Assembly (NCBI GenBank): GCA_025937835.1
Contig: JAICQO010000051.1
Coordinates: 1 to 45,737, forward strand
Reading direction: 5' to 3'
Source of the DNA: Polyangiaceae bacterium
GTDB taxonomy: Bacteria; Myxococcota_A; Polyangia; Polyangiales; Polyangiaceae
DNA length: 45,737 nucleotides
Made by a program: the position numbers and the translations under genes
Shown here: piece by piece, positions 1 to 45,737 of the stretch
Numbering within the stretch: the first letter of the stretch is position 1
Layout: each line of letters starts with the position of its first letter
Notes under the pieces: generated by a model
The model's input: the letters and a program-made list of their open reading frames with translations, nothing else
Database searches by the model: none
What the model was told of the DNA's origin: nothing

Positions 1-232
1 CCGCCACACCCCGTTCTTCACCAACTACCGCCCGCAGTTCTACATCCGCACGACGGACGTGACTGGCAACGTGATGCTGCCCGAGGGCGTCAAGATGGTG
101 ATGCCGGGCGACAACATCACCATGGAGATCGAGCTCATCACCACGGTGGCGCTCGAAGAGCAGATGCGTTTCGCGATCCGCGAAGGCGGCAAGACCGTCG
201 GCGCCGGCGTCGTCACCAAGATCATCGAGTGA
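1..232 (+). CDS. tuf: Elongation factor Tu, C-terminal part (partial at window edge)
   Basis: The first 232 bases encode the last 76 residues of EF-Tu, reading in frame from base 2 to the TGA at 230-232. The fragment corresponds to domain III: it holds the [10 protein letters not shown] stretch, the MPGDN turn and the terminal [12 protein letters not shown] segment, all conserved in bacterial EF-Tu. EF-Tu delivers aminoacyl-tRNA to the ribosomal A site. It sits 54 bases upstream of rpsJ, the usual tuf-rpsJ order of the str/S10 junction. The N-terminal GTPase domain lies outside the window. Confidence 0.97.
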
Positions 233-286
233 TGTAGGCGCCTCCGCCGCATCGAGAATTCACTAAGGGCCTGACGGAAACAGCAA

Positions 287-598
287 ATGGCTGACGCAAC
301 GAAGATTCGAATTCGCTTGAAGGCGTTCGATCATCAACTGCTCGACAAATCCACGACCGACATCGTCGAGACCGCTCGCCGCACCGGCGCGCGCGTCGCG
401 GGTCCGATCCCGCTACCGACGGGGATCCGGCGCTACACGGTTCTCCGCGGTCCGCACATCGACAAGAAGTCGCGGGAGCAGTTCGAGGTGCGCACGCACA
501 AGCGCCTGATCGACATCCTGGAGCCGACGCCGCAAACGTTGGACGCCCTGATGAAGCTCGACCTGTCGGCTGGCGTCGACGTCGAGATCAAGAGCTGA
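287..598 (+). CDS. rpsJ: 30S ribosomal protein S10 (uS10)
   Basis: The 103-residue product matches the family's usual length and shows the S10 core: [10 protein letters not shown] near the N-terminus, the GPIPLPT loop and the [15 protein letters not shown] segment. S10 is a 30S head protein and also the NusE antitermination factor. The next gene, starting 8 bases after the stop, is rplD; rplC, which normally separates them, is missing, so S10 and L4 are directly adjacent here. Confidence 0.97.
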
Positions 599-606
599 GG
601 TCATCG

Positions 607-1242
607 ATGGCAAAAATCGACGTCTTCAATCTGAAACGCGAGAAGGTCGGCGAGCTCGAGCTCAGCGACGAGGTGTTCGGCGCCGAAGTGAAGCAGCACC
701 TGTTTCACGAGGTGATCACCGCGCAGCTGGCCTCGCGCCGCCAGGGCACCCACGCCGCCAAGGAGCGGGCCGCCGTGGCCGGCTCGAGCAAGAAGATCTA
801 CAAGCAGAAGGGCACGGGGCGCGCGCGCCACGGCTCGATCCGCGCGCCGCTCTTCGTGGGTGGCGGCCGTGCTCACCCGCCGAAGCCGCAGGACTTCAGC
901 TACCGTCCGCCGCGCCGCGTGCGCGTCGGCGCGCTGCGCTCGGCGCTCAGCCTGCTCGTCAAGGAAGGGCGGCTGATCGTGGTCGATGCCATCGACCTCG
1001 GCGAGATCAAGACCAAGAAGCTGCAGGGCGTTCTCGGCGCGCTCAACACCGGCAAGAAGACGCTGGTGGTGGACGACCGCACCAACGAGAACCTGAAGCT
1101 CTCCATCCGCAACATGCCCGACAACTCGTACCTCCCGCCCGAGGGCGTGAACGTGTACGACTTGCTCCGCCACAACCACCTCGTGGTTTCGAAGGCCGCC
1201 GCCAAGGCGCTCGAAGCCCGCTGCCTCGACGCGAAGGCGTGA
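607..1242 (+). CDS. rplD: 50S ribosomal protein L4 (uL4)
   Basis: The 211-residue product carries the L4 signature in its exit-tunnel loop ([19 protein letters not shown], residues about 60-80) followed by [16 protein letters not shown]4 binds 23S rRNA and lines the peptide exit tunnel; in enterobacteria it also represses its own S10 operon. The gene begins 8 bases after rpsJ and ends 4 bases before rplW, so translation is probably coupled. The absence of rplC between rpsJ and rplD is unusual. Confidence 0.97.
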
Positions 1243-1246
1243 ACCG

Positions 1247-1540
1247 ATGAAACCGCAGGATATCGTGAAACGGCCGATCGCCCTGACCGAGAAGGCGGCG
1301 CGGCTCAAGGAAAAGAACAAGGTCGTGTTCGAGGTCGATCGCACCGCGAACAAGCTTCAGATCCGCGACGCGGTCGAGGCGCTGTTCTCGGTCAAGGTCA
1401 CCGACGTCAACACGCTGGTCTACCGCGGCAAGATGAAGCGGATGGGCCGGGCGCTCGCCAAGCGCCCCAACTGGAAGAAGGCGATCGTCACGCTCCGCGA
1501 GGGCGACGATATTCAGTTCTTCGACGAGTCGAAGGAGTAA
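1247..1540 (+). CDS. rplW: 50S ribosomal protein L23 (uL23)
   Basis: The 97-residue product has the L23 layout: N-terminal [13 protein letters not shown], the central [20 protein letters not shown] region, and the C-terminal [15 protein letters not shown]23 lies at the tunnel exit and docks trigger factor and SRP; the conserved acidic FEVDR position is retained. The gene lies between rplD and rplB with gaps of 3-4 bases, as in a typical S10 operon. Confidence 0.97.
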
Positions 1541-1543
1541 GAA

Positions 1544-2377
1544 ATGGGCATTCGCGCATTCAAACCCACTTCCGCGGCGCGCCGCTTCTACAACGTCTCC
1601 GACTTCGCCGACATCACGCGCGACGAGCCGGAGGCGAGCCTGCTCGAGAAGCACACCTCGACCGGCGGCCGTAACCACTACGGGCGCATCACCGCGCGTT
1701 TCCGCGGCGGCGGCCACAAGCGCCGCTACCGCGTGATCGATTTCAAGCGCAACAAGATCGGCGTGCCGGCTCGCGTCGCGCACATCGAGTACGATCCGAA
1801 CCGCACGGCGCGGATCGCGCTCCTGCACTACGCAGACGGCGAAAAGCGCTACATCCTGGCGCCCGACGGCCTGAAGCAGGGCGACACCGTGATCTCGAGC
1901 CGCTTCGGCGACATCATCCCGGGCAACTGCTTGCCGCTGGGTGAGATCCCGGCCGGCACGATGATTCACAACATCGAGGCCAAGAAGGGCAAGGGCGGCC
2001 AGTTCGTGCGCTCTGCCGGTACGGCGGCCCAGCTGATGGCGAAGGACGGCACCTACGCGCAGGTGAAGTTGCCGAGCGGCGAGGTGCGGAAGATGCACGT
2101 CGCCTGCCGCGCGACCATCGGCCAGGTGTCGAACCTCGAGCACCAGAACATCAGCCTCGGCAAGGCAGGCCGTAGCCGTTGGCTCGGCAAGCGCCCGCAC
2201 AACCGCGGCGTCACGATGAACCCCGTCGATCACCCGATGGGTGGTGGTGAAGGCCGCACCAGCGGTGGTCGTCACCCCTGCTCGCCCTGGGGCCAGCTGT
2301 CCAAGGGCTTGAAGACCCGCAACAACAAGCGCACCGACGGCATGATCGTCAAGCACCGGAAAGCGAAGGGCGGCTGA
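1544..2377 (+). CDS. rplB: 50S ribosomal protein L2 (uL2)
   Basis: The 277-residue product is a full-length L2, with [18 protein letters not shown] near residue 50 and the C-terminal peptidyl-transferase-centre segment [14 protein letters not shown]. The first His of the usual DHPHGGGEG motif (E. coli His229 by family alignment) is kept, while the second is Met (ATG at 2236-2238). To my recollection Bacteroidetes L2 also has Met there, so this is a known variant. The stop overlaps the rpsS start (TGATG), indicating translational coupling. Confidence 0.97.
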
Positions 2378-2691
2378 TGGCTCGCAGTATCAAGAAGGGT
2401 CCGTTCATCGACGGCCACCTGTTGAAGAAGATCGAAGACGCAGTGGCCTCGAAGGACAAGAAGCCGATCAAGACCTGGTCGCGCCGTTCGACGATCCTGC
2501 CCGAGGCGGTGGGCGTGACGTTCGCCGTGCACAACGGCCGCAAGTTCGTGCCGGTGTTCGTCACCGAGAACATGGTCGGGCACAAGCTCGGCGAGTTCGC
2601 TCCGACCCGCACCTTCCACTCGCACGCCGGCGACCGCAAGGCGCCGGCAGCGGGTGCGAAGCCGGCGCCGAAGCCCGCCGGCAAGCGCTGA
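2377..2691 (+). CDS. rpsS: 30S ribosomal protein S19 (uS19)
   Basis: The 104-residue product contains the S19 core ([55 protein letters not shown]). The C-terminus is extended by about 15 residues rich in Ala, Pro and Lys. S19 sits in the 30S head next to S13. In almost all bacteria rplV follows immediately; here an intrinsic terminator begins about 30 bases after the stop, and rplV is 14 kb away. Confidence 0.97.
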
Positions 2692-2721
2692 GCGCACTCT
2701 TCCGTTTCGGACGGGAGCTCT

Positions 2722-2763
2722 ACGGCGGCGCGTCGTTTACGGCGCGCCGCCGTGGTGTTTTGT
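2722..2763 (+). terminator. Intrinsic terminator after rpsS
   Basis: A perfect 11-bp inverted repeat (2722-2732, ACGGCGGCGCG, pairing with 2743-2753) encloses a 10-base loop and is followed by GGTGTTTTGT. It lies about 30 bases after the rpsS stop. Its strength suggests that the tuf/rpsJ-side transcript really ends here, so the S10 operon is split in transcription and not merely interrupted by read-through genes. Confidence 0.8.
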
Positions 2764-3124
2764 AAGGCTCTGGGCCGCCGTGGATCGACCGCGCTCGGAG
2801 CCTGGCTGCTCGATATCACCCAGGGGTGGGATCCGTCCCGGCTTCCCGAGCGTCTGCTGCGGAGCGGTGCCGGAGAGATACATGGGGACGCCGACGTCAG
2901 CGCGCCGGGGCAAAGCGATGCGACGGCGATGATTTGACTAGCACGGGCATCCGCGCGTCGGTTCCGGCCGTTCTCGAGCGGATTTGCACTCCGCTCGAAA
3001 CACAATCGTCGGTCGGGGCGCCCTCACGTCGCGGTCCGACTTTTCATACGGCCCCGAGGCGGCATAGCATGTGTTTCCCTCCCGGTCTTCGGGCGGGGTC
3101 ACACGCAAGCACAGCGGGAGCCAG
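2764..3124. other. Gene-free 361-bp spacer before the carrier-protein operon
   Basis: No recognisable gene lies between the rpsS terminator and the carrier-protein start. An open frame at 2752-2937 begins inside the terminator stem and resembles no family I know. The spacer should hold the promoter of the 3125-9026 operon, but I see no hexamer pair good enough to call. The stretch at 3040-3075, lower in GC than its surroundings, is the most likely place. Confidence 0.5.
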
Positions 3125-3367
3125 ATGGTCGAAGACATTCGCTCGATTCTGAAGGAGCACGGAAAGCTATCGGTCGACATCGCCGGCCTGTCGGACGACG
3201 CCGATCTGTATCAAGCCGGCCTCACTTCACACGCCAGCGTGAACGTGATGCTCGCGCTCGAGGGCAAGTTCGACATCGAGTTTCCGGATCGAATGTTGAA
3301 GCGCAACGTCTTCGAGAGCGTCTCTGCCATCCGCGCCGCGATCGAGGAGCTCACGGGGGGAGCATGA
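3125..3367 (+). CDS. Acyl/aminoacyl carrier protein
   Basis: This 80-residue acidic protein has the four-helix carrier-protein pattern with a GLTSHASVNVML motif; Ser35 is the expected 4'-phosphopantetheine attachment site. The Met at 3125 was chosen over an upstream ATG at 3071 because a GGGAG ribosome-binding site precedes it and the upstream residues do not look like a carrier protein. It is the first gene of a tight operon with an amino acid:[carrier protein] ligase at 4615, so its likely cargo is an aminoacyl thioester and not a fatty acid. No PKS, NRPS or FAS gene is nearby. Confidence 0.88.
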   Translation: MVEDIRSILKEHGKLSVDIAGLSDDADLYQAGLTSHASVNVMLALEGKFDIEFPDRMLKRNVFESVSAIRAAIEELTGGA

Positions 3368-3453
3368 ACGCCGAACCGAGGATCGCCGGTGGCCCGGCAA
3401 CGCCGGGTCGAAGCGGAAAGCCCCTGTCCGAAACGATTGGAGGGTCGCCTTGA
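3364..3453 (+). CDS. Possible 29-residue microprotein between carrier and flavoprotein genes
   Basis: A short frame starts at ATG 3364, overlapping the carrier-protein stop (ATGA), and ends at TGA 3451-3453, overlapping the TTG start of the next gene (TTGA). A GGGGGAG sequence sits at good distance before the ATG. The product is Gly/Pro-rich (begins MNAEPRIAGG, ends ETIGGSP) and matches nothing I know. It may be a real small protein or only a coupling frame that carries ribosomes to the next start. Stop/start overlap at both ends is the only support. Confidence 0.35.
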   Translation: MNAEPRIAGGPATPGRSGKPLSETIGGSP

Positions 3454-4622
3454 GCAAAGCCAATGAATCGCCCCACGTCGCCACGGCCATGCGCATCGCG
3501 CGTGAGGTCGCGGGACCGCAAGCCGCGAGCGTGGACCGCGACGCCCGCTTCCCGCGCGAGGCGCTCGACGCCCTGAAGGAAGCGCGTCTCCTGTCCGCGT
3601 TCGTGCCCAAGGCCATGGGCGGGCTCGGCCTCGGGATGATCGAGCTGTCGCAGATGTGTGAAGCGCTCGCGCAACACTGTGCCTCGACCGGCATGGTGTT
3701 CGCGATGCATCAGATCCAGGTCGCGTGCCTGGTGCGCCACGCGAACGGCGTGGGCTTCTTCGAGCGCTATCTGAAGGAGCTCGCGGCAAAGCAATACCTG
3801 ATCGCCTCGGTCACGTCCGAGGTCGGCATCGGCGGCGAGATGCGCACCAGCATCTGCGCCGTCGAAAAGAGCGGCGATCGCTTCAAGCTCGACAAGGACG
3901 CCTCGACCATTTCCTACGGCGAGCACGCCGACGACCTGCTCGTGACCGCGCGCGCTGCACCGGATGCGACCCCGAACGACCAGGCCCTGGTGCTGGTGAG
4001 CAAGCCGGACTACTCGCTCGAACGCACTGGCGCCTGGGACACGCTCGGCATGCGCGGCACGTGCAGCCCGCCGTTCAAGATGAGGTCGACCGGCTCGGCG
4101 GAGCGGATCCTGCCCGCGCCGTTCGCCGACATCGCGAGCCAGACCATGGTCCCGTTCTCGCACATCCTCTGGGCCTCGTGCTGGCTCGGGATCTCGACGG
4201 CGGCCGTCTCCAAGGCGCGCGCGTTCGTGCGCAACCAGGCGCGGTCGAAGCCCGGGCAGACGCCGCCCAGCGCCATGCGCCTGGCCGAGGTCGCGACCCA
4301 GCTGCAGATGATGCGCGCCAACGTGCACGACGTGGCGAGCGAGTGCGAGTATCTGATGAATCACCCCGAGTCGAGCATCGACGTCCTGTCGTCGGTGGCA
4401 TTCGCGGTGAAGATGAACAACCTCAAGGTCTCCACCTCCGAGGCGGCGTTCCAGATCGCGCATCGCTGCCTCGGCATCTGCGGGATCATGGGTTACAAGA
4501 ACGACTCCAAGTTCTCGATCGGTATCCACATGCGCGACTCGATGTCGGCCGCGCTGATGGTGAGCAACGATCGGATCCTCTCGACCAACGCGGCGATGCT
4601 GCTGGTGCTCAAGGATGACTGA
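3450..4622 (+). CDS. Acyl-CoA dehydrogenase-like flavoprotein
   Basis: The 390-residue product has the acyl-CoA dehydrogenase fold order: helical N-terminal domain (residues 1-120, with FVPKAMGGLGLG), middle beta domain (about 120-235, with GMRGTCSPPF) and C-terminal four-helix domain containing AAFQIAHRCLGICGIMGYKNDSKF. The start is TTG at 3450, preceded at 7 bases by GGAGG. Family members oxidise acyl thioesters with FAD; carrier-bound substrates are known, as with prolyl-carrier dehydrogenases. Given its place between the carrier and its ligase, I infer it acts on the carrier-bound aminoacyl group, by desaturation or N-oxidation. It overlaps the ligase gene by 8 bases. Confidence 0.85.
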   Translation: MSKANESPHVATAMRIAREVAGPQAASVDRDARFPREALDALKEARLLSAFVPKAMGGLGLGMIELSQMCEALAQHCASTGMVFAMHQIQVACLVRHANGVGFFERYLKELAAKQYLIASVTSEVGIGGEMRTSICAVEKSGDRFKLDKDASTISYGEHADDLLVTARAAPDATPNDQALVLVSKPDYSLERTGAWDTLGMRGTCSPPFKMRSTGSAERILPAPFADIASQTMVPFSHILWASCWLGISTAAVSKARAFVRNQARSKPGQTPPSAMRLAEVATQLQMMRANVHDVASECEYLMNHPESSIDVLSSVAFAVKMNNLKVSTSEAAFQIAHRCLGICGIMGYKNDSKFSIGIHMRDSMSAALMVSNDRILSTNAAMLLVLKDD

Positions 4623-5529
4623 CGTCGAATACTCGTCCGAGTCGCTGTACGACGAGCTGGTCCGCCACAAGCTGATCCTGCCGGTGTCGGAGCCGGGGGC
4701 GTTCGGGCGCGGCGCCGTGTTCGAGGACGTGCTCGAGCGCTTCGGGGACCTGGTCACGCGCATCTCCAAGAACGACGGCGCGGAGCGCATGCAGTTCCCG
4801 CCGATCCTCGACCGCAAGACCTTCGAGAAGAGCGAGTTTTTGGACTCGTTCCCGCACCTGGCGGGCACGGTCTTCTCCTTCAAGGGCACGGAGGCAGAGG
4901 CCAAGGAGCTGCAGGCCAAGGTCAAGGCAGGCGAGAACTGGGAAGACACGCAGAGCATGACCGGCGTGGCGCTCGCGCCCGCCGCTTGTTACCCGGTCTA
5001 CCCTGCGTGCGCCGGCACGGTGCCCGACGAGGGGCGGCTCGTGTACATGCAAAACTGGGTGTTCCGGCACGAGCCGTCGCCGGAGCCGACCCGCATGCAG
5101 TCGTTCCGCTGCCGGGAGTTCATCCGGATCGGTAAGCCCGAGGCCGTGTTCGAGTGGCGCAACGCCTGGCACAAGCGCGGGCTCGAGCTCTTGCTGTCGC
5201 TCGGCCTCCCGGCAACGTCGGACGTGGCCGCCGATCCGTTCTTCGGGCGCGGCGGGCGCATGCTGGCCGCCAACCAGAAGGACCAGAAGCTGAAATTCGA
5301 GGTGCTGGTCCCGGTGATTTCGAAGGAGAACCCGACCGCGGTCTGCTCCTTCAACTACCACCAGGACCACTTCGGGAAAATCTTCGGCATCTACACGCCG
5401 GACGGCGAGCTCGCGCACACCGCGTGCCTCGGCTTCGGGATGGAGCGCGTGGTGATGGCGCTGTTCAAGACCCACGGCTTCGTGCCGGCAGAGTGGCCGA
5501 AGTACGTGCGCGATCTGCTCTGGCCATGA
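4615..5529 (+). CDS. Amino acid:[carrier protein] ligase (class II aaRS-like)
   Basis: This 304-residue protein resembles the catalytic core of atypical seryl-tRNA synthetase without a tRNA-binding arm. Motif 2 is at residues 160-172 (RMQSFRCREFIRIG region) and motif 3 at 271-284 (CLGFGMERVVMALF). Cys125 (AACYPVYPAC), Glu168 (CREF) and Cys271 match the zinc-ligand set of the Bradyrhizobium aa:CP ligases, with spacings of 43 and 103, close to the known proteins as I remember them. Those enzymes make an aminoacyl-adenylate and transfer Gly or Ala to a carrier's phosphopantetheine, not to tRNA. The carrier gene is two genes upstream. Which amino acid is used cannot be read from the sequence. Confidence 0.9.
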   Translation: MTDVEYSSESLYDELVRHKLILPVSEPGAFGRGAVFEDVLERFGDLVTRISKNDGAERMQFPPILDRKTFEKSEFLDSFPHLAGTVFSFKGTEAEAKELQAKVKAGENWEDTQSMTGVALAPAACYPVYPACAGTVPDEGRLVYMQNWVFRHEPSPEPTRMQSFRCREFIRIGKPEAVFEWRNAWHKRGLELLLSLGLPATSDVAADPFFGRGGRMLAANQKDQKLKFEVLVPVISKENPTAVCSFNYHQDHFGKIFGIYTPDGELAHTACLGFGMERVVMALFKTHGFVPAEWPKYVRDLLWP

Positions 5530-6497
5530 GTCGGGTCTCGGTCTTCGGCCTCGAGCCTGCGGCGTACACCCGCCATGCGCTGCACGGCGAGGGCAACCAG
5601 TGGGTCGAGAAGAACTGTTACATCGACGTGTGGATCGAGGCGCTGCACGCGGCAGGCCTCGAACCGTTGGCGCTGATGCCGTTCACACTGGCCAGCGACT
5701 TCGACGGCGACCAGTGGACGTTCTACAAGCCGCCGCACGGCGAGATCCAGGAGCTCTACGGGGTCTCGGTTCAGGAGCTCAACGTCTACAAGCCGATCCT
5801 CGAGCACTCGCTGTATCACGCAGCGCGCGGGCGGCTCGTGTTCACGGAAGCCGATGCGTACTTCATGCCCGACACCCAGGGTACGGACTACCACGCGCAC
5901 CACACCAAGAGCACGATCGCGATCGAGAGCATCGACGTCGAGCGCCGGGAGCTCCGTTACTTCCACAACGCCGGGTACTATCAGCTCTCGGGTGACGACT
6001 TCGTGAAGCTGTTTCGGCTCGAGGCCGAGCCGGATCCGACGTTTTTGCCCTTGTTCGCCGAGCTCGCCAAGTTCGACCGGGTCGAGCGGCTCGAGCGAGC
6101 CGAGCTCGCGGCGCGCTCGGAACGATTGCTTTCGACCTGGTTCGCACGAAGGCCCGCGCAAAACCCGCTCGAGCGCCATGGCGAGCAGTTCCCGCGCGAC
6201 ATCGAGGAGCTGCGAGCGAAGGGCATCGACGCCTATCACGCTTACGCCTTCGCCTCGATCCGGCAGTGCGGGTCGAATTTCGAGCTGCTGGCCTCTTACC
6301 TGCGCTGGCTCGGCGGTCCGTACGAGGCGCCGGCCGCGCACTTCGACGCGATTTCGCTCGGCTCGAAGGCGATGATTCTGAAGGGCGCGCGCGCCGTCAA
6401 CTCGAAGAAGCCGTTCGACTTTTCGGAGACCTTCCGCGAGCTCGCCGGGTCGTGGGAGCAGGGCATCGCGTCGCTCGGCGAGCTTCTGCGAGCGTAG
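5526..6497 (+). CDS. DUF1839 family protein
   Basis: The start is the ATG at 5526, overlapping the ligase stop (ATGA), giving 323 residues. I recognise the DUF1839 pattern, including EKNCYIDVWIEALHAAGLEP (Cys31), FDGDQWTFYKPP, and DTQGTDYHAHHTKSTIAIE (His123, His125, His126). The Cys plus downstream His/Asp layout recalls papain-like acyltransferases such as BtrH, which moves an acyl group from a carrier protein. That comparison is my inference; the family has no function that I know. It lies inside the aminoacyl-carrier operon, so transfer of the aminoacyl group to an acceptor is the most attractive role. Confidence 0.8.
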   Translation: MSRVSVFGLEPAAYTRHALHGEGNQWVEKNCYIDVWIEALHAAGLEPLALMPFTLASDFDGDQWTFYKPPHGEIQELYGVSVQELNVYKPILEHSLYHAARGRLVFTEADAYFMPDTQGTDYHAHHTKSTIAIESIDVERRELRYFHNAGYYQLSGDDFVKLFRLEAEPDPTFLPLFAELAKFDRVERLERAELAARSERLLSTWFARRPAQNPLERHGEQFPRDIEELRAKGIDAYHAYAFASIRQCGSNFELLASYLRWLGGPYEAPAAHFDAISLGSKAMILKGARAVNSKKPFDFSETFRELAGSWEQGIASLGELLRA

Positions 6498-6506
6498 CGT
6501 CGGGCG

Positions 6507-9026
6507 ATGGCCAAGGTCCGCGCCGCGTCCAACCAGAGCGTCGAGGCTCTGAGCTCGGGTTGGGAGCTGTGCGAGCTCGAGCCGCAGGTCGCGCCGGCCA
6601 CGCCCGAAGAGCTCGAGGCGCTTTCACCGAGGTTCTTGCCGGCGGCGGTTCCAGGCACGGTCGCCGGCGCGCTGTCCGATGCAGGGCTCTGGGACTTCGA
6701 GCGGCTGCGGGACCTCGACGAGCCGGAGTTCTGGTTCCGAACGCGCTTCGCGAGCACCCCCGCCAGAGCTGGAGAGTCGCTCTGGCTGTGCCTGGACGGG
6801 CTCGCCACGCTCGCCGAGGTGTTCCTGAACGGGACCAAGATCCTGAGCTCCGACAACATGTTTCATGCGCACGAGCTCGACGTGACGGCGCTCGTGGGAG
6901 AGGAGAACCGGCTGTACCTGCGGTTCTCGTCGCTGAAGGCATCGCTCGCGAAGCGCCGGCCGCGGCCGCGTTACCGCACGCGGCTCGTGGAGCAGGCGCA
7001 GCTACGCTGGTTCCGGACCAGCTTGCTCGGACGGATCCCGGCGTTCACTCCCCGGGTGGTTGCGGTCGGCCCGTACCGCGGGATCCGGCTCGAGCGCAGG
7101 CGCGGGGCGTTTCTCGAGAGGGCGTCGCTGCGGGCGGGTCTCGAGCAGGGCAAGCCGATCGTGCGCGCCGGGTTCGACGTCTCTGGCAGCGTCAGGAGCG
7201 CACGGCTCGCGGTCGGCGACGCGAGCACGCCCTTGACCCGCAGCCCGGAGGGGCGCTTCCACGGCGTGCTCTCGGTGCCGGGCGCCGAGCCGTGGTGGCC
7301 GCACACGCACGGTAGGAGCCCGCTGTATCGTGCGCGCGTGCTGCTCGAGACCGAGCACGGGACGATCGACGTCGATTTCGGCGCGGTCGGCTTTCGCTCG
7401 ATCGAGGCGCTCGACGACGACCAGCGCTTCGCCTTGAAGGTCAATGGCGTCGAGCTGTTCTGCCGGGGCGCCTGCTGGACCAACGACGACATCGTAACAC
7501 TTGGGAGTGACAGTGCGCCGAGGCGTGCCCTCGAGCTCGCGCGCCGCGCCGGGATGAACGTGCTGCGCGTCGGCGGCACCATGTGTTACGAATCCGGCGC
7601 GTTCTACGACGCCTGCGACGCGGCGGGGATCCTGGTCTGGCAGGATTACATGTTCGCCAACTTCGACTATCCGCACGACGACGCGGAGTTCGTGGCGAGC
7701 GTGCGGCGAGAGGCCGAGCAGTTCTTGTCGCGCACCGAGACCAACGCCTGCATCGGGCTCCTGTGCGGCAACAGCGAGGTCGAACAGCAAGCGGCGATGC
7801 TCGGTCTGCCGGCGGAGCTCGGCAAGCAGCCGCTGTTCGAGGACGTGCTGCGAGAAGTCAGCCGCGAGCGCCGCGCTGACGTGCCGTACTTGCCGTCTAC
7901 CCCCAGCGGCGGGGCGCTGCCGTTTCAGGTCGACTCGCGCGTTTCGCACTATTACGGCGTCGGTGCCTACCTGAGGCCGCTGGAGGACGCGCGGCGGGCC
8001 CGGGTGCTGTTCGCGAGCGAGTGCCTCGCGTTCGCGAACATCCCGAGCGACGCCACGCTCGAGCGGGTCTTGCCCAGCGGCCAGGCTCCCTTCCACGATC
8101 CACACTGGAAGGCTCGCGTGCCGCGCGACGGCGGCGCCGGCTGGGACTTCGACGACGTGCGCGATCACTACACCCAACTGCTGTTCGGTGTGGACGTCGT
8201 CGCCCAGCGCTCGAGCGATCCCACTCGCGCGCTCGCGCTGGGTCGCGTGACGAGCGGCGAGGTGATGGCAACCACGCTCGCGGAGTGGCGCCGTCGAGGC
8301 TCGACCTGTCGCGGTGCGCTGATCTGGTTCTTCAAGGATCTGTGGCCGGGCGCGGGCTGGGGGATCGTCGATGCGCTCGGTGAGCCGAAAGCCGCCTACT
8401 ACTTCGTGCGCCGCGCCATGCAGCCGCTCGCTCTGTTCCTGTCCGACGAGGGGCTGAATGGGCTCTATTTGCAGCTCGTCAACGACACGCCACGCGATCG
8501 CACGGTCGCTCTCGAATTTTCGCTGCTACGCGGGGGAAAGACGCAGGTTGCGGACGGCAAGCTCGCGGGTGTCTTGCTCCCGGGGCAGAGCGCGATCGAG
8601 ATCCCCGCGGCACGCTTGCTCGAGCGCTTTCTCGACACGACGTACGCGTACCGCTTCGGACCGCCGAGCCACGATCTGGCCGTGGCCCGCATGACCGATT
8701 CGGCGAGCGGCGAAGAGCTCGGGAGCTGGTCGTATTTCCCACAGCGCCTGCCGTCCGGGTACGACGACGAGCTCGAGCTCCGCGCTGTCGCCAGCGAGCT
8801 CGAAGCGGGCGTCCACTCGCTCTCGCTCACGGCCAACCGCGCTGCTCACTGGGTGTCGCTCGAGCTGCCGGGCTTCGAGCCGGAGGACTCGTATTTTCAC
8901 CTATACCCGGGCGTGGAACGGCGCGTGCTCGTTCGAGGTCGCGCGGGCGTTCCGCTCAAGGGAGTGGTTCAGCCGCTAAACTCCCGCGCGCCCGTGCGCG
9001 TCCAGGCTTCAAGCCAGGGCTCGTAA
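6507..9026 (+). CDS. Glycoside hydrolase family 2, beta-mannosidase-like
   Basis: The 839-residue protein follows the GH2 beta-mannosidase order: N-terminal sugar-binding beta-sandwich (about 15-180), immunoglobulin-like domain (about 190-300), TIM barrel (about 310-600) and C-terminal beta domains. The expected acid/base is Glu424 (CGNSEVEQ) and the nucleophile Glu505 (LFASECLAF); both are present. There is no signal peptide, so it acts in the cytoplasm. It starts 9 bases after the DUF1839 gene and is the last gene of that operon. A cytoplasmic glycosidase here suggests that a mannoside-type sugar is trimmed from, or serves as acceptor for, the carrier-derived product. Its 3' end overlaps the convergent esterase gene by 18 bases. 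Confidence 0.87.
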   Translation: MAKVRAASNQSVEALSSGWELCELEPQVAPATPEELEALSPRFLPAAVPGTVAGALSDAGLWDFERLRDLDEPEFWFRTRFASTPARAGESLWLCLDGLATLAEVFLNGTKILSSDNMFHAHELDVTALVGEENRLYLRFSSLKASLAKRRPRPRYRTRLVEQAQLRWFRTSLLGRIPAFTPRVVAVGPYRGIRLERRRGAFLERASLRAGLEQGKPIVRAGFDVSGSVRSARLAVGDASTPLTRSPEGRFHGVLSVPGAEPWWPHTHGRSPLYRARVLLETEHGTIDVDFGAVGFRSIEALDDDQRFALKVNGVELFCRGACWTNDDIVTLGSDSAPRRALELARRAGMNVLRVGGTMCYESGAFYDACDAAGILVWQDYMFANFDYPHDDAEFVASVRREAEQFLSRTETNACIGLLCGNSEVEQQAAMLGLPAELGKQPLFEDVLREVSRERRADVPYLPSTPSGGALPFQVDSRVSHYYGVGAYLRPLEDARRARVLFASECLAFANIPSDATLERVLPSGQAPFHDPHWKARVPRDGGAGWDFDDVRDHYTQLLFGVDVVAQRSSDPTRALALGRVTSGEVMATTLAEWRRRGSTCRGALIWFFKDLWPGAGWGIVDALGEPKAAYYFVRRAMQPLALFLSDEGLNGLYLQLVNDTPRDRTVALEFSLLRGGKTQVADGKLAGVLLPGQSAIEIPAARLLERFLDTTYAYRFGPPSHDLAVARMTDSASGEELGSWSYFPQRLPSGYDDELELRAVASELEAGVHSLSLTANRAAHWVSLELPGFEPEDSYFHLYPGVERRVLVRGRAGVPLKGVVQPLNSRAPVRVQASSQGS

Positions 9027-9689
9027 GAACTTCTTCAGTCCGCGAACGGCCTGCACCGGGGTGCCGTGCCCGCCGTCGAAAGCCAAGAAATCTACCAGCC
9101 AACCCGCGCTCGTCAGGTCGTCCTTGAAGCGCTCGGTGGCCGAGAAAGACAGGTCCGGATCGGCGCGGCCGTGGCTGATGAAGGCGCGCTGGCCGCGACG
9201 TTTTTCGAGCAGCGGGTTCCATTTCCGCTCGGCGATGCGGCAGCCGGAGAGCATCACCAGCGCCGCGAGCTCTCGAGCGCTGTGCAACGCATAGTCGAAG
9301 GCCAGCATCGCGCCCTGCGAGAAGCCGCCGAGCACGAGCGGCGTTCGTCCCGAATCGGCGCGGATTGTTTCGAGGAATTCGCTCAGCGTCACGCGCGCCT
9401 CTTCGAGCCCCGTTGGTTCGAAGCTCGACAGATCCCTCGGTTGACCCGAGGCCAGGGCCAGAGCGCGCGACGCGCCGTCCGATGGCCACCACGTGTGCCC
9501 GCCGAGCTCATCGGCTCCCGCGCGATCGAGCGCTAGCGGAGCTTCGGGAAAGAAGAACTCTCCGTCTATTCCCATCGATTTTGCGAACGCCGAAAGGTCC
9601 TCCGCTCCGCCGGCAAAGCCGTGCAAAAGCACGATCTGCGGCCCGCCGTCACCCACCCGGTAGCGAACGATTTTTTGAATGGATCGCAT
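9009..9689 (-). CDS. Alpha/beta-hydrolase, phospholipase/carboxylesterase type
   Basis: The 226-residue product has an oxyanion loop LLHGFAGGAED, nucleophile elbow GGFSQG (Ser124), an acid near Asp177 in HGRADPDL and His208 in DGGHGT. This matches the small carboxylesterase/lysophospholipase family (EstB/YpfH type). There is no signal peptide, so it is cytosolic. The gene is antisense to, and overlaps the ends of, the upstream GH2 gene; its start lies about 40 bases from the divergent double-hydrolase gene, so the two probably share a short promoter region. The natural ester substrate is unknown. Confidence 0.85.
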   Translation of the reverse strand: MRSIQKIVRYRVGDGGPQIVLLHGFAGGAEDLSAFAKSMGIDGEFFFPEAPLALDRAGADELGGHTWWPSDGASRALALASGQPRDLSSFEPTGLEEARVTLSEFLETIRADSGRTPLVLGGFSQGAMLAFDYALHSARELAALVMLSGCRIAERKWNPLLEKRRGQRAFISHGRADPDLSFSATERFKDDLTSAGWLVDFLAFDGGHGTPVQAVRGLKKFLRALA

Positions 9690-9729
9690 TGACGGTGCAC
9701 CGCCTGTCGAGCATTACCATGGACGTCGA

Positions 9730-11868
9730 ATGTCTGAAGGCACGGGGACAATCTCACCAGCTGCCCCCGTGGATGTCGGCGCTGCGGACTCGTTTCTGGG
9801 CCTTGGCCGGGCGCGGCCGTTGTGGTTCGGTCCGACGGATCGCCCGCTGTTCGGCTGGTATCATCCGGCGCGCGGCGCGACGCCCCGCGCGGCGCTCGTC
9901 ATGTGCAGCCCGTTCGGGCACGAAGCGATGTCCGTGCATCGCGGCTACGTGCACCTCGCGAGGCGTTTCGCCGCTAGCGGCATCGCGGTGTTGCGTTTCG
10001 ACTACGATGGCACCGGAGACTCCGCCGGCGACGCGCACGATCCGGACCGAGTTCCGGCCTGGATACGTAGCATTCGCCTGGCACGCGAGCGGCTCTTGCG
10101 CTTGTGCGGCGCGGGCTCCACGTTCGTGTTCGGCCTGCGTCTCGGCGCGCTCTTGGCGCTGAGCGAGGCGGTCGACAACCCCGCGGACGGGTTGATCCTG
10201 TTCGCGCCGCCGGCCTCGGGTCGCGTCTGGGTGCGCGAGGTGCAGGCGCTGCAGATGCTCAAGCAATCCCAGCTCCCGTTCGCGCCCGCTACGCCAGAGC
10301 CCGCGGTCGTCGGCTTTCCGCTCGACCAGGCCACGCGCGAGGCGATCTCCGGGCTCAAGTACGACGGCCTGGTGCATCCACCCGCGCGCCACGTGCTGCT
10401 GATCGCTCGCGACGATCTGCCGAGTGGTGAAGCCAAGCTCGCTCCGCTCTTGACCGAGAGTGGTGCCGAGGTCGTGGTTTCGAAGGCGCCGGGCTACGCC
10501 GAGTTCGTGCCGGAAGATCCGGTCAAGTCGAGGCTGCCTCAGGCGGTCGCCGACGCGATCCTGTCCTTCATCGACGAGCTCCACCCGCCTGCGACCGGAA
10601 AACCCGCGTCGCTCCCACGCGAGGAGGCTCCCGCCTGGTCGAGCCCCACCCCGTACGGCCAGTTCTCGGGCCAAACGCCGGCTTCGGACGGGGAGCGCTT
10701 CTCCGGCCGCCCGCCGGTTCCCTACGAGGAGGAGCGCGAGAATTCTCCGCCCCCGTCCGGAGAGGAGGTTCCCTGGTCCAGCCCGCTGTCGCCGCCGCCT
10801 GAGGAGGAGACGCCCACGGTCTCGCTGCGTCCGCCGCCGATGCGCGAAGAGACGCCGACCTGGTCGTTGCGCACGGCGCAGTTACGGGGGGACGCGCCGG
10901 GGCCGCTGAGTCTACGCCGCGGCGAGCCGGCGCAGCTCAACAGCCGTATCGCGATCCTGGGCGGCGGCATCCGCGAGGAGGCCGTGCACTTCCACGGTCT
11001 GTTCGGCATCTTGAGCGAGCCCGTGTCGGCGGAGCTGCCGGAGCCTACCGCCGTGCTGCTCTTCAACATCGGGGCCAACCACCACGTGGGCTCGAACCGC
11101 CTCTACGTGCAGATGGCGCGGGCCTGGTCGGCGCAGGGGTTCAGCGTGCTGCGCCTGGATTTCTCCGGGATCGGCGACAGCCCGATCGCTGCAGGCAAGC
11201 GCGAGAACGAGGTGTACTCGAAGCACATGTTCCACGACGCGCGGGTGGCGATCGACTTCATGATCGCCCGCGGTGCCGAGCACGTGGTGCTGCTCGGGTT
11301 GTGCTCGGGCGCCTACGTCGCCTACCACAGCGCAATCCTCGATTCGCGCGTGTCGGACGTCGTGATGATCAACCTGCTCACGTTCCACTGGACGGAGGGC
11401 GATTCACTCGAGATCCGCACGCGCAGTACCCACAAATCGACGACCTTTTACAAGCGCGCGGCGCTGAAGCTCGACACCTGGAAGCGGCTGGCGCGGGGAG
11501 ACGTCAACGTGCGAGGCATCGCCGGGCAGCTCGCGCTACGCACCAAGAAGCGGCTGTACCGCGAGGCGAAGTCGGTGGCCGCGCGCTTCACCGGCACCCT
11601 CGTCGAGGCCACCGACGTGGAGCGCGGCTTCCGGTTGCTGGACGAGCGAGGCACGGGCGTGCTCGCGCTCTACGGCTCGGACGACGGCGGAATCGACGTG
11701 ATCGAGGGGCACCTCGGCTCCGGGGCGGAGGCGATGGCCGGCAGCCGCTCGTTCCGCATGCAGGTGCTGGAAGGCCCCGATCACACCTTCACCCCGCTCT
11801 GGACGCAGCGTCAGCTCGTTCAGCTGATCGGCGAGTACCTGTTGGAGCGTTACGCGGGCGAGCCCTGA
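9730..11868 (+). CDS. Fused double alpha/beta-hydrolase with proline-rich linker
   Basis: This 712-residue protein contains two alpha/beta-hydrolase domains (about 20-280 and 415-710) joined by a Pro/Glu-rich, probably disordered linker (about 285-395). In the first domain the nucleophile elbow reads GLRLGA, with Arg137 where Ser is expected. In the second it reads GLCSGA, with Cys525, and a GPDHTF histidine follows near the end. These elbows recall the paired hydrolases of exosortase A/EPS loci, where they are separate genes, but no exosortase or EPS gene is in the window. I chose ATG 9730 over 9679 because the longer form would overlap the divergent esterase start. A thioester or acyl-transfer role is possible. 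Confidence 0.75.
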   Translation: MSEGTGTISPAAPVDVGAADSFLGLGRARPLWFGPTDRPLFGWYHPARGATPRAALVMCSPFGHEAMSVHRGYVHLARRFAASGIAVLRFDYDGTGDSAGDAHDPDRVPAWIRSIRLARERLLRLCGAGSTFVFGLRLGALLALSEAVDNPADGLILFAPPASGRVWVREVQALQMLKQSQLPFAPATPEPAVVGFPLDQATREAISGLKYDGLVHPPARHVLLIARDDLPSGEAKLAPLLTESGAEVVVSKAPGYAEFVPEDPVKSRLPQAVADAILSFIDELHPPATGKPASLPREEAPAWSSPTPYGQFSGQTPASDGERFSGRPPVPYEEERENSPPPSGEEVPWSSPLSPPPEEETPTVSLRPPPMREETPTWSLRTAQLRGDAPGPLSLRRGEPAQLNSRIAILGGGIREEAVHFHGLFGILSEPVSAELPEPTAVLLFNIGANHHVGSNRLYVQMARAWSAQGFSVLRLDFSGIGDSPIAAGKRENEVYSKHMFHDARVAIDFMIARGAEHVVLLGLCSGAYVAYHSAILDSRVSDVVMINLLTFHWTEGDSLEIRTRSTHKSTTFYKRAALKLDTWKRLARGDVNVRGIAGQLALRTKKRLYREAKSVAARFTGTLVEATDVERGFRLLDERGTGVLALYGSDDGGIDVIEGHLGSGAEAMAGSRSFRMQVLEGPDHTFTPLWTQRQLVQLIGEYLLERYAGEP

Positions 11869-13241
11869 CGGCGACGCAGCAGCAGCAGGGCGAGCGCGAG
11901 CAAGGGGAACAGGGACGAAGCGTCGAAGCGCGTCGGGGAGAACGCGCAGCCGCGGGATCCGGATGACGTCGGAGAAGGAGCAGGAGCAGGAGCCGGACTT
12001 CCGCCTGAGCTCGGCCCCGGGAACGCGGGCGGGGCCGAGGGCGAGCCGCCGGAGCTCGAGTTGGGTGGAGAAGGCGGGGCCGACGCGGTGCCGCCGGTCG
12101 AGCTCGGGTTCGGCGGCGTGGTCGGGGGTGGGGGCTCCGGGGAGCCGCTGCTCATGCAGGCACCGTCGACGCACTGCGCGGAGGGGCCGCACGAGTCTTC
12201 GTCGACGTCGCCGTCGCAATCGTCGTCGAGGAGATTGCAGGTTTCCGGGAGGGGTGTGCCGGGTGTGCAGCTCGATTCGTTGCAGGTGACGCTGTCGCGC
12301 AGGCACCAGCCCTCGCCGCACTGGGGGCGCACTCGCTCGTCTGCGCGACCGTCGCAGTCGTCGTCCACGAGGTTGCAGACTTCGACGGCGTTCGGGTGGC
12401 GCGTCGGATCGTCGTCGTCGCAGTCGTTGCGATCGGCTGCGTAGCCCTCGAGCGGAACGCAGCCGATCACGGATTCACCGGAGAAAGCGGCGTAGCCGTC
12501 CCCGTCGGCGTCGGGCCAGAGCTCGACCGGATCGGCGTCTTCGTCGATGACCTGGTTGCAGTTATCGTCCTTCTCGTTGCAGCGCTCGGGCGCGCCGGGA
12601 TGGATGTAATCGAAGGTGTCGTCGCAGTCGTCGCTCGTGAGGGAGTAGCCCGCGGGCGCTTCGTCCGCGCAGCCCTCGGTCGTCGGGTAGTCGAGCGAGC
12701 CGAAGCCGTCGCGATCCGCGTCGAAGAAGTAGGTGCGCGCCTCGCAGCCGAACGCCCGAGCGTAACGGGTGAATCCGGGAGTGTCGCCGGACGAGCGACG
12801 GTCGTTGTTGGCGGCTACCGCGTAGGCTTCGAAATGCACGGCTCCCGGCTCGGACGGCGCTTGCCAGCCGAAGCGAAAGCTCACGCTGCCGTTGGTCCCG
12901 GCCTTGGGCGCCGAGTGCAAGAAGCCGTCGCTCGTGAGCTTCAGCCCTTCACCCTCGATCGTCCGCAGCTGCCCGATGTCCGGCGTGGGCACGAACAGCC
13001 CCGCGGTCGAGAGTCCGGCATGCTCGATCGTCACTCGAAAGGTCACGACCGCGCCGGGCTCGAAGCGCTCGGGCTCGGGCGTGAACGTGATCTTGGTGTT
13101 CGGCGCTGCGGCGTGGCAGCCCTCGCAGCCGTTGGCGGCGACCCCGTTGGAACGCGCCCAGCCGATTGCGGGGGCCAACGTCAAGAAGATTGCGGGGAGG
13201 AGCGAGCTCTTCGCTCGCGCGCGGAAGGTCCGTGCGGGCAT
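11850..13241 (-). CDS. Secreted MopE/Reeler-like Cys-rich protein with MYXO-CTERM-like tail
   Basis: Starting at ATG 13241 the product is 463 residues with a signal peptide (SSLLPAIFLTLAPAIGWARS). A GCEGCH motif follows at once; then a beta-sandwich domain of Reeler/choice-of-anchor type (about 40-175). Next come four or five MopE-type metal-binding repeats (DDCDDTFDYIHPGAPERCN-like units ending in DDDCDG), a Ser/Gly/Pro linker (about 365-430) and a tail with GCAFSP, a hydrophobic helix and RRRQG. The tail resembles MYXO-CTERM sorting signals, so the protein is probably anchored at the cell surface. The repeats suggest Ca or Cu binding. The open frame extends upstream to 13943, but that part is low-complexity antisense to the GH53 linker. 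Confidence 0.82.
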   Translation of the reverse strand: MPARTFRARAKSSLLPAIFLTLAPAIGWARSNGVAANGCEGCHAAAPNTKITFTPEPERFEPGAVVTFRVTIEHAGLSTAGLFVPTPDIGQLRTIEGEGLKLTSDGFLHSAPKAGTNGSVSFRFGWQAPSEPGAVHFEAYAVAANNDRRSSGDTPGFTRYARAFGCEARTYFFDADRDGFGSLDYPTTEGCADEAPAGYSLTSDDCDDTFDYIHPGAPERCNEKDDNCNQVIDEDADPVELWPDADGDGYAAFSGESVIGCVPLEGYAADRNDCDDDDPTRHPNAVEVCNLVDDDCDGRADERVRPQCGEGWCLRDSVTCNESSCTPGTPLPETCNLLDDDCDGDVDEDSCGPSAQCVDGACMSSGSPEPPPPTTPPNPSSTGGTASAPPSPPNSSSGGSPSAPPAFPGPSSGGSPAPAPAPSPTSSGSRGCAFSPTRFDASSLFPLLALALLLLRRRQGSPA

Positions 13242-13470
13242 GCGAGCTTCGAGTGTCGCACGATCGACGGAAGCGTCAGGGCTCGAGCCGGCAGGTCTCG
13301 CAATTCGACTGCGACGCGCTCGTGAGGGCCGGCCGCTCCAGCAGCACGTTTCCAGCGCCGGCGCCCAGGTGAGCCGATCTGGCCGTGGTTTTTCGGCCGT
13401 TTCGAATAGTTCCGAGCTTGGATCGGGTCGTGTAGGTGCATGATTCGAGAAGGCGAGGCTGCTCCGTCGC

Positions 13471-14928
13471 ATGACCCGTTCACCATTCAACCAAACCGCG
13501 CGCTCGTGGGTCGCGGCGACCTTGTTCGCTGCGCTGATCGCCAATTGCTCGAGCCAGGAGAGCGGCTCCGAGCCGAACCGACCCAGCACTGGCGGGAGCA
13601 ACGGGAGCGGCGGTGCCGCGAGCACGGCGAACGGGGGCGCCCTCACGAGCAGCGGCGGAGCAACTCCGACTGGCGGAGCCAGCCTCTCCGGCGGAGCGTC
13701 AGTGACCGGCGGGAGCGCGGCGACCGGCGGCAGCCCCGCGAGCAGCGGTGGCGCGGCGAGCGAGACCGGCGGTTCGGCAGCCGTGGCGGGTGCGACAACG
13801 AGCGGTGGCGCGACAGCGAGCGGTGGCAAAGCTTCCGGCGGGAGTGCGGGCAGCGCCGGATCGGCCAGCGTTACCGGTGGCGCGACGAACGGCGGCAGCG
13901 GGGGAGGCGTGTTCGCCCCCGCCTTCATTCTCGGCGCCGACATCTCCAGCGTTCAGGAAGGAAAGGCCACCTTCAAGGACACGGACGGTCAAACCAAGAC
14001 CATCTTCGAGCTCCTGAAAAACCACGGCTTCAACTACATCCGCTTGAAGACCTTCGTCGATCCCGGCGCCCCCTACGGGTATTCCTCGAAAGAGAACGGC
14101 TGCAGCGGCTTCGACGAGCCCTTCGGCGACAAAGCGCACGTCGTCGCCTTCGGCAAGCAAGCCAAGGACGCGGGCATGGGGTTCTTGCTCGACTTCCACT
14201 ACAGCGACACCTGGGCGGACCCCGGCAACCAGATCATCCCCGACCCCTGGCGCGGGGCGTCGAACGTCGGCGAGCTCGCCGCGCTCGTGAAGTCCTACAC
14301 GAAAGACGTGATCGCGACCGCTGTCGCGGCCGGCGCGCGGCCCGACATGGTCCAGATCGGAAATGAAATCACGCCCGGCATGTTGATTCACGTGCCCGGC
14401 GCCAACACCGATTGCTGGGGGAACAACCCGGATCGCGCGCCCGTGGGCGGCGGGACCGGTAATTGGGACGACCTGGCCGCGCTGCTCAAGGCGGGCATCG
14501 AAGGCGTGCGCGAGGTCGACGCCGGCATCCAGATCATGCTCCACATCGAGAACACCGACGACCTGAACGGCGTGCGGCGCTGGGTCGACAGCGCGCTCGC
14601 GCGCGACGTCGATTTCGACGTGCTCGGCTTGTCTTGCTACGTCGCTTTCCAGGGTGAGCCCTCGGTCTGGAAGGCCACGTTCACCGATCTCGCCAGCCGC
14701 TACCCGGACTTGAAGTTCGCGATCGCCGAGTACAATCCGGAGCGCGAGCAGGCCAACCGCATCATGAAGGATCTGCCGAACGGCCGCGGCCTCGGCACCT
14801 TCTTCTGGGAGCCCACGCGCAGCGGCGAATGGGGCGATGCCCTGTTCAACTGGCAGGGCAACACGGGCACAGCCAGGCAGGCCGACTTTGCCGTCTACGA
14901 CGGGCTGCGCGAATACCTCGGGATCTGA
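13471..14928 (+). CDS. GH53 endo-beta-1,4-galactanase, probable lipoprotein
   Basis: The 485-residue protein has an N-terminal signal with LIANC (Cys26) as a likely lipobox, although Asn at -1 is atypical. A Gly/Ser/Thr/Ala-rich linker follows (about 30-145), then a GH53 TIM barrel (about 148-485: FILGADISSVQEG at its start, DFHYSDTWADPG). The acid/base is Glu299 (QIGNEIT) and the nucleophile Glu420 (AIAEYNPE). GH53 enzymes cut beta-1,4-galactan of type I arabinogalactan, fitting a saprophytic soil lifestyle. The gene stands alone between divergent and unrelated neighbours. Confidence 0.9.
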   Translation: MTRSPFNQTARSWVAATLFAALIANCSSQESGSEPNRPSTGGSNGSGGAASTANGGALTSSGGATPTGGASLSGGASVTGGSAATGGSPASSGGAASETGGSAAVAGATTSGGATASGGKASGGSAGSAGSASVTGGATNGGSGGGVFAPAFILGADISSVQEGKATFKDTDGQTKTIFELLKNHGFNYIRLKTFVDPGAPYGYSSKENGCSGFDEPFGDKAHVVAFGKQAKDAGMGFLLDFHYSDTWADPGNQIIPDPWRGASNVGELAALVKSYTKDVIATAVAAGARPDMVQIGNEITPGMLIHVPGANTDCWGNNPDRAPVGGGTGNWDDLAALLKAGIEGVREVDAGIQIMLHIENTDDLNGVRRWVDSALARDVDFDVLGLSCYVAFQGEPSVWKATFTDLASRYPDLKFAIAEYNPEREQANRIMKDLPNGRGLGTFFWEPTRSGEWGDALFNWQGNTGTARQADFAVYDGLREYLGI

Positions 14929-15009
14929 GCCCAGCGCTGAAATTCACCCAGCCTTCGTGCGACAAAATGCGGCTCTGGCGCCGCTAGACAGCCGACTACG
15001 ATCGTTTGC

Positions 15010-15831
15010 ATGGCCGCTGTGGCGACGGGGCGGAGCGCGAACGAATCGCGGCGTGACGTTCGGCATTTGTTCACTCGCGCCGCGCAGGCGTTGCGTGCGG
15101 CGAAGAATGCCTACCGCGAGGGCGGCGTGGTCGCCGTAGAGCGGCTGGCGTCGGACGCGGCGTACTGGCGGTTCAGCCCTCGCGTCCGGCGTTGGGCGCG
15201 GGAGTTGCCGCGCCAGGAAGCCGCCGATCGAGCCTTCGATGCGTACTACGGCACCGAGACCGCCGGAGAAGAGCTGCTCCAAAATCTGGGGATCGCCGCC
15301 GGCGACGTGGCGCGCGGAAACGGCAGGTACAGGCCGGTCTGGGCCGACGTGTTCCACCAGGCGCTCGCGGCGCTCGGGCTCGACTGCGAGCGGTTCACCT
15401 TCGTGGACTACGGCTCCGGCAAGGGCAAGGCGCTGTTGCTCGCGTCGGACTACCCGTTCGAAGAGATCATCGGCATCGAGTACTCGCCGGAGCTCCAGCG
15501 GATCGCCGAGCGAAACATCGAGCGTTATCGCGGGCGAGAGCAGCGCTGCTACCAGCTCCGCTCGATCTGCGCCGACGCGCTGCGCTTCGAGCCGCCGAAC
15601 AAGCCGCTGGTCTGCTTCTTTTTCAACCCGTTCGACGACGACACGATGCGGGCCGTGCTCGAGCGGCTCGGGGAGTCCGCCCGCTCATCACGCCGGGAGA
15701 TCTACCTCGTGTACACGAACATGCGGAACGTGCGCGAGCACGAGGACGTCCTGATCGAGCACGAGGACCTGGTGCTGCTCTCGCGCGAGGAGCGCTATCT
15801 GGTGTTCGCGCTCCAGCCTTGTTCCGGCTAA
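15010..15831 (+). CDS. SAM-dependent class I methyltransferase
   Basis: The 273-residue product has the nucleotide-binding motif FVDYGSGKGKALLLAS (about 131-146), an acidic strand-2 end in GIEYSPELQRIAERN, and the post-I/II region ICADALRF...LVCFFFNPF. The N-terminal 100 residues are helical and basic and probably bind the substrate. It is a stand-alone cytosolic methyltransferase; the motif set does not show whether a small molecule, protein or lipid is the target. Its last 4 bases overlap the convergent Lon-domain gene. Confidence 0.8.
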   Translation: MAAVATGRSANESRRDVRHLFTRAAQALRAAKNAYREGGVVAVERLASDAAYWRFSPRVRRWARELPRQEAADRAFDAYYGTETAGEELLQNLGIAAGDVARGNGRYRPVWADVFHQALAALGLDCERFTFVDYGSGKGKALLLASDYPFEEIIGIEYSPELQRIAERNIERYRGREQRCYQLRSICADALRFEPPNKPLVCFFFNPFDDDTMRAVLERLGESARSSRREIYLVYTNMRNVREHEDVLIEHEDLVLLSREERYLVFALQPCSG

Positions 15832-16493
15832 TTCAACTCCCGCTCCGACTTTCCCCCGGGCAACGCACTCGACACCTCGTACAGGTGCGCGATCAGTCTT
15901 TCGAGTCGCACGGCGGGGTCGAGCTCGTCGAGCAAGCTCTGACGCTCGGCGGGGTCGGCCACGAGCGCGGCCGCGACGCGATCGGCGAGGCGCCCGGCGG
16001 TGTTCGTCTCTTTGAAGATGGCCTGCACGGACGAGAGCGCCGGCAGCTTCTTCTCGAGCCGGCCGCACAGCGCCTGAAGCTCGGTCGAGAGCGCGCTCAC
16101 GACCAGCGCCGGCGAACCGCTGTGCTCGTCGAGGCGTTCGAAGCGGGCGCTGCGGTACGCGGTCGGCACCGACGCCTCTTCGATCAGCCTCACGCGGCCG
16201 ATGCCCTCGACCAGCACGTTGTAGCGGCCGTCGGGCAACTCCACGTGTTCGACGATCCGGCCCGCGCCGCAGATCGCGAACACCTCGGGGTGTCCGTAGT
16301 ATGCCGGCTCGTAGCCAGGCTTGAGCTGCGGGAGCGCGAGCAGCCGATCCTTGTCGAGGACGTCCGCCACGAGCTGCCGGTAGCGCGGCTCGAAAACATG
16401 CAGCGGCACGCGGGTACCCGGAAACAGCGTGAAGCCGGGCAGCGGGAACATGGGGAGGACGCACTCCGACGGCAGCTGGCTGTGCTCGGACAC
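15828..16493 (-). CDS. Lon substrate-binding-domain protein
   Basis: The product consists only of a Lon N-terminal (LON) domain: LPMFPLPGFTLFPG, LHVFEPRYRQLVADVL, and GIGRVRLIEE are characteristic, and a helical segment completes the domain. No AAA or protease domain follows. Starting from GTG 16493 gives 221 residues; ATG 16451 (207 residues) is also possible and neither has a clear ribosome-binding site. Such stand-alone proteins are common in Proteobacteria and of uncertain role, perhaps substrate recognition or competition with Lon. It is divergent from rplV, sharing a 266-bp intergenic region. Confidence 0.85.
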   Translation of the reverse strand: MSEHSQLPSECVLPMFPLPGFTLFPGTRVPLHVFEPRYRQLVADVLDKDRLLALPQLKPGYEPAYYGHPEVFAICGAGRIVEHVELPDGRYNVLVEGIGRVRLIEEASVPTAYRSARFERLDEHSGSPALVVSALSTELQALCGRLEKKLPALSSVQAIFKETNTAGRLADRVAAALVADPAERQSLLDELDPAVRLERLIAHLYEVSSALPGGKSERELN

Positions 16494-16599
16494 CGGCGGA
16501 ACGATAGACCGAGAAGCGCTCGAGAGCCGGATCGGGGAACGACTGTTCAGCCAACCTCCCATTTGGAGGAGGTCGGGAACGATCTTTGCGGGTGATCGC

Positions 16600-16628
16600 T
16601 TGCCTGGGCCCCGGTGCTTTGCTAATAG
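16600..16628 (+). promoter_or_regulatory. Candidate promoter for the rplV half of the operon
   Basis: TTGCCT at 16600-16605 and TAATAG at 16623-16628 are separated by 17 bases in an otherwise very GC-rich region, giving a plausible housekeeping promoter. It would produce a leader of about 125 bases before rplV. A separate promoter is needed here because the upstream Lon-domain gene points the other way. The -10 hexamer is poor. Confidence 0.4.
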
Positions 16629-16681
16629 GCCGGTCCCCTTCGCAGGCCGAGGTTTCCGCTGGGAACTTTCGGCTTTGCCAG

Positions 16682-16725
16682 CCGCCTCTCCGGGCGGATG
16701 ACGGGGCGCCGGCCTCCCGCGCCCC
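16682..16725 (+). promoter_or_regulatory. Two tandem hairpins in the rplV leader
   Basis: Two adjacent perfect inverted repeats occur between the candidate promoter and rplV: CCGCC (16682-16686) with GGCGG (16693-16697), and GGGGCGC (16703-16709) with GCGCCCC (16719-16725). No U-tract follows, so they are not simple terminators. They could form an RNA target for a ribosomal protein that regulates the operon, but in GC-rich DNA short repeats also arise by chance. Confidence 0.35.
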
Positions 16726-16759
16726 GGGGGGACGACGGGTCTCACGAGGAAACTGTCGC

Positions 16760-17101
16760 ATGATCGCTTCTGCAACTGCACGATTTCAAAGGATTAGTCC
16801 GCGCAAGGCCAGGATGATCGTCAACCTGGTGCGCGGCCGTGACGCCTCCGAAGCCCTGCAGCTTCTGGACTTCACGTTCAAGAGCGGCGCTCCCTTCGTC
16901 AAGAAGCTGATCGCGAGCGCCGTCGCCAACGCCAAGCAGAAGAAGCCCGGCGTCGACACCGACTCCTTGTTCATCAGCAAGGCTGCGGTCGACAAGGCGT
17001 CGAACGCGCATCTTCGCCGCTGGCGCCCGCGCGCTCAGGGGCGCGCTACGCAAATCACCAAGGGCGTGAGTCACATCCTGATCGAGCTCGATCAGCGCTA
17101 A
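16760..17101 (+). CDS. rplV: 50S ribosomal protein L22 (uL22)
   Basis: The 113-residue product shows L22 hallmarks: [20 protein letters not shown] near the N-terminus and the tunnel hairpin around [15 protein letters not shown]. The start is ATG 16760 with GAGGA upstream; the longer frame from 16586 is low-complexity leader. It is the first gene of the relocated part of the S10 operon and is separated from rpsS by 14 kb. rpsC follows after 20 bases. Confidence 0.97.
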
Positions 17102-17121
17102 CCCCAACACGGCTAAAGATA

Positions 17122-17814
<693 letters not shown>

Positions 17815-17817
17815 GCC

Positions 17818-18234
17818 ATGCTGTCACCCAAGCGCACCAAGTTCCGTAAGCAGCAGAAGGGCAAGAACCGCGGCATCGCCTGGAAGGGCTCCGACGTGTC
17901 CTTCGGCGACTTCGCGCTGCAGGCTACGGCCCGCAGCTTCATCACCTCGCGTCAGATCGAGGCCGGCCGTATGGCGATTCAGCGCCACGTGAAGCGCGCC
18001 GGCAAGCTCTGGATCCGCGTGTTCCCCGACAAGCCGATCACCAAGAAGCCGCTCGAGGTCCGCATGGGCAGCGGCAAGGGCTCCGTCGAAGGTTGGGTGG
18101 CCGTGGTCAAGCCCGGTCGCGTGCTGTTCGAGATCGCGGGCGTGCCCGAAGCCGAGGCGCGTCAGGCGTTCAAGCTCGCAGCCTCCAAGCTCCCGATCGA
18201 AACCCGATTTCTCACGCGAGGTTACGTCGAATGA
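17818..18234 (+). CDS. rplP: 50S ribosomal protein L16 (uL16)
   Basis: The 138-residue product starts [15 protein letters not shown] and contains [24 protein letters not shown] and [16 protein letters not shown], diagnostic of L16, a protein near the A-site tRNA and the factor-binding region. Its stop overlaps the rpmC start (ATGA at 18231-18234), so translation is coupled. Confidence 0.97.
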
Positions 18235-18443
18235 AGGCCAAAGACTTGCGTGAACGTTCGACCGAGGATCTTGCCACGCTCAAGGCCTCGATGATGAAGG
18301 ACCTGTTTTCCTACCGGATGAAGGTCTGGACCGATCAGCTCGAGGACACGAGCCTGATCCAGAAGACCAAGCGCGACGTCGCACGGATCGAGACGATCCT
18401 GCGCGGTCGAGAGCTCGAAGCGAGCCAGGGAGCCAAGTCGTGA
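18231..18443 (+). CDS. rpmC: 50S ribosomal protein L29 (uL29)
   Basis: The 70-residue helical protein has the L29 pattern: [29 protein letters not shown] followed by a second helix ending [17 protein letters not shown]. It sits beside the tunnel exit. ATG 18231 overlaps the rplP stop, and its own stop overlaps the GTG start of rpsQ. Confidence 0.95.
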
Positions 18444-18724
18444 GCAGCGCCGAAGAACACGCCCCGTACCGCCGCCGCCTGATCGGGCGCGTGCGGAGCG
18501 ACAAGATGGACAAGACGGTCGTGGTCGAGGTCGTCCGCTTCAAGCGCGACCCGATGTACAAAAAGTACGTGCGAGTGCGGAAGCGCTACCACGCTCACGA
18601 CGAGAAGAACGAATACAAGACCGGCGATCGCGTGGAGATCGTCGAGCACCGCCCGATCTCGCGCAACAAGCGCTGGGCCGTGGCACGTCTCCTCGAACGC
18701 CCCGCGTCCGAGCTCTCTTCCTGA
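18440..18724 (+). CDS. rpsQ: 30S ribosomal protein S17 (uS17)
   Basis: The 94-residue product shows the S17 OB-fold signature (GRVRSDKMDKTVVVEVVR; KYHAHDE-like YHAHDEKNEYKTGDRVEIVEHRPISRNKRW). The start is GTG 18440 within the rpmC stop (GTGA). N- and C-terminal tails are slightly longer than in E. coli. Confidence 0.96.
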   Translation: MSSAEEHAPYRRRLIGRVRSDKMDKTVVVEVVRFKRDPMYKKYVRVRKRYHAHDEKNEYKTGDRVEIVEHRPISRNKRWAVARLLERPASELSS

Positions 18725-18742
18725 TTCCGACGGAGCAATGCA

Positions 18743-19111
18743 ATGATTCAGATGCAATCCGTCCTGGAAGTGGCCGACAACTCCGGCGCCAAGCGCGTGC
18801 AGTGCATCAAGGTGCTCGGTGGCTCCCGCCGCCGTTACGCCGCGCTGGGCGACGTGATCGTCGTCGCCGTCAAGGAAGCTCTGCCGGGCAGCAAGGTCAA
18901 GAAGGGCGACACGGCCAAGGCCGTCGTGGTCCGCACCAAGCGTGAGTACCGCCGCAACGACGGCAGCTACATCCGCTTCGACGACAACAGCGCCGTCCTG
19001 ATCAACGCGCAGTCCGAGCCCGTCGGCACGCGTATCTTCGGCCCCGTCGCCCGCGAGCTTCGCGCCAAGAAGTTCATGAAGATCATCTCGCTCGCCCCGG
19101 AGGTGCTGTGA
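18743..19111 (+). CDS. rplN: 50S ribosomal protein L14 (uL14)
   Basis: The 122-residue product begins [18 protein letters not shown] and contains the L14 signature around [31 protein letters not shown]14 contributes to an intersubunit bridge. It is the first gene of the classical spc block; rplX overlaps its stop (TGATG). Confidence 0.97.
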
Positions 19112-19434
19112 TGAACCGCATCCGTACCGGTGACGAGGTCGTCGTGATCCGCGGCGAGGACAAGGGCAAGCGCGGCAAGGTCTCGCGCGTGCTGAAGGAT
19201 CGCGGTCTCGCGGTCGTGGAAGGCGTGCGTCGCGTCAAGCGCCACGTGAAGCCGACCCAGCAGCGCCCGGGCGGCATCCTCGAGGTCGAGGCGCCGATCG
19301 CGCTGTCCAAGCTGATGTTGATCGATCCCCAGAGCAACAAGCCGACGCGGGTGAAGGTCAAGATCGAAGGCGAGAAGAAGTCGCGGCTCGCCAAGAGCGG
19401 CGCCGTGCTCTCCGCCGTTGCGGAGAAAGGTTGA
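19111..19434 (+). CDS. rplX: 50S ribosomal protein L24 (uL24)
   Basis: The 107-residue product has the KOW motif ([23 protein letters not shown]) and the [20 protein letters not shown] region. ATG 19111 is preferred over GTG 19108 because GGAGG at 19099-19103 is 7 bases upstream. L24 initiates 50S assembly at the tunnel exit. Confidence 0.96.
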
Positions 19435-19439
19435 GCGAG

Positions 19440-20000
19440 ATGGCCGAAGCAGAAGCCGTCGAACCGCGTCTTCGGACCCGGTACAAGACCGACGTCACCC
19501 CGGGCCTGATGAAGCGCTTCGGGTACAAGAACCCGATGCAGGTGCCGCGCCTGCGCGCGATCGTGCTGAACATGGGCCTCGGCGAAGCCGTCGGGAACCC
19601 GAAGCTGATCGACGCCGCCGTGGCCGAATTGACCGCGATCGTCGGCCAGAAGCCGGTCGTCACCCGCGCCAAGAAGTCGATCGCGACCTTCAAGCTGCGC
19701 GAGGGGATGCCGATCGGCGTCAAGGTCACGCTGCGCCGCGAACGGATGTGGGAGTTCCTCGACCGCCTGGTCACGCTCGCGCTGCCGCGCGTGCGCGACT
19801 TCCGCGGCGTGAGCCCGCGCGGGTTCGACGGGTCCGGGAACTACACGCTCGGCCTCAAGGAGCAGATCGTGTTTCCCGAGATCGATTTCGACAAGGTCGA
19901 GAAGATCAAAGGCATGAACATCACGTTCGTCACTACCGCGGAGCGCGACGAGGAAGCGAAGGAGCTTCTCGGTGCGCTCGGAATGCCGTTCAGGAGCTGA
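19440..20000 (+). CDS. rplE: 50S ribosomal protein L5 (uL5)
   Basis: The product (186 residues from ATG 19440; 189 from TTG 19431, which overlaps the rplX stop) contains [44 protein letters not shown] and [18 protein letters not shown], all typical of L5, which binds 5S rRNA. Both starts have partial ribosome-binding sites; the overlap favours coupling. rpsN follows 3 bases on. Confidence 0.96.
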
Positions 20001-20003
20001 GCC

Positions 20004-20189
20004 ATGGCGCGTGCTTCTCAGTGGGCGAAGTTGAATCGCCCCCCCAAGTTCAAGACCCGTCACGTGAGCCGTTGCCGCGCCTGCGGCAGGGCGCGTGCCT
20101 TCTACCGTGACTTCGGGCTGTGCCGCGTGTGCCTGCGCTTGATGGCGCTGCGCGGTGAGCTCCCGGGTGTGACCAAAGCGAGCTGGTGA
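20004..20189 (+). CDS. rpsN: 30S ribosomal protein S14, zinc-binding type (uS14)
   Basis: The 61-residue product is the short, zinc-containing S14 form, with two CxxC pairs (CRACG at residues 24-28 and CRVC about 40-43) and the terminal GVTKASW. The zinc form, rather than the long Cys-free form, suggests no adaptation to zinc limitation at this locus. Confidence 0.97.
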
Positions 20190-20194
20190 GAGCC

Positions 20195-20596
20195 ATGGTG
20201 AGCGACCCGATTTCCGACATGTTGGCCCGCCTTCGCAACGCTGCGTTGGCGAGGCACGAGCTCACTCGCTTGCCCTCCAGCAAGCTGAAGACGAGCATCG
20301 CCCAGCTGCTCAAGGCAGAGGGCTACGTCGCGGACGTTCGTACCGAGGAGTGGGGCGAGGGCAAGCACCAGATGCTGACCATCGTCCTCAAGTACTCGAA
20401 CGAGCGCGAGAGCGCCTTCCGCGGCATGCGCCGCGTGTCGCGCGCCGGCCGCCGCGTGTACGTTCGCCACGACCAGATCCCGCGCGTTCTGAGCGGCCTG
20501 GGCGTGTCGATCCTGAGCACGTCGCACGGGCTGATGACGGACAAAGAGGCGCGTCGCCGCAAGGTCGGTGGCGAGCTGCTTTGCGAGGTGTGGTGA
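20195..20596 (+). CDS. rpsH: 30S ribosomal protein S8 (uS8)
   Basis: The 133-residue product begins MVSDPISDMLARLRNA and ends with ISTSHGLMTDKEARRRKVGGELLCEVW, matching S8, a primary 16S rRNA binder and repressor of the spc operon in E. coli. ATG 20195 was preferred to the GTG at 20186 inside the rpsN stop because it matches the family N-terminus. Its stop overlaps the rplF start. Confidence 0.96.
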   Translation: MVSDPISDMLARLRNAALARHELTRLPSSKLKTSIAQLLKAEGYVADVRTEEWGEGKHQMLTIVLKYSNERESAFRGMRRVSRAGRRVYVRHDQIPRVLSGLGVSILSTSHGLMTDKEARRRKVGGELLCEVW

Positions 20597-21183
20597 TGGC
20601 CGAAGCAGTCGTCGAAGCGCGCAAGCAATCGCGCGTCGGCAAGCGCCCCGTGGCCTTGCCGAAGGGTGTCACCGTCAACGTCAGCGGCAGCAAGCTCGAC
20701 ATCCAGGGCCCGAAGGGCAAGTTGTCGCTCGAGCTGCCGCCGACCGTGCAGCTCAAGAAGGACGGCGACAAGCTGTTGCTCGAGAGCTCGGCGCCGGGCC
20801 GCGACGCGGCTCGCTACCAGGGCCTCGGCCGTGCGCTCCTGCAGAGCAAGGTCAAGGGCGTGGCAGAGGGCTACGAGCGCCTGCTCGAGCTCGTCGGCAC
20901 CGGTTATCGCTGCGAGGTCAAGGGCCAGACCGTGAGCCTCGCGCTCGGCTTCTCGCACCCGACCCAGGTCGAGCTGCCGCCCGGCGTCAGCGGCAACGTC
21001 CCCGCGGACTCCAAGGGCACGCTGCTCGTGCTCACCTCCGCCGACAAGTCGCTGCTCGGCCAGGTCGCGGCTTCAATCCGCGATCTTCGTCCGCCGGAGC
21101 CGTACGGCGGCAAGGGCATTCGTTACCGCGGCGAAGCGATTCGGCGCAAAGCGGGCAAGGCCGCCAAGGCCAAGGGCAAGTAA
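20596..21183 (+). CDS. rplF: 50S ribosomal protein L6 (uL6)
   Basis: The 195-residue product contains two L6 repeats with SRVGKRPVALPKGV near the start and PEPYGGKGIRYRGEAIRRKAGKA at the end. L6 supports the sarcin-ricin/GTPase-centre region. The start at 20596 lies in the rpsH stop (TGATG). A frame opening at 20350 in the same phase is only antisense-like extension through rpsH. Confidence 0.97.
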   Translation: MAEAVVEARKQSRVGKRPVALPKGVTVNVSGSKLDIQGPKGKLSLELPPTVQLKKDGDKLLLESSAPGRDAARYQGLGRALLQSKVKGVAEGYERLLELVGTGYRCEVKGQTVSLALGFSHPTQVELPPGVSGNVPADSKGTLLVLTSADKSLLGQVAASIRDLRPPEPYGGKGIRYRGEAIRRKAGKAAKAKGK

Positions 21184-21192
21184 GAGGTCGTC

Positions 21193-21555
21193 ATGTCGTC
21201 TACCGCACTCAGTGGCCGCACACGCCGCAAACTCCGCATTCGCCGGAAGATCTCCGGCTCCGTCGAGCGCCCCCGCCTCAGCGTGTTCCGATCGTCTACT
21301 CACATCTACGCGCAGGTCGTCAACGACGGCGACGGCAAGACGCTGGCTGCAGCTTCCACGCTGTCGCGCGATCTCAAGGGCACCCTCGAGTCGGACGACA
21401 AGACCGCCGCGGCGCGCAAGGTCGGCGCCCTGATCGCCAAGATGTGCCTCGCCAAGAGCGTCGAGAAGGTCGTCTTCGACCGCAACGGCTACCTCTACCA
21501 CGGCCGCGTCAAGGCCCTCGCCGAGGCCGCGCGCGAAGCCGGGCTCAAGTTCTGA
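21193..21555 (+). CDS. rplR: 50S ribosomal protein L18 (uL18)
   Basis: The 120-residue product has [35 protein letters not shown] and the C-terminal [28 protein letters not shown], diagnostic of L18, which binds 5S rRNA together with L5. GAGGTC lies upstream of the ATG. Confidence 0.97.
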
Positions 21556-21571
21556 AATTCAAGGTCAAGCC

Positions 21572-22174
21572 ATGAGCATTCAACAGATCGACGACGAGAA
21601 GCTGAAGGAGCGGGTGATTCACATCAACCGCGTGGCGAAGGTCGTCAAGGGCGGCCGTCGCTTCAGCTTCGCCGCGCTGGTCGTGGTCGGCGACGAGTCC
21701 GGTCACGTGGGCGTCGGCCTCGGCAAGGCCAATGAGGTTCCCGAAGCGATCCGCAAGGGCAACGATCAGGCCCGCAAGAACATGTTCAAGGTGCCGATGG
21801 TCGGCGCCACCGTTCCGCACGACGTGATCGGCGAGTTCGGCGCGGGTCGCGTGCTGCTCCGCCCGGCCTCCCCCGGTACCGGCGTCATCGCCGGCGGCCC
21901 GGTTCGCGCGGTCGTCGAGTCCGCAGGCATCCACGACGTTCTGTCGAAGTGCCTCGGCTCGAACAACAAGTACAACGTGGTTCACGCCACGGTGAACGCG
22001 CTCAAGCGCCTGCGCTCGGCAGAAACCGTCGCGGGCTCGCGCGACAAGTCGATAGACGAGGTCGCCTCGGATTATCCGGTGGCCGCGTCGGCGAACCAGG
22101 CCGGTACGGCCACGTCGATCGTGCCGGGTACCCTCGACCACAGCGGCGGCTTGACCGCCGGAGTGCAGCGATGA
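21572..22174 (+). CDS. rpsE: 30S ribosomal protein S5 (uS5)
   Basis: The 200-residue product shows the S5 double-stranded RNA-binding domain ([21 protein letters not shown]) and the GSGVIAGG-like [15 protein letters not shown] loop. S5 shapes the mRNA entry and decoding fidelity. The C-terminal tail, about 30 residues longer than in E. coli, is Ala/Thr/Gly-rich. Its stop overlaps the rpmD start. Confidence 0.97.
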
Positions 22175-22362
22175 GTAGCCTCAAGCTCCAAGTCCAGCAG
22201 ACCGTGAGCGAGATCGGCCGTCCGCACCCGCAGCGACGCGTGCTCAAGGGCCTCGGCCTGCGCGGTCCGGGCTCGTCCGTGGTGGTGGAGAACACTCCGT
22301 CGTTCCGCGGCATGATCAAGAAGGTCATTCACCTGGTGAAGGTGGAGGAGAAGAAGGCATGA
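22171..22362 (+). CDS. rpmD: 50S ribosomal protein L30 (uL30)
   Basis: The 63-residue product has [29 protein letters not shown] and the terminal [13 protein letters not shown], the L30 pattern. It starts at ATG 22171 in the rpsE stop and its stop overlaps the rplO start, so three genes are translationally chained. Confidence 0.96.
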
Positions 22363-22835
22363 GCGCCTTGCTAGCGAAGCTTTCCCCGCCGGCCGGCTCC
22401 AAGATCCGCGAAAAGCGGGTGGGGCGCGGCATCGGTTCCGGTCTCGGCAAGACCTGCGGCAAGGGCAGCAAGGGTCAGAAGGCCCGCCACGGCGGCGACT
22501 TCGGCAAGCTGCACTTCCAGGGCGGCCAGACCCCGCTGCAGCGCCGGTTGCCGAAGCGCGGCTTCCGCGTGCCCTTCCCGCAGAAGGTCGCGACCGTGAA
22601 CCTGAGCTCGCTCGAGGCGTTCGACGCGGGCTCCACGGTCGACGCGGCAGCTTTGCGCGCCGCGCGGCTGGTCCAGGGCCGCGACGTGAAGATCAAGCTG
22701 CTCGGCGAGGGCGAGATCCAGAAGAAGCTGACGGTGGTGGTCGACCTGGCCAGCGCGTCCGCTCGTGAAAAGATCGAAAAAGCCGGTGGCAAGGTCGTGA
22801 CCCCGGAGCCGGTCGCGCAAAAAGCCGAGGGCTGA
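22359..22835 (+). CDS. rplO: 50S ribosomal protein L15 (uL15)
   Basis: The 158-residue product has KRVGRGIGSGLGKTCGKGSKGQKAR near the N-terminus and GGQTPLQRRLPKRGF, both L15 signatures. L15 is a late 50S assembly protein. secY begins 48 bases later, the longest gap so far in the block. Confidence 0.97.
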   Translation: MSALLAKLSPPAGSKIREKRVGRGIGSGLGKTCGKGSKGQKARHGGDFGKLHFQGGQTPLQRRLPKRGFRVPFPQKVATVNLSSLEAFDAGSTVDAAALRAARLVQGRDVKIKLLGEGEIQKKLTVVVDLASASAREKIEKAGGKVVTPEPVAQKAEG

Positions 22836-22883
22836 CGCTCGAACTCGAGCGCGACCGCATCGTTCCGAGCAAGGCCCTACTGA

Positions 22884-24215
22884 ATGGCGATTTTCCAGGG
22901 GTTCTCGAACATCGGCAAGGTCCCCGAGCTTCGCAGGCGGATCGTCTTCACGCTGACGATCATCGCGATCTACCGGATCGGTGTGTTCATCACCACGCCC
23001 GGCGTCGATCGCCAGGTGATGCGGAACATCGTGAGTCAGCAGGGCGGCCTGCTCGGGTTCTTGAACATGTTCTCGGGCGGTGCGCTCGAGAACCTGTCCA
23101 TCCTCGCGCTCGGCATCATGCCGTACATCTCCGCCAGCATCATCATGCAGCTGCTCGGCCTGGTGTCGAAGCAGGTCGAGGAGATGAAGAAGGAGGGCGA
23201 GGCCGGGCGGCGTCGCCTAGAGCAGTACACGCGCTACGGCACGATCGTGCTCAGCATCTTCCAGGGCTTTGGCGTGGCCATGATGCTGGAGGGCATGAAC
23301 AACAGCGACATGGGCGGCGGCCGCTTCGGAGACGTCGTGGCGGAGCCCGGCTGGTCCTTCCGCGCCATGACGATCATCACGCTGACCACGGGCACGGGCC
23401 TTCTGATGTGGCTCGGCGAGCAGGCCACCGAGCGAGGTATCGGTAACGGTATCTCGATGATCATCTTCGCCAGCATCGTGAGCGGCATTCCGGGCGGGGT
23501 GATGACCTACTGGACCAGCAACGCCGGCGAGATCCAGCCGCTGTCGCTCACGATCTTGCTCGCCGTGCTCGGCGTCAGCGTCGCGACCGTCGTGTTCTTC
23601 GAGCGCGCGCAGCGGCGAATTCCGATTCAGTACTCGCGGCGCCAGGTCGGGCGGCACGTGTACGGCGCGCAGCGCGCGCACCTGCCGCTCAAGGTCAACA
23701 TGGCCAGCATGATCCCGGCGATTTTCGCCTCGAGCTTGCTGATGTTCCCGGCCACGCTGGCGGGCTTTCAGGTGCCGTTCATGCAGTCCTTCAGCGCGGC
23801 GTTGAGCCGCGGCGACTGGCTGTTTCAGCTCCTGTTCGCGCTGCTCACCATCTTCTTCGCGTTCTTCTACACGAGCGTGATGTTCCAGCCGGTGGACGTC
23901 GCCGAGAACCTGAAGAAGCAGCAGGCGAATATCCCGGGCATCCGTCCCGGCAAGCAGACGGCCGAGTACATCGACAACGTGCTCACCCGTCTGACCGTGG
24001 CGGGCTCGGTCTACCTCGCGGTGATCTGCGTCGTGCCGTCGGTGGTGGCGATGAGCTTCCACGTGCCGTTCCAGTTCGGCGGCTCGAGCCTGCTGATCGT
24101 CGTCGGCGTGGCGCTCGAGACCGTGAATCAGATCGAGGCCCACCTCATCAGCCGCAGCTACGAGACCATGACTGGTCCCGGCGTCGCGCGGCTCAGCGGC
24201 CGGAGGCCGGCTTGA
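22884..24215 (+). CDS. secY: Preprotein translocase subunit SecY
   Basis: The 443-residue protein has about ten membrane helices and typical SecY features: GGALENLSILALGIMPYISASIIMQLL (plug/TM2 region), ERGIGNGISMIIFASIVSG, the cytosolic loop RRIPIQYSRRQVG, and NIPGIRPGKQTAEYID. It forms the channel for Sec-dependent export. Its stop overlaps the TTG start of adk (TTGA), so both are probably co-translated. Confidence 0.97.
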   Translation: MAIFQGFSNIGKVPELRRRIVFTLTIIAIYRIGVFITTPGVDRQVMRNIVSQQGGLLGFLNMFSGGALENLSILALGIMPYISASIIMQLLGLVSKQVEEMKKEGEAGRRRLEQYTRYGTIVLSIFQGFGVAMMLEGMNNSDMGGGRFGDVVAEPGWSFRAMTIITLTTGTGLLMWLGEQATERGIGNGISMIIFASIVSGIPGGVMTYWTSNAGEIQPLSLTILLAVLGVSVATVVFFERAQRRIPIQYSRRQVGRHVYGAQRAHLPLKVNMASMIPAIFASSLLMFPATLAGFQVPFMQSFSAALSRGDWLFQLLFALLTIFFAFFYTSVMFQPVDVAENLKKQQANIPGIRPGKQTAEYIDNVLTRLTVAGSVYLAVICVVPSVVAMSFHVPFQFGGSSLLIVVGVALETVNQIEAHLISRSYETMTGPGVARLSGRRPA

Positions 24216-24838
24216 GGATCATACTCTTGGGTGCACCGGCGAGCGGCAAGGGCACGCAGGCCGACAAGCTCGGCGCGCGTTTCGGGGTCCCGAAGGTCTC
24301 GACGGGCGACATGCTGCGTGCCGCGCTGAAGGCGGGCACCCCGCTCGGCAAGGAAGCCGAGAAGTACATGAGCGCCGGCGGCTTGGTCCCCGACTCGGTC
24401 GTGATTGGCCTGGTGGAGGAGCGGCTGGGCGAGGCGGATGCTCGGACCGGTTTCATCCTGGACGGATTTCCGCGGACCGTGCCCCAGGCGGAGGCGCTAT
24501 CGGCGCTGCTCCAGCGGCTCGGCACCCCGCTGGATGGCGTGGTTCAGATCGACGTGGACCGGGAGCTCCTGATGGAGCGTGCCACCCTGCGCCGGACCGA
24601 CAAACGCTCTGGACAGATCTACCACCTGAAGTATAACCCTCCCCCCCCGGACGCCGAGCTCGAACATCGGGCCGACGATCGGGAGGAAACGGTCAAGAAG
24701 CGTCTGGATGCTTACGACGCGATGACCGCCGCGCTGCTCCCTCACTATCAGCGCCTCGGCTTGCTCAAGCGAGTCGACGGCGTGGGCGAGCCGGCGCAAA
24801 TCACGGGGCGGATCCTGTCCGCGCTCGGCAAGAACTGA
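24212..24838 (+). CDS. adk: Adenylate kinase
   Basis: The 208-residue product has the P-loop GAPASGKGTQ (residues 8-17), STGDMLRA, the FILDGFPRT motif and the DDREETVKKRL segment after the LID. It interconverts ATP+AMP and 2 ADP. The LID (RRTDKRSGQIYHLKYNPPPPDAE) lacks zinc cysteines and is about 8 residues shorter than the usual long-LID form. The start is TTG in the secY stop. map, which normally follows adk, is absent; infA is next. Confidence 0.95.
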   Translation: MRIILLGAPASGKGTQADKLGARFGVPKVSTGDMLRAALKAGTPLGKEAEKYMSAGGLVPDSVVIGLVEERLGEADARTGFILDGFPRTVPQAEALSALLQRLGTPLDGVVQIDVDRELLMERATLRRTDKRSGQIYHLKYNPPPPDAELEHRADDREETVKKRLDAYDAMTAALLPHYQRLGLLKRVDGVGEPAQITGRILSALGKN

Positions 24839-24865
24839 AGAACCACCGACTCACGGAGACAACGA

Positions 24866-25072
24866 ACGAAAGACGAGACCAGCGAAGGAATCATCGAGGA
24901 AGCACTGCCCAACGCTCTGTTCCGCGTCCGACTCGAAACGGGTCGAACGGTCAGCGCAGGGGCAGCTCCCGAGCTCAGGCACGCCGTCGTGCGACTCCTC
25001 CCAGGTAACAAGGTCCTCGTTCAACTCTCCCAGTACGATCCGAACCGCGGAAAGATCATCAGGAAGCTCTAG
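24866..25072 (+). CDS. infA: Translation initiation factor IF-1 (apparent ACG start codon)
   Basis: The frame 24866-25072 encodes a clear IF-1: EEALPNALFRVRLETGRTV aligns with the ETLPNTMFRVELENGHVV of E. coli, and RLLPGNKVLVQLSQYDPNRGKI with its C-terminal half. There is no ATG, GTG or TTG between the adk stop and this homology; the frame is open from the adk TGA. ACG at 24866 (then KDETSEGII) stands 7 bases after GGAG (24855-24858), ideal for initiation, and gives 68 residues against 72 in E. coli. The middle (HISGKMR region) is divergent (GAAPELR). An ACG start, an ATG-to-ACG base error, or assembly error are the options. IF-1 helps select start codons, so a weak start could be autoregulatory. 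Confidence 0.82.
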   Translation, partial: TKDETSEGIIEEALPNALFRVRLETGRTVSAGAAPELRHAVVRLLPGNKVLVQLSQYDPNRGKIIRKL

Positions 25073-25081
25073 AGGCAGGCC

Positions 25082-25195
25082 ATGAAGGTGCGACCCAGCG
25101 TCAAGAAAATTTGCGACAAGTGCAAGATCGTGAAGCGCCGCGGCGTCCTTCGCATCATCTGCAACAACCCGCGCCACAAGCAGCGTCAGGGCTGA
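25082..25195 (+). CDS. rpmJ: 50S ribosomal protein L36, zinc type (bL36)
   Basis: The 37-residue product starts [20 protein letters not shown] and carries the C-x2-C-x12-C-x4-H zinc ribbon (Cys11, Cys14, Cys27, His32). It starts 9 bases after infA with AGGC upstream. The gene lies in its usual place before rpsM. Confidence 0.95.
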
Positions 25196-25220
25196 GGCCG
25201 AGAGAGAGTAACGAGGAACC

Positions 25221-25586
25221 ATGGCACGCATTGCTGGCGTCGATCTCCCGCGTCGGAAACACATCGTCCACGCCCTGCCGTACATCTACGGCATCGGGCT
25301 CACGACCTCCAAGCGCCTGTGCGCTACGGCCAACGTCCCCGAGACCAAGCGCGTCGAGGAGCTGACGGAAGCCGACGTCAAGGCGATCCGCGACGCGATC
25401 GAGTCCACGATCAAGGTCGAGGGCGACGCGCGCCGCGAGGTGCAGGCGAACATCAAGCGGCTGATGGACCTCGGTTGTTACCGCGGCCTCCGCCACCGCA
25501 AAGGTCTCCCCGTGCGGGGTCAGCGGACGCGCACCAACGCGCGCACGCGCAAGGGTCCGCGCAAGAACCTCGGGCGTAGGGCCTGA
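25221..25586 (+). CDS. rpsM: 30S ribosomal protein S13 (uS13)
   Basis: The 121-residue product shows [26 protein letters not shown] at the start and the [25 protein letters not shown] tail that reaches the P-site. S13 forms intersubunit bridges. A GAGGAA ribosome-binding site precedes the ATG. Confidence 0.97.
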
Positions 25587-25605
25587 GGCTGGCTGAGGAA
25601 AGCAC

Positions 25606-25998
25606 ATGGCGACTCCCAAAGCGCGTCCGGCGAAAAAAGCCGTCAAGAAGAACATCTACTCCGGCATCGCCCACATCAAGTCGACGTTCAACAACACCAT
25701 CGTCACGATCACGGACGTGAACGGCGCCACGATCTCCTGGGCCAGCGCGGGTTCGCGCGGCTTCAAGGGCTCGCGCAAGTCGACGCCGTTCGCGGCGCAG
25801 CTCGCTGCCGAAGAGGCGGGGCGGCGCGCGATGGAGCACGGCGTGCGCTCCGTGGCGGTGTTCGTCAAAGGCCCCGGCGCCGGTCGCGAGAGCGCCCTCC
25901 GCGCCCTTCAGCAGGTCGGCTTCCGCGTGACGCTGATCCGCGACATGACCCCGATCCCGCACAATGGCTGCCGGCCTCCCAAGCGGCGCCGCGTGTGA
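25606..25998 (+). CDS. rpsK: 30S ribosomal protein S11 (uS11)
   Basis: The 130-residue product has [30 protein letters not shown] and the C-terminal [18 protein letters not shown], diagnostic of S11 on the 30S platform. The position after rpsM is canonical for the alpha operon. Confidence 0.97.
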
Positions 25999-26012
25999 CG
26001 GAGTAGAAGACT

Positions 26013-26642
26013 ATGGCTCGCTACATCGGTCCCGTCTGCAAGGTCTGCCGTCGTCACGGCAACAAGCTCTATCTCAAGGGTGAGCGCTGCTTCACCGACA
26101 AGTGCGGCGTGTCGCGCCGCCCCTACCCGCCGGGCCAGCACGGCCAGGCGCGCATCAAGCTCAGCGAGTACGGCCTCCGCCTGCGCGAGAAGCAGCGCAT
26201 GCGCCGCATCTACGGCCTGCTAGAGCGCCAGTTCGCGGGCTACTACGTGGCGGCGACCGGCCTGCCGGGTCGTACCGGTGAAGAGATGCTGGGGCTGATC
26301 GAGCGCCGCCTCGACAACGTCGTGCACCGCATGGGTTTCGCGGCCAGCCGCGCCCAGGGTCGCCAGCTCGTGCGCCACAAGCACATCCTGGTCAACGGCA
26401 AGAGCGTCAACATCCCGAGCTATCGGGTGAAGCCGAACGACAAGATCGAGATCCACGAGAAGAGCCGCAAGATCCCGTACATCACGGCGGCCCTGGCCTC
26501 GGCGAAGAACCGCCCGAGCCCGAGCTGGTTCGAGGTCGACGGCGCGAACTTCACCGGCACGATGAAGTCGATGCCGGTTCGCGACGAGCTCAACGAGCCG
26601 GCGATTCGCGAGCAGTACGTCGTCGAGTATTACTCCCGATAG
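26013..26642 (+). CDS. rpsD: 30S ribosomal protein S4 (uS4), zinc-binding N-terminus
   Basis: The 209-residue product has the N-terminal cysteine set (CKVCRR, then CFTDKCGV) of zinc-binding S4 and the S4 RNA-binding domain (RLDNVVHRMGFAASRAQGRQLVRHKHILVNGK). S4 initiates 30S assembly and represses the alpha operon in E. coli. A 24-bp palindrome lies in the gap after it. Confidence 0.97.
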   Translation: MARYIGPVCKVCRRHGNKLYLKGERCFTDKCGVSRRPYPPGQHGQARIKLSEYGLRLREKQRMRRIYGLLERQFAGYYVAATGLPGRTGEEMLGLIERRLDNVVHRMGFAASRAQGRQLVRHKHILVNGKSVNIPSYRVKPNDKIEIHEKSRKIPYITAALASAKNRPSPSWFEVDGANFTGTMKSMPVRDELNEPAIREQYVVEYYSR

Positions 26643-26669
26643 TTAGAGCCGAGCACGGTTCGGTCGGCG

Positions 26670-26700
26670 CAGGCGGGTACGCGTACCCGCCTGATTGATT
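26670..26700 (+). terminator. 24-bp perfect palindrome with T-rich 3' flank between rpsD and rpoA
   Basis: Bases 26670-26693 are a perfect palindrome (CAGGCGGGTACG followed by its reverse complement), followed by ATTGATTT. As RNA it would form a strong hairpin with a tight loop and a weak U-rich tail. It may act as an attenuator or partial terminator lowering or adjusting rpoA expression relative to ribosomal genes, or as an mRNA processing site. Confidence 0.5.
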
Positions 26701-26794
26701 TCGAAGTGCGGGCAGACCGCGGAGCACGAAAGGAAGCGGGTTTCCTCAGTGTTCGGGACGGTCGCGCAAAACCTGAAGCAAGGAAGGAAAGAGC

Positions 26795-27832
26795 ATGGAG
26801 ACACCGATGGTCACCCAGATGACGAGCAGGAACTGGCGCGATCTGATCCGCCCCAAGGCGATTCAGCTCGACCCGGAGTCCAACAGCACCTCGTACGGCA
26901 AGTTCACCTGCGAGCCGCTCGAGCGCGGGTTCGGCATCACGGTCGGCAACTCGCTGCGTCGCGTGCTCCTCGCCTCGCTTCAGGGCGCGGCGATCACGGC
27001 CGTGCGCATCGACGGCGCGCTCCACGAGTTCACGACGATCCCGGACGTCGTGGAGGACATGACCGACATCATCCTCAGCCTCAAAGAGGTGGTGTTCAAG
27101 GTCGAGTCGCCCCGCACCTACACCGTTCGCCTCGAGAAGGAAGGCCCCGGGCCGGTCCTCGCGGGCGACATCAAGACCGTCGACGGTCTGACCGTGTTGA
27201 ACCCCGACCACCACATCGCCACCCTCGACAAGAAGGGCCCTCTGGCGATGGAGCTCACGGTCAACGTCGGTCGCGGCTACGTGCCGGCCGAGCGCAACAA
27301 GAACCCCGCGATGCCGCTGGCGACGATCCCGATCGACGCCCTGTTCTCGCCGATCCGCAAGGTGAACTACACCGTGCAGAACGCGCGCGTCGGCCAGGTC
27401 ACGGATTACGACAAGCTGGTTCTCGAGGTCTGGACCAACGGCGCAGTGCGCCCGGTCGACGCGGTGGCTTACGCCGCCAAGATCCTGAAAGAGCAGCTCT
27501 CGATCTGGATCAACTTCGAAGAGACGGAAGAGACCTCGTATCAGATCTCGGGTGCCGACGAGCAGCCGCTGAACGAGAACCTGTTCCGCTCGGTCGACGA
27601 GCTCGAGCTCAGCGTGCGTTCGGCGAACTGCCTGCAGAACGCCAACATCACGCTGATCGGCGAGCTGGTGCAGAAGACGGAGCAAGACATGCTGAAGACC
27701 AAGAACTTCGGCAGGAAGTCGCTCAAGGAAATCAAGGAGATCCTCGGCACGATGGGTCTCTCGCTGGGCATGAAGTTCGACAATTGGCCGGGCATGCTGG
27801 AGCGCTGGAAGCAGCAGCTGCAGCAGGGCTGA
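26795..27832 (+). CDS. rpoA: RNA polymerase alpha subunit
   Basis: The 345-residue product has the N-terminal dimerisation domain ([31 protein letters not shown]) and the C-terminal alpha-CTD ([49 protein letters not shown]) that contacts DNA and activators. The start at 26795 has AGGAAGGAA upstream. A 152-bp gap with a palindrome separates it from rpsD. Confidence 0.97.
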
Positions 27833-27859
27833 GCCGCTCGAGGAAGTTCTGGGTCTGTC

Positions 27860-28459
27860 ATGAGGCACAAGAAAGCCGGACGACAATTCGGCCGTAACAC
27901 CAGTCACCGTCGCGCCATGTTGCGCGCGCTCACCGCGAACCTCGTGGCGCACGAGCGCATCGAGACGACGGACGCCAAGGCCAAGGAGCTGCGCCGCGTT
28001 GCCGAGCGGTTGATCACCCGCGCAGTTCGGCTCGGTCCGATCGCGTACACCCCGCACGACCAGCTCTCGGTGGCGGATCGTCTGCGCCGTCAGTCGGCGC
28101 AGCGGAAGGTGGCCGAGTTTCTGCGCCGCTTCGCCGTCGTCCAGAAGGACGGGCAAGAGCAGAAGATCGATCTGCTCGAGAAGGTGTTCGTCGATCTGAC
28201 GGTGCGGTTCCACAACCGCGCTGGCGGCTACACGCGCATCATCAAGCTCGGCCGGCGTCGCGGCGACAACGCCCCGATGTCCCTGGTCGAGTTCGTCGAG
28301 GGCTTCACGGCTCCGCCGCGCCGCCCGACGCAGAAGAAGCGCGGACCGAAGGAAGCGCCGGCTACGACCGAGGCCGCCGCACCCCCCGTCGCCGAGGCCG
28401 GGGCGGAAGAGAAGCCGAAGCGCGCGAAGAAGGCGAAAGCCGAGCAGAGCGCCGAGTAA
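27860..28459 (+). CDS. rplQ: 50S ribosomal protein L17 (bL17), C-terminally extended
   Basis: The 199-residue product begins [45 protein letters not shown], the L17 signature, and has [26 protein letters not shown]. After about residue 150 it adds a Lys/Ala/Glu/Pro-rich tail not found in E. coli L17 (127 residues). It is the last gene of the block and is followed by an intrinsic terminator. Confidence 0.96.
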
Positions 28460-28481
28460 GCGACTCACAAGTGAAGAGCAG

Positions 28482-28516
28482 GAAACGCCCGCGGAAACGT
28501 GGGCGTTTCTGTTTCG
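28482..28516 (+). terminator. Intrinsic terminator after rplQ
   Basis: GAAACGCCC (28482-28490) pairs perfectly with GGGCGTTTC (28501-28509) around a 10-base loop and is followed by TGTTTCG. It lies 22 bases after the rplQ stop and marks the end of the ribosomal-protein transcript. Confidence 0.75.
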
Positions 28517-28645
28517 TGGGCTTTACGGGCGTCCGGGGGGCGCGAGCCGCAAGGTCGCTTCGAGGCAACTGCTGTCGTTGGTTGGCAACGCGTGCGCGCT
28601 GCTGACCTGGGCGGCTCCGACTAAAACCGAGGTCGGAGAAGTGGT

Positions 28646-29986
28646 GTGCGGCTCTGCTCGGTGATCTGGGTTCTGGGCTCCTTCGCGATGGCGACTCCGG
28701 TGTTCGCGCAGAGCCGCGCCGAGAGGCTGCACTTCGATTTGCCGGCGCTCGACGTGCGCGAGAACGCAGCGAGCGGTTTCTGGCCGAGCATGCGGCAGTC
28801 GCAGGTCATCACGAAAGACACGTACTACCTGGTGCACGGCGCGGTCTACGCGATCCCGTATCCGAAGGCGTTCCCGGAGTGGGCCGTCGATATCAGCGAC
28901 AGCGTGGTGATCGCCGGCCTCGACAGCGTGGGGGCCTTCGTTCCGGGCGGGGAAGGCTGGATGCACGAAGAGTGGCACCGCGCGGTGATGAGCCGGCGCG
29001 GCGTCGGCAGCTACAACGACGTCTACGATTTTCCGGTGTTCGAGGATCTGGTGGCCGTGAGTCACGTGAAGGACGAGGACCTGATCCGGCTGAAGCGCAA
29101 CCACCCGGCAGACCAGGTGCGCCTGTCCTCGGCTGGAATCGAGGGCGATCTCGCGTTCGCCAACGCCCTCGACAAGGATCGCTTCTTCTATGGAACGCGC
29201 GCGGGTACCACGTTCCTCGAGTGGATGACGATCGGAAACTCGATTCTGTACCTGAACGGCGCCGCCTACGACTCGAAGGCACCCACGGAACGGCTGGAGG
29301 AAGAGAACGGCACCGACGTCGAGGCGCGCGACTTCACGGGGCTCGACCCCAACGGTTGGGTCTACGACCTGTTTCGCCCGGACGAGCCCTACGAAGCGCG
29401 CGGCGTGCACCCGAGCGGTGTCGGCATCGATCGCTACCGCACCGAAGCCGACCTCACCCCGCGCGAGCAACGCTTTCTCGAGCTCCAGGCGAACCTGTCC
29501 TGGATCAACCTCGCAAACCCCAACCTGATCGGCTTCTACGACTTCAGGCTCGGCGAGCTCGGCGGCGATCCGTTTTACTTCAACGCCAGTTTGCAGCACA
29601 TGATGGCGCCGTTTGGCTATTCGCTCGGTGCCAATTTGTTCGCCAAAGCCGGCCGCACCCACGCCTACGCCGAGCTCCGTGCCTTCGTCAGCGACTCGCT
29701 CGTGCTTCCGGGCTTGCGCCTCGAGCTCGTGCGCTACCCGCTCGGCTTCCTCGGGGCGACGCTCTCACCGCGAGTCTCGGCCTGGCTGCAGCCGAAAGAT
29801 CAGCGATTCTTTTCCGATTCCGCGTCGCCCGGCGGGGCCGTCGAGGTGCGCTTCAACCTGCCGCTGTACCGCTCCGTCGACGTCTACGCCGAGGCCAGCG
29901 CCAAGTCCGAGGGCTGGCTGGTCGGCGACGTTTTTCTCGAAGAGAGCGTGAACGTGAGGACGGGAATCGAGGCGCTCGCCTTTTGA
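28646..29986 (+). CDS. Secreted protein with HExxH motif and beta-barrel-like C-terminal half
   Basis: The 446-residue product starts at GTG 28646 (GGAG 8 bases upstream) and has a signal peptide ending near PVFAQS. Residues 107-111 read HEEWH, an HExxH zinc-peptidase-type motif, in the conserved-looking block WMHEEWHRAVMSRRGVGSYN. From about residue 290 alternating hydrophobic/aromatic strands (FYFNASLQHMM, HAYAELRAFVSD, LRLELVRYPLGF) suggest an outer-membrane beta barrel. I do not recognise a named family. Its place may be the outer membrane, with the HExxH part periplasmic. A glutamate or other third zinc ligand is not obvious. Confidence 0.7.
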   Translation: MRLCSVIWVLGSFAMATPVFAQSRAERLHFDLPALDVRENAASGFWPSMRQSQVITKDTYYLVHGAVYAIPYPKAFPEWAVDISDSVVIAGLDSVGAFVPGGEGWMHEEWHRAVMSRRGVGSYNDVYDFPVFEDLVAVSHVKDEDLIRLKRNHPADQVRLSSAGIEGDLAFANALDKDRFFYGTRAGTTFLEWMTIGNSILYLNGAAYDSKAPTERLEEENGTDVEARDFTGLDPNGWVYDLFRPDEPYEARGVHPSGVGIDRYRTEADLTPREQRFLELQANLSWINLANPNLIGFYDFRLGELGGDPFYFNASLQHMMAPFGYSLGANLFAKAGRTHAYAELRAFVSDSLVLPGLRLELVRYPLGFLGATLSPRVSAWLQPKDQRFFSDSASPGGAVEVRFNLPLYRSVDVYAEASAKSEGWLVGDVFLEESVNVRTGIEALAF

Positions 29987-30014
29987 GCACGAACCGGCGC
30001 TAATATCGGCCTGG

Positions 30015-30203
30015 ATGGCCAGTCGCAGCGTTCAGCCCCTCGGCGCGATGTTGCTGTTGGCGCTCGCGCCGCAGTGTTCGGATGCCGACGAGCGCGGCGA
30101 TGCCACATCCAGCAGCGGCGGCAGCGAGGTCACCGGTGGAGCTGGCGTCACCGGCCGAACTGCCGAAGCTGCCGATACCCCCTGCGCTTTCGGTGTGCCT
30201 TGA
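30015..30203 (+). pseudogene. Short lipoprotein-like remnant or tiny lipoprotein
   Basis: This 62-residue frame has a lipoprotein-like N-terminus (MLLLALAPQCSDADERG) and a Ser/Gly/Thr linker of the kind seen in neighbouring surface lipoproteins, but then stops without a folded domain. It directly precedes another lipoprotein gene of similar style. It is most simply the broken 5' end of such a gene; a genuine tiny lipoprotein cannot be excluded. Confidence 0.35.
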
Positions 30204-30270
30204 GGCAGCCTTGAGGCTACAGCCCGATCCTGAAGAATCTGGATCTCGACGCGGAGGTTGCTTAGCGCGA

Positions 30271-31095
30271 GTGACAGCCCGCGCGCTCGCCTCGCTGGCT
30301 CTCGCGGGCTCGGTCGGCGCTTGTGGCGGCCAGACGCACGCTGCCATTCAGCGCGAAGCCACCGGAGGCGAAGCCCCCGTCGAAATGGGAGGAACGAGCG
30401 GTGGTGTCGTGAACGGCGGCGGCGCTGGAGCAGGTGGGGGCGGGGCGAGCGGGGGCGTAGCGGGCGCAGCGGACGGATCGAGCGGTTCCTGCGCGAGCGA
30501 AGGACCACAGTACGGCTACGTGAGCGGTACGGTTCGCGGTGCCTGGGTCGACGCCGTGATTCTGGAAAACCAGTTGACGAGCGTCTTCCTCGGGCCGCAG
30601 TCGGGCTTCAGGGAATACAGCCAAACTTTTCGACGTGCTTCCGACGGCGCTGGTGGCGCACGGGGCGACCTCGAGTTTCGAGCGCCGTCTGACGTGGTGA
30701 CGGCATCGCTGACTGGTTGGGTGGGCGCCGACGCGGCGGAGGTTGGTAGCTACTCGGAGCGCGACTGCGGCTCGTTGACGTTCGAGATGGCCTTCCCGAT
30801 CCCGCCGGGCATCGTCTGTCCTTCGGAACCCGGAAGATGTGGCCCCGATTGCGAACCGTATGGAGAGCTCGGCTTGTGCGTTCCGGCATCGCCCAAGGTC
30901 CGCTTCGAGGCGGAGTCAGTCTGTGACGAGGGCGCGCCGCCGGCGCGTGGTTCCTGGCAGCTCGAGTTGTCCTCGGTCTGCCCCGAGCCGAGCCCCGCCC
31001 CCTTCGTCCATTTTCGAACGCACGGCCACCTGACGGCGACTCTCCTCAACGAGACCGATCCTTCGGACAGCGTCGAGCTGAGCCTCGACTTCTAG
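30271..31095 (+). CDS. Gly-rich-linker lipoprotein of unknown function
   Basis: Starting at GTG 30271 (GGAGG 13 bases upstream) the product is 274 residues with a lipobox GSVGAC and a Gly/Ala/Ser-rich linker (about 35-75). A beta-rich domain follows with cysteine pairs (CPSEPGRCGPDCEPYGELGLC near residues 185-205) that may form disulfides. The frame is open to 30082 but that part is Pro/Ala low complexity overlapping the remnant gene. No known family is recognised. It is convergent with the MBL gene. Confidence 0.7.
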   Translation: MTARALASLALAGSVGACGGQTHAAIQREATGGEAPVEMGGTSGGVVNGGGAGAGGGGASGGVAGAADGSSGSCASEGPQYGYVSGTVRGAWVDAVILENQLTSVFLGPQSGFREYSQTFRRASDGAGGARGDLEFRAPSDVVTASLTGWVGADAAEVGSYSERDCGSLTFEMAFPIPPGIVCPSEPGRCGPDCEPYGELGLCVPASPKVRFEAESVCDEGAPPARGSWQLELSSVCPEPSPAPFVHFRTHGHLTATLLNETDPSDSVELSLDF

Positions 31096-31167
31096 GGGCT
31101 AGGCGCGCCGTGCCCGATGCGGCCTGGCCGGGCTCGAAGAAGCCGGGCGGGTAGACCGTGAAGCGGC

Positions 31168-31944
31168 TCAAGATCGAGAACGCGCCGCCCGAACGTTGGC
31201 CGAGATCGGCTTGGCCGCGAGCGCATCGGCCAGCTCACGCAGCCGCTGCGCGCCGTCTCCCGCGTAGGCGCTGCCATGCATGCAGGCGAGGACGCGCGGC
31301 TCGAACCCGGCCAGGCGCTCGAGCTGCGCGCGGGTGGTCGGCGAGTGCGCGTAGTAGTCCATCATGCTGCGCATTGCTTCGCTCGGTCCCACGATGTCCG
31401 TTTCGACCAGCGCGGCGTGGTCATTTCCCGCCTGCGTGAACAGATCGCCGCACAAGAGCGTGCGCGTTCTGGTCTCGCCCAGGTAGCCGCACTCCCAGCC
31501 GTGCGGAACGTGCGGGGCATCGAACCACATCACCTCGTGGCCTCCCAGGTCCAGGTGCTCACCGTCCGCGAGCGCGCGCACGGGGCGATCGGTCGCGTCG
31601 TTGGTATAGAGCATGGCCGCGGCCTGGCTGCATACGGGCTCTGCGTTTGGCGCGAGTTCGAGCCACTCGCGGAGCGCGCCGCACTCGTCGCCCTCGACGT
31701 GCGAGAAGCCGACGTAGCGCAGTGACTCGGGAGGGAGCACCGCCGCGATCGCCTCGCGAACCAGCGAGAAGAGCCCGCGCTGCCCGGTGTGGAAGAGCAG
31801 CGGCGCCTCGCTCGCGACCAGGTACTGATTGAAGGTGAAGCCCGTCGGGAGCGCGGGGTTCGGCGGGATCGGCGTGCTGATGCGGAAGATGCGGTCTGCG
31901 ACTTCGTCGATGCGGGTACCGGACTCGGAGTTCGTGATGCTCAT
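31168..31944 (-). CDS. MBL-fold protein of diiron ODP/flavodiiron type
   Basis: The 258-residue product carries the diiron ligand set of the flavodiiron/ODP branch of metallo-beta-lactamases: His82-x-Glu84-x-Asp86 (SHVEGDECGAL), His145 or His148 (DAPHVPHGWE), Asp167 (CGDLFTQ) and His223 (CMHGSAY). No flavodoxin domain follows. Members bind or reduce O2 or NO, though some act as sensors. GGAGG stands 5 bases before the ATG. The gene lies just downstream of the anti-sigma gene with its own promoter-like element at 31962-31991, which matches the one before the sigma gene; it is therefore a probable target of that sigma factor. Confidence 0.85.
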   Translation of the reverse strand: MSITNSESGTRIDEVADRIFRISTPIPPNPALPTGFTFNQYLVASEAPLLFHTGQRGLFSLVREAIAAVLPPESLRYVGFSHVEGDECGALREWLELAPNAEPVCSQAAAMLYTNDATDRPVRALADGEHLDLGGHEVMWFDAPHVPHGWECGYLGETRTRTLLCGDLFTQAGNDHAALVETDIVGPSEAMRSMMDYYAHSPTTRAQLERLAGFEPRVLACMHGSAYAGDGAQRLRELADALAAKPISANVRAARSRS

Positions 31945-31961
31945 GCGGCCTCCATTCGTCA

Positions 31962-31991
31962 GGGAGTGGCGACCGCTGCCCGGGCGTTACA
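31962..31991 (-). promoter_or_regulatory. Candidate ECF promoter of the MBL gene
   Basis: Read on the minus strand, TGTAACGCC (from 31991) and CCACTCCC (31969-31962) lie with their 5' ends 22 bases apart. The same two words at the same spacing occur before the sigma gene (33142-33113). The upstream word overlaps the end of the anti-sigma gene. The ATG of the MBL gene is 17 bases downstream. Confidence 0.55.
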
Positions 31992-32517
31992 GGAAATCGT
32001 GTTGGAGCACGTATTCGGTCACGGTCTGGGTGCCGCGTGCGTCGGTGATCGTGACGCGGGCGTGCATCACGGCTTTGTCGATGCCGCGATAATGGATCGA
32101 GCACAGCAGCACCACCTCACCGCGCCCTTCGTCGAAGGGAGCGTCGGGGACGGCGAAGATCGGAGCTCCGCTCGGCGTGCGGGCCTCGACGTCGACCTGC
32201 CGGGCCCCCTCGACGGGCGCGCGCAGCACCCAGATCCCGGACGGATGCTGCGCGTCGAAGTTCATCACGCCGCGCTGCCCCGGCTCGACGCGCACCGTCA
32301 CGAGCTCAGGATCGCGCTCGGCGCGGGCCCGACGCGCTGTGGTGAGCGCAATCGGCAGCCCGCGACCGAGCAGATCGATGGTCTCGTGCAGGCGCCGGGC
32401 TCGCGCGCTGCAGCGCTCGCAGCCGAAATAGTGGTCCTCGAACGCCTCGCCTTCGCCTTCGCCGAGCTCGCCGAGCGCCCAGGCCGCGATCCAATCCAGG
32501 CTGGGACAGCTCGTCAC
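31987..32517 (-). CDS. Soluble zinc-binding anti-sigma factor (ZAS-like)
   Basis: The GTG at 32517 overlaps the sigma stop (GTGA) and gives 176 residues. The N-terminal part has CPSLDWIAAWALGELGEGE and a His29-x3-Cys33-x2-Cys36 zinc motif with Cys4, as in ZAS anti-sigma factors. The remaining 120 residues form a beta-rich domain (VRVEPGQRGVMNFDAQ...). There is no membrane helix, so the sensing is probably cytosolic; ZAS proteins of this kind often respond to thiol oxidation. It should bind and hold the sigma factor encoded just upstream. Confidence 0.8.
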   Translation of the reverse strand: MTSCPSLDWIAAWALGELGEGEGEAFEDHYFGCERCSARARRLHETIDLLGRGLPIALTTARRARAERDPELVTVRVEPGQRGVMNFDAQHPSGIWVLRAPVEGARQVDVEARTPSGAPIFAVPDAPFDEGRGEVVLLCSIHYRGIDKAVMHARVTITDARGTQTVTEYVLQHDFL

Positions 32518-33107
32518 GCGCCCTCCGGGTTCAGGCAGATCGACAGCTTGCCGAGCGCGCGATGGCGGATCACGCGGACGTTGCCGAGGCTCAGCCCGAG
32601 CCGCGTCCCGATCTCTTCCGGCTCGCGGTCCTCGAGGAAGGTCATGCGGATCACTCGGGCCTCGCGCTCCGGAAGCCGGCCGAGGCAGGTGTACAGCCTC
32701 ATCACGTCGCTCTCGGTCAGCGCGGGTGGCTCGGTCATGGCTTCGGGCTCGCTCGCCACTCCCGAGAGCTTCCGGTCGCGCTGAGCACCGCGCCGCCGAT
32801 CCCAGCTGACGTTCCGGCAGGTCCCGAGCACGAAGGACGCAAGCAGCTCCGGGTTCTCGAGGCGTCCATCGCGGATCGCCTGCAGGGTGCGCAACAACAC
32901 CTCTTGGACGAGGTCCTGAGCGGCGGCTCGGTTCCCGAGGTGGCGCAACCCGTAGAGCTCGATGCGCGGCGCGAAACGCCGGCACAGCGCGGCTTCTGCC
33001 TCGGCTGCCCGCGCGGGTTCGGTACCCAGCGCGATGTACCGCGCGAGCTCCGCGTCCGGCAACTCCGGATCCATGAGCCGCACCGGTAGCACGAGCACCT
33101 GGGCCAT
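32514..33107 (-). CDS. ECF-type RNA polymerase sigma factor
   Basis: The 197-residue product has region 2 (LYGLRHLGNRAAAQDLVQEVLLRTLQAIR) and region 4 (LGRLPEREARVIRMTFLEDREPEEIGTRLGLSLGNVRVIRHRALGKL) of ECF sigma factors. The next in-frame ATG at 33074 would give 186 residues and leave room for a leader after the promoter-like element at 33113-33142, so it may be the true start. It is coupled to a zinc anti-sigma gene. Confidence 0.9.
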   Translation of the reverse strand: MAQVLVLPVRLMDPELPDAELARYIALGTEPARAAEAEAALCRRFAPRIELYGLRHLGNRAAAQDLVQEVLLRTLQAIRDGRLENPELLASFVLGTCRNVSWDRRRGAQRDRKLSGVASEPEAMTEPPALTESDVMRLYTCLGRLPEREARVIRMTFLEDREPEEIGTRLGLSLGNVRVIRHRALGKLSICLNPEGA

Positions 33108-33112
33108 GCCTC

Positions 33113-33142
33113 GGAAGTGGTCGCAGCGGGGACGGCGTTACA
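33113..33142 (-). promoter_or_regulatory. Candidate autoregulated ECF promoter of the sigma operon
   Basis: TGTAACGCC (from 33142) and CCACTTCC (33120-33113) on the minus strand match the element before the MBL gene in sequence and in exact spacing. The first word fits an ECF -35 element. Transcription would start close to 33107, which argues for ATG 33074 as the translation start. Confidence 0.55.
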
Positions 33143-33151
33143 GAACCGTGA

Positions 33152-33165
33152 CGGCCAATTGGCCG
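33152..33165. promoter_or_regulatory. 14-bp perfect palindrome upstream of the sigma operon
   Basis: CGGCCAATTGGCCG is a perfect palindrome just upstream of the candidate ECF promoter, in the 301-bp region between the divergent sigma and ATP-grasp genes. It could be an operator for either gene. Nothing else recognisable was seen in this spacer, apart from a region of lower GC at 33166-33300. Confidence 0.4.
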
Positions 33166-33408
33166 GAAATGTCGATTTTCGTTGTGGCAAGGATGAGTGG
33201 CGTTAATAACCGCGAGGCATTCCGCATCGTCGGGACCACGAAACATTCGGCGCCTCTCCCGTGTTTTGTCCAAACCGCAACGAAACAATGGGGCTCAAGC
33301 TTTTGCGGAACGAGCTTTGCAGCCCGGTGAGCGCTTTTCGAGAGGATCGGTTCGCATGCTCGACTGCGCAGTAATCCCATCGGGTCTCCGAAGCTTGGCG
33401 GCACCGCG

Positions 33409-34872
33409 ATGACTGCCCGAGCGCCAAGATACGACGAAGCCTGGTCGGACCGGTCTGAACCGGGCTCCGAGCGGGTGCTCCGGGCTCACCCGGCGGTTCC
33501 GCACGACGCGCCGCGTGAGACCACGCCTCCGGCAGGCTTGCCTCCCTCCGCGCTGCGGCCGCGCCTTCTTTCGGCACGAGGCTCTCATCCTGAGCTGGCG
33601 CAGGGTCGCTTACCGCCGGCTTTGCTCACTACCGCCGACTATTACGGCACACTGGCCGCGGTTCGCAGCTTGGGTCGCGCCGGCATCCCGGTGACCGTCG
33701 CTTCGCCCTCACGCTGGTCGCTTTCCGGCTCGTCGAAGTATGCGACACGCAGCGTGCGCTGCCCGCCCGTGCTCGAGGCCTCCAGCTTCATCGACTGGTT
33801 GTGCGAGTTCGGTGCGCGCCACGAAAAGCACGTGTTGCTGCCGACCTGCGACGACACCGCCTGGCTCTACGCGCTGAACCGCGAGCGGCTCTCGGAGTAC
33901 TTTCACCTTTCGGTCCCGGAAATCGGCGCCATCCACCAGCTGCTCGACAAGAGCTTGCTGCACGAGCATGCGGCGGGCGCGGGCCTGCTCACGCCGCCCT
34001 CCTGGCGTCCGGAATCCTTCGACGACGTCGAACGGATCGCCCGCGAAGCGCGCTTCCCGGTCGCGCTGAAGCCGGTGACCCAGGTGTTGTACCGGACCCG
34101 CCGCAAGGGGGTTCGTGTCGATCGTCCGCAGGACCTCGCGCCCATGTTCAGGGCGTTCGCCAATCACCGCCACGAGCGTTCGCTGCTCGCCTTCGACCCG
34201 GCGCTCTCGATGCCGCTCGTGCAGGAGTACTATCCGGAAGCCGCCACCGGCATTTACAACCTGTCGGGCTTTGCGCGCGGCGGGCGGGTGATCGGGGTGC
34301 TGGCCTCCCGCAAGCTGCTACAGCGCCCGCGCCGGATGGGCGTCGGTGTCTGCTTCGAGGAAGCTGCCGTGATGCCCGACCTCGTCGCCGGCATCGAGCG
34401 CCTGACGGCTCGCGTCGGATTCAACGGCGTGTTCGAAACGGAGTTCATCGAGCACGAGGGGGCTCCGATGCTCATCGATTTCAATCCGCGCTTCTACAAC
34501 GAGATGGCGTTCGACATCGCGCGCGGGCTGCCGCTTCCGCTGCTCGCGTACCACTACGCGCTCGGCGATCAAGAGCGCGTCTCGCGGCTTTGCGCGGAGC
34601 ACGCTCGGGCTCCCGCCTCGAGCGGCCGCGTTTACGCCCACGGGACCGGGTTTCGACTGCTGGTCGGTCTCCAGGGGCTGTCGGGCGCGTTCTCGAAGGA
34701 CGAGGCGGCCGCCTGGAACCATTGGTACCAAACTCACCGCGAGCGCTGCGTGGATCCCGTTTACGACGCCGATGATCCGTGGCCTTCCAGGCTCGATATC
34801 GGACAGGTAGCGAAGAGCTCCTTGCGTCATCCGCGTTCGTTCCTGCGTTCGGTCGTGCTCGACCGCGACTGA
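33409..34872 (+). CDS. ATP-grasp carboxylate-amine ligase-like protein
   Basis: The 487-residue product has a Pro/Arg-rich N-terminal tail (about 1-65), then a pre-ATP-grasp domain (LLTTADYYGTLAAVRSLGRAGIPVTVAS) and an ATP-grasp fold: FPVALKPVTQVLYRTRRKG as ATP-binding Lys strand, VQEYYPEAATGIYNLSG, FNGVFETEFIEHEG and the metal-binding LIDFNPRFYNEM near residue 360. This group makes amide or peptide bonds through an acyl phosphate (D-aspartate ligase, carnosine synthase relatives). Substrates are unknown. Its end is 5 bases from the convergent HEAT/TPR gene. Confidence 0.82.
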   Translation: MTARAPRYDEAWSDRSEPGSERVLRAHPAVPHDAPRETTPPAGLPPSALRPRLLSARGSHPELAQGRLPPALLTTADYYGTLAAVRSLGRAGIPVTVASPSRWSLSGSSKYATRSVRCPPVLEASSFIDWLCEFGARHEKHVLLPTCDDTAWLYALNRERLSEYFHLSVPEIGAIHQLLDKSLLHEHAAGAGLLTPPSWRPESFDDVERIAREARFPVALKPVTQVLYRTRRKGVRVDRPQDLAPMFRAFANHRHERSLLAFDPALSMPLVQEYYPEAATGIYNLSGFARGGRVIGVLASRKLLQRPRRMGVGVCFEEAAVMPDLVAGIERLTARVGFNGVFETEFIEHEGAPMLIDFNPRFYNEMAFDIARGLPLPLLAYHYALGDQERVSRLCAEHARAPASSGRVYAHGTGFRLLVGLQGLSGAFSKDEAAAWNHWYQTHRERCVDPVYDADDPWPSRLDIGQVAKSSLRHPRSFLRSVVLDRD

Positions 34873-34877
34873 GCACG

Positions 34878-36491
34878 TCACGCCGAATCACGGGCGTCTG
34901 CGCTGTGCTCGGCCGCTGGTGGCTCGCCTTCGTTCGGTTTGGGCTCGGGCTCTGGCGTGTCGGGCCCGGGCAGCGGCTCGGGCGACTTCCGACGGAACAG
35001 CAGCACGCCGAGCCCCGCGAAGGCGATCAACGCCAGCGCGCCCGAGGCAAGCCACCGCGTCCGCTGCGTCGCTTCGTCGGGCTCGCCCCGATTCAGTCGC
35101 TCCAGCAGCGCCTGTGCTCGGCGATTCGACGGCGAGAGCTCGAGGGCGCGCCGCACCAACGTCAGATCGGCGATGCCCTCGCGAGCCCGCTGAGCCGCTC
35201 GCTCCGTGAGCAGTAAGCTCTCGATTTCTGGGGCTTTTTCCGGGTTTTCGTTGAGCCGCCGCGCCCGGACCAGCGCCTCGCGCGCGTCCGCCGGCCTCTC
35301 CTCGAAGTACCGCTCGGCGAAGGCGAGGTAGCCCTGCGCCATCTCCTCGCGCCGCTCCGGGTCGGGATCGCGGGCGAGGAGCTCGTTCCACGCGCGCCGC
35401 ATCACGTCGAGGTCGCCCTGCTTTTGGGCGGCGCGGCCGGCCTCGAAGGCCTCGGCCACGGCGGCGTCGCGCGCGCGATCGAACTCGCGAAACAGCTCTC
35501 GCGCGGTGCGCTCCCAGGACCAGTCGCGGGGTGGCTTCTTCCCGACGACGTCTTCGTAGCTGTCTCGGAGTTGCCAGGTCGCGACCTCGCCCATCAAGGC
35601 GATCGCCTGACGCGCCGCCTCGCGCACGACCGCGCGTTCGCTGTTGGCGAACGAGACGATGATGCGCGTCGCGTCCGGGTTGCGGATCCGCCCGTAGGCC
35701 ACGAGCACGTCGGCGAGGACCTGGTGATCTTGAGTCTGAATGGCCTCGCTCGGCACCGCGCGGCCGAGCATGTCGAGCTGGCGCTTGGCCCAGCGCACGA
35801 TCTTCTCGGCAGGGTGGCGCTGCGCTTCGATCAGCGCGGGGACCGCCTTGTCGCCGAGGCGCTCGAGCTGGAGCTGCGTATCGACCCGCAGGAACTCGCC
35901 GAAGCGCACGTAGACCTCGAGCAATACGCGCACGGCCTCGACGCTGCCGATCTTCACGAGCATCCGCGACATGCCGAGGATCTGGATCAGATCGCGGTAC
36001 GTCTCCTTGTCGGTGATCGGGTGGGCGGCGACCATCGTCAGGTAGTCCGGCGTCTCGACCTCGGAGTCGTCGCCTGCGGCCCGCAAGCGCGCGCGCTCGG
36101 CGTCGCGCGCCTTGGTCCGGATTTTTTCGAGCAAGTCCTTCATGGCTTGCTTGTTGGCCCGGTCCGCGAGGCCGCCGATCCGGAAGGCGATCGCCGGCAC
36201 GTAGCGCGGCTCCACTTCGAGCAGCTCGCGCGCGGCGTTCTCGCGTGCCTCGCGCTCGGCGGCGCCGAGCTTCGCGAGCTTCTCGTCCAGATCTTCGAGC
36301 GTGCTCGCGTCGGGCTTGTCGAGCTCCACCGCGGGTGCGCGCGGCAGCGGCGGCAACTCGCGCAGCGTGTCGCCGGGCTGCGACGAGTCCTCGGGCTTCT
36401 CCACCGCGTCGGACGCTGCCGGGACGGGCGCGGCGCACAGCGACGAAAGAGCGATCGTCAGCAGGGCGAGGAAGCGTCGCTCCGGGTTCAC
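34878..36491 (-). CDS. HEAT/TPR-repeat membrane-anchored exported protein
   Basis: From GTG 36491 the product is 537 residues, with a signal peptide (RRFLALLTIALSSLCAAPVPAAS), helical HEAT-like repeats (about 75-300), a TPR-like region (about 330-450) and a C-terminal membrane helix (WLASGALALIAFAGLGVLLF) followed by an acidic/Pro tail. TTG 36494 is an equally possible start. It probably projects into the periplasm as a scaffold for protein contacts. It is downstream of the acylphosphatase gene on the same strand and separated from it by a 14-bp palindrome. Confidence 0.72.
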   Translation of the reverse strand: MNPERRFLALLTIALSSLCAAPVPAASDAVEKPEDSSQPGDTLRELPPLPRAPAVELDKPDASTLEDLDEKLAKLGAAEREARENAARELLEVEPRYVPAIAFRIGGLADRANKQAMKDLLEKIRTKARDAERARLRAAGDDSEVETPDYLTMVAAHPITDKETYRDLIQILGMSRMLVKIGSVEAVRVLLEVYVRFGEFLRVDTQLQLERLGDKAVPALIEAQRHPAEKIVRWAKRQLDMLGRAVPSEAIQTQDHQVLADVLVAYGRIRNPDATRIIVSFANSERAVVREAARQAIALMGEVATWQLRDSYEDVVGKKPPRDWSWERTARELFREFDRARDAAVAEAFEAGRAAQKQGDLDVMRRAWNELLARDPDPERREEMAQGYLAFAERYFEERPADAREALVRARRLNENPEKAPEIESLLLTERAAQRAREGIADLTLVRRALELSPSNRRAQALLERLNRGEPDEATQRTRWLASGALALIAFAGLGVLLFRRKSPEPLPGPDTPEPEPKPNEGEPPAAEHSADARDSA

Positions 36492-36495
36492 CAAC

Positions 36496-36509
36496 TTGGA
36501 CTAGTCCAA
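36496..36509. promoter_or_regulatory. 14-bp palindrome at acylphosphatase stop / HEAT-protein start
   Basis: TTGGACTAGTCCAA is a perfect palindrome that includes the acylphosphatase stop codon and ends a few bases before the next start. It is AT-rich for this genome. It could be an operator, or an RNA hairpin between the two genes. Confidence 0.35.
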
Positions 36510-36779
36510 AATTCTGAAATCGGGAAACTCGCCCGAATAACTCCGCCAGCGCGGCTCCACGCGGTCGACGCGCGCGGCGCTCGGGCCCTTCTGGGCCCAG
36601 CCGTAGAGCTCGCGGATCGAGACCTCCTCGCCTTCAGCGAGGATCTCGACCGATCCGTCGGCCCGGTTCTTCACCCAGCCGGTCAGACCGAGGCGCCGCG
36701 CCTCGCGCTGGGCCGAGGCACGGAAATAGACGCCCTGAACGCGTCCTCGAACGAACAGCTGCAGCCTCTTCAGCGCCAT
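36501..36779 (-). CDS. acyP: Acylphosphatase
   Basis: The 92-residue product has the family signature GRVQGVYFRASAQREARRLGLTGWVKNRADGSVE, with the catalytic Arg in VYFR and Asn in VKNRADG. It hydrolyses acyl phosphates such as carbamoyl or 1,3-bisphosphoglycerate intermediates. ATG 36779 was chosen; ATG 36788 adds three residues. No strong ribosome-binding site supports either. Confidence 0.92.
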   Translation of the reverse strand: MALKRLQLFVRGRVQGVYFRASAQREARRLGLTGWVKNRADGSVEILAEGEEVSIRELYGWAQKGPSAARVDRVEPRWRSYSGEFPDFRILD

Positions 36780-36974
36780 GCGGCGCATATTTAACTTGGA
36801 TTTCAGTGGGTTCAAAGCCCTCGCTGCGAAGCGGCGGCCGGACGGGCGGCGCGCACGCCGGAGAGCCCGCTGCCGGTTCCCTACACCGCATGCCGGGGGC
36901 GGCGCTAAGGTGACAGGAAACTCCTGGCGCATCGGACATTTCGCGCGGCTCGGGTTTCGTGTTGGGATACCTCG

Positions 36975-38846
36975 GTGAGGTCCGAGGCCGAGACCAGCGA
37001 CGACCGCCTCGAGCGGCGCATCCGGGAGCTTACCCAGGCTTTGCGCCGGGAAGAGCGGATCTCGAGGGCGCTGCGCGAGGTCGGGAGCGCCCTCGGCAGC
37101 ACGCTGGACCTGGACGCGCTGTTGGAGCTGATCCTGAACAAGCTCACCGACGTGGTCGAGGCCGACCGCTCGGCGCTGTACCTGCTCGACGAGTCGCGGC
37201 AGGAGCTGGTGAGCCGCTTCGTGATCGGCGAACAGGTGCGCTCGGTGCGCATGAAGCTCGGTCACGGATTGGCGGGTTCGGTCGCGAAGAGCGGGCTGCC
37301 GGTCCGCGTCAAACGCGCCTACGAGGACCCGCGTTTCGAGCGCGATTGGGACGTGCTCACCGGCTACAAGACCACGAGCATGATGGCGGCCCCGCTCAAG
37401 AATCACCAGGGCCGGACCATCGGCGTGATTCAGGTCCTGAACAAGAAGAGCGGCGAGGAGTTCACGGACGAGGACGAGGCCATCGTCACGTCGCTCAGCA
37501 TGCAGGCCGCGGTCGCGATCGACAACTCGCGGCTGTTCCTGTCGCAGATCCAGAAGAACAAGCAGCTCTCCGACACCACCGAGCAGCTGGAGCGCCGGAT
37601 CCGGGATCTGTCGCTGCTGTTCGACCTGGAGCGCGCGATGGCGCGGGCCACCACCATCGAAGATCTGGTGCGAGCCTGCCTCGACCAGCTGCTCGACGCG
37701 TGCGACGCGCGCTGCGGCGCGCTCCTCATCGCAGCCGAAGAGACCGGGGATCTGGTCGCGTACGGCCAGATCAACGACCCGCTCGCCGATCTGTTTCGGG
37801 TCGGCATGAAGACCGGGGAGGGCATCCTCGGCAAGGTGATGGCGACGTCTGAGTCGCTGACGGGCGTTCCCGGCCTGGAGCCGATCCCCCCGCCCGCGGC
37901 GACCTTCGAGGGCCGCTTCGGCTTCCCGCTGAAGAGCGTGCTGGCGGTGCCGCTCGACGGCGAGACGCACACGATCGGCGCCCTGGCGCTCTACAACCGC
38001 CGCGACGATGCGCCGTTCGACAAGGACGATTTCGCGATTTTGCGGCTGGTGGCGGCCAACGTGTCCACGGCCGTGCGCTTGTTCTCCGCCAGCACGGCGC
38101 GCGAGCGCGAAGAGCGGCTGACCACGATTGGCCGCCTGCTTTCGCAGGTGACCCACGACTTCAAGTCACCGATGACCGTGATCAGCGGCTACGTGCAGCT
38201 GATGGCCGAGACCGACGACCGCCAGAAGCGCCAGGAGCACTGCGAGGAGATCCTGCGTCAGTTCGACATCCTGACGGCGATGCAGCGCGAAGTGCTGGAG
38301 TTCGCGCGCGGCGAGCGCACGATCTTCGTGCGCAAGGTTTACTTGAAGAAGTTCTTCGCCGACATGGCGCGGCAGGTCGAGGTGGAGATCGGCAAGAAGC
38401 CCATCGAGCTCGAGCTGCTCGGCGATCCCAAGATCGTCGCGCGCTTCGACGAGGGGCGGATCGCGCGCGCGATCCACAACCTGTCGCGGAACGCGATCGA
38501 GGCCATGGAAAAGACCGGCGGAAAGCTGACGATCGATGGCCGGATGGAAGGCTCGGATCTGGTGCTGGGCGTGCGCGACACGGGCCCGGGGATCCCGCCG
38601 CAGATCGAGGGGCGGCTGTTCCAATCCTTCGTGACGATGGGCAAGAAGGACGGCACGGGCCTCGGGCTCGCGATCGTGAAGAAGATCGCCGAGGAGCACG
38701 GCGGCAGCGTGGGCGTGAGCTCGTCGCCGAGCGGCGCCTACTTCTGGCTGCGCTTGCCGCAGCAAACGCCGAACGACCTGGTCAGCGCCGAGCGCGCGCG
38801 GAAGTCGCGGCCCTCGCAGCGCGGGGGCTTGCCGAAGAATCAATGA
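36975..38846 (+). CDS. Sensor histidine kinase with two GAF domains
   Basis: The 623-residue protein starts at GTG 36975 with a coiled coil (about 8-35), then GAF1 (about 40-185), a short coiled linker, GAF2 (about 215-370), HisKA with the phospho-acceptor His394 (QVTHDFKSPM) and an HATPase domain (NLSRNAIEAMEKTGG as N box, DTGPGIPP as G1, GTGLGLAIVKK as G2). It has no membrane helix, so it senses a cytosolic ligand or redox signal. No response regulator is adjacent. Its stop overlaps the next gene (ATGA), coupling it to an Fe-S protein. Confidence 0.93.
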   Translation: MRSEAETSDDRLERRIRELTQALRREERISRALREVGSALGSTLDLDALLELILNKLTDVVEADRSALYLLDESRQELVSRFVIGEQVRSVRMKLGHGLAGSVAKSGLPVRVKRAYEDPRFERDWDVLTGYKTTSMMAAPLKNHQGRTIGVIQVLNKKSGEEFTDEDEAIVTSLSMQAAVAIDNSRLFLSQIQKNKQLSDTTEQLERRIRDLSLLFDLERAMARATTIEDLVRACLDQLLDACDARCGALLIAAEETGDLVAYGQINDPLADLFRVGMKTGEGILGKVMATSESLTGVPGLEPIPPPAATFEGRFGFPLKSVLAVPLDGETHTIGALALYNRRDDAPFDKDDFAILRLVAANVSTAVRLFSASTAREREERLTTIGRLLSQVTHDFKSPMTVISGYVQLMAETDDRQKRQEHCEEILRQFDILTAMQREVLEFARGERTIFVRKVYLKKFFADMARQVEVEIGKKPIELELLGDPKIVARFDEGRIARAIHNLSRNAIEAMEKTGGKLTIDGRMEGSDLVLGVRDTGPGIPPQIEGRLFQSFVTMGKKDGTGLGLAIVKKIAEEHGGSVGVSSSPSGAYFWLRLPQQTPNDLVSAERARKSRPSQRGGLPKNQ

Positions 38847-39910
38847 GCGACCCGCGACGCCTGACGATGCTGGACGACCGACGCCCGGCGCTCGAGACCT
38901 GCGCGTACTGTCCGAAGCTCAGCCGCTCGGCCTGCCCGATCTCCGACGCCGAAGCCAGCGAGACCGTCACGCCGTGGGGCAAGATCAGCGCGACCTTCGA
39001 CGTTGCGCGCGAGGCGACGCCGGCCACGGCCGAGCACGCGGCGCTGGCCTGGGCGTGCAGCGGGTGCCTGCACTGCCGCGAGCTCTGCGAGCTCAAAAAT
39101 CCGGTGGCAGAGACCCTGATCGCCGCTCGGCAAGCCTACCGTGAGCGGGGGCTCGCGCCGGCCGCGTCCGAGCGCGTGGTCGAGAACACGCCGCGGCGTC
39201 TGGAGCGCTCGGCGAAGCGGCTCCGCGCGCTGCGCGAGCGTTACCGGCACCGCGACGACGCGCCGACGGCCGTGCTGCTCGGCTGCGACTACGTGCTGAA
39301 GCTCGATCGCGAGACCGACGACGCGCTCGTGGCGCTGTCCCGCTTGTTCGGCTCGCTCCGCTTGTTGTCGGGCTGCTGCGGCCTGCCGCTCGAAACTGCG
39401 GGCGATCCCGAGCGCGCCGACGGCTTGCGCGACATGTTGCTGACCCAGGCGCGCTCGGCGCAGCGGCTCGTGGCCGTGGACGCGGGTTGCGCGTTCCGCC
39501 TGCGCGGACACGCCGAGCCGTTCGCCGAAGCGGTGCTGCCGCGGCTCGAGCGGCAGCGGCTCGAGCTCGAGCCGGCGCAGACGCTCCGCTACCACGACCC
39601 CTGCCTGCTCGGTCGCGGGCTCGGCGTCTACGACGCGCCGAGGCGGATCGTCGATCGCGCCTCGAAGGGCGGCCTGCAGGAGTTCAGCTACCGGCGAGAG
39701 CGCGCCCGCTGTTCGGGGGCCGGCGCGCTCGTGCCCCTGACGCGACCGGAGACGGCTCGGGACATCGCGCGAGAGCGCGTCGCCGAGCACGAGCGGCTCG
39801 GCGGCGGCACGATCGTCACCGGCTGTGGGGGGTCTCTGCGTAGCCTGAGGGCGGCCGGCGCCGACGTGTTGGATCTGGTGACCGTCGTTCGCCAGCTGCT
39901 CGCGCGCTGA
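38843..39910 (+). CDS. Fe-S CCG-domain oxidoreductase (HdrD/GlpC-like)
   Basis: The 355-residue protein has an N-terminal ferredoxin-like part with Cys20/Cys23/Cys31 and a C-x2-C-x2-C-x3-C cluster motif (Cys72, 75, 78, 82), followed by two CCG domains: LLSGCCGLPLETAG and YHDPCLLGRGLGVYDAPR...RCSGAGALVP. The second CCG is degenerate (Arg in place of the first Cys). The family passes electrons in heterodisulfide, glycolate or glycerol-3-phosphate oxidation. It is translated in overlap with the GAF kinase, which may read its redox state (inference). Confidence 0.85.
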   Translation: MSDPRRLTMLDDRRPALETCAYCPKLSRSACPISDAEASETVTPWGKISATFDVAREATPATAEHAALAWACSGCLHCRELCELKNPVAETLIAARQAYRERGLAPAASERVVENTPRRLERSAKRLRALRERYRHRDDAPTAVLLGCDYVLKLDRETDDALVALSRLFGSLRLLSGCCGLPLETAGDPERADGLRDMLLTQARSAQRLVAVDAGCAFRLRGHAEPFAEAVLPRLERQRLELEPAQTLRYHDPCLLGRGLGVYDAPRRIVDRASKGGLQEFSYRRERARCSGAGALVPLTRPETARDIARERVAEHERLGGGTIVTGCGGSLRSLRAAGADVLDLVTVVRQLLAR

Positions 39911-39938
39911 CGGAGGCGGGAGTCGGCGCGATACATCG

Positions 39939-39956
39939 TCCGACGATATTGTCGGA
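39939..39956. promoter_or_regulatory. Inverted repeat upstream of FNT gene (site 1)
   Basis: TCCGAC (39939-39944) and GTCGGA (39951-39956) form a perfect inverted repeat around GATATT, in an AT-richer stretch 120 bases before the transporter start. It resembles a dimeric-repressor operator. Confidence 0.4.
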
Positions 39957-39984
39957 TTCGCGATTTTGCGGGAAATTACGCCGA

Positions 39985-40011
39985 AAATTGTATCCGCAAA
40001 CGATGCAATTT
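39985..40011. promoter_or_regulatory. Inverted repeat upstream of FNT gene (site 2)
   Basis: AAATTGTATC (39985-39994) and GATGCAATTT (40002-40011) are inverted copies matching at 9 of 10 positions around a 7-base spacer. The AT-rich arms are exceptional in this genome. Such an arrangement fits a CRP/FNR- or repressor-type operator controlling the transporter. Confidence 0.45.
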
Positions 40012-40060
40012 CACATATGGCAACGCGGTAGACGCTTTTGCGAAACGTCGGCGGGCCCAG

Positions 40061-40075
40061 GGTGCTCGGAGCACC
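40061..40075 (+). promoter_or_regulatory. Hairpin covering the FNT ribosome-binding site
   Basis: GGTGCTCGGAGCACC, directly before the ATG at 40076, is self-complementary: GGTGC pairs with GCACC, placing GGAG (40068-40071), the only Shine-Dalgarno sequence, in the loop and stem. Translation may need an opening event. Confidence 0.45.
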
Positions 40076-40951
40076 ATGTCGTATCTCGTACCTGCCGAGT
40101 TCGTGAAAAAGATGGTCGACGCCGGGGAATCCAAGGTCCTGATGTCGACGCGGGACACCCTGCTCCGGGCGTTCATGGGCGGGGCGCTGCTCGCGCTCGG
40201 AGCCGTGTTCGCCGTCACCGTCAGCCAGCAAACGGGCCATCCGATCATCGGAGCGATCTTGTTCCCGGTCGGGTTCTGCACGCTCTACCTGCTGGGCTTC
40301 GATCTCTTGACCGGCGTGTTCACGCTGGCGCCGCTGGCCTTGATCGATCGCCGCCCCGGCGTCACCGCTCGCGGCATCCTGCGCAGCTGGGGGCTGGTTT
40401 TCACCGGCAACTTCCTGGGCGCATTCATGGTCGCCCTGATGATGACGATCGTCTTCACCTTCGGCTTCTCGGCGGAGCCGAGCCCGGTCGGTAAGGTGAT
40501 CGCCACTATCGGTGAAGCGCGGACGCTCGGCTACAAGTCACACGGCGCCGCCGGCATGCTGACGTTGTTCATCCGCGGCGTGCTCTGCAACTGGATGGTC
40601 TCGACGGGCGTGATCGGCGCCATGGTGTCGACCAACGTCTGGGGCAAGGTCGTGGCCATGTGGATGCCGATCACGCTGTTCTTCGGGATGACCTTCGAGC
40701 ACTCCGTGGTCAACATGTTCCTGTTCCCTTCGGCCATGATGATGGGCGGGCAGTTCCAGGTCTCGGACTACCTGCTGTGGAACGAGCTGCCGACCGTGCT
40801 CGGCAACCTGGTCGGCGGCATCACCTTCGTCGGCGTCCCGCTCTACCTGACTCACGCGAAGACGGCGCCGAAGCGCTCGATCGTCGATCCGCGCATCGAT
40901 CAGTCCGGGGTCTCGCCGAGGACCGAGGTCCGAGACAACGTCGCGGCCTAG
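40076..40951 (+). CDS. Formate/nitrite transporter (FNT) family channel
   Basis: The 291-residue protein has six membrane helices and FNT hallmarks: LGFDLLTGVFTLAP in the first half, LCNWMVSTGVIGAM and MTFEHSVVNMFLFPSAMMMG, with the central His of FEHSVVNM that protonates the substrate. FNT proteins move formate, nitrite, hydrosulfide or lactate. No formate or nitrite enzyme is beside it, so the substrate is open. Two inverted repeats and an RBS hairpin lie upstream. Confidence 0.93.
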   Translation: MSYLVPAEFVKKMVDAGESKVLMSTRDTLLRAFMGGALLALGAVFAVTVSQQTGHPIIGAILFPVGFCTLYLLGFDLLTGVFTLAPLALIDRRPGVTARGILRSWGLVFTGNFLGAFMVALMMTIVFTFGFSAEPSPVGKVIATIGEARTLGYKSHGAAGMLTLFIRGVLCNWMVSTGVIGAMVSTNVWGKVVAMWMPITLFFGMTFEHSVVNMFLFPSAMMMGGQFQVSDYLLWNELPTVLGNLVGGITFVGVPLYLTHAKTAPKRSIVDPRIDQSGVSPRTEVRDNVAA

Positions 40952-40983
40952 CCGCTCGGCGGGCGTAACCCGCAAAATCGGAG

Positions 40984-41045
40984 CTCGGCTAGAGCGAGGG
41001 CTCGCGGTGGAGGCGCATGGTACGCTGCGCCTCTCGCTCCGAGCC
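40984..41045 (+). promoter_or_regulatory. Nested inverted repeats between FNT and HAMP-kinase genes
   Basis: An inner perfect repeat, GAGGCGCA (41010-41017) with TGCGCCTC (41026-41033), is flanked by outer segments GCTCGG and GAGCGA that pair with TCGCTC and CCGAGC just before 41045. No U-tract follows. It may be a bidirectional structure, a terminator of the factor-dependent type, or a leader structure for the kinase gene at 41051. Confidence 0.4.
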
Positions 41046-41050
41046 CAGCC

Positions 41051-42649
41051 ATGCCGCAAGAGACCACGAGCGGTGCCGTCAAGCGCAGCGTCGTACGCCG
41101 TGTATTCTGGTCGTACGTGATCGTGGTGGTGGCGTTCGCGCTCGTGGCCGGCTGGGGCGCGCGCGCCCTGCGCAGCGCAGCGCACGAGGCCAGCCTGATG
41201 CGGGCGGGCTACTACCCGATGGCGCTCGCGGTGCGCGACCTCGCCGCCAAGCAGGACACGTACAACTCGCAGCTCAACCACATCACGGCCGCGAGGAACC
41301 CGGCGGATCTGCGGGTCTGGTTCGATTTTGCGCTCAAGATCGGCCGGCCCAAGCTGTTCGGCGAGGCACGCGCCGCGATCGGCCGCGCGTTCCTTCGCTC
41401 GGGCGACCCCGGCGCGGAGCTCGTCGGCGCGGAGCTGCTCGGCGAGCTCTCGACCATCGAGCGCATGCTCTCGCGCGACGCCGAGGAGCTGTCGCGGCTG
41501 TTTGCGGCGCTCGAGCGCAACGATGCGGAGGCAGCCGAGCGTCTGCGTGACGAGCTGGTCACGCGCGGCGCTTCCGTATCGATGCGGCTCGGCCGGCTCG
41601 AGCTGCGCGTCGAGCGCGAGGTCGATCAGCTGCTCGACCAGGCCCGGGCGCGGGAGCGGCTGGCGCTCGAGCTGCTCGTGGTGCTGTCGGCGCTCGGGCT
41701 GTTCGTGGGCCTGGTGATGGCCTTTTACACCCGCCGCGTGCTGAGGCCGCTCGGGCAGGTCACCGAGCGCGCCAAGGCCGTGGCCAGCGGCGACCTCGAG
41801 GCGCGGCCACCGATCGTGTCCGGCGACGAGATCGGCGAGTTGTCCGCGACCTTCGAGGGCATGGTCTCGGCGATCGCCCGCGCCAACGCGCAGCTCGTGG
41901 CGAGCGAGCGGCTCGCGACCGTGGGCAAGATGGCGGCCCACGTCACCCACGAGATCAGAAATCCGCTCTCGTCGATCGCGCTGAACCTCGAGCTGCTCGA
42001 GGAGGATCTATCGCCGGAGCTGCGCGAGGCGCGCGCCCTGGTGCGCGCCATCGGCAACGAGGTAGACCGATTGACCTCGCTGAGCGAGCAGTACCTGTCG
42101 TTCGCGCGGCAGCGGCCGTCGATCGTCGGAGGGGAAGAGCTCGGTGACCTGGTGCGCGAAGCCTGCGAGTTCGTGCGGCGCGAGCTCGAAAAGTCCGGTG
42201 TGCGCCTGGAGCTGTCGCTCGACGAGGCGCTCGGCCCCGTGCCGGTGGACGAAGCGCAGCTCAAACAGGCCTTGTTCAACCTGCTCCGGAACGCGCGCGA
42301 CGCCATGCCCGACGGCGGCGTGGTGCGCGTCGCGGTGCGCGCGGTCGGTCCCGACGTGGAGATCGTGATCGACGACGAAGGCACCGGCATCGACCCGGAG
42401 GTGCGGGCGCGGCTGTTCGAGCCGTTCTTCACCACCAAGAACCACGGGACGGGTCTCGGCCTGTTGATCACGCGCCAGATCATCGAAGCGCACGGCGGCG
42501 CGCTCGAGCTCTCCGAGCGAAGCCCGAAGGGCACGCGCGTCACGCTGCGCTTGCCGCGCCGACAGGCCTTCCCCCGGACCTCTGCCAGCTCGAGGCCCGG
42601 GGCCGAGGCGCGCGCTTCGCTGCCGCCCGTTCCGCCGCTCCGCACCTGA
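41051..42649 (+). CDS. Membrane sensor histidine kinase with HAMP domain (NtrB-like)
   Basis: The 532-residue protein has a membrane helix at about 17-38, an all-helical periplasmic domain (about 40-215), a second helix (about 216-238, LLVVLSALGLFVGLVMAFY), HAMP (about 239-290), HisKA with His300 (HVTHEIRNPLSS) and an HATPase domain (NLLRNARDAMPDGG; DDEGTGIDPE; GTGLGLLITRQIIEAHGG). This NtrB/HPK4 pattern often pairs with an NtrC-type regulator, but none is adjacent. rdgB follows after 7 bases. Confidence 0.93.
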   Translation: MPQETTSGAVKRSVVRRVFWSYVIVVVAFALVAGWGARALRSAAHEASLMRAGYYPMALAVRDLAAKQDTYNSQLNHITAARNPADLRVWFDFALKIGRPKLFGEARAAIGRAFLRSGDPGAELVGAELLGELSTIERMLSRDAEELSRLFAALERNDAEAAERLRDELVTRGASVSMRLGRLELRVEREVDQLLDQARARERLALELLVVLSALGLFVGLVMAFYTRRVLRPLGQVTERAKAVASGDLEARPPIVSGDEIGELSATFEGMVSAIARANAQLVASERLATVGKMAAHVTHEIRNPLSSIALNLELLEEDLSPELREARALVRAIGNEVDRLTSLSEQYLSFARQRPSIVGGEELGDLVREACEFVRRELEKSGVRLELSLDEALGPVPVDEAQLKQALFNLLRNARDAMPDGGVVRVAVRAVGPDVEIVIDDEGTGIDPEVRARLFEPFFTTKNHGTGLGLLITRQIIEAHGGALELSERSPKGTRVTLRLPRRQAFPRTSASSRPGAEARASLPPVPPLRT

Positions 42650-42656
42650 GGCCAGC

Positions 42657-43322
42657 ATGCATCTACTCACTTTGGTTTTGGGCAGCTCGAACCAGGGAAA
42701 ATTGCGCGAGCTCCGCGCCTTGCTCGCGGATCTGCCCGTGCAGGTGCTGAGCGCACGCGAAGTGCTCGGCGAAGATCCGTCGATCGCCGAGACCGGCAGC
42801 ACCTTCGCAGAGAACGCGATCCTGAAGGCGCGCGCCGTGTGCCGCGCGACGCGCTTGATCTCGATCTCGGACGACAGCGGGCTAGAGGTCGCGGCTCTCG
42901 GCGGCCGCCCCGGGGTGCGCTCGGCGCGCTTCGCCCACGAACGCGCGACCGACGCGGAGAACAACGCCGAGCTCTTGAAAGAGCTGGAGAACGTGGATCC
43001 TGCCGAACGCAGCGCGTGCTTCCGCTGCGTGCTCGCGCTGGCCAGCCCGTACTCGGATCGGATCCAGACCGTCGAGGGCTCTTGTAGCGGCTCGATCGCC
43101 CGCGCCCCGCGCGGCAGCGGCGGCTTCGGCTACGACCCGCTGTTCCTGGTGGACGATCAGAGCGGGCGCTCGATGGCCGAGCTCACCGAAGACGAGAAGA
43201 ATCAGATCAGCCACCGCTCGATCGCAGTGCGGCGCTTGAAGCCGGTCGTGGTCGAGCTGGTGCGGCAACTGCTCGAGGGCGCCGGGCGCGCGCTGAGCTC
43301 CAGACCCCCAACCGGAGCCTAG
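42657..43322 (+). CDS. rdgB: XTP/dITP pyrophosphatase (RdgB/HAM1)
   Basis: The 221-residue product has the HAM1 markers LVLGSSNQGKLREL, ETGSTFAENAILKA, ISDDSGLEVAALGGRPGVRSARFAHE and GSGGFGYDPLFLVDDQSGRSMAELTEDEKNQISHRSIA. It removes non-canonical purine triphosphates from the pool. It is 7 bases behind the kinase gene and probably co-transcribed by chance of position. Its stop overlaps the convergent Uma2 gene by 4 bases. Confidence 0.95.
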   Translation: MHLLTLVLGSSNQGKLRELRALLADLPVQVLSAREVLGEDPSIAETGSTFAENAILKARAVCRATRLISISDDSGLEVAALGGRPGVRSARFAHERATDAENNAELLKELENVDPAERSACFRCVLALASPYSDRIQTVEGSCSGSIARAPRGSGGFGYDPLFLVDDQSGRSMAELTEDEKNQISHRSIAVRRLKPVVVELVRQLLEGAGRALSSRPPTGA

Positions 43323-44098
43323 CGTCCGTTGGCCTTGCGCTCGAGCTCGCGCAGCCGGCGCTCCAGGTCTTCGCTCCGCGCGCGCTCGCGCTCGGCGTCG
43401 GCCTGAGCGCGTTCGGCGTCGGCCTGGGCGCGTTCGGCGTCGGCCTGGGCGCGCTCGGCGTCGGCCTGGGCGCGTTCGGCGGGGGTGATCCAGCGCTTCA
43501 GGCCCGCGCGGTCCTCGGCGAGCTCGAGCTTGCGACCTTCGGGCAGGAGCCAGGCGTCGAGCACGTCGCTGTAGGCCGGACCGTTGCCGAAGTGCACGCG
43601 CTCGAGCGCACCGCTCACGTCGCGCTTCCAGACCTGGAGCGCCACCGGGCCGCCCAGAAACCTCGGACCAGCCAGCAACGGATCGAAAACGACGAGCTCG
43701 CGGGTGCCGAGCGCCGCGTAACGGTCCTGAAGCGCGACGTAGTCCTTGTACGGGTGGTTGACGCTCACGATCTCGATGCACAACGGCGGCGGGAGGTGCC
43801 CCGCTTTCCACAGGCAGAGCGAGCTGCACTCGTCGAGATCCGGCGGCGGCGGTGCGAGCACGCACACGTCCGGATCGATGCCGGTCCGCGGGTGCTCCTC
43901 GAGCCAGCGCACGGCCAGGTTGCGCAGCACCCGAACGGGTTCTTTTTGGCGGGCTGCCCAACCCTCGAGCAGCTGCGTCAGCCGGTGCGCGACGTCGTGA
44001 TGAACGGGTGATTCCGGCACGGTCCCCTCTGGGAGGACCCACGCCGCGGGGGTCGTCGGCACCGGGTACCGAACGGAGACGGTAGCGCGCACCTGCAT
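43319..44098 (-). CDS. Uma2/DUF820 family protein with repetitive C-terminus
   Basis: The Uma2 core (PD-(D/E)XK-like nuclease fold) spans about residues 20-190: TGIDPDVCVL gives the Asp, LCIEIVSVNHPYKDY the Glu and nearby Lys. A charged C-terminal helix contains AERAQAD repeats of 7 residues, encoded by the 21-bp tandem repeat. ATG 44098 (259 residues) was preferred; 44122 is an alternative. Uma2 genes are abundant in myxobacteria and cyanobacteria; their role is uncertain. Confidence 0.82.
   Translation of the reverse strand: MQVRATVSVRYPVPTTPAAWVLPEGTVPESPVHHDVAHRLTQLLEGWAARQKEPVRVLRNLAVRWLEEHPRTGIDPDVCVLAPPPPDLDECSSLCLWKAGHLPPPLCIEIVSVNHPYKDYVALQDRYAALGTRELVVFDPLLAGPRFLGGPVALQVWKRDVSGALERVHFGNGPAYSDVLDAWLLPEGRKLELAEDRAGLKRWITPAERAQADAERAQADAERAQADAERAQADAERERARSEDLERRLRELERKANGR
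43389..43481 (-). repeat. 21-bp tandem repeat, about 4.4 copies, inside the Uma2 gene
   Basis: Units of 21 bases (43389-43409, 43410-43430, 43431-43451, 43452-43472, partial to 43481) are nearly identical and encode AERAQAD heptads of a predicted coiled coil. As a multiple of 3, copy-number change keeps the frame, so this is a likely length-variable site. Confidence 0.9.
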
Positions 44099-44219
44099 CG
44101 ACCGGACGAGTGTACCGTGCATGGGTCGGAGGGTCCCGTTGCTCGCGCCATGCCGGCGAAAAATAGCGAGATCTTTCCGATAACCGCGCTGGCGGCGCTG
44201 GCGAGCTGGCGAAGGTTCG

Positions 44220-45392
44220 CTACGGCTCTGGCGGCGTGAGCGTGAAGTCCATGCCCCAGAAGCACGGACGCAGCTTGGCGCAGGCCTCGCCGCCCGCTTG
44301 CTTGAAATACCCGTCGAAGCGCATCTGGCGCAGGCAGGCCTCGACTTCACCGACCGTGGCGGAGCAGCTCGGGAACTCGCTGCGGCAAGCGTCGGGCAGT
44401 TGGGCGGCGACGTCGACGCCGTCCGCGCAGATGAAGCCATTTCCGCCGGAGGCGTCGCTTTGCGGCGAGCCCTCCCGGAACAGCAGCTCTTTCCAGGCGC
44501 ACAAGCCATCGCGCTCGGCGCCATTCGTCTTGTCGAGAGCTAGATCGGCGGCGACACCGGAAGCGGGCGGCAGATAGCGAGCGGCGTGAGCCTTGCCGTC
44601 GAGCCCTCGCTGGCGTTCGAGTTCTTGCTGGAGCGCGGTTCCGGGAGCGCCGAGACCGAGCGCACCGAGGAGCTTGCTCATTCGCTCGCGGCGGCCAGGT
44701 TCGAGCACGTCGGCGCGCAGGCGCGATTGCTGCGGCTCGCTCCAGAGCTTCGATCCGGCGTCGTCTACGCTGACTTCGGCCACCGGCTTCCCGTCGGTGT
44801 CGAAGACCACGAAGCCGACATCGAAGTTGAACAGGAAGGTCTTGCGCGATGTCGCAACGACCTCGTTCACGATCGCGAACAGCTCGCGGGCCTGCGCCTC
44901 TGACAGGGCGACGCCCGGGGCGATCACGGATGGACAAAGTGTGCCGTCAGCGGCGAGCGCATCGGAGTCGCAACCCTTGCGATGCTGATCGACCACGCCG
45001 GGGCGAGGATGCGAGCGGTCGTAGCCGAGCTCGTAAGCATGGACGGTCGCGAAGGCGCCGCCCGGGAATTTGCCGGCCTTGCGCAGCTCGCGGAAGCCGC
45101 GCGGTGGCGTCTGCTCGCGCCACACGTACCAGTTCTTCGGATCGTACTTGAACGCGAGGCGCTCGAAGTGGGGACCGAGCTCCGCGGACACGAGTGGGGG
45201 CAAGCTCACGGGGAAGCCTCGGTAGGAGCTCGGTTCGAGAACCGAGCTCGCCCGTGGTTCGGGTTCTGGCGCGCCGGGCACGGGCACTACTTCGGGCGCG
45301 ACGGGTGCAGGCGCCGTTGTCGTGTGCTGCGGCGTTTTGACGGCGCAACTCGCGCCCAGGATCGCGAGCGCGAGAGCAAGAATTCGTGCCAT
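44220..45392 (-). CDS. Lipoprotein of unknown function
   Basis: The 390-residue product has a lipoprotein signal with LGASC (Cys16), a Pro/Ala/Thr/Glu linker (about 20-55) and a large domain that I cannot assign. It contains WYVWREQTPPRGFRELRKAGKFPGG, FNFDVGFVVFDTDGKPVAEVSVD and paired cysteines near the C-terminus (CRSEFPSC, CLRQMRF, CAKLRPCFWGMDF) suited to disulfides. It is probably anchored in a cell-envelope membrane. Neighbours give no clue. Confidence 0.78.
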   Translation of the reverse strand: MARILALALAILGASCAVKTPQHTTTAPAPVAPEVVPVPGAPEPEPRASSVLEPSSYRGFPVSLPPLVSAELGPHFERLAFKYDPKNWYVWREQTPPRGFRELRKAGKFPGGAFATVHAYELGYDRSHPRPGVVDQHRKGCDSDALAADGTLCPSVIAPGVALSEAQARELFAIVNEVVATSRKTFLFNFDVGFVVFDTDGKPVAEVSVDDAGSKLWSEPQQSRLRADVLEPGRRERMSKLLGALGLGAPGTALQQELERQRGLDGKAHAARYLPPASGVAADLALDKTNGAERDGLCAWKELLFREGSPQSDASGGNGFICADGVDVAAQLPDACRSEFPSCSATVGEVEACLRQMRFDGYFKQAGGEACAKLRPCFWGMDFTLTPPEP

Positions 45393-45402
45393 CGAGGATC
45401 CC

Positions 45403-45609
45403 CTACCAGGGAACCAGCATCGCCGACAGCGTCGCGGTGGGGCCGCTCAGCCGCGACAGCTCGGCCGGCACGATCCCCTCGCCCACCGCGAGATCGAGCC
45501 ACGCGCGGTGATCGGCCCACAGGTGCACGCCGAGCGCCGGGCGCATGGCGAAGCGTCGACCACGTCGGGAGCGCGGTTGGCCGTCACCGTCACGCTCGGA
45601 ACGTGTCAA
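45403..45609 (-). pseudogene. C-terminal fragment of a barrel-like protein, apparently frameshifted
   Basis: The last 50 residues of this frame (AMRPALGVHLWADHRAWLDLAV ... TATLSAMLVPW) resemble the final strands of an outer-membrane barrel, ending in an aromatic residue. Upstream in the same frame the translation becomes Arg-rich nonsense, while the +1 frame reads VTVTANRAPDVVDAS, which looks coding. A frameshift near 45550-45560, or a pseudogene, would explain this. The frame is open to the window edge without an ATG. Confidence 0.3.
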
Positions 45610-45637
45610 CGAGTTTGAGACAGGGGCCGCGTGAGTT

Positions 45638-45737
45638 CTATGTAGAGAAGGGTTGATGCAGGTCCACGCCGGGGCTGGCGATTTGCGCGCCGGGAAGGTG
45701 AATGACCGGCGTGGTGCTCGTCCGCGGCGCAGGCGTC
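45638..45737 (-). CDS. Possible C-terminal end of a gene beyond the window
   Basis: On the minus strand a frame open from the window edge ends at TAG (45638-45640) with a C-terminus reading TTPVIHLPGAQIASPGVDLH. It may be the 3' end of a gene outside the window, but at about 32 residues it is weak evidence. Confidence 0.2.
   Translation of the reverse strand, partial: TPAPRTSTTPVIHLPGAQIASPGVDLHQPFST

Follow-up and report, generated by a model that had tools for sequence, protein, structure and literature searches.

A conserved carrier-protein cassette with a predicted CcbD-like amide transferase (DUF1839) in a Polyangiaceae bacterium

Background

Amino acid:[carrier protein] ligases are SerRS-like enzymes, and the purpose for which they charge carrier proteins has been a question since 2010. 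The ligase study of Mocibob et al. from that year is reportedly tied to gene neighbourhoods of Agrobacterium (Atu2573/Atu2574) and Bradyrhizobium (bll0957/bll0958). As these neighbourhoods are outlined in Iyer et al. 2010 (PMC2922099), they comprise a carrier, a redox enzyme, a SerRS-like ligase, an uncharacterised ORF (Atu2574) and a glycosidase, and the note added in proofs to that paper predicted that an amino acid is ligated, through an amide bond, to an amino sugar of the cell surface. Alanine, glycine and also serine are listed for such ligases in a review table (PMC9437257).

Carrier-bound amino acids are handled comparably in several described systems. In lincosamide synthetase (LmbC, LmbN-CP/CcbZ-CP, LmbD/CcbD) a cysteine-protease-like condensing enzyme couples the carrier-bound amino acid with an amino sugar, the step ascribed to CcbD. 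The papain-like enzyme BtrH of butirosin, which belongs to another family (PF14399), is described as transferring an acyl group from carrier to aminoglycoside (PMC10318531), and CtaG is a proposed peptidyl transferase acting between carriers (PMC6772006). The ACAD-fold enzymes CaeB1 and ColB1 are described as oxidising carrier-tethered cysteine (PMC8149447).

In this work we have analyzed a cassette related to the Agrobacterium and Bradyrhizobium neighbourhoods. We consider it fairly probable that it encodes a free-standing cytoplasmic amide-forming pathway of two modules, one charging and oxidising the donor and the other transferring it in a CcbD-like manner to an amine, likeliest on a sugar.

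Results and discussion

Organization of the locus

The window, the whole analysed stretch of 45,737 nt (contig JAICQO010000051.1 of assembly GCA_025937835.1), comes from a myxobacterium-like genome. Five genes spanning 3125-9026 sit inside its ribosomal S10 region, between ribosomal protein genes. The features discussed here are:

3125..3367, + strand: carrier protein, 80 aa, Ser35 (GLTSH) as phosphopantetheine attachment site (PF00550, 2.6e-6; NF005480)
3364..3453, + strand: 29-codon frame, sole candidate for a proposed microprotein, probably not a gene (spacing in relatives)
3450..4622, + strand: ACAD-fold flavoprotein lacking both canonical catalytic Glu residues, starts with TTG (PF02771, PF00441)
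4615..5529, + strand: amino acid:[carrier protein] ligase, SerRS-like, 304 aa (NF005479; Bll0957 structure 3mey)
5526..6497, + strand: DUF1839, papain-like, proposed carrier-dependent amide-forming transferase, Cys31, Ser/Thr129, His147 (PF08893, 8.5e-101)
6507..9026, + strand: GH2 beta-mannosidase-like glycosidase, acid/base Glu424, nucleophile Glu505 (PF22666, 5n6u)
9009..9689, - strand: single-domain carboxylesterase-like alpha/beta hydrolase, accessory neighbour (PF02230, 2.1e-11)
9679..11868, + strand: tandem alpha/beta hydrolase, a relative of exosortase-A-associated hydrolases 2 and 1 (TIGR03101, TIGR03100)

The five genes named in the initial annotation were recovered at their coordinates by profile hits (Pfam PF accessions, NF005480 and NF005479), and the tight linkage that it described is present: the ACAD and ligase frames share 8 nt (4615-4622), the ligase and DUF1839 frames share 4 nt (5526-5529), and gaps of 82 nt and 9 nt separate carrier from ACAD and DUF1839 from GH2, respectively. 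The end that it set at 9026 does not hold, as the conserved neighbourhood continues through the hydrolase genes at 9679-11868 (+) and 9009-9689 (-). A possible microprotein between carrier and ACAD found no support. Its only candidate, the frame at 3364-3453, gave no sign of conservation in a comparison resting on spacing, with ten roomier relatives lying outside it: of 40 loci measured, the window among them, 29 have fewer than 90 nt, too little room, from the carrier stop to the first position conserved in ACAD, the distance being 128 nt in the window and 62 nt in its closest relative, L056.

The cassette differs from the Agrobacterium/Bradyrhizobium neighbourhood in its location in the ribosomal S10 region, in the tandem alpha/beta hydrolase nearby and in the lack of an adjacent PPTase gene. 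Such a gene is adjacent in 53 of 96 loci, and none lies beside the window cassette; one ACPS-family match was found in the genome, on another contig. Judged by its neighbourhood, Atu2574 would correspond to DUF1839. The window locus adds to a neighbourhood that is already in print, uncharacterised and noticed in 2010. The initial annotation could name no end product for such loci, but both the neighbourhood and a predicted surface-amino-sugar amide had been set out in Iyer et al. 2010 (PMC2922099).

Proposed pathway

In the donor module the ligase would adenylate a small amino acid and load it onto the 80-residue carrier, at its phosphopantetheine arm, where the ACAD-fold flavoprotein would oxidise the aminoacyl group, probably at its C-N bond or nitrogen and not by C-C desaturation. 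In the acceptor module the acyl group would then move from the carrier to Cys31 of DUF1839, which, by a CcbD-like ping-pong reaction aided by His147, would hand it to an amine, likeliest on an amino sugar. GH2 would work on the same glycoside, readying the acceptor or trimming the product. Where present, the Cys-type alpha/beta hydrolase may release or transfer an acyl intermediate. A scheme of loading, oxidation and transfer to a sugar-containing acceptor had been suggested from the gene set; it gains support from the fold match of DUF1839 to CcbD and from the adjacent ligase in 17 of 18 DUF1839 genomes, but the residues of a dehydrogenase are missing from its oxidation step. The alternatives weighed below are not mutually exclusive.

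Distribution and genomic setting of the cassette

The families of the cassette co-occur far beyond chance. A survey of genomes had been proposed in the initial annotation, with a lack of co-occurrence as a refuting outcome; run on 482 sampled genomes, it did not give that outcome. DUF1839 was carried by 18 genomes and the ligase (over cut-off) by 20; both were present in 17, and in all 17 the two genes were adjacent (pooled Fisher p 2e-27, uncorrected for kinship). All five genes lay within the examined stretch in 64/80 DUF1839 loci, and their order is identical in records of Rhizobium, Shinella, Azospirillum, Mycetohabitans and Caballeronia. DUF1839 has the other genes, or most of them, with it in Myxococcota, Burkholderiales, gammaproteobacteria, Gemmatimonadota, Acidobacteriota, Planctomycetota, Chloroflexota and one Brevibacillus, and the cassette is also found on alphaproteobacterial plasmids. 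With so wide a taxonomic spread, the product is likely to be common in soil and water.

The modules swap partners in some genomes. No ligase of this family was found in the genomes of three DUF1839 cassettes (G070, G291, G292), so another loader or another substrate must be possible there. GH2 was present in 4/4 tested genomes with DUF1839 and in none of the three tested with the ligase alone; it therefore tracks DUF1839 and not the ligase. In one of these three ligase-only genomes a C-A-PCP-TE NRPS adjoins the carrier, flavoprotein and ligase genes. The flavoprotein family occurred in all seven DUF1839 genomes tested, including those where it is non-adjacent. Donor and acceptor modules of this kind would account for the gene partnership.

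What surrounds the cassette bears on whether its product belongs to the cell surface. It is possible, though we think it the less probable outcome, that the product is a small soluble metabolite (a natural product or a mycothiol-like compound) and not a surface glycan. The Caballeronia cassette lies among unrelated genes, and the annotation within 12 kb of it shows no glycosyltransferase; ribosomal protein genes flank the window cassette, and the enzymes appear cytoplasmic. An ABC-transporter ATPase-like frame (cluster 12) is also found in 7/96 loci, which all belong to a few related groups. Neither a glycosyltransferase nor an amino-sugar gene is a constant companion of the cassette, and no polysaccharide-making protein was seen among the window proteins scanned, a set covering little of 24-45 kb. 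Against a soluble product, polysaccharide families, together with hydrolases, acyl- and methyltransferases, are the commonest of the 25 families listed for conserved neighbours (raw recurrence), and in Shinella the region 6-9 kb upstream contains O-antigen-ligase and GumC-family genes. To our knowledge, the transferases that make the aminoacylated amino sugars of surface polysaccharides are poorly known, and the cassette suggests a possible route to them.

The donor module: carrier, ligase and flavoprotein

The carrier scored 111.6 bits against NF005480 (cut-off 72), and its Ser35 is invariant in 84/84 aligned carriers. The ligase is a full member of its family (404 bits against NF005479, curated cut-off 357) and matches the crystal structure of Bll0957 (3mey) with E 6.6e-76. 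It consists of the catalytic core only, with no tRNA-binding domain, the type-2 SerRS match covering just SerRS residues 307-505. The claim that it keeps the Cys125/Glu168/Cys271 set of the Bradyrhizobium enzymes proved correct: by a hand count on the alignment these residues correspond to 151/196/299 of the Bll0957 entry chain, and they are invariant in 88/88 aligned ligases. We assume that this chain carries a 20-residue tag, which would make them residues 131/176/279, and that the set binds zinc. By analogy with the characterised relatives, the ligase probably charges the carrier in place of tRNA, and the amino acid is probably a small one, Gly or Ala.

The flavoprotein had been called ACAD-like, which describes its fold (AF2 model with pLDDT 91.0; best match a short-chain ACAD, Z 41.4) and not its catalytic residues. 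A catalytic Glu is absent from both canonical positions: the MCAD Glu376 column holds V371 (V 46, I 38 among 84 aligned) and the IVD Glu254 column holds S237 (S 73, A 12 among 85 aligned). The IVD column was taken from HMMER alignments, and the MCAD column was placed by aligning the family with MCAD from the RD motif onwards, with no gaps allowed. His238, found in 85/85, was rejected as a stand-in for the IVD glutamate, since it occupies the ACAD Arg column and S237 the Glu column. A dehydrogenase of the prolyl-carrier type was likewise rejected on account of the lost glutamates.

It is rather unlikely that the flavoprotein works as a genuine alpha,beta-dehydrogenase with an unusual base, yielding a dehydroalanyl-carrier as CaeB1/ColB1 do from cysteine. 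Its fold would allow this, with ColB1 at Z 40.2 (among ties), and so might the acidic residue, Asp/Glu374, found three positions past the MCAD Glu column in 82/84 sequences. Dehydrogenases and oxygenases are, moreover, inseparable by fold comparison, TdsC (Z 40.0), the flavin monooxygenase 5z8t (39.9) and KijD3 (38.3) standing close to the dehydrogenase match, and the profile scores do not separate them either (butyryl-CoA dehydrogenase 91 bits, nitrososynthase-type DnmZ 83, KijD3 78). However, CaeB1 is described as depending on Glu372 (PMC8149447), whereas in the window family V/I occupies that column and S/A the other glutamate position, and glycine has no beta carbon to desaturate.

The acceptor module: DUF1839 and GH2

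DUF1839 matched PF08893 over profile positions 2-311 of 313 (337.8 bits, cut-off 22.5). Its predicted model (pLDDT 96.5) has the fold of CcbD: the top match is the complex of CcbD with a carrier domain (Z 18.9, 280 of 323 residues aligned, rmsd 3.5), followed by AziU3 (18.2) and CtaG (17.7), with the next fold at 7.5 or below among the matches listed. This match to CcbD, CtaG and AziU3, observed on a model, is new here; no link between DUF1839 and CcbD was found in the literature searched, nor is CcbD named in the passages on DUF1839 of PMC10318531, the one paper to mention DUF1839 among the full texts searched. A sequence profile search found no relation between the two proteins, and kinship by sequence was dropped. 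BtrH is absent among the structure matches listed, which is no evidence against its kinship.

Cys31, His147 and Thr/Ser129 are each conserved in 69/69 sequences. The triad of CcbD is Cys-His-Glu; judged by sequence conservation, its counterpart in DUF1839 would be Cys-(Thr/Ser)-His, with invariant Cys31 and His147, Thr/Ser129 and no known acid. An independent study assigns DUF1839 to the papain-like enzymes and gives it a C(T/S)H triad (PMC10318531). Lincosamide synthetase differs further in that an adenylation domain charges its carrier, the task of an aaRS-like ligase in the window cassette, and in having lincosamide-specific proteins where the cassette has the flavoprotein and GH2. A shared fold by itself shows no function. 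AziU3, whose fold is just as close, is linked with the formation of aziridines, so not all members of the fold make amides. We propose from the model that DUF1839 is an amide transferase of the CcbD kind with a sugar amine as its acceptor. The CcbD/CtaG-type fold turns the old prediction into a defined, assayable reaction, and DUF1839 would offer a small stand-alone amide synthase.

GH2 has a single Pfam match, to the N-terminal domain PF22666, and aligns over residues 72-821 with the beta-mannosidase 5n6u (phmmer, E 3.3e-54). Glu424 (77/79, Asp in two) and Glu505 (79/79), which we take to be the GH2 catalytic residues, both lie in the 5n6u-aligned region. No signal peptide was seen in GH2, and a crude test found a strongly hydrophobic N-terminal stretch in 0/80 family members. 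Preparation of the acceptor would be as possible a role for GH2 as trimming of the product.

We judge it unlikely that the acceptor is some other amine, whether a polyamine, a peptide or a second amino acid bound to a carrier, with DUF1839 acting like CtaG and GH2 stripping a protecting sugar late. The Z scores of CtaG and CcbD are close, CtaG being proposed to act between carriers (PMC6772006), and the NRPS beside the donor trio and the Caballeronia cassette with no annotated glycosyltransferase nearby would suit such an acceptor; against it stand the tie of GH2 to DUF1839, a GH2 with no signal peptide seen, the polysaccharide genes recurring nearby and the lack of a second carrier of the same family in the mapped loci with all five genes, where only this carrier family was sought. 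A thioesterase or peptidase role for DUF1839, with the cassette freeing the oxidised amino acid or processing cell-wall glycans, is very improbable despite its papain-like fold with Cys and His and the acyl-CoA-dependent glycan processing at the cell wall suggested for it in 2023 (PMC10318531), since the enzymes that it matches over its whole length (Z 16.4-18.9) are carrier-dependent, the best peptidase listed reaches Z 7.2 over 156 residues, and its partner ligase is from a family that spends ATP on making the thioester.

Returning to amide transfer onto a sugar amine, we tentatively suggest a more specific and still doubtful form of it, an undescribed and widespread class in which carrier-bound Gly/Ala, oxidised at C-N or nitrogen (imino/glyoxylyl, N-hydroxyglycyl), would be bonded by DUF1839 to a beta-linked amino sugar (e.g. 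mannosamine) whose glycosidic bond GH2 recognises. It would be a lincosamide-synthetase-like machine of aaRS type, with its donor module lent to an NRPS elsewhere.

Neighbouring hydrolases

The two halves of the protein encoded at 9679-11868 match exosortase-A-associated hydrolases 2 and 1, but they are fused here and score below both curated cut-offs (TIGR03101, 107.9 bits against 202.75; TIGR03100, 106.9 bits against 168.45). No exosortase was found in the window genome, the one genome searched (assembly 95.8% complete), and a link to an exosortase sorting system was rejected on both grounds. The first half has GxRxG and no nucleophile and the second GxCSG (Cys542), with Cys542 conserved in 58/58 and Arg154 in 55/58 sequences. 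The cluster occurs in 61/96 loci (window included), making it a part of the conserved neighbourhood; its gene begins 652 nt past GH2, a spacing that does not establish a single transcript. The hydrolase at 9009-9689 forms a blastp cluster in 20/96 loci (window included) and has tblastn matches in 17/100 loci (L036-L135), with identical place and strand in L056.

Organization of the cassette

The five genes lying between positions 3125 and 9026 of the window form a real and highly conserved cassette, which has been noted previously in the literature. A note added in proofs to Iyer et al. 2010 (PMC2922099) gives the neighbours of the ligase as an ACP, a redox enzyme, a glycosidase and Atu2574, an ORF without characterisation; it was predicted there that the aminoacyl group is modified by the redox enzyme, probably by monooxygenation, and that Atu2574 makes an amide linkage with an amino sugar at the cell surface. 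The scheme of the initial annotation is nearly the same. The fold kinship of DUF1839 with CcbD, CtaG and AziU3, the lost glutamates of the flavoprotein, the donor/acceptor split, the Cys-type hydrolase and the genome-wide counts are new, and the central reaction of the cassette is now open to testing.

3125-3367, plus strand, carrier
3450-4622, plus strand, ACAD-like flavoprotein
4615-5529, plus strand, aa:CP ligase
5526-6497, plus strand, DUF1839 protein
6507-9026, plus strand, GH2 glycosidase
9009-9689, minus strand, single-domain carboxylesterase-like gene between GH2 and the tandem hydrolase
9679-11868, plus strand (as GH2, 652 nt downstream of it), tandem alpha/beta-hydrolase of two fused domains, kin of exosortase-A-associated hydrolases 2 and 1

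Pfam and NCBIfam concur on the head-to-tail set read originally from the sequence, and its short spacing (overlaps of 8 and 4 nt, gaps of 82 and 9 nt) was confirmed. The end at 9026 did not stand, since the neighbourhood also takes in the tandem hydrolase beyond GH2, and the possible microprotein (29 codons, 3364-3453) is unsupported: signs of conservation are absent, and fewer than 90 nt lie at that place in 29 of 40 measured loci.

The tandem hydrolase, whose scores against the profiles of its exosortase-A-associated kin stay below both cut-offs, is present in 61/96 loci (window counted), often adjoining GH2 or the carrier; the carboxylesterase-like gene has matches in 17/100. The first hydrolase half carries a GxRxG motif (Arg in 55/58) and is therefore without a nucleophile, and the second carries GxCSG (Cys in 58/58). 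An AcpS-like phosphopantetheinyl transferase is encoded in 53/96 loci; none lies beside the window cassette, the single ACPS-family match of this genome being on a different contig.

Co-occurrence of the cassette families

The initial annotation had proposed a survey of genomes for the families, and they do co-occur. Of 282 genomes of the phylum (taken to be Myxococcota), 13 have DUF1839, 14 have a ligase above its cut-off (19 at E <= 0.001) and 12 have both; for 200 genomes sampled from the order to which an Undibacterium locus (L086) belongs, the respective numbers are 5, 6 (8 at E <= 0.001) and 5. The two genes are neighbours in every genome having both (12/12 and 5/5), and one of the latter five holds a second DUF1839 gene near a contig end with no ligase in view. 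For the pooled samples the association gives a Fisher p of 2e-27, kinship ignored.

A scan of genome contigs yielded at least 568 DUF1839 relatives among at least 590 candidates, of which the best 80 were retained. Within the fetched stretches of these 80 loci the ligase was found in 75, the flavoprotein in 74, GH2 in 72, the carrier in 70 and all five in 64. Ten of the 16 incomplete loci are cut by a nearby contig end (L058, L063, L068, L083, L085, L087, L088, L095, L119, L132). As to the six uncut ones, the flavoprotein and ligase of L057 are adjacent but on another contig, the flavoprotein of L071 and L107 is found elsewhere in the genome, GH2 of L066 sits on a different contig, and the ligase is absent from L091 and L134. 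Pairwise identities of the five proteins in 66 loci correlate (Spearman 0.53-0.84), as expected for a jointly inherited unit, and common ancestry alone would yield the same.

In a Ktedonospora locus (L150:8263-9194; also L124) the ligase is split into two overlapping frames, with the other four genes present. On a Cupriavidus metallidurans replicon (L141:11704-20254) a stretch of about 6 kb holds two DUF1839 genes, and one of these belongs to a full reverse-strand cassette.

Proposed donor and acceptor modules

Three genomes chosen because their locus lacked the ligase (G070, G291 and G292, the last a 2.2 Mb assembly) have the carrier, flavoprotein, DUF1839 and GH2, and no ligase of the NF005479-type family was found in the genome. 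Conversely, DUF1839 is missing from three genomes across both samples (G011, G258, G445) whose ligase exceeds the cut-off; GH2 was found in 0/3 of these and in 4/4 of the DUF1839 genomes tested. In G011 the carrier-flavoprotein-ligase trio adjoins a divergent NRPS (condensation, adenylation, carrier and thioesterase domains), and in G445 the ligase and flavoprotein are flanked by two AMP-binding enzymes and a PLP decarboxylase. A 3.5 kb contig of G258 holds ligase, carrier and tandem hydrolase together, so the hydrolase is not strictly bound to DUF1839. The gene content of these exceptions sorts carrier, ligase and flavoprotein into a donor module, and DUF1839 with GH2 into an acceptor module, a split that rests on small numbers. 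Near the G011 locus (L048:6776-7750) a bacterial protein with Neur_chan domains, homologous to pentameric ligand-gated ion channels, is also encoded.

Ligase and flavoprotein

Bradyrhizobium aa:CP ligases use Gly or Ala. The window ligase (404 bits, curated cut-off 357) matches the Bll0957 crystal structures and retains Cys125, Glu168 and Cys271 as first annotated; these align with Bll0957 residues 131, 176 and 279 (a 20-residue tag assumed), which we take to be zinc ligands, and are invariant in 88/88 aligned ligases. For aa:CP ligases in general, a review table lists Ala, Gly and also Ser as substrates (PMC9437257). Among the proteins tabulated as changed in a Bradyrhizobium phaR mutant, bll0957 and bll0958 (acyl-CoA dehydrogenase) are listed together, with a fold change of 3.0 each (PMC10888616).

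The flavoprotein has the ACAD fold (model pLDDT 91.0); its profile search gave butyryl-CoA dehydrogenase (91 bits), DnmZ (83) and KijD3 (78), profile and fold scores both being indecisive on chemistry. By analogy with its fold relatives CaeB1 and ColB1, described as acting on carrier-bound cysteine (PMC8149447), the substrate is presumably the carrier-bound group. CaeB1 requires its catalytic glutamate at the classical position (PMC8149447), whereas the window family has V or I in that column (84/84), and S or A at the isovaleryl-type alternative position (85/85). Invariant His238 occupies a column where aligned ACADs carry Arg, and the acidic Asp/Glu374 (82/84), three residues beyond the classical Glu column, could act as an unusual base. 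A glycine substrate would preclude alpha,beta-desaturation; for this reason and because both Glu positions are lost, oxidation at C-N or N is favoured.

DUF1839 and GH2

The DUF1839 model (AlphaFold2, 53 sequences) has a mean pLDDT of 96.5. Foldseek against the PDB returned AziU3/U2, CtaG and CcbD as best (E 1.6e-7 to 1.5e-4), followed by staphopain (0.02), and VIA-align gave Z scores of 18.9 for CcbD (280 residues aligned, rmsd 3.5), 18.2 for AziU3 and 17.7 for CtaG, with others at most 7.5. For CcbD, an enzyme that couples a carrier-bound amino acid to an amino sugar, the highest-ranking entry contains a bound carrier domain. A sequence-profile search against solved structures found no relation (best E 1.1), so the putative link to CcbD, CtaG and AziU3 depends on the modelled fold. 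AziU3 shares this fold with a different chemistry, which calls for caution, as the CcbD-type fold also serves reactions of other kinds. Cys31, Thr/Ser129 and His147 are kept in 69/69 sequences. PMC10318531, the only paper naming DUF1839 in a full-text search, counts it in the papain-like superfamily and gives its triad as Cys-(Thr/Ser)-His; the passages concerned do not mention CcbD.

The nearest solved relatives of GH2 are beta-mannosidases, both presumed catalytic glutamates are retained, and a strongly hydrophobic N-terminus was seen in 0/80 relatives by a crude test. GH2 is most likely a functional cytoplasmic retaining glycosidase, which may either release the amino sugar acceptor or trim the product.

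Genomic surroundings

A set of 107 conserved neighbour frames, selected by hand, contains WecG/TagA glycosyltransferases (5), group-1 glycosyltransferases (5), acyltransferase-3 (5), sugar transferases (PF02397; 4) and GDP-mannose dehydratases (4), counted in overlapping sets from the best 25 of 136 families without background control. In 7/96 loci there is an ABC-transporter ATPase-like frame. Annotated plasmid records of Rhizobium, Azospirillum, Mycetohabitans, Shinella and Caballeronia show the identical five-gene order. An alpha/beta hydrolase lies alongside in the first three, with GT4 genes in Rhizobium; in Shinella, members of the O-antigen-ligase and GumC families lie 6-9 kb upstream, and the Caballeronia neighbours are unrelated. 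No polysaccharide genes were found among the window proteins scanned, the 24-45 kb part being represented by two frames only. That the cassette product is a soluble small metabolite seems rather unlikely. For the transfer step, attachment of the acyl group to an amine, probably of an amino sugar, is preferred.

Together with roughly 4.7 kb of additional genes, the cassette interrupts the ribosomal-protein S10 region of the window (287-24215).

ends at 2691, first part of the S10 region: S10 and S19 (Pfam) with L4, L23 and L2 between (named by sequence)
16586-24215, S10 region resumes: L22, S3, L16, L14, L5, S8, L18, L15, SecY

In tblastn against the limited-length stretches of 100 loci (L036-L135), S10, L4, L23, L2, S19, L22 and S3 had no match. 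The cassette is followed, at 11850-14928, by a protein with a MopE-type metal-binding motif on the minus strand and by a GH53-like protein whose N-terminus is rich in Ser and Gly and of low complexity; neither of the two matched the same 100 loci. In Rhizobium sp. NLR16a (L136:6552-9378) the cassette is immediately preceded by epmA and a gene resembling lysine-2,3-aminomutase, next to which efp is divergently oriented: a second aaRS-paralogue system adjoining the cassette.
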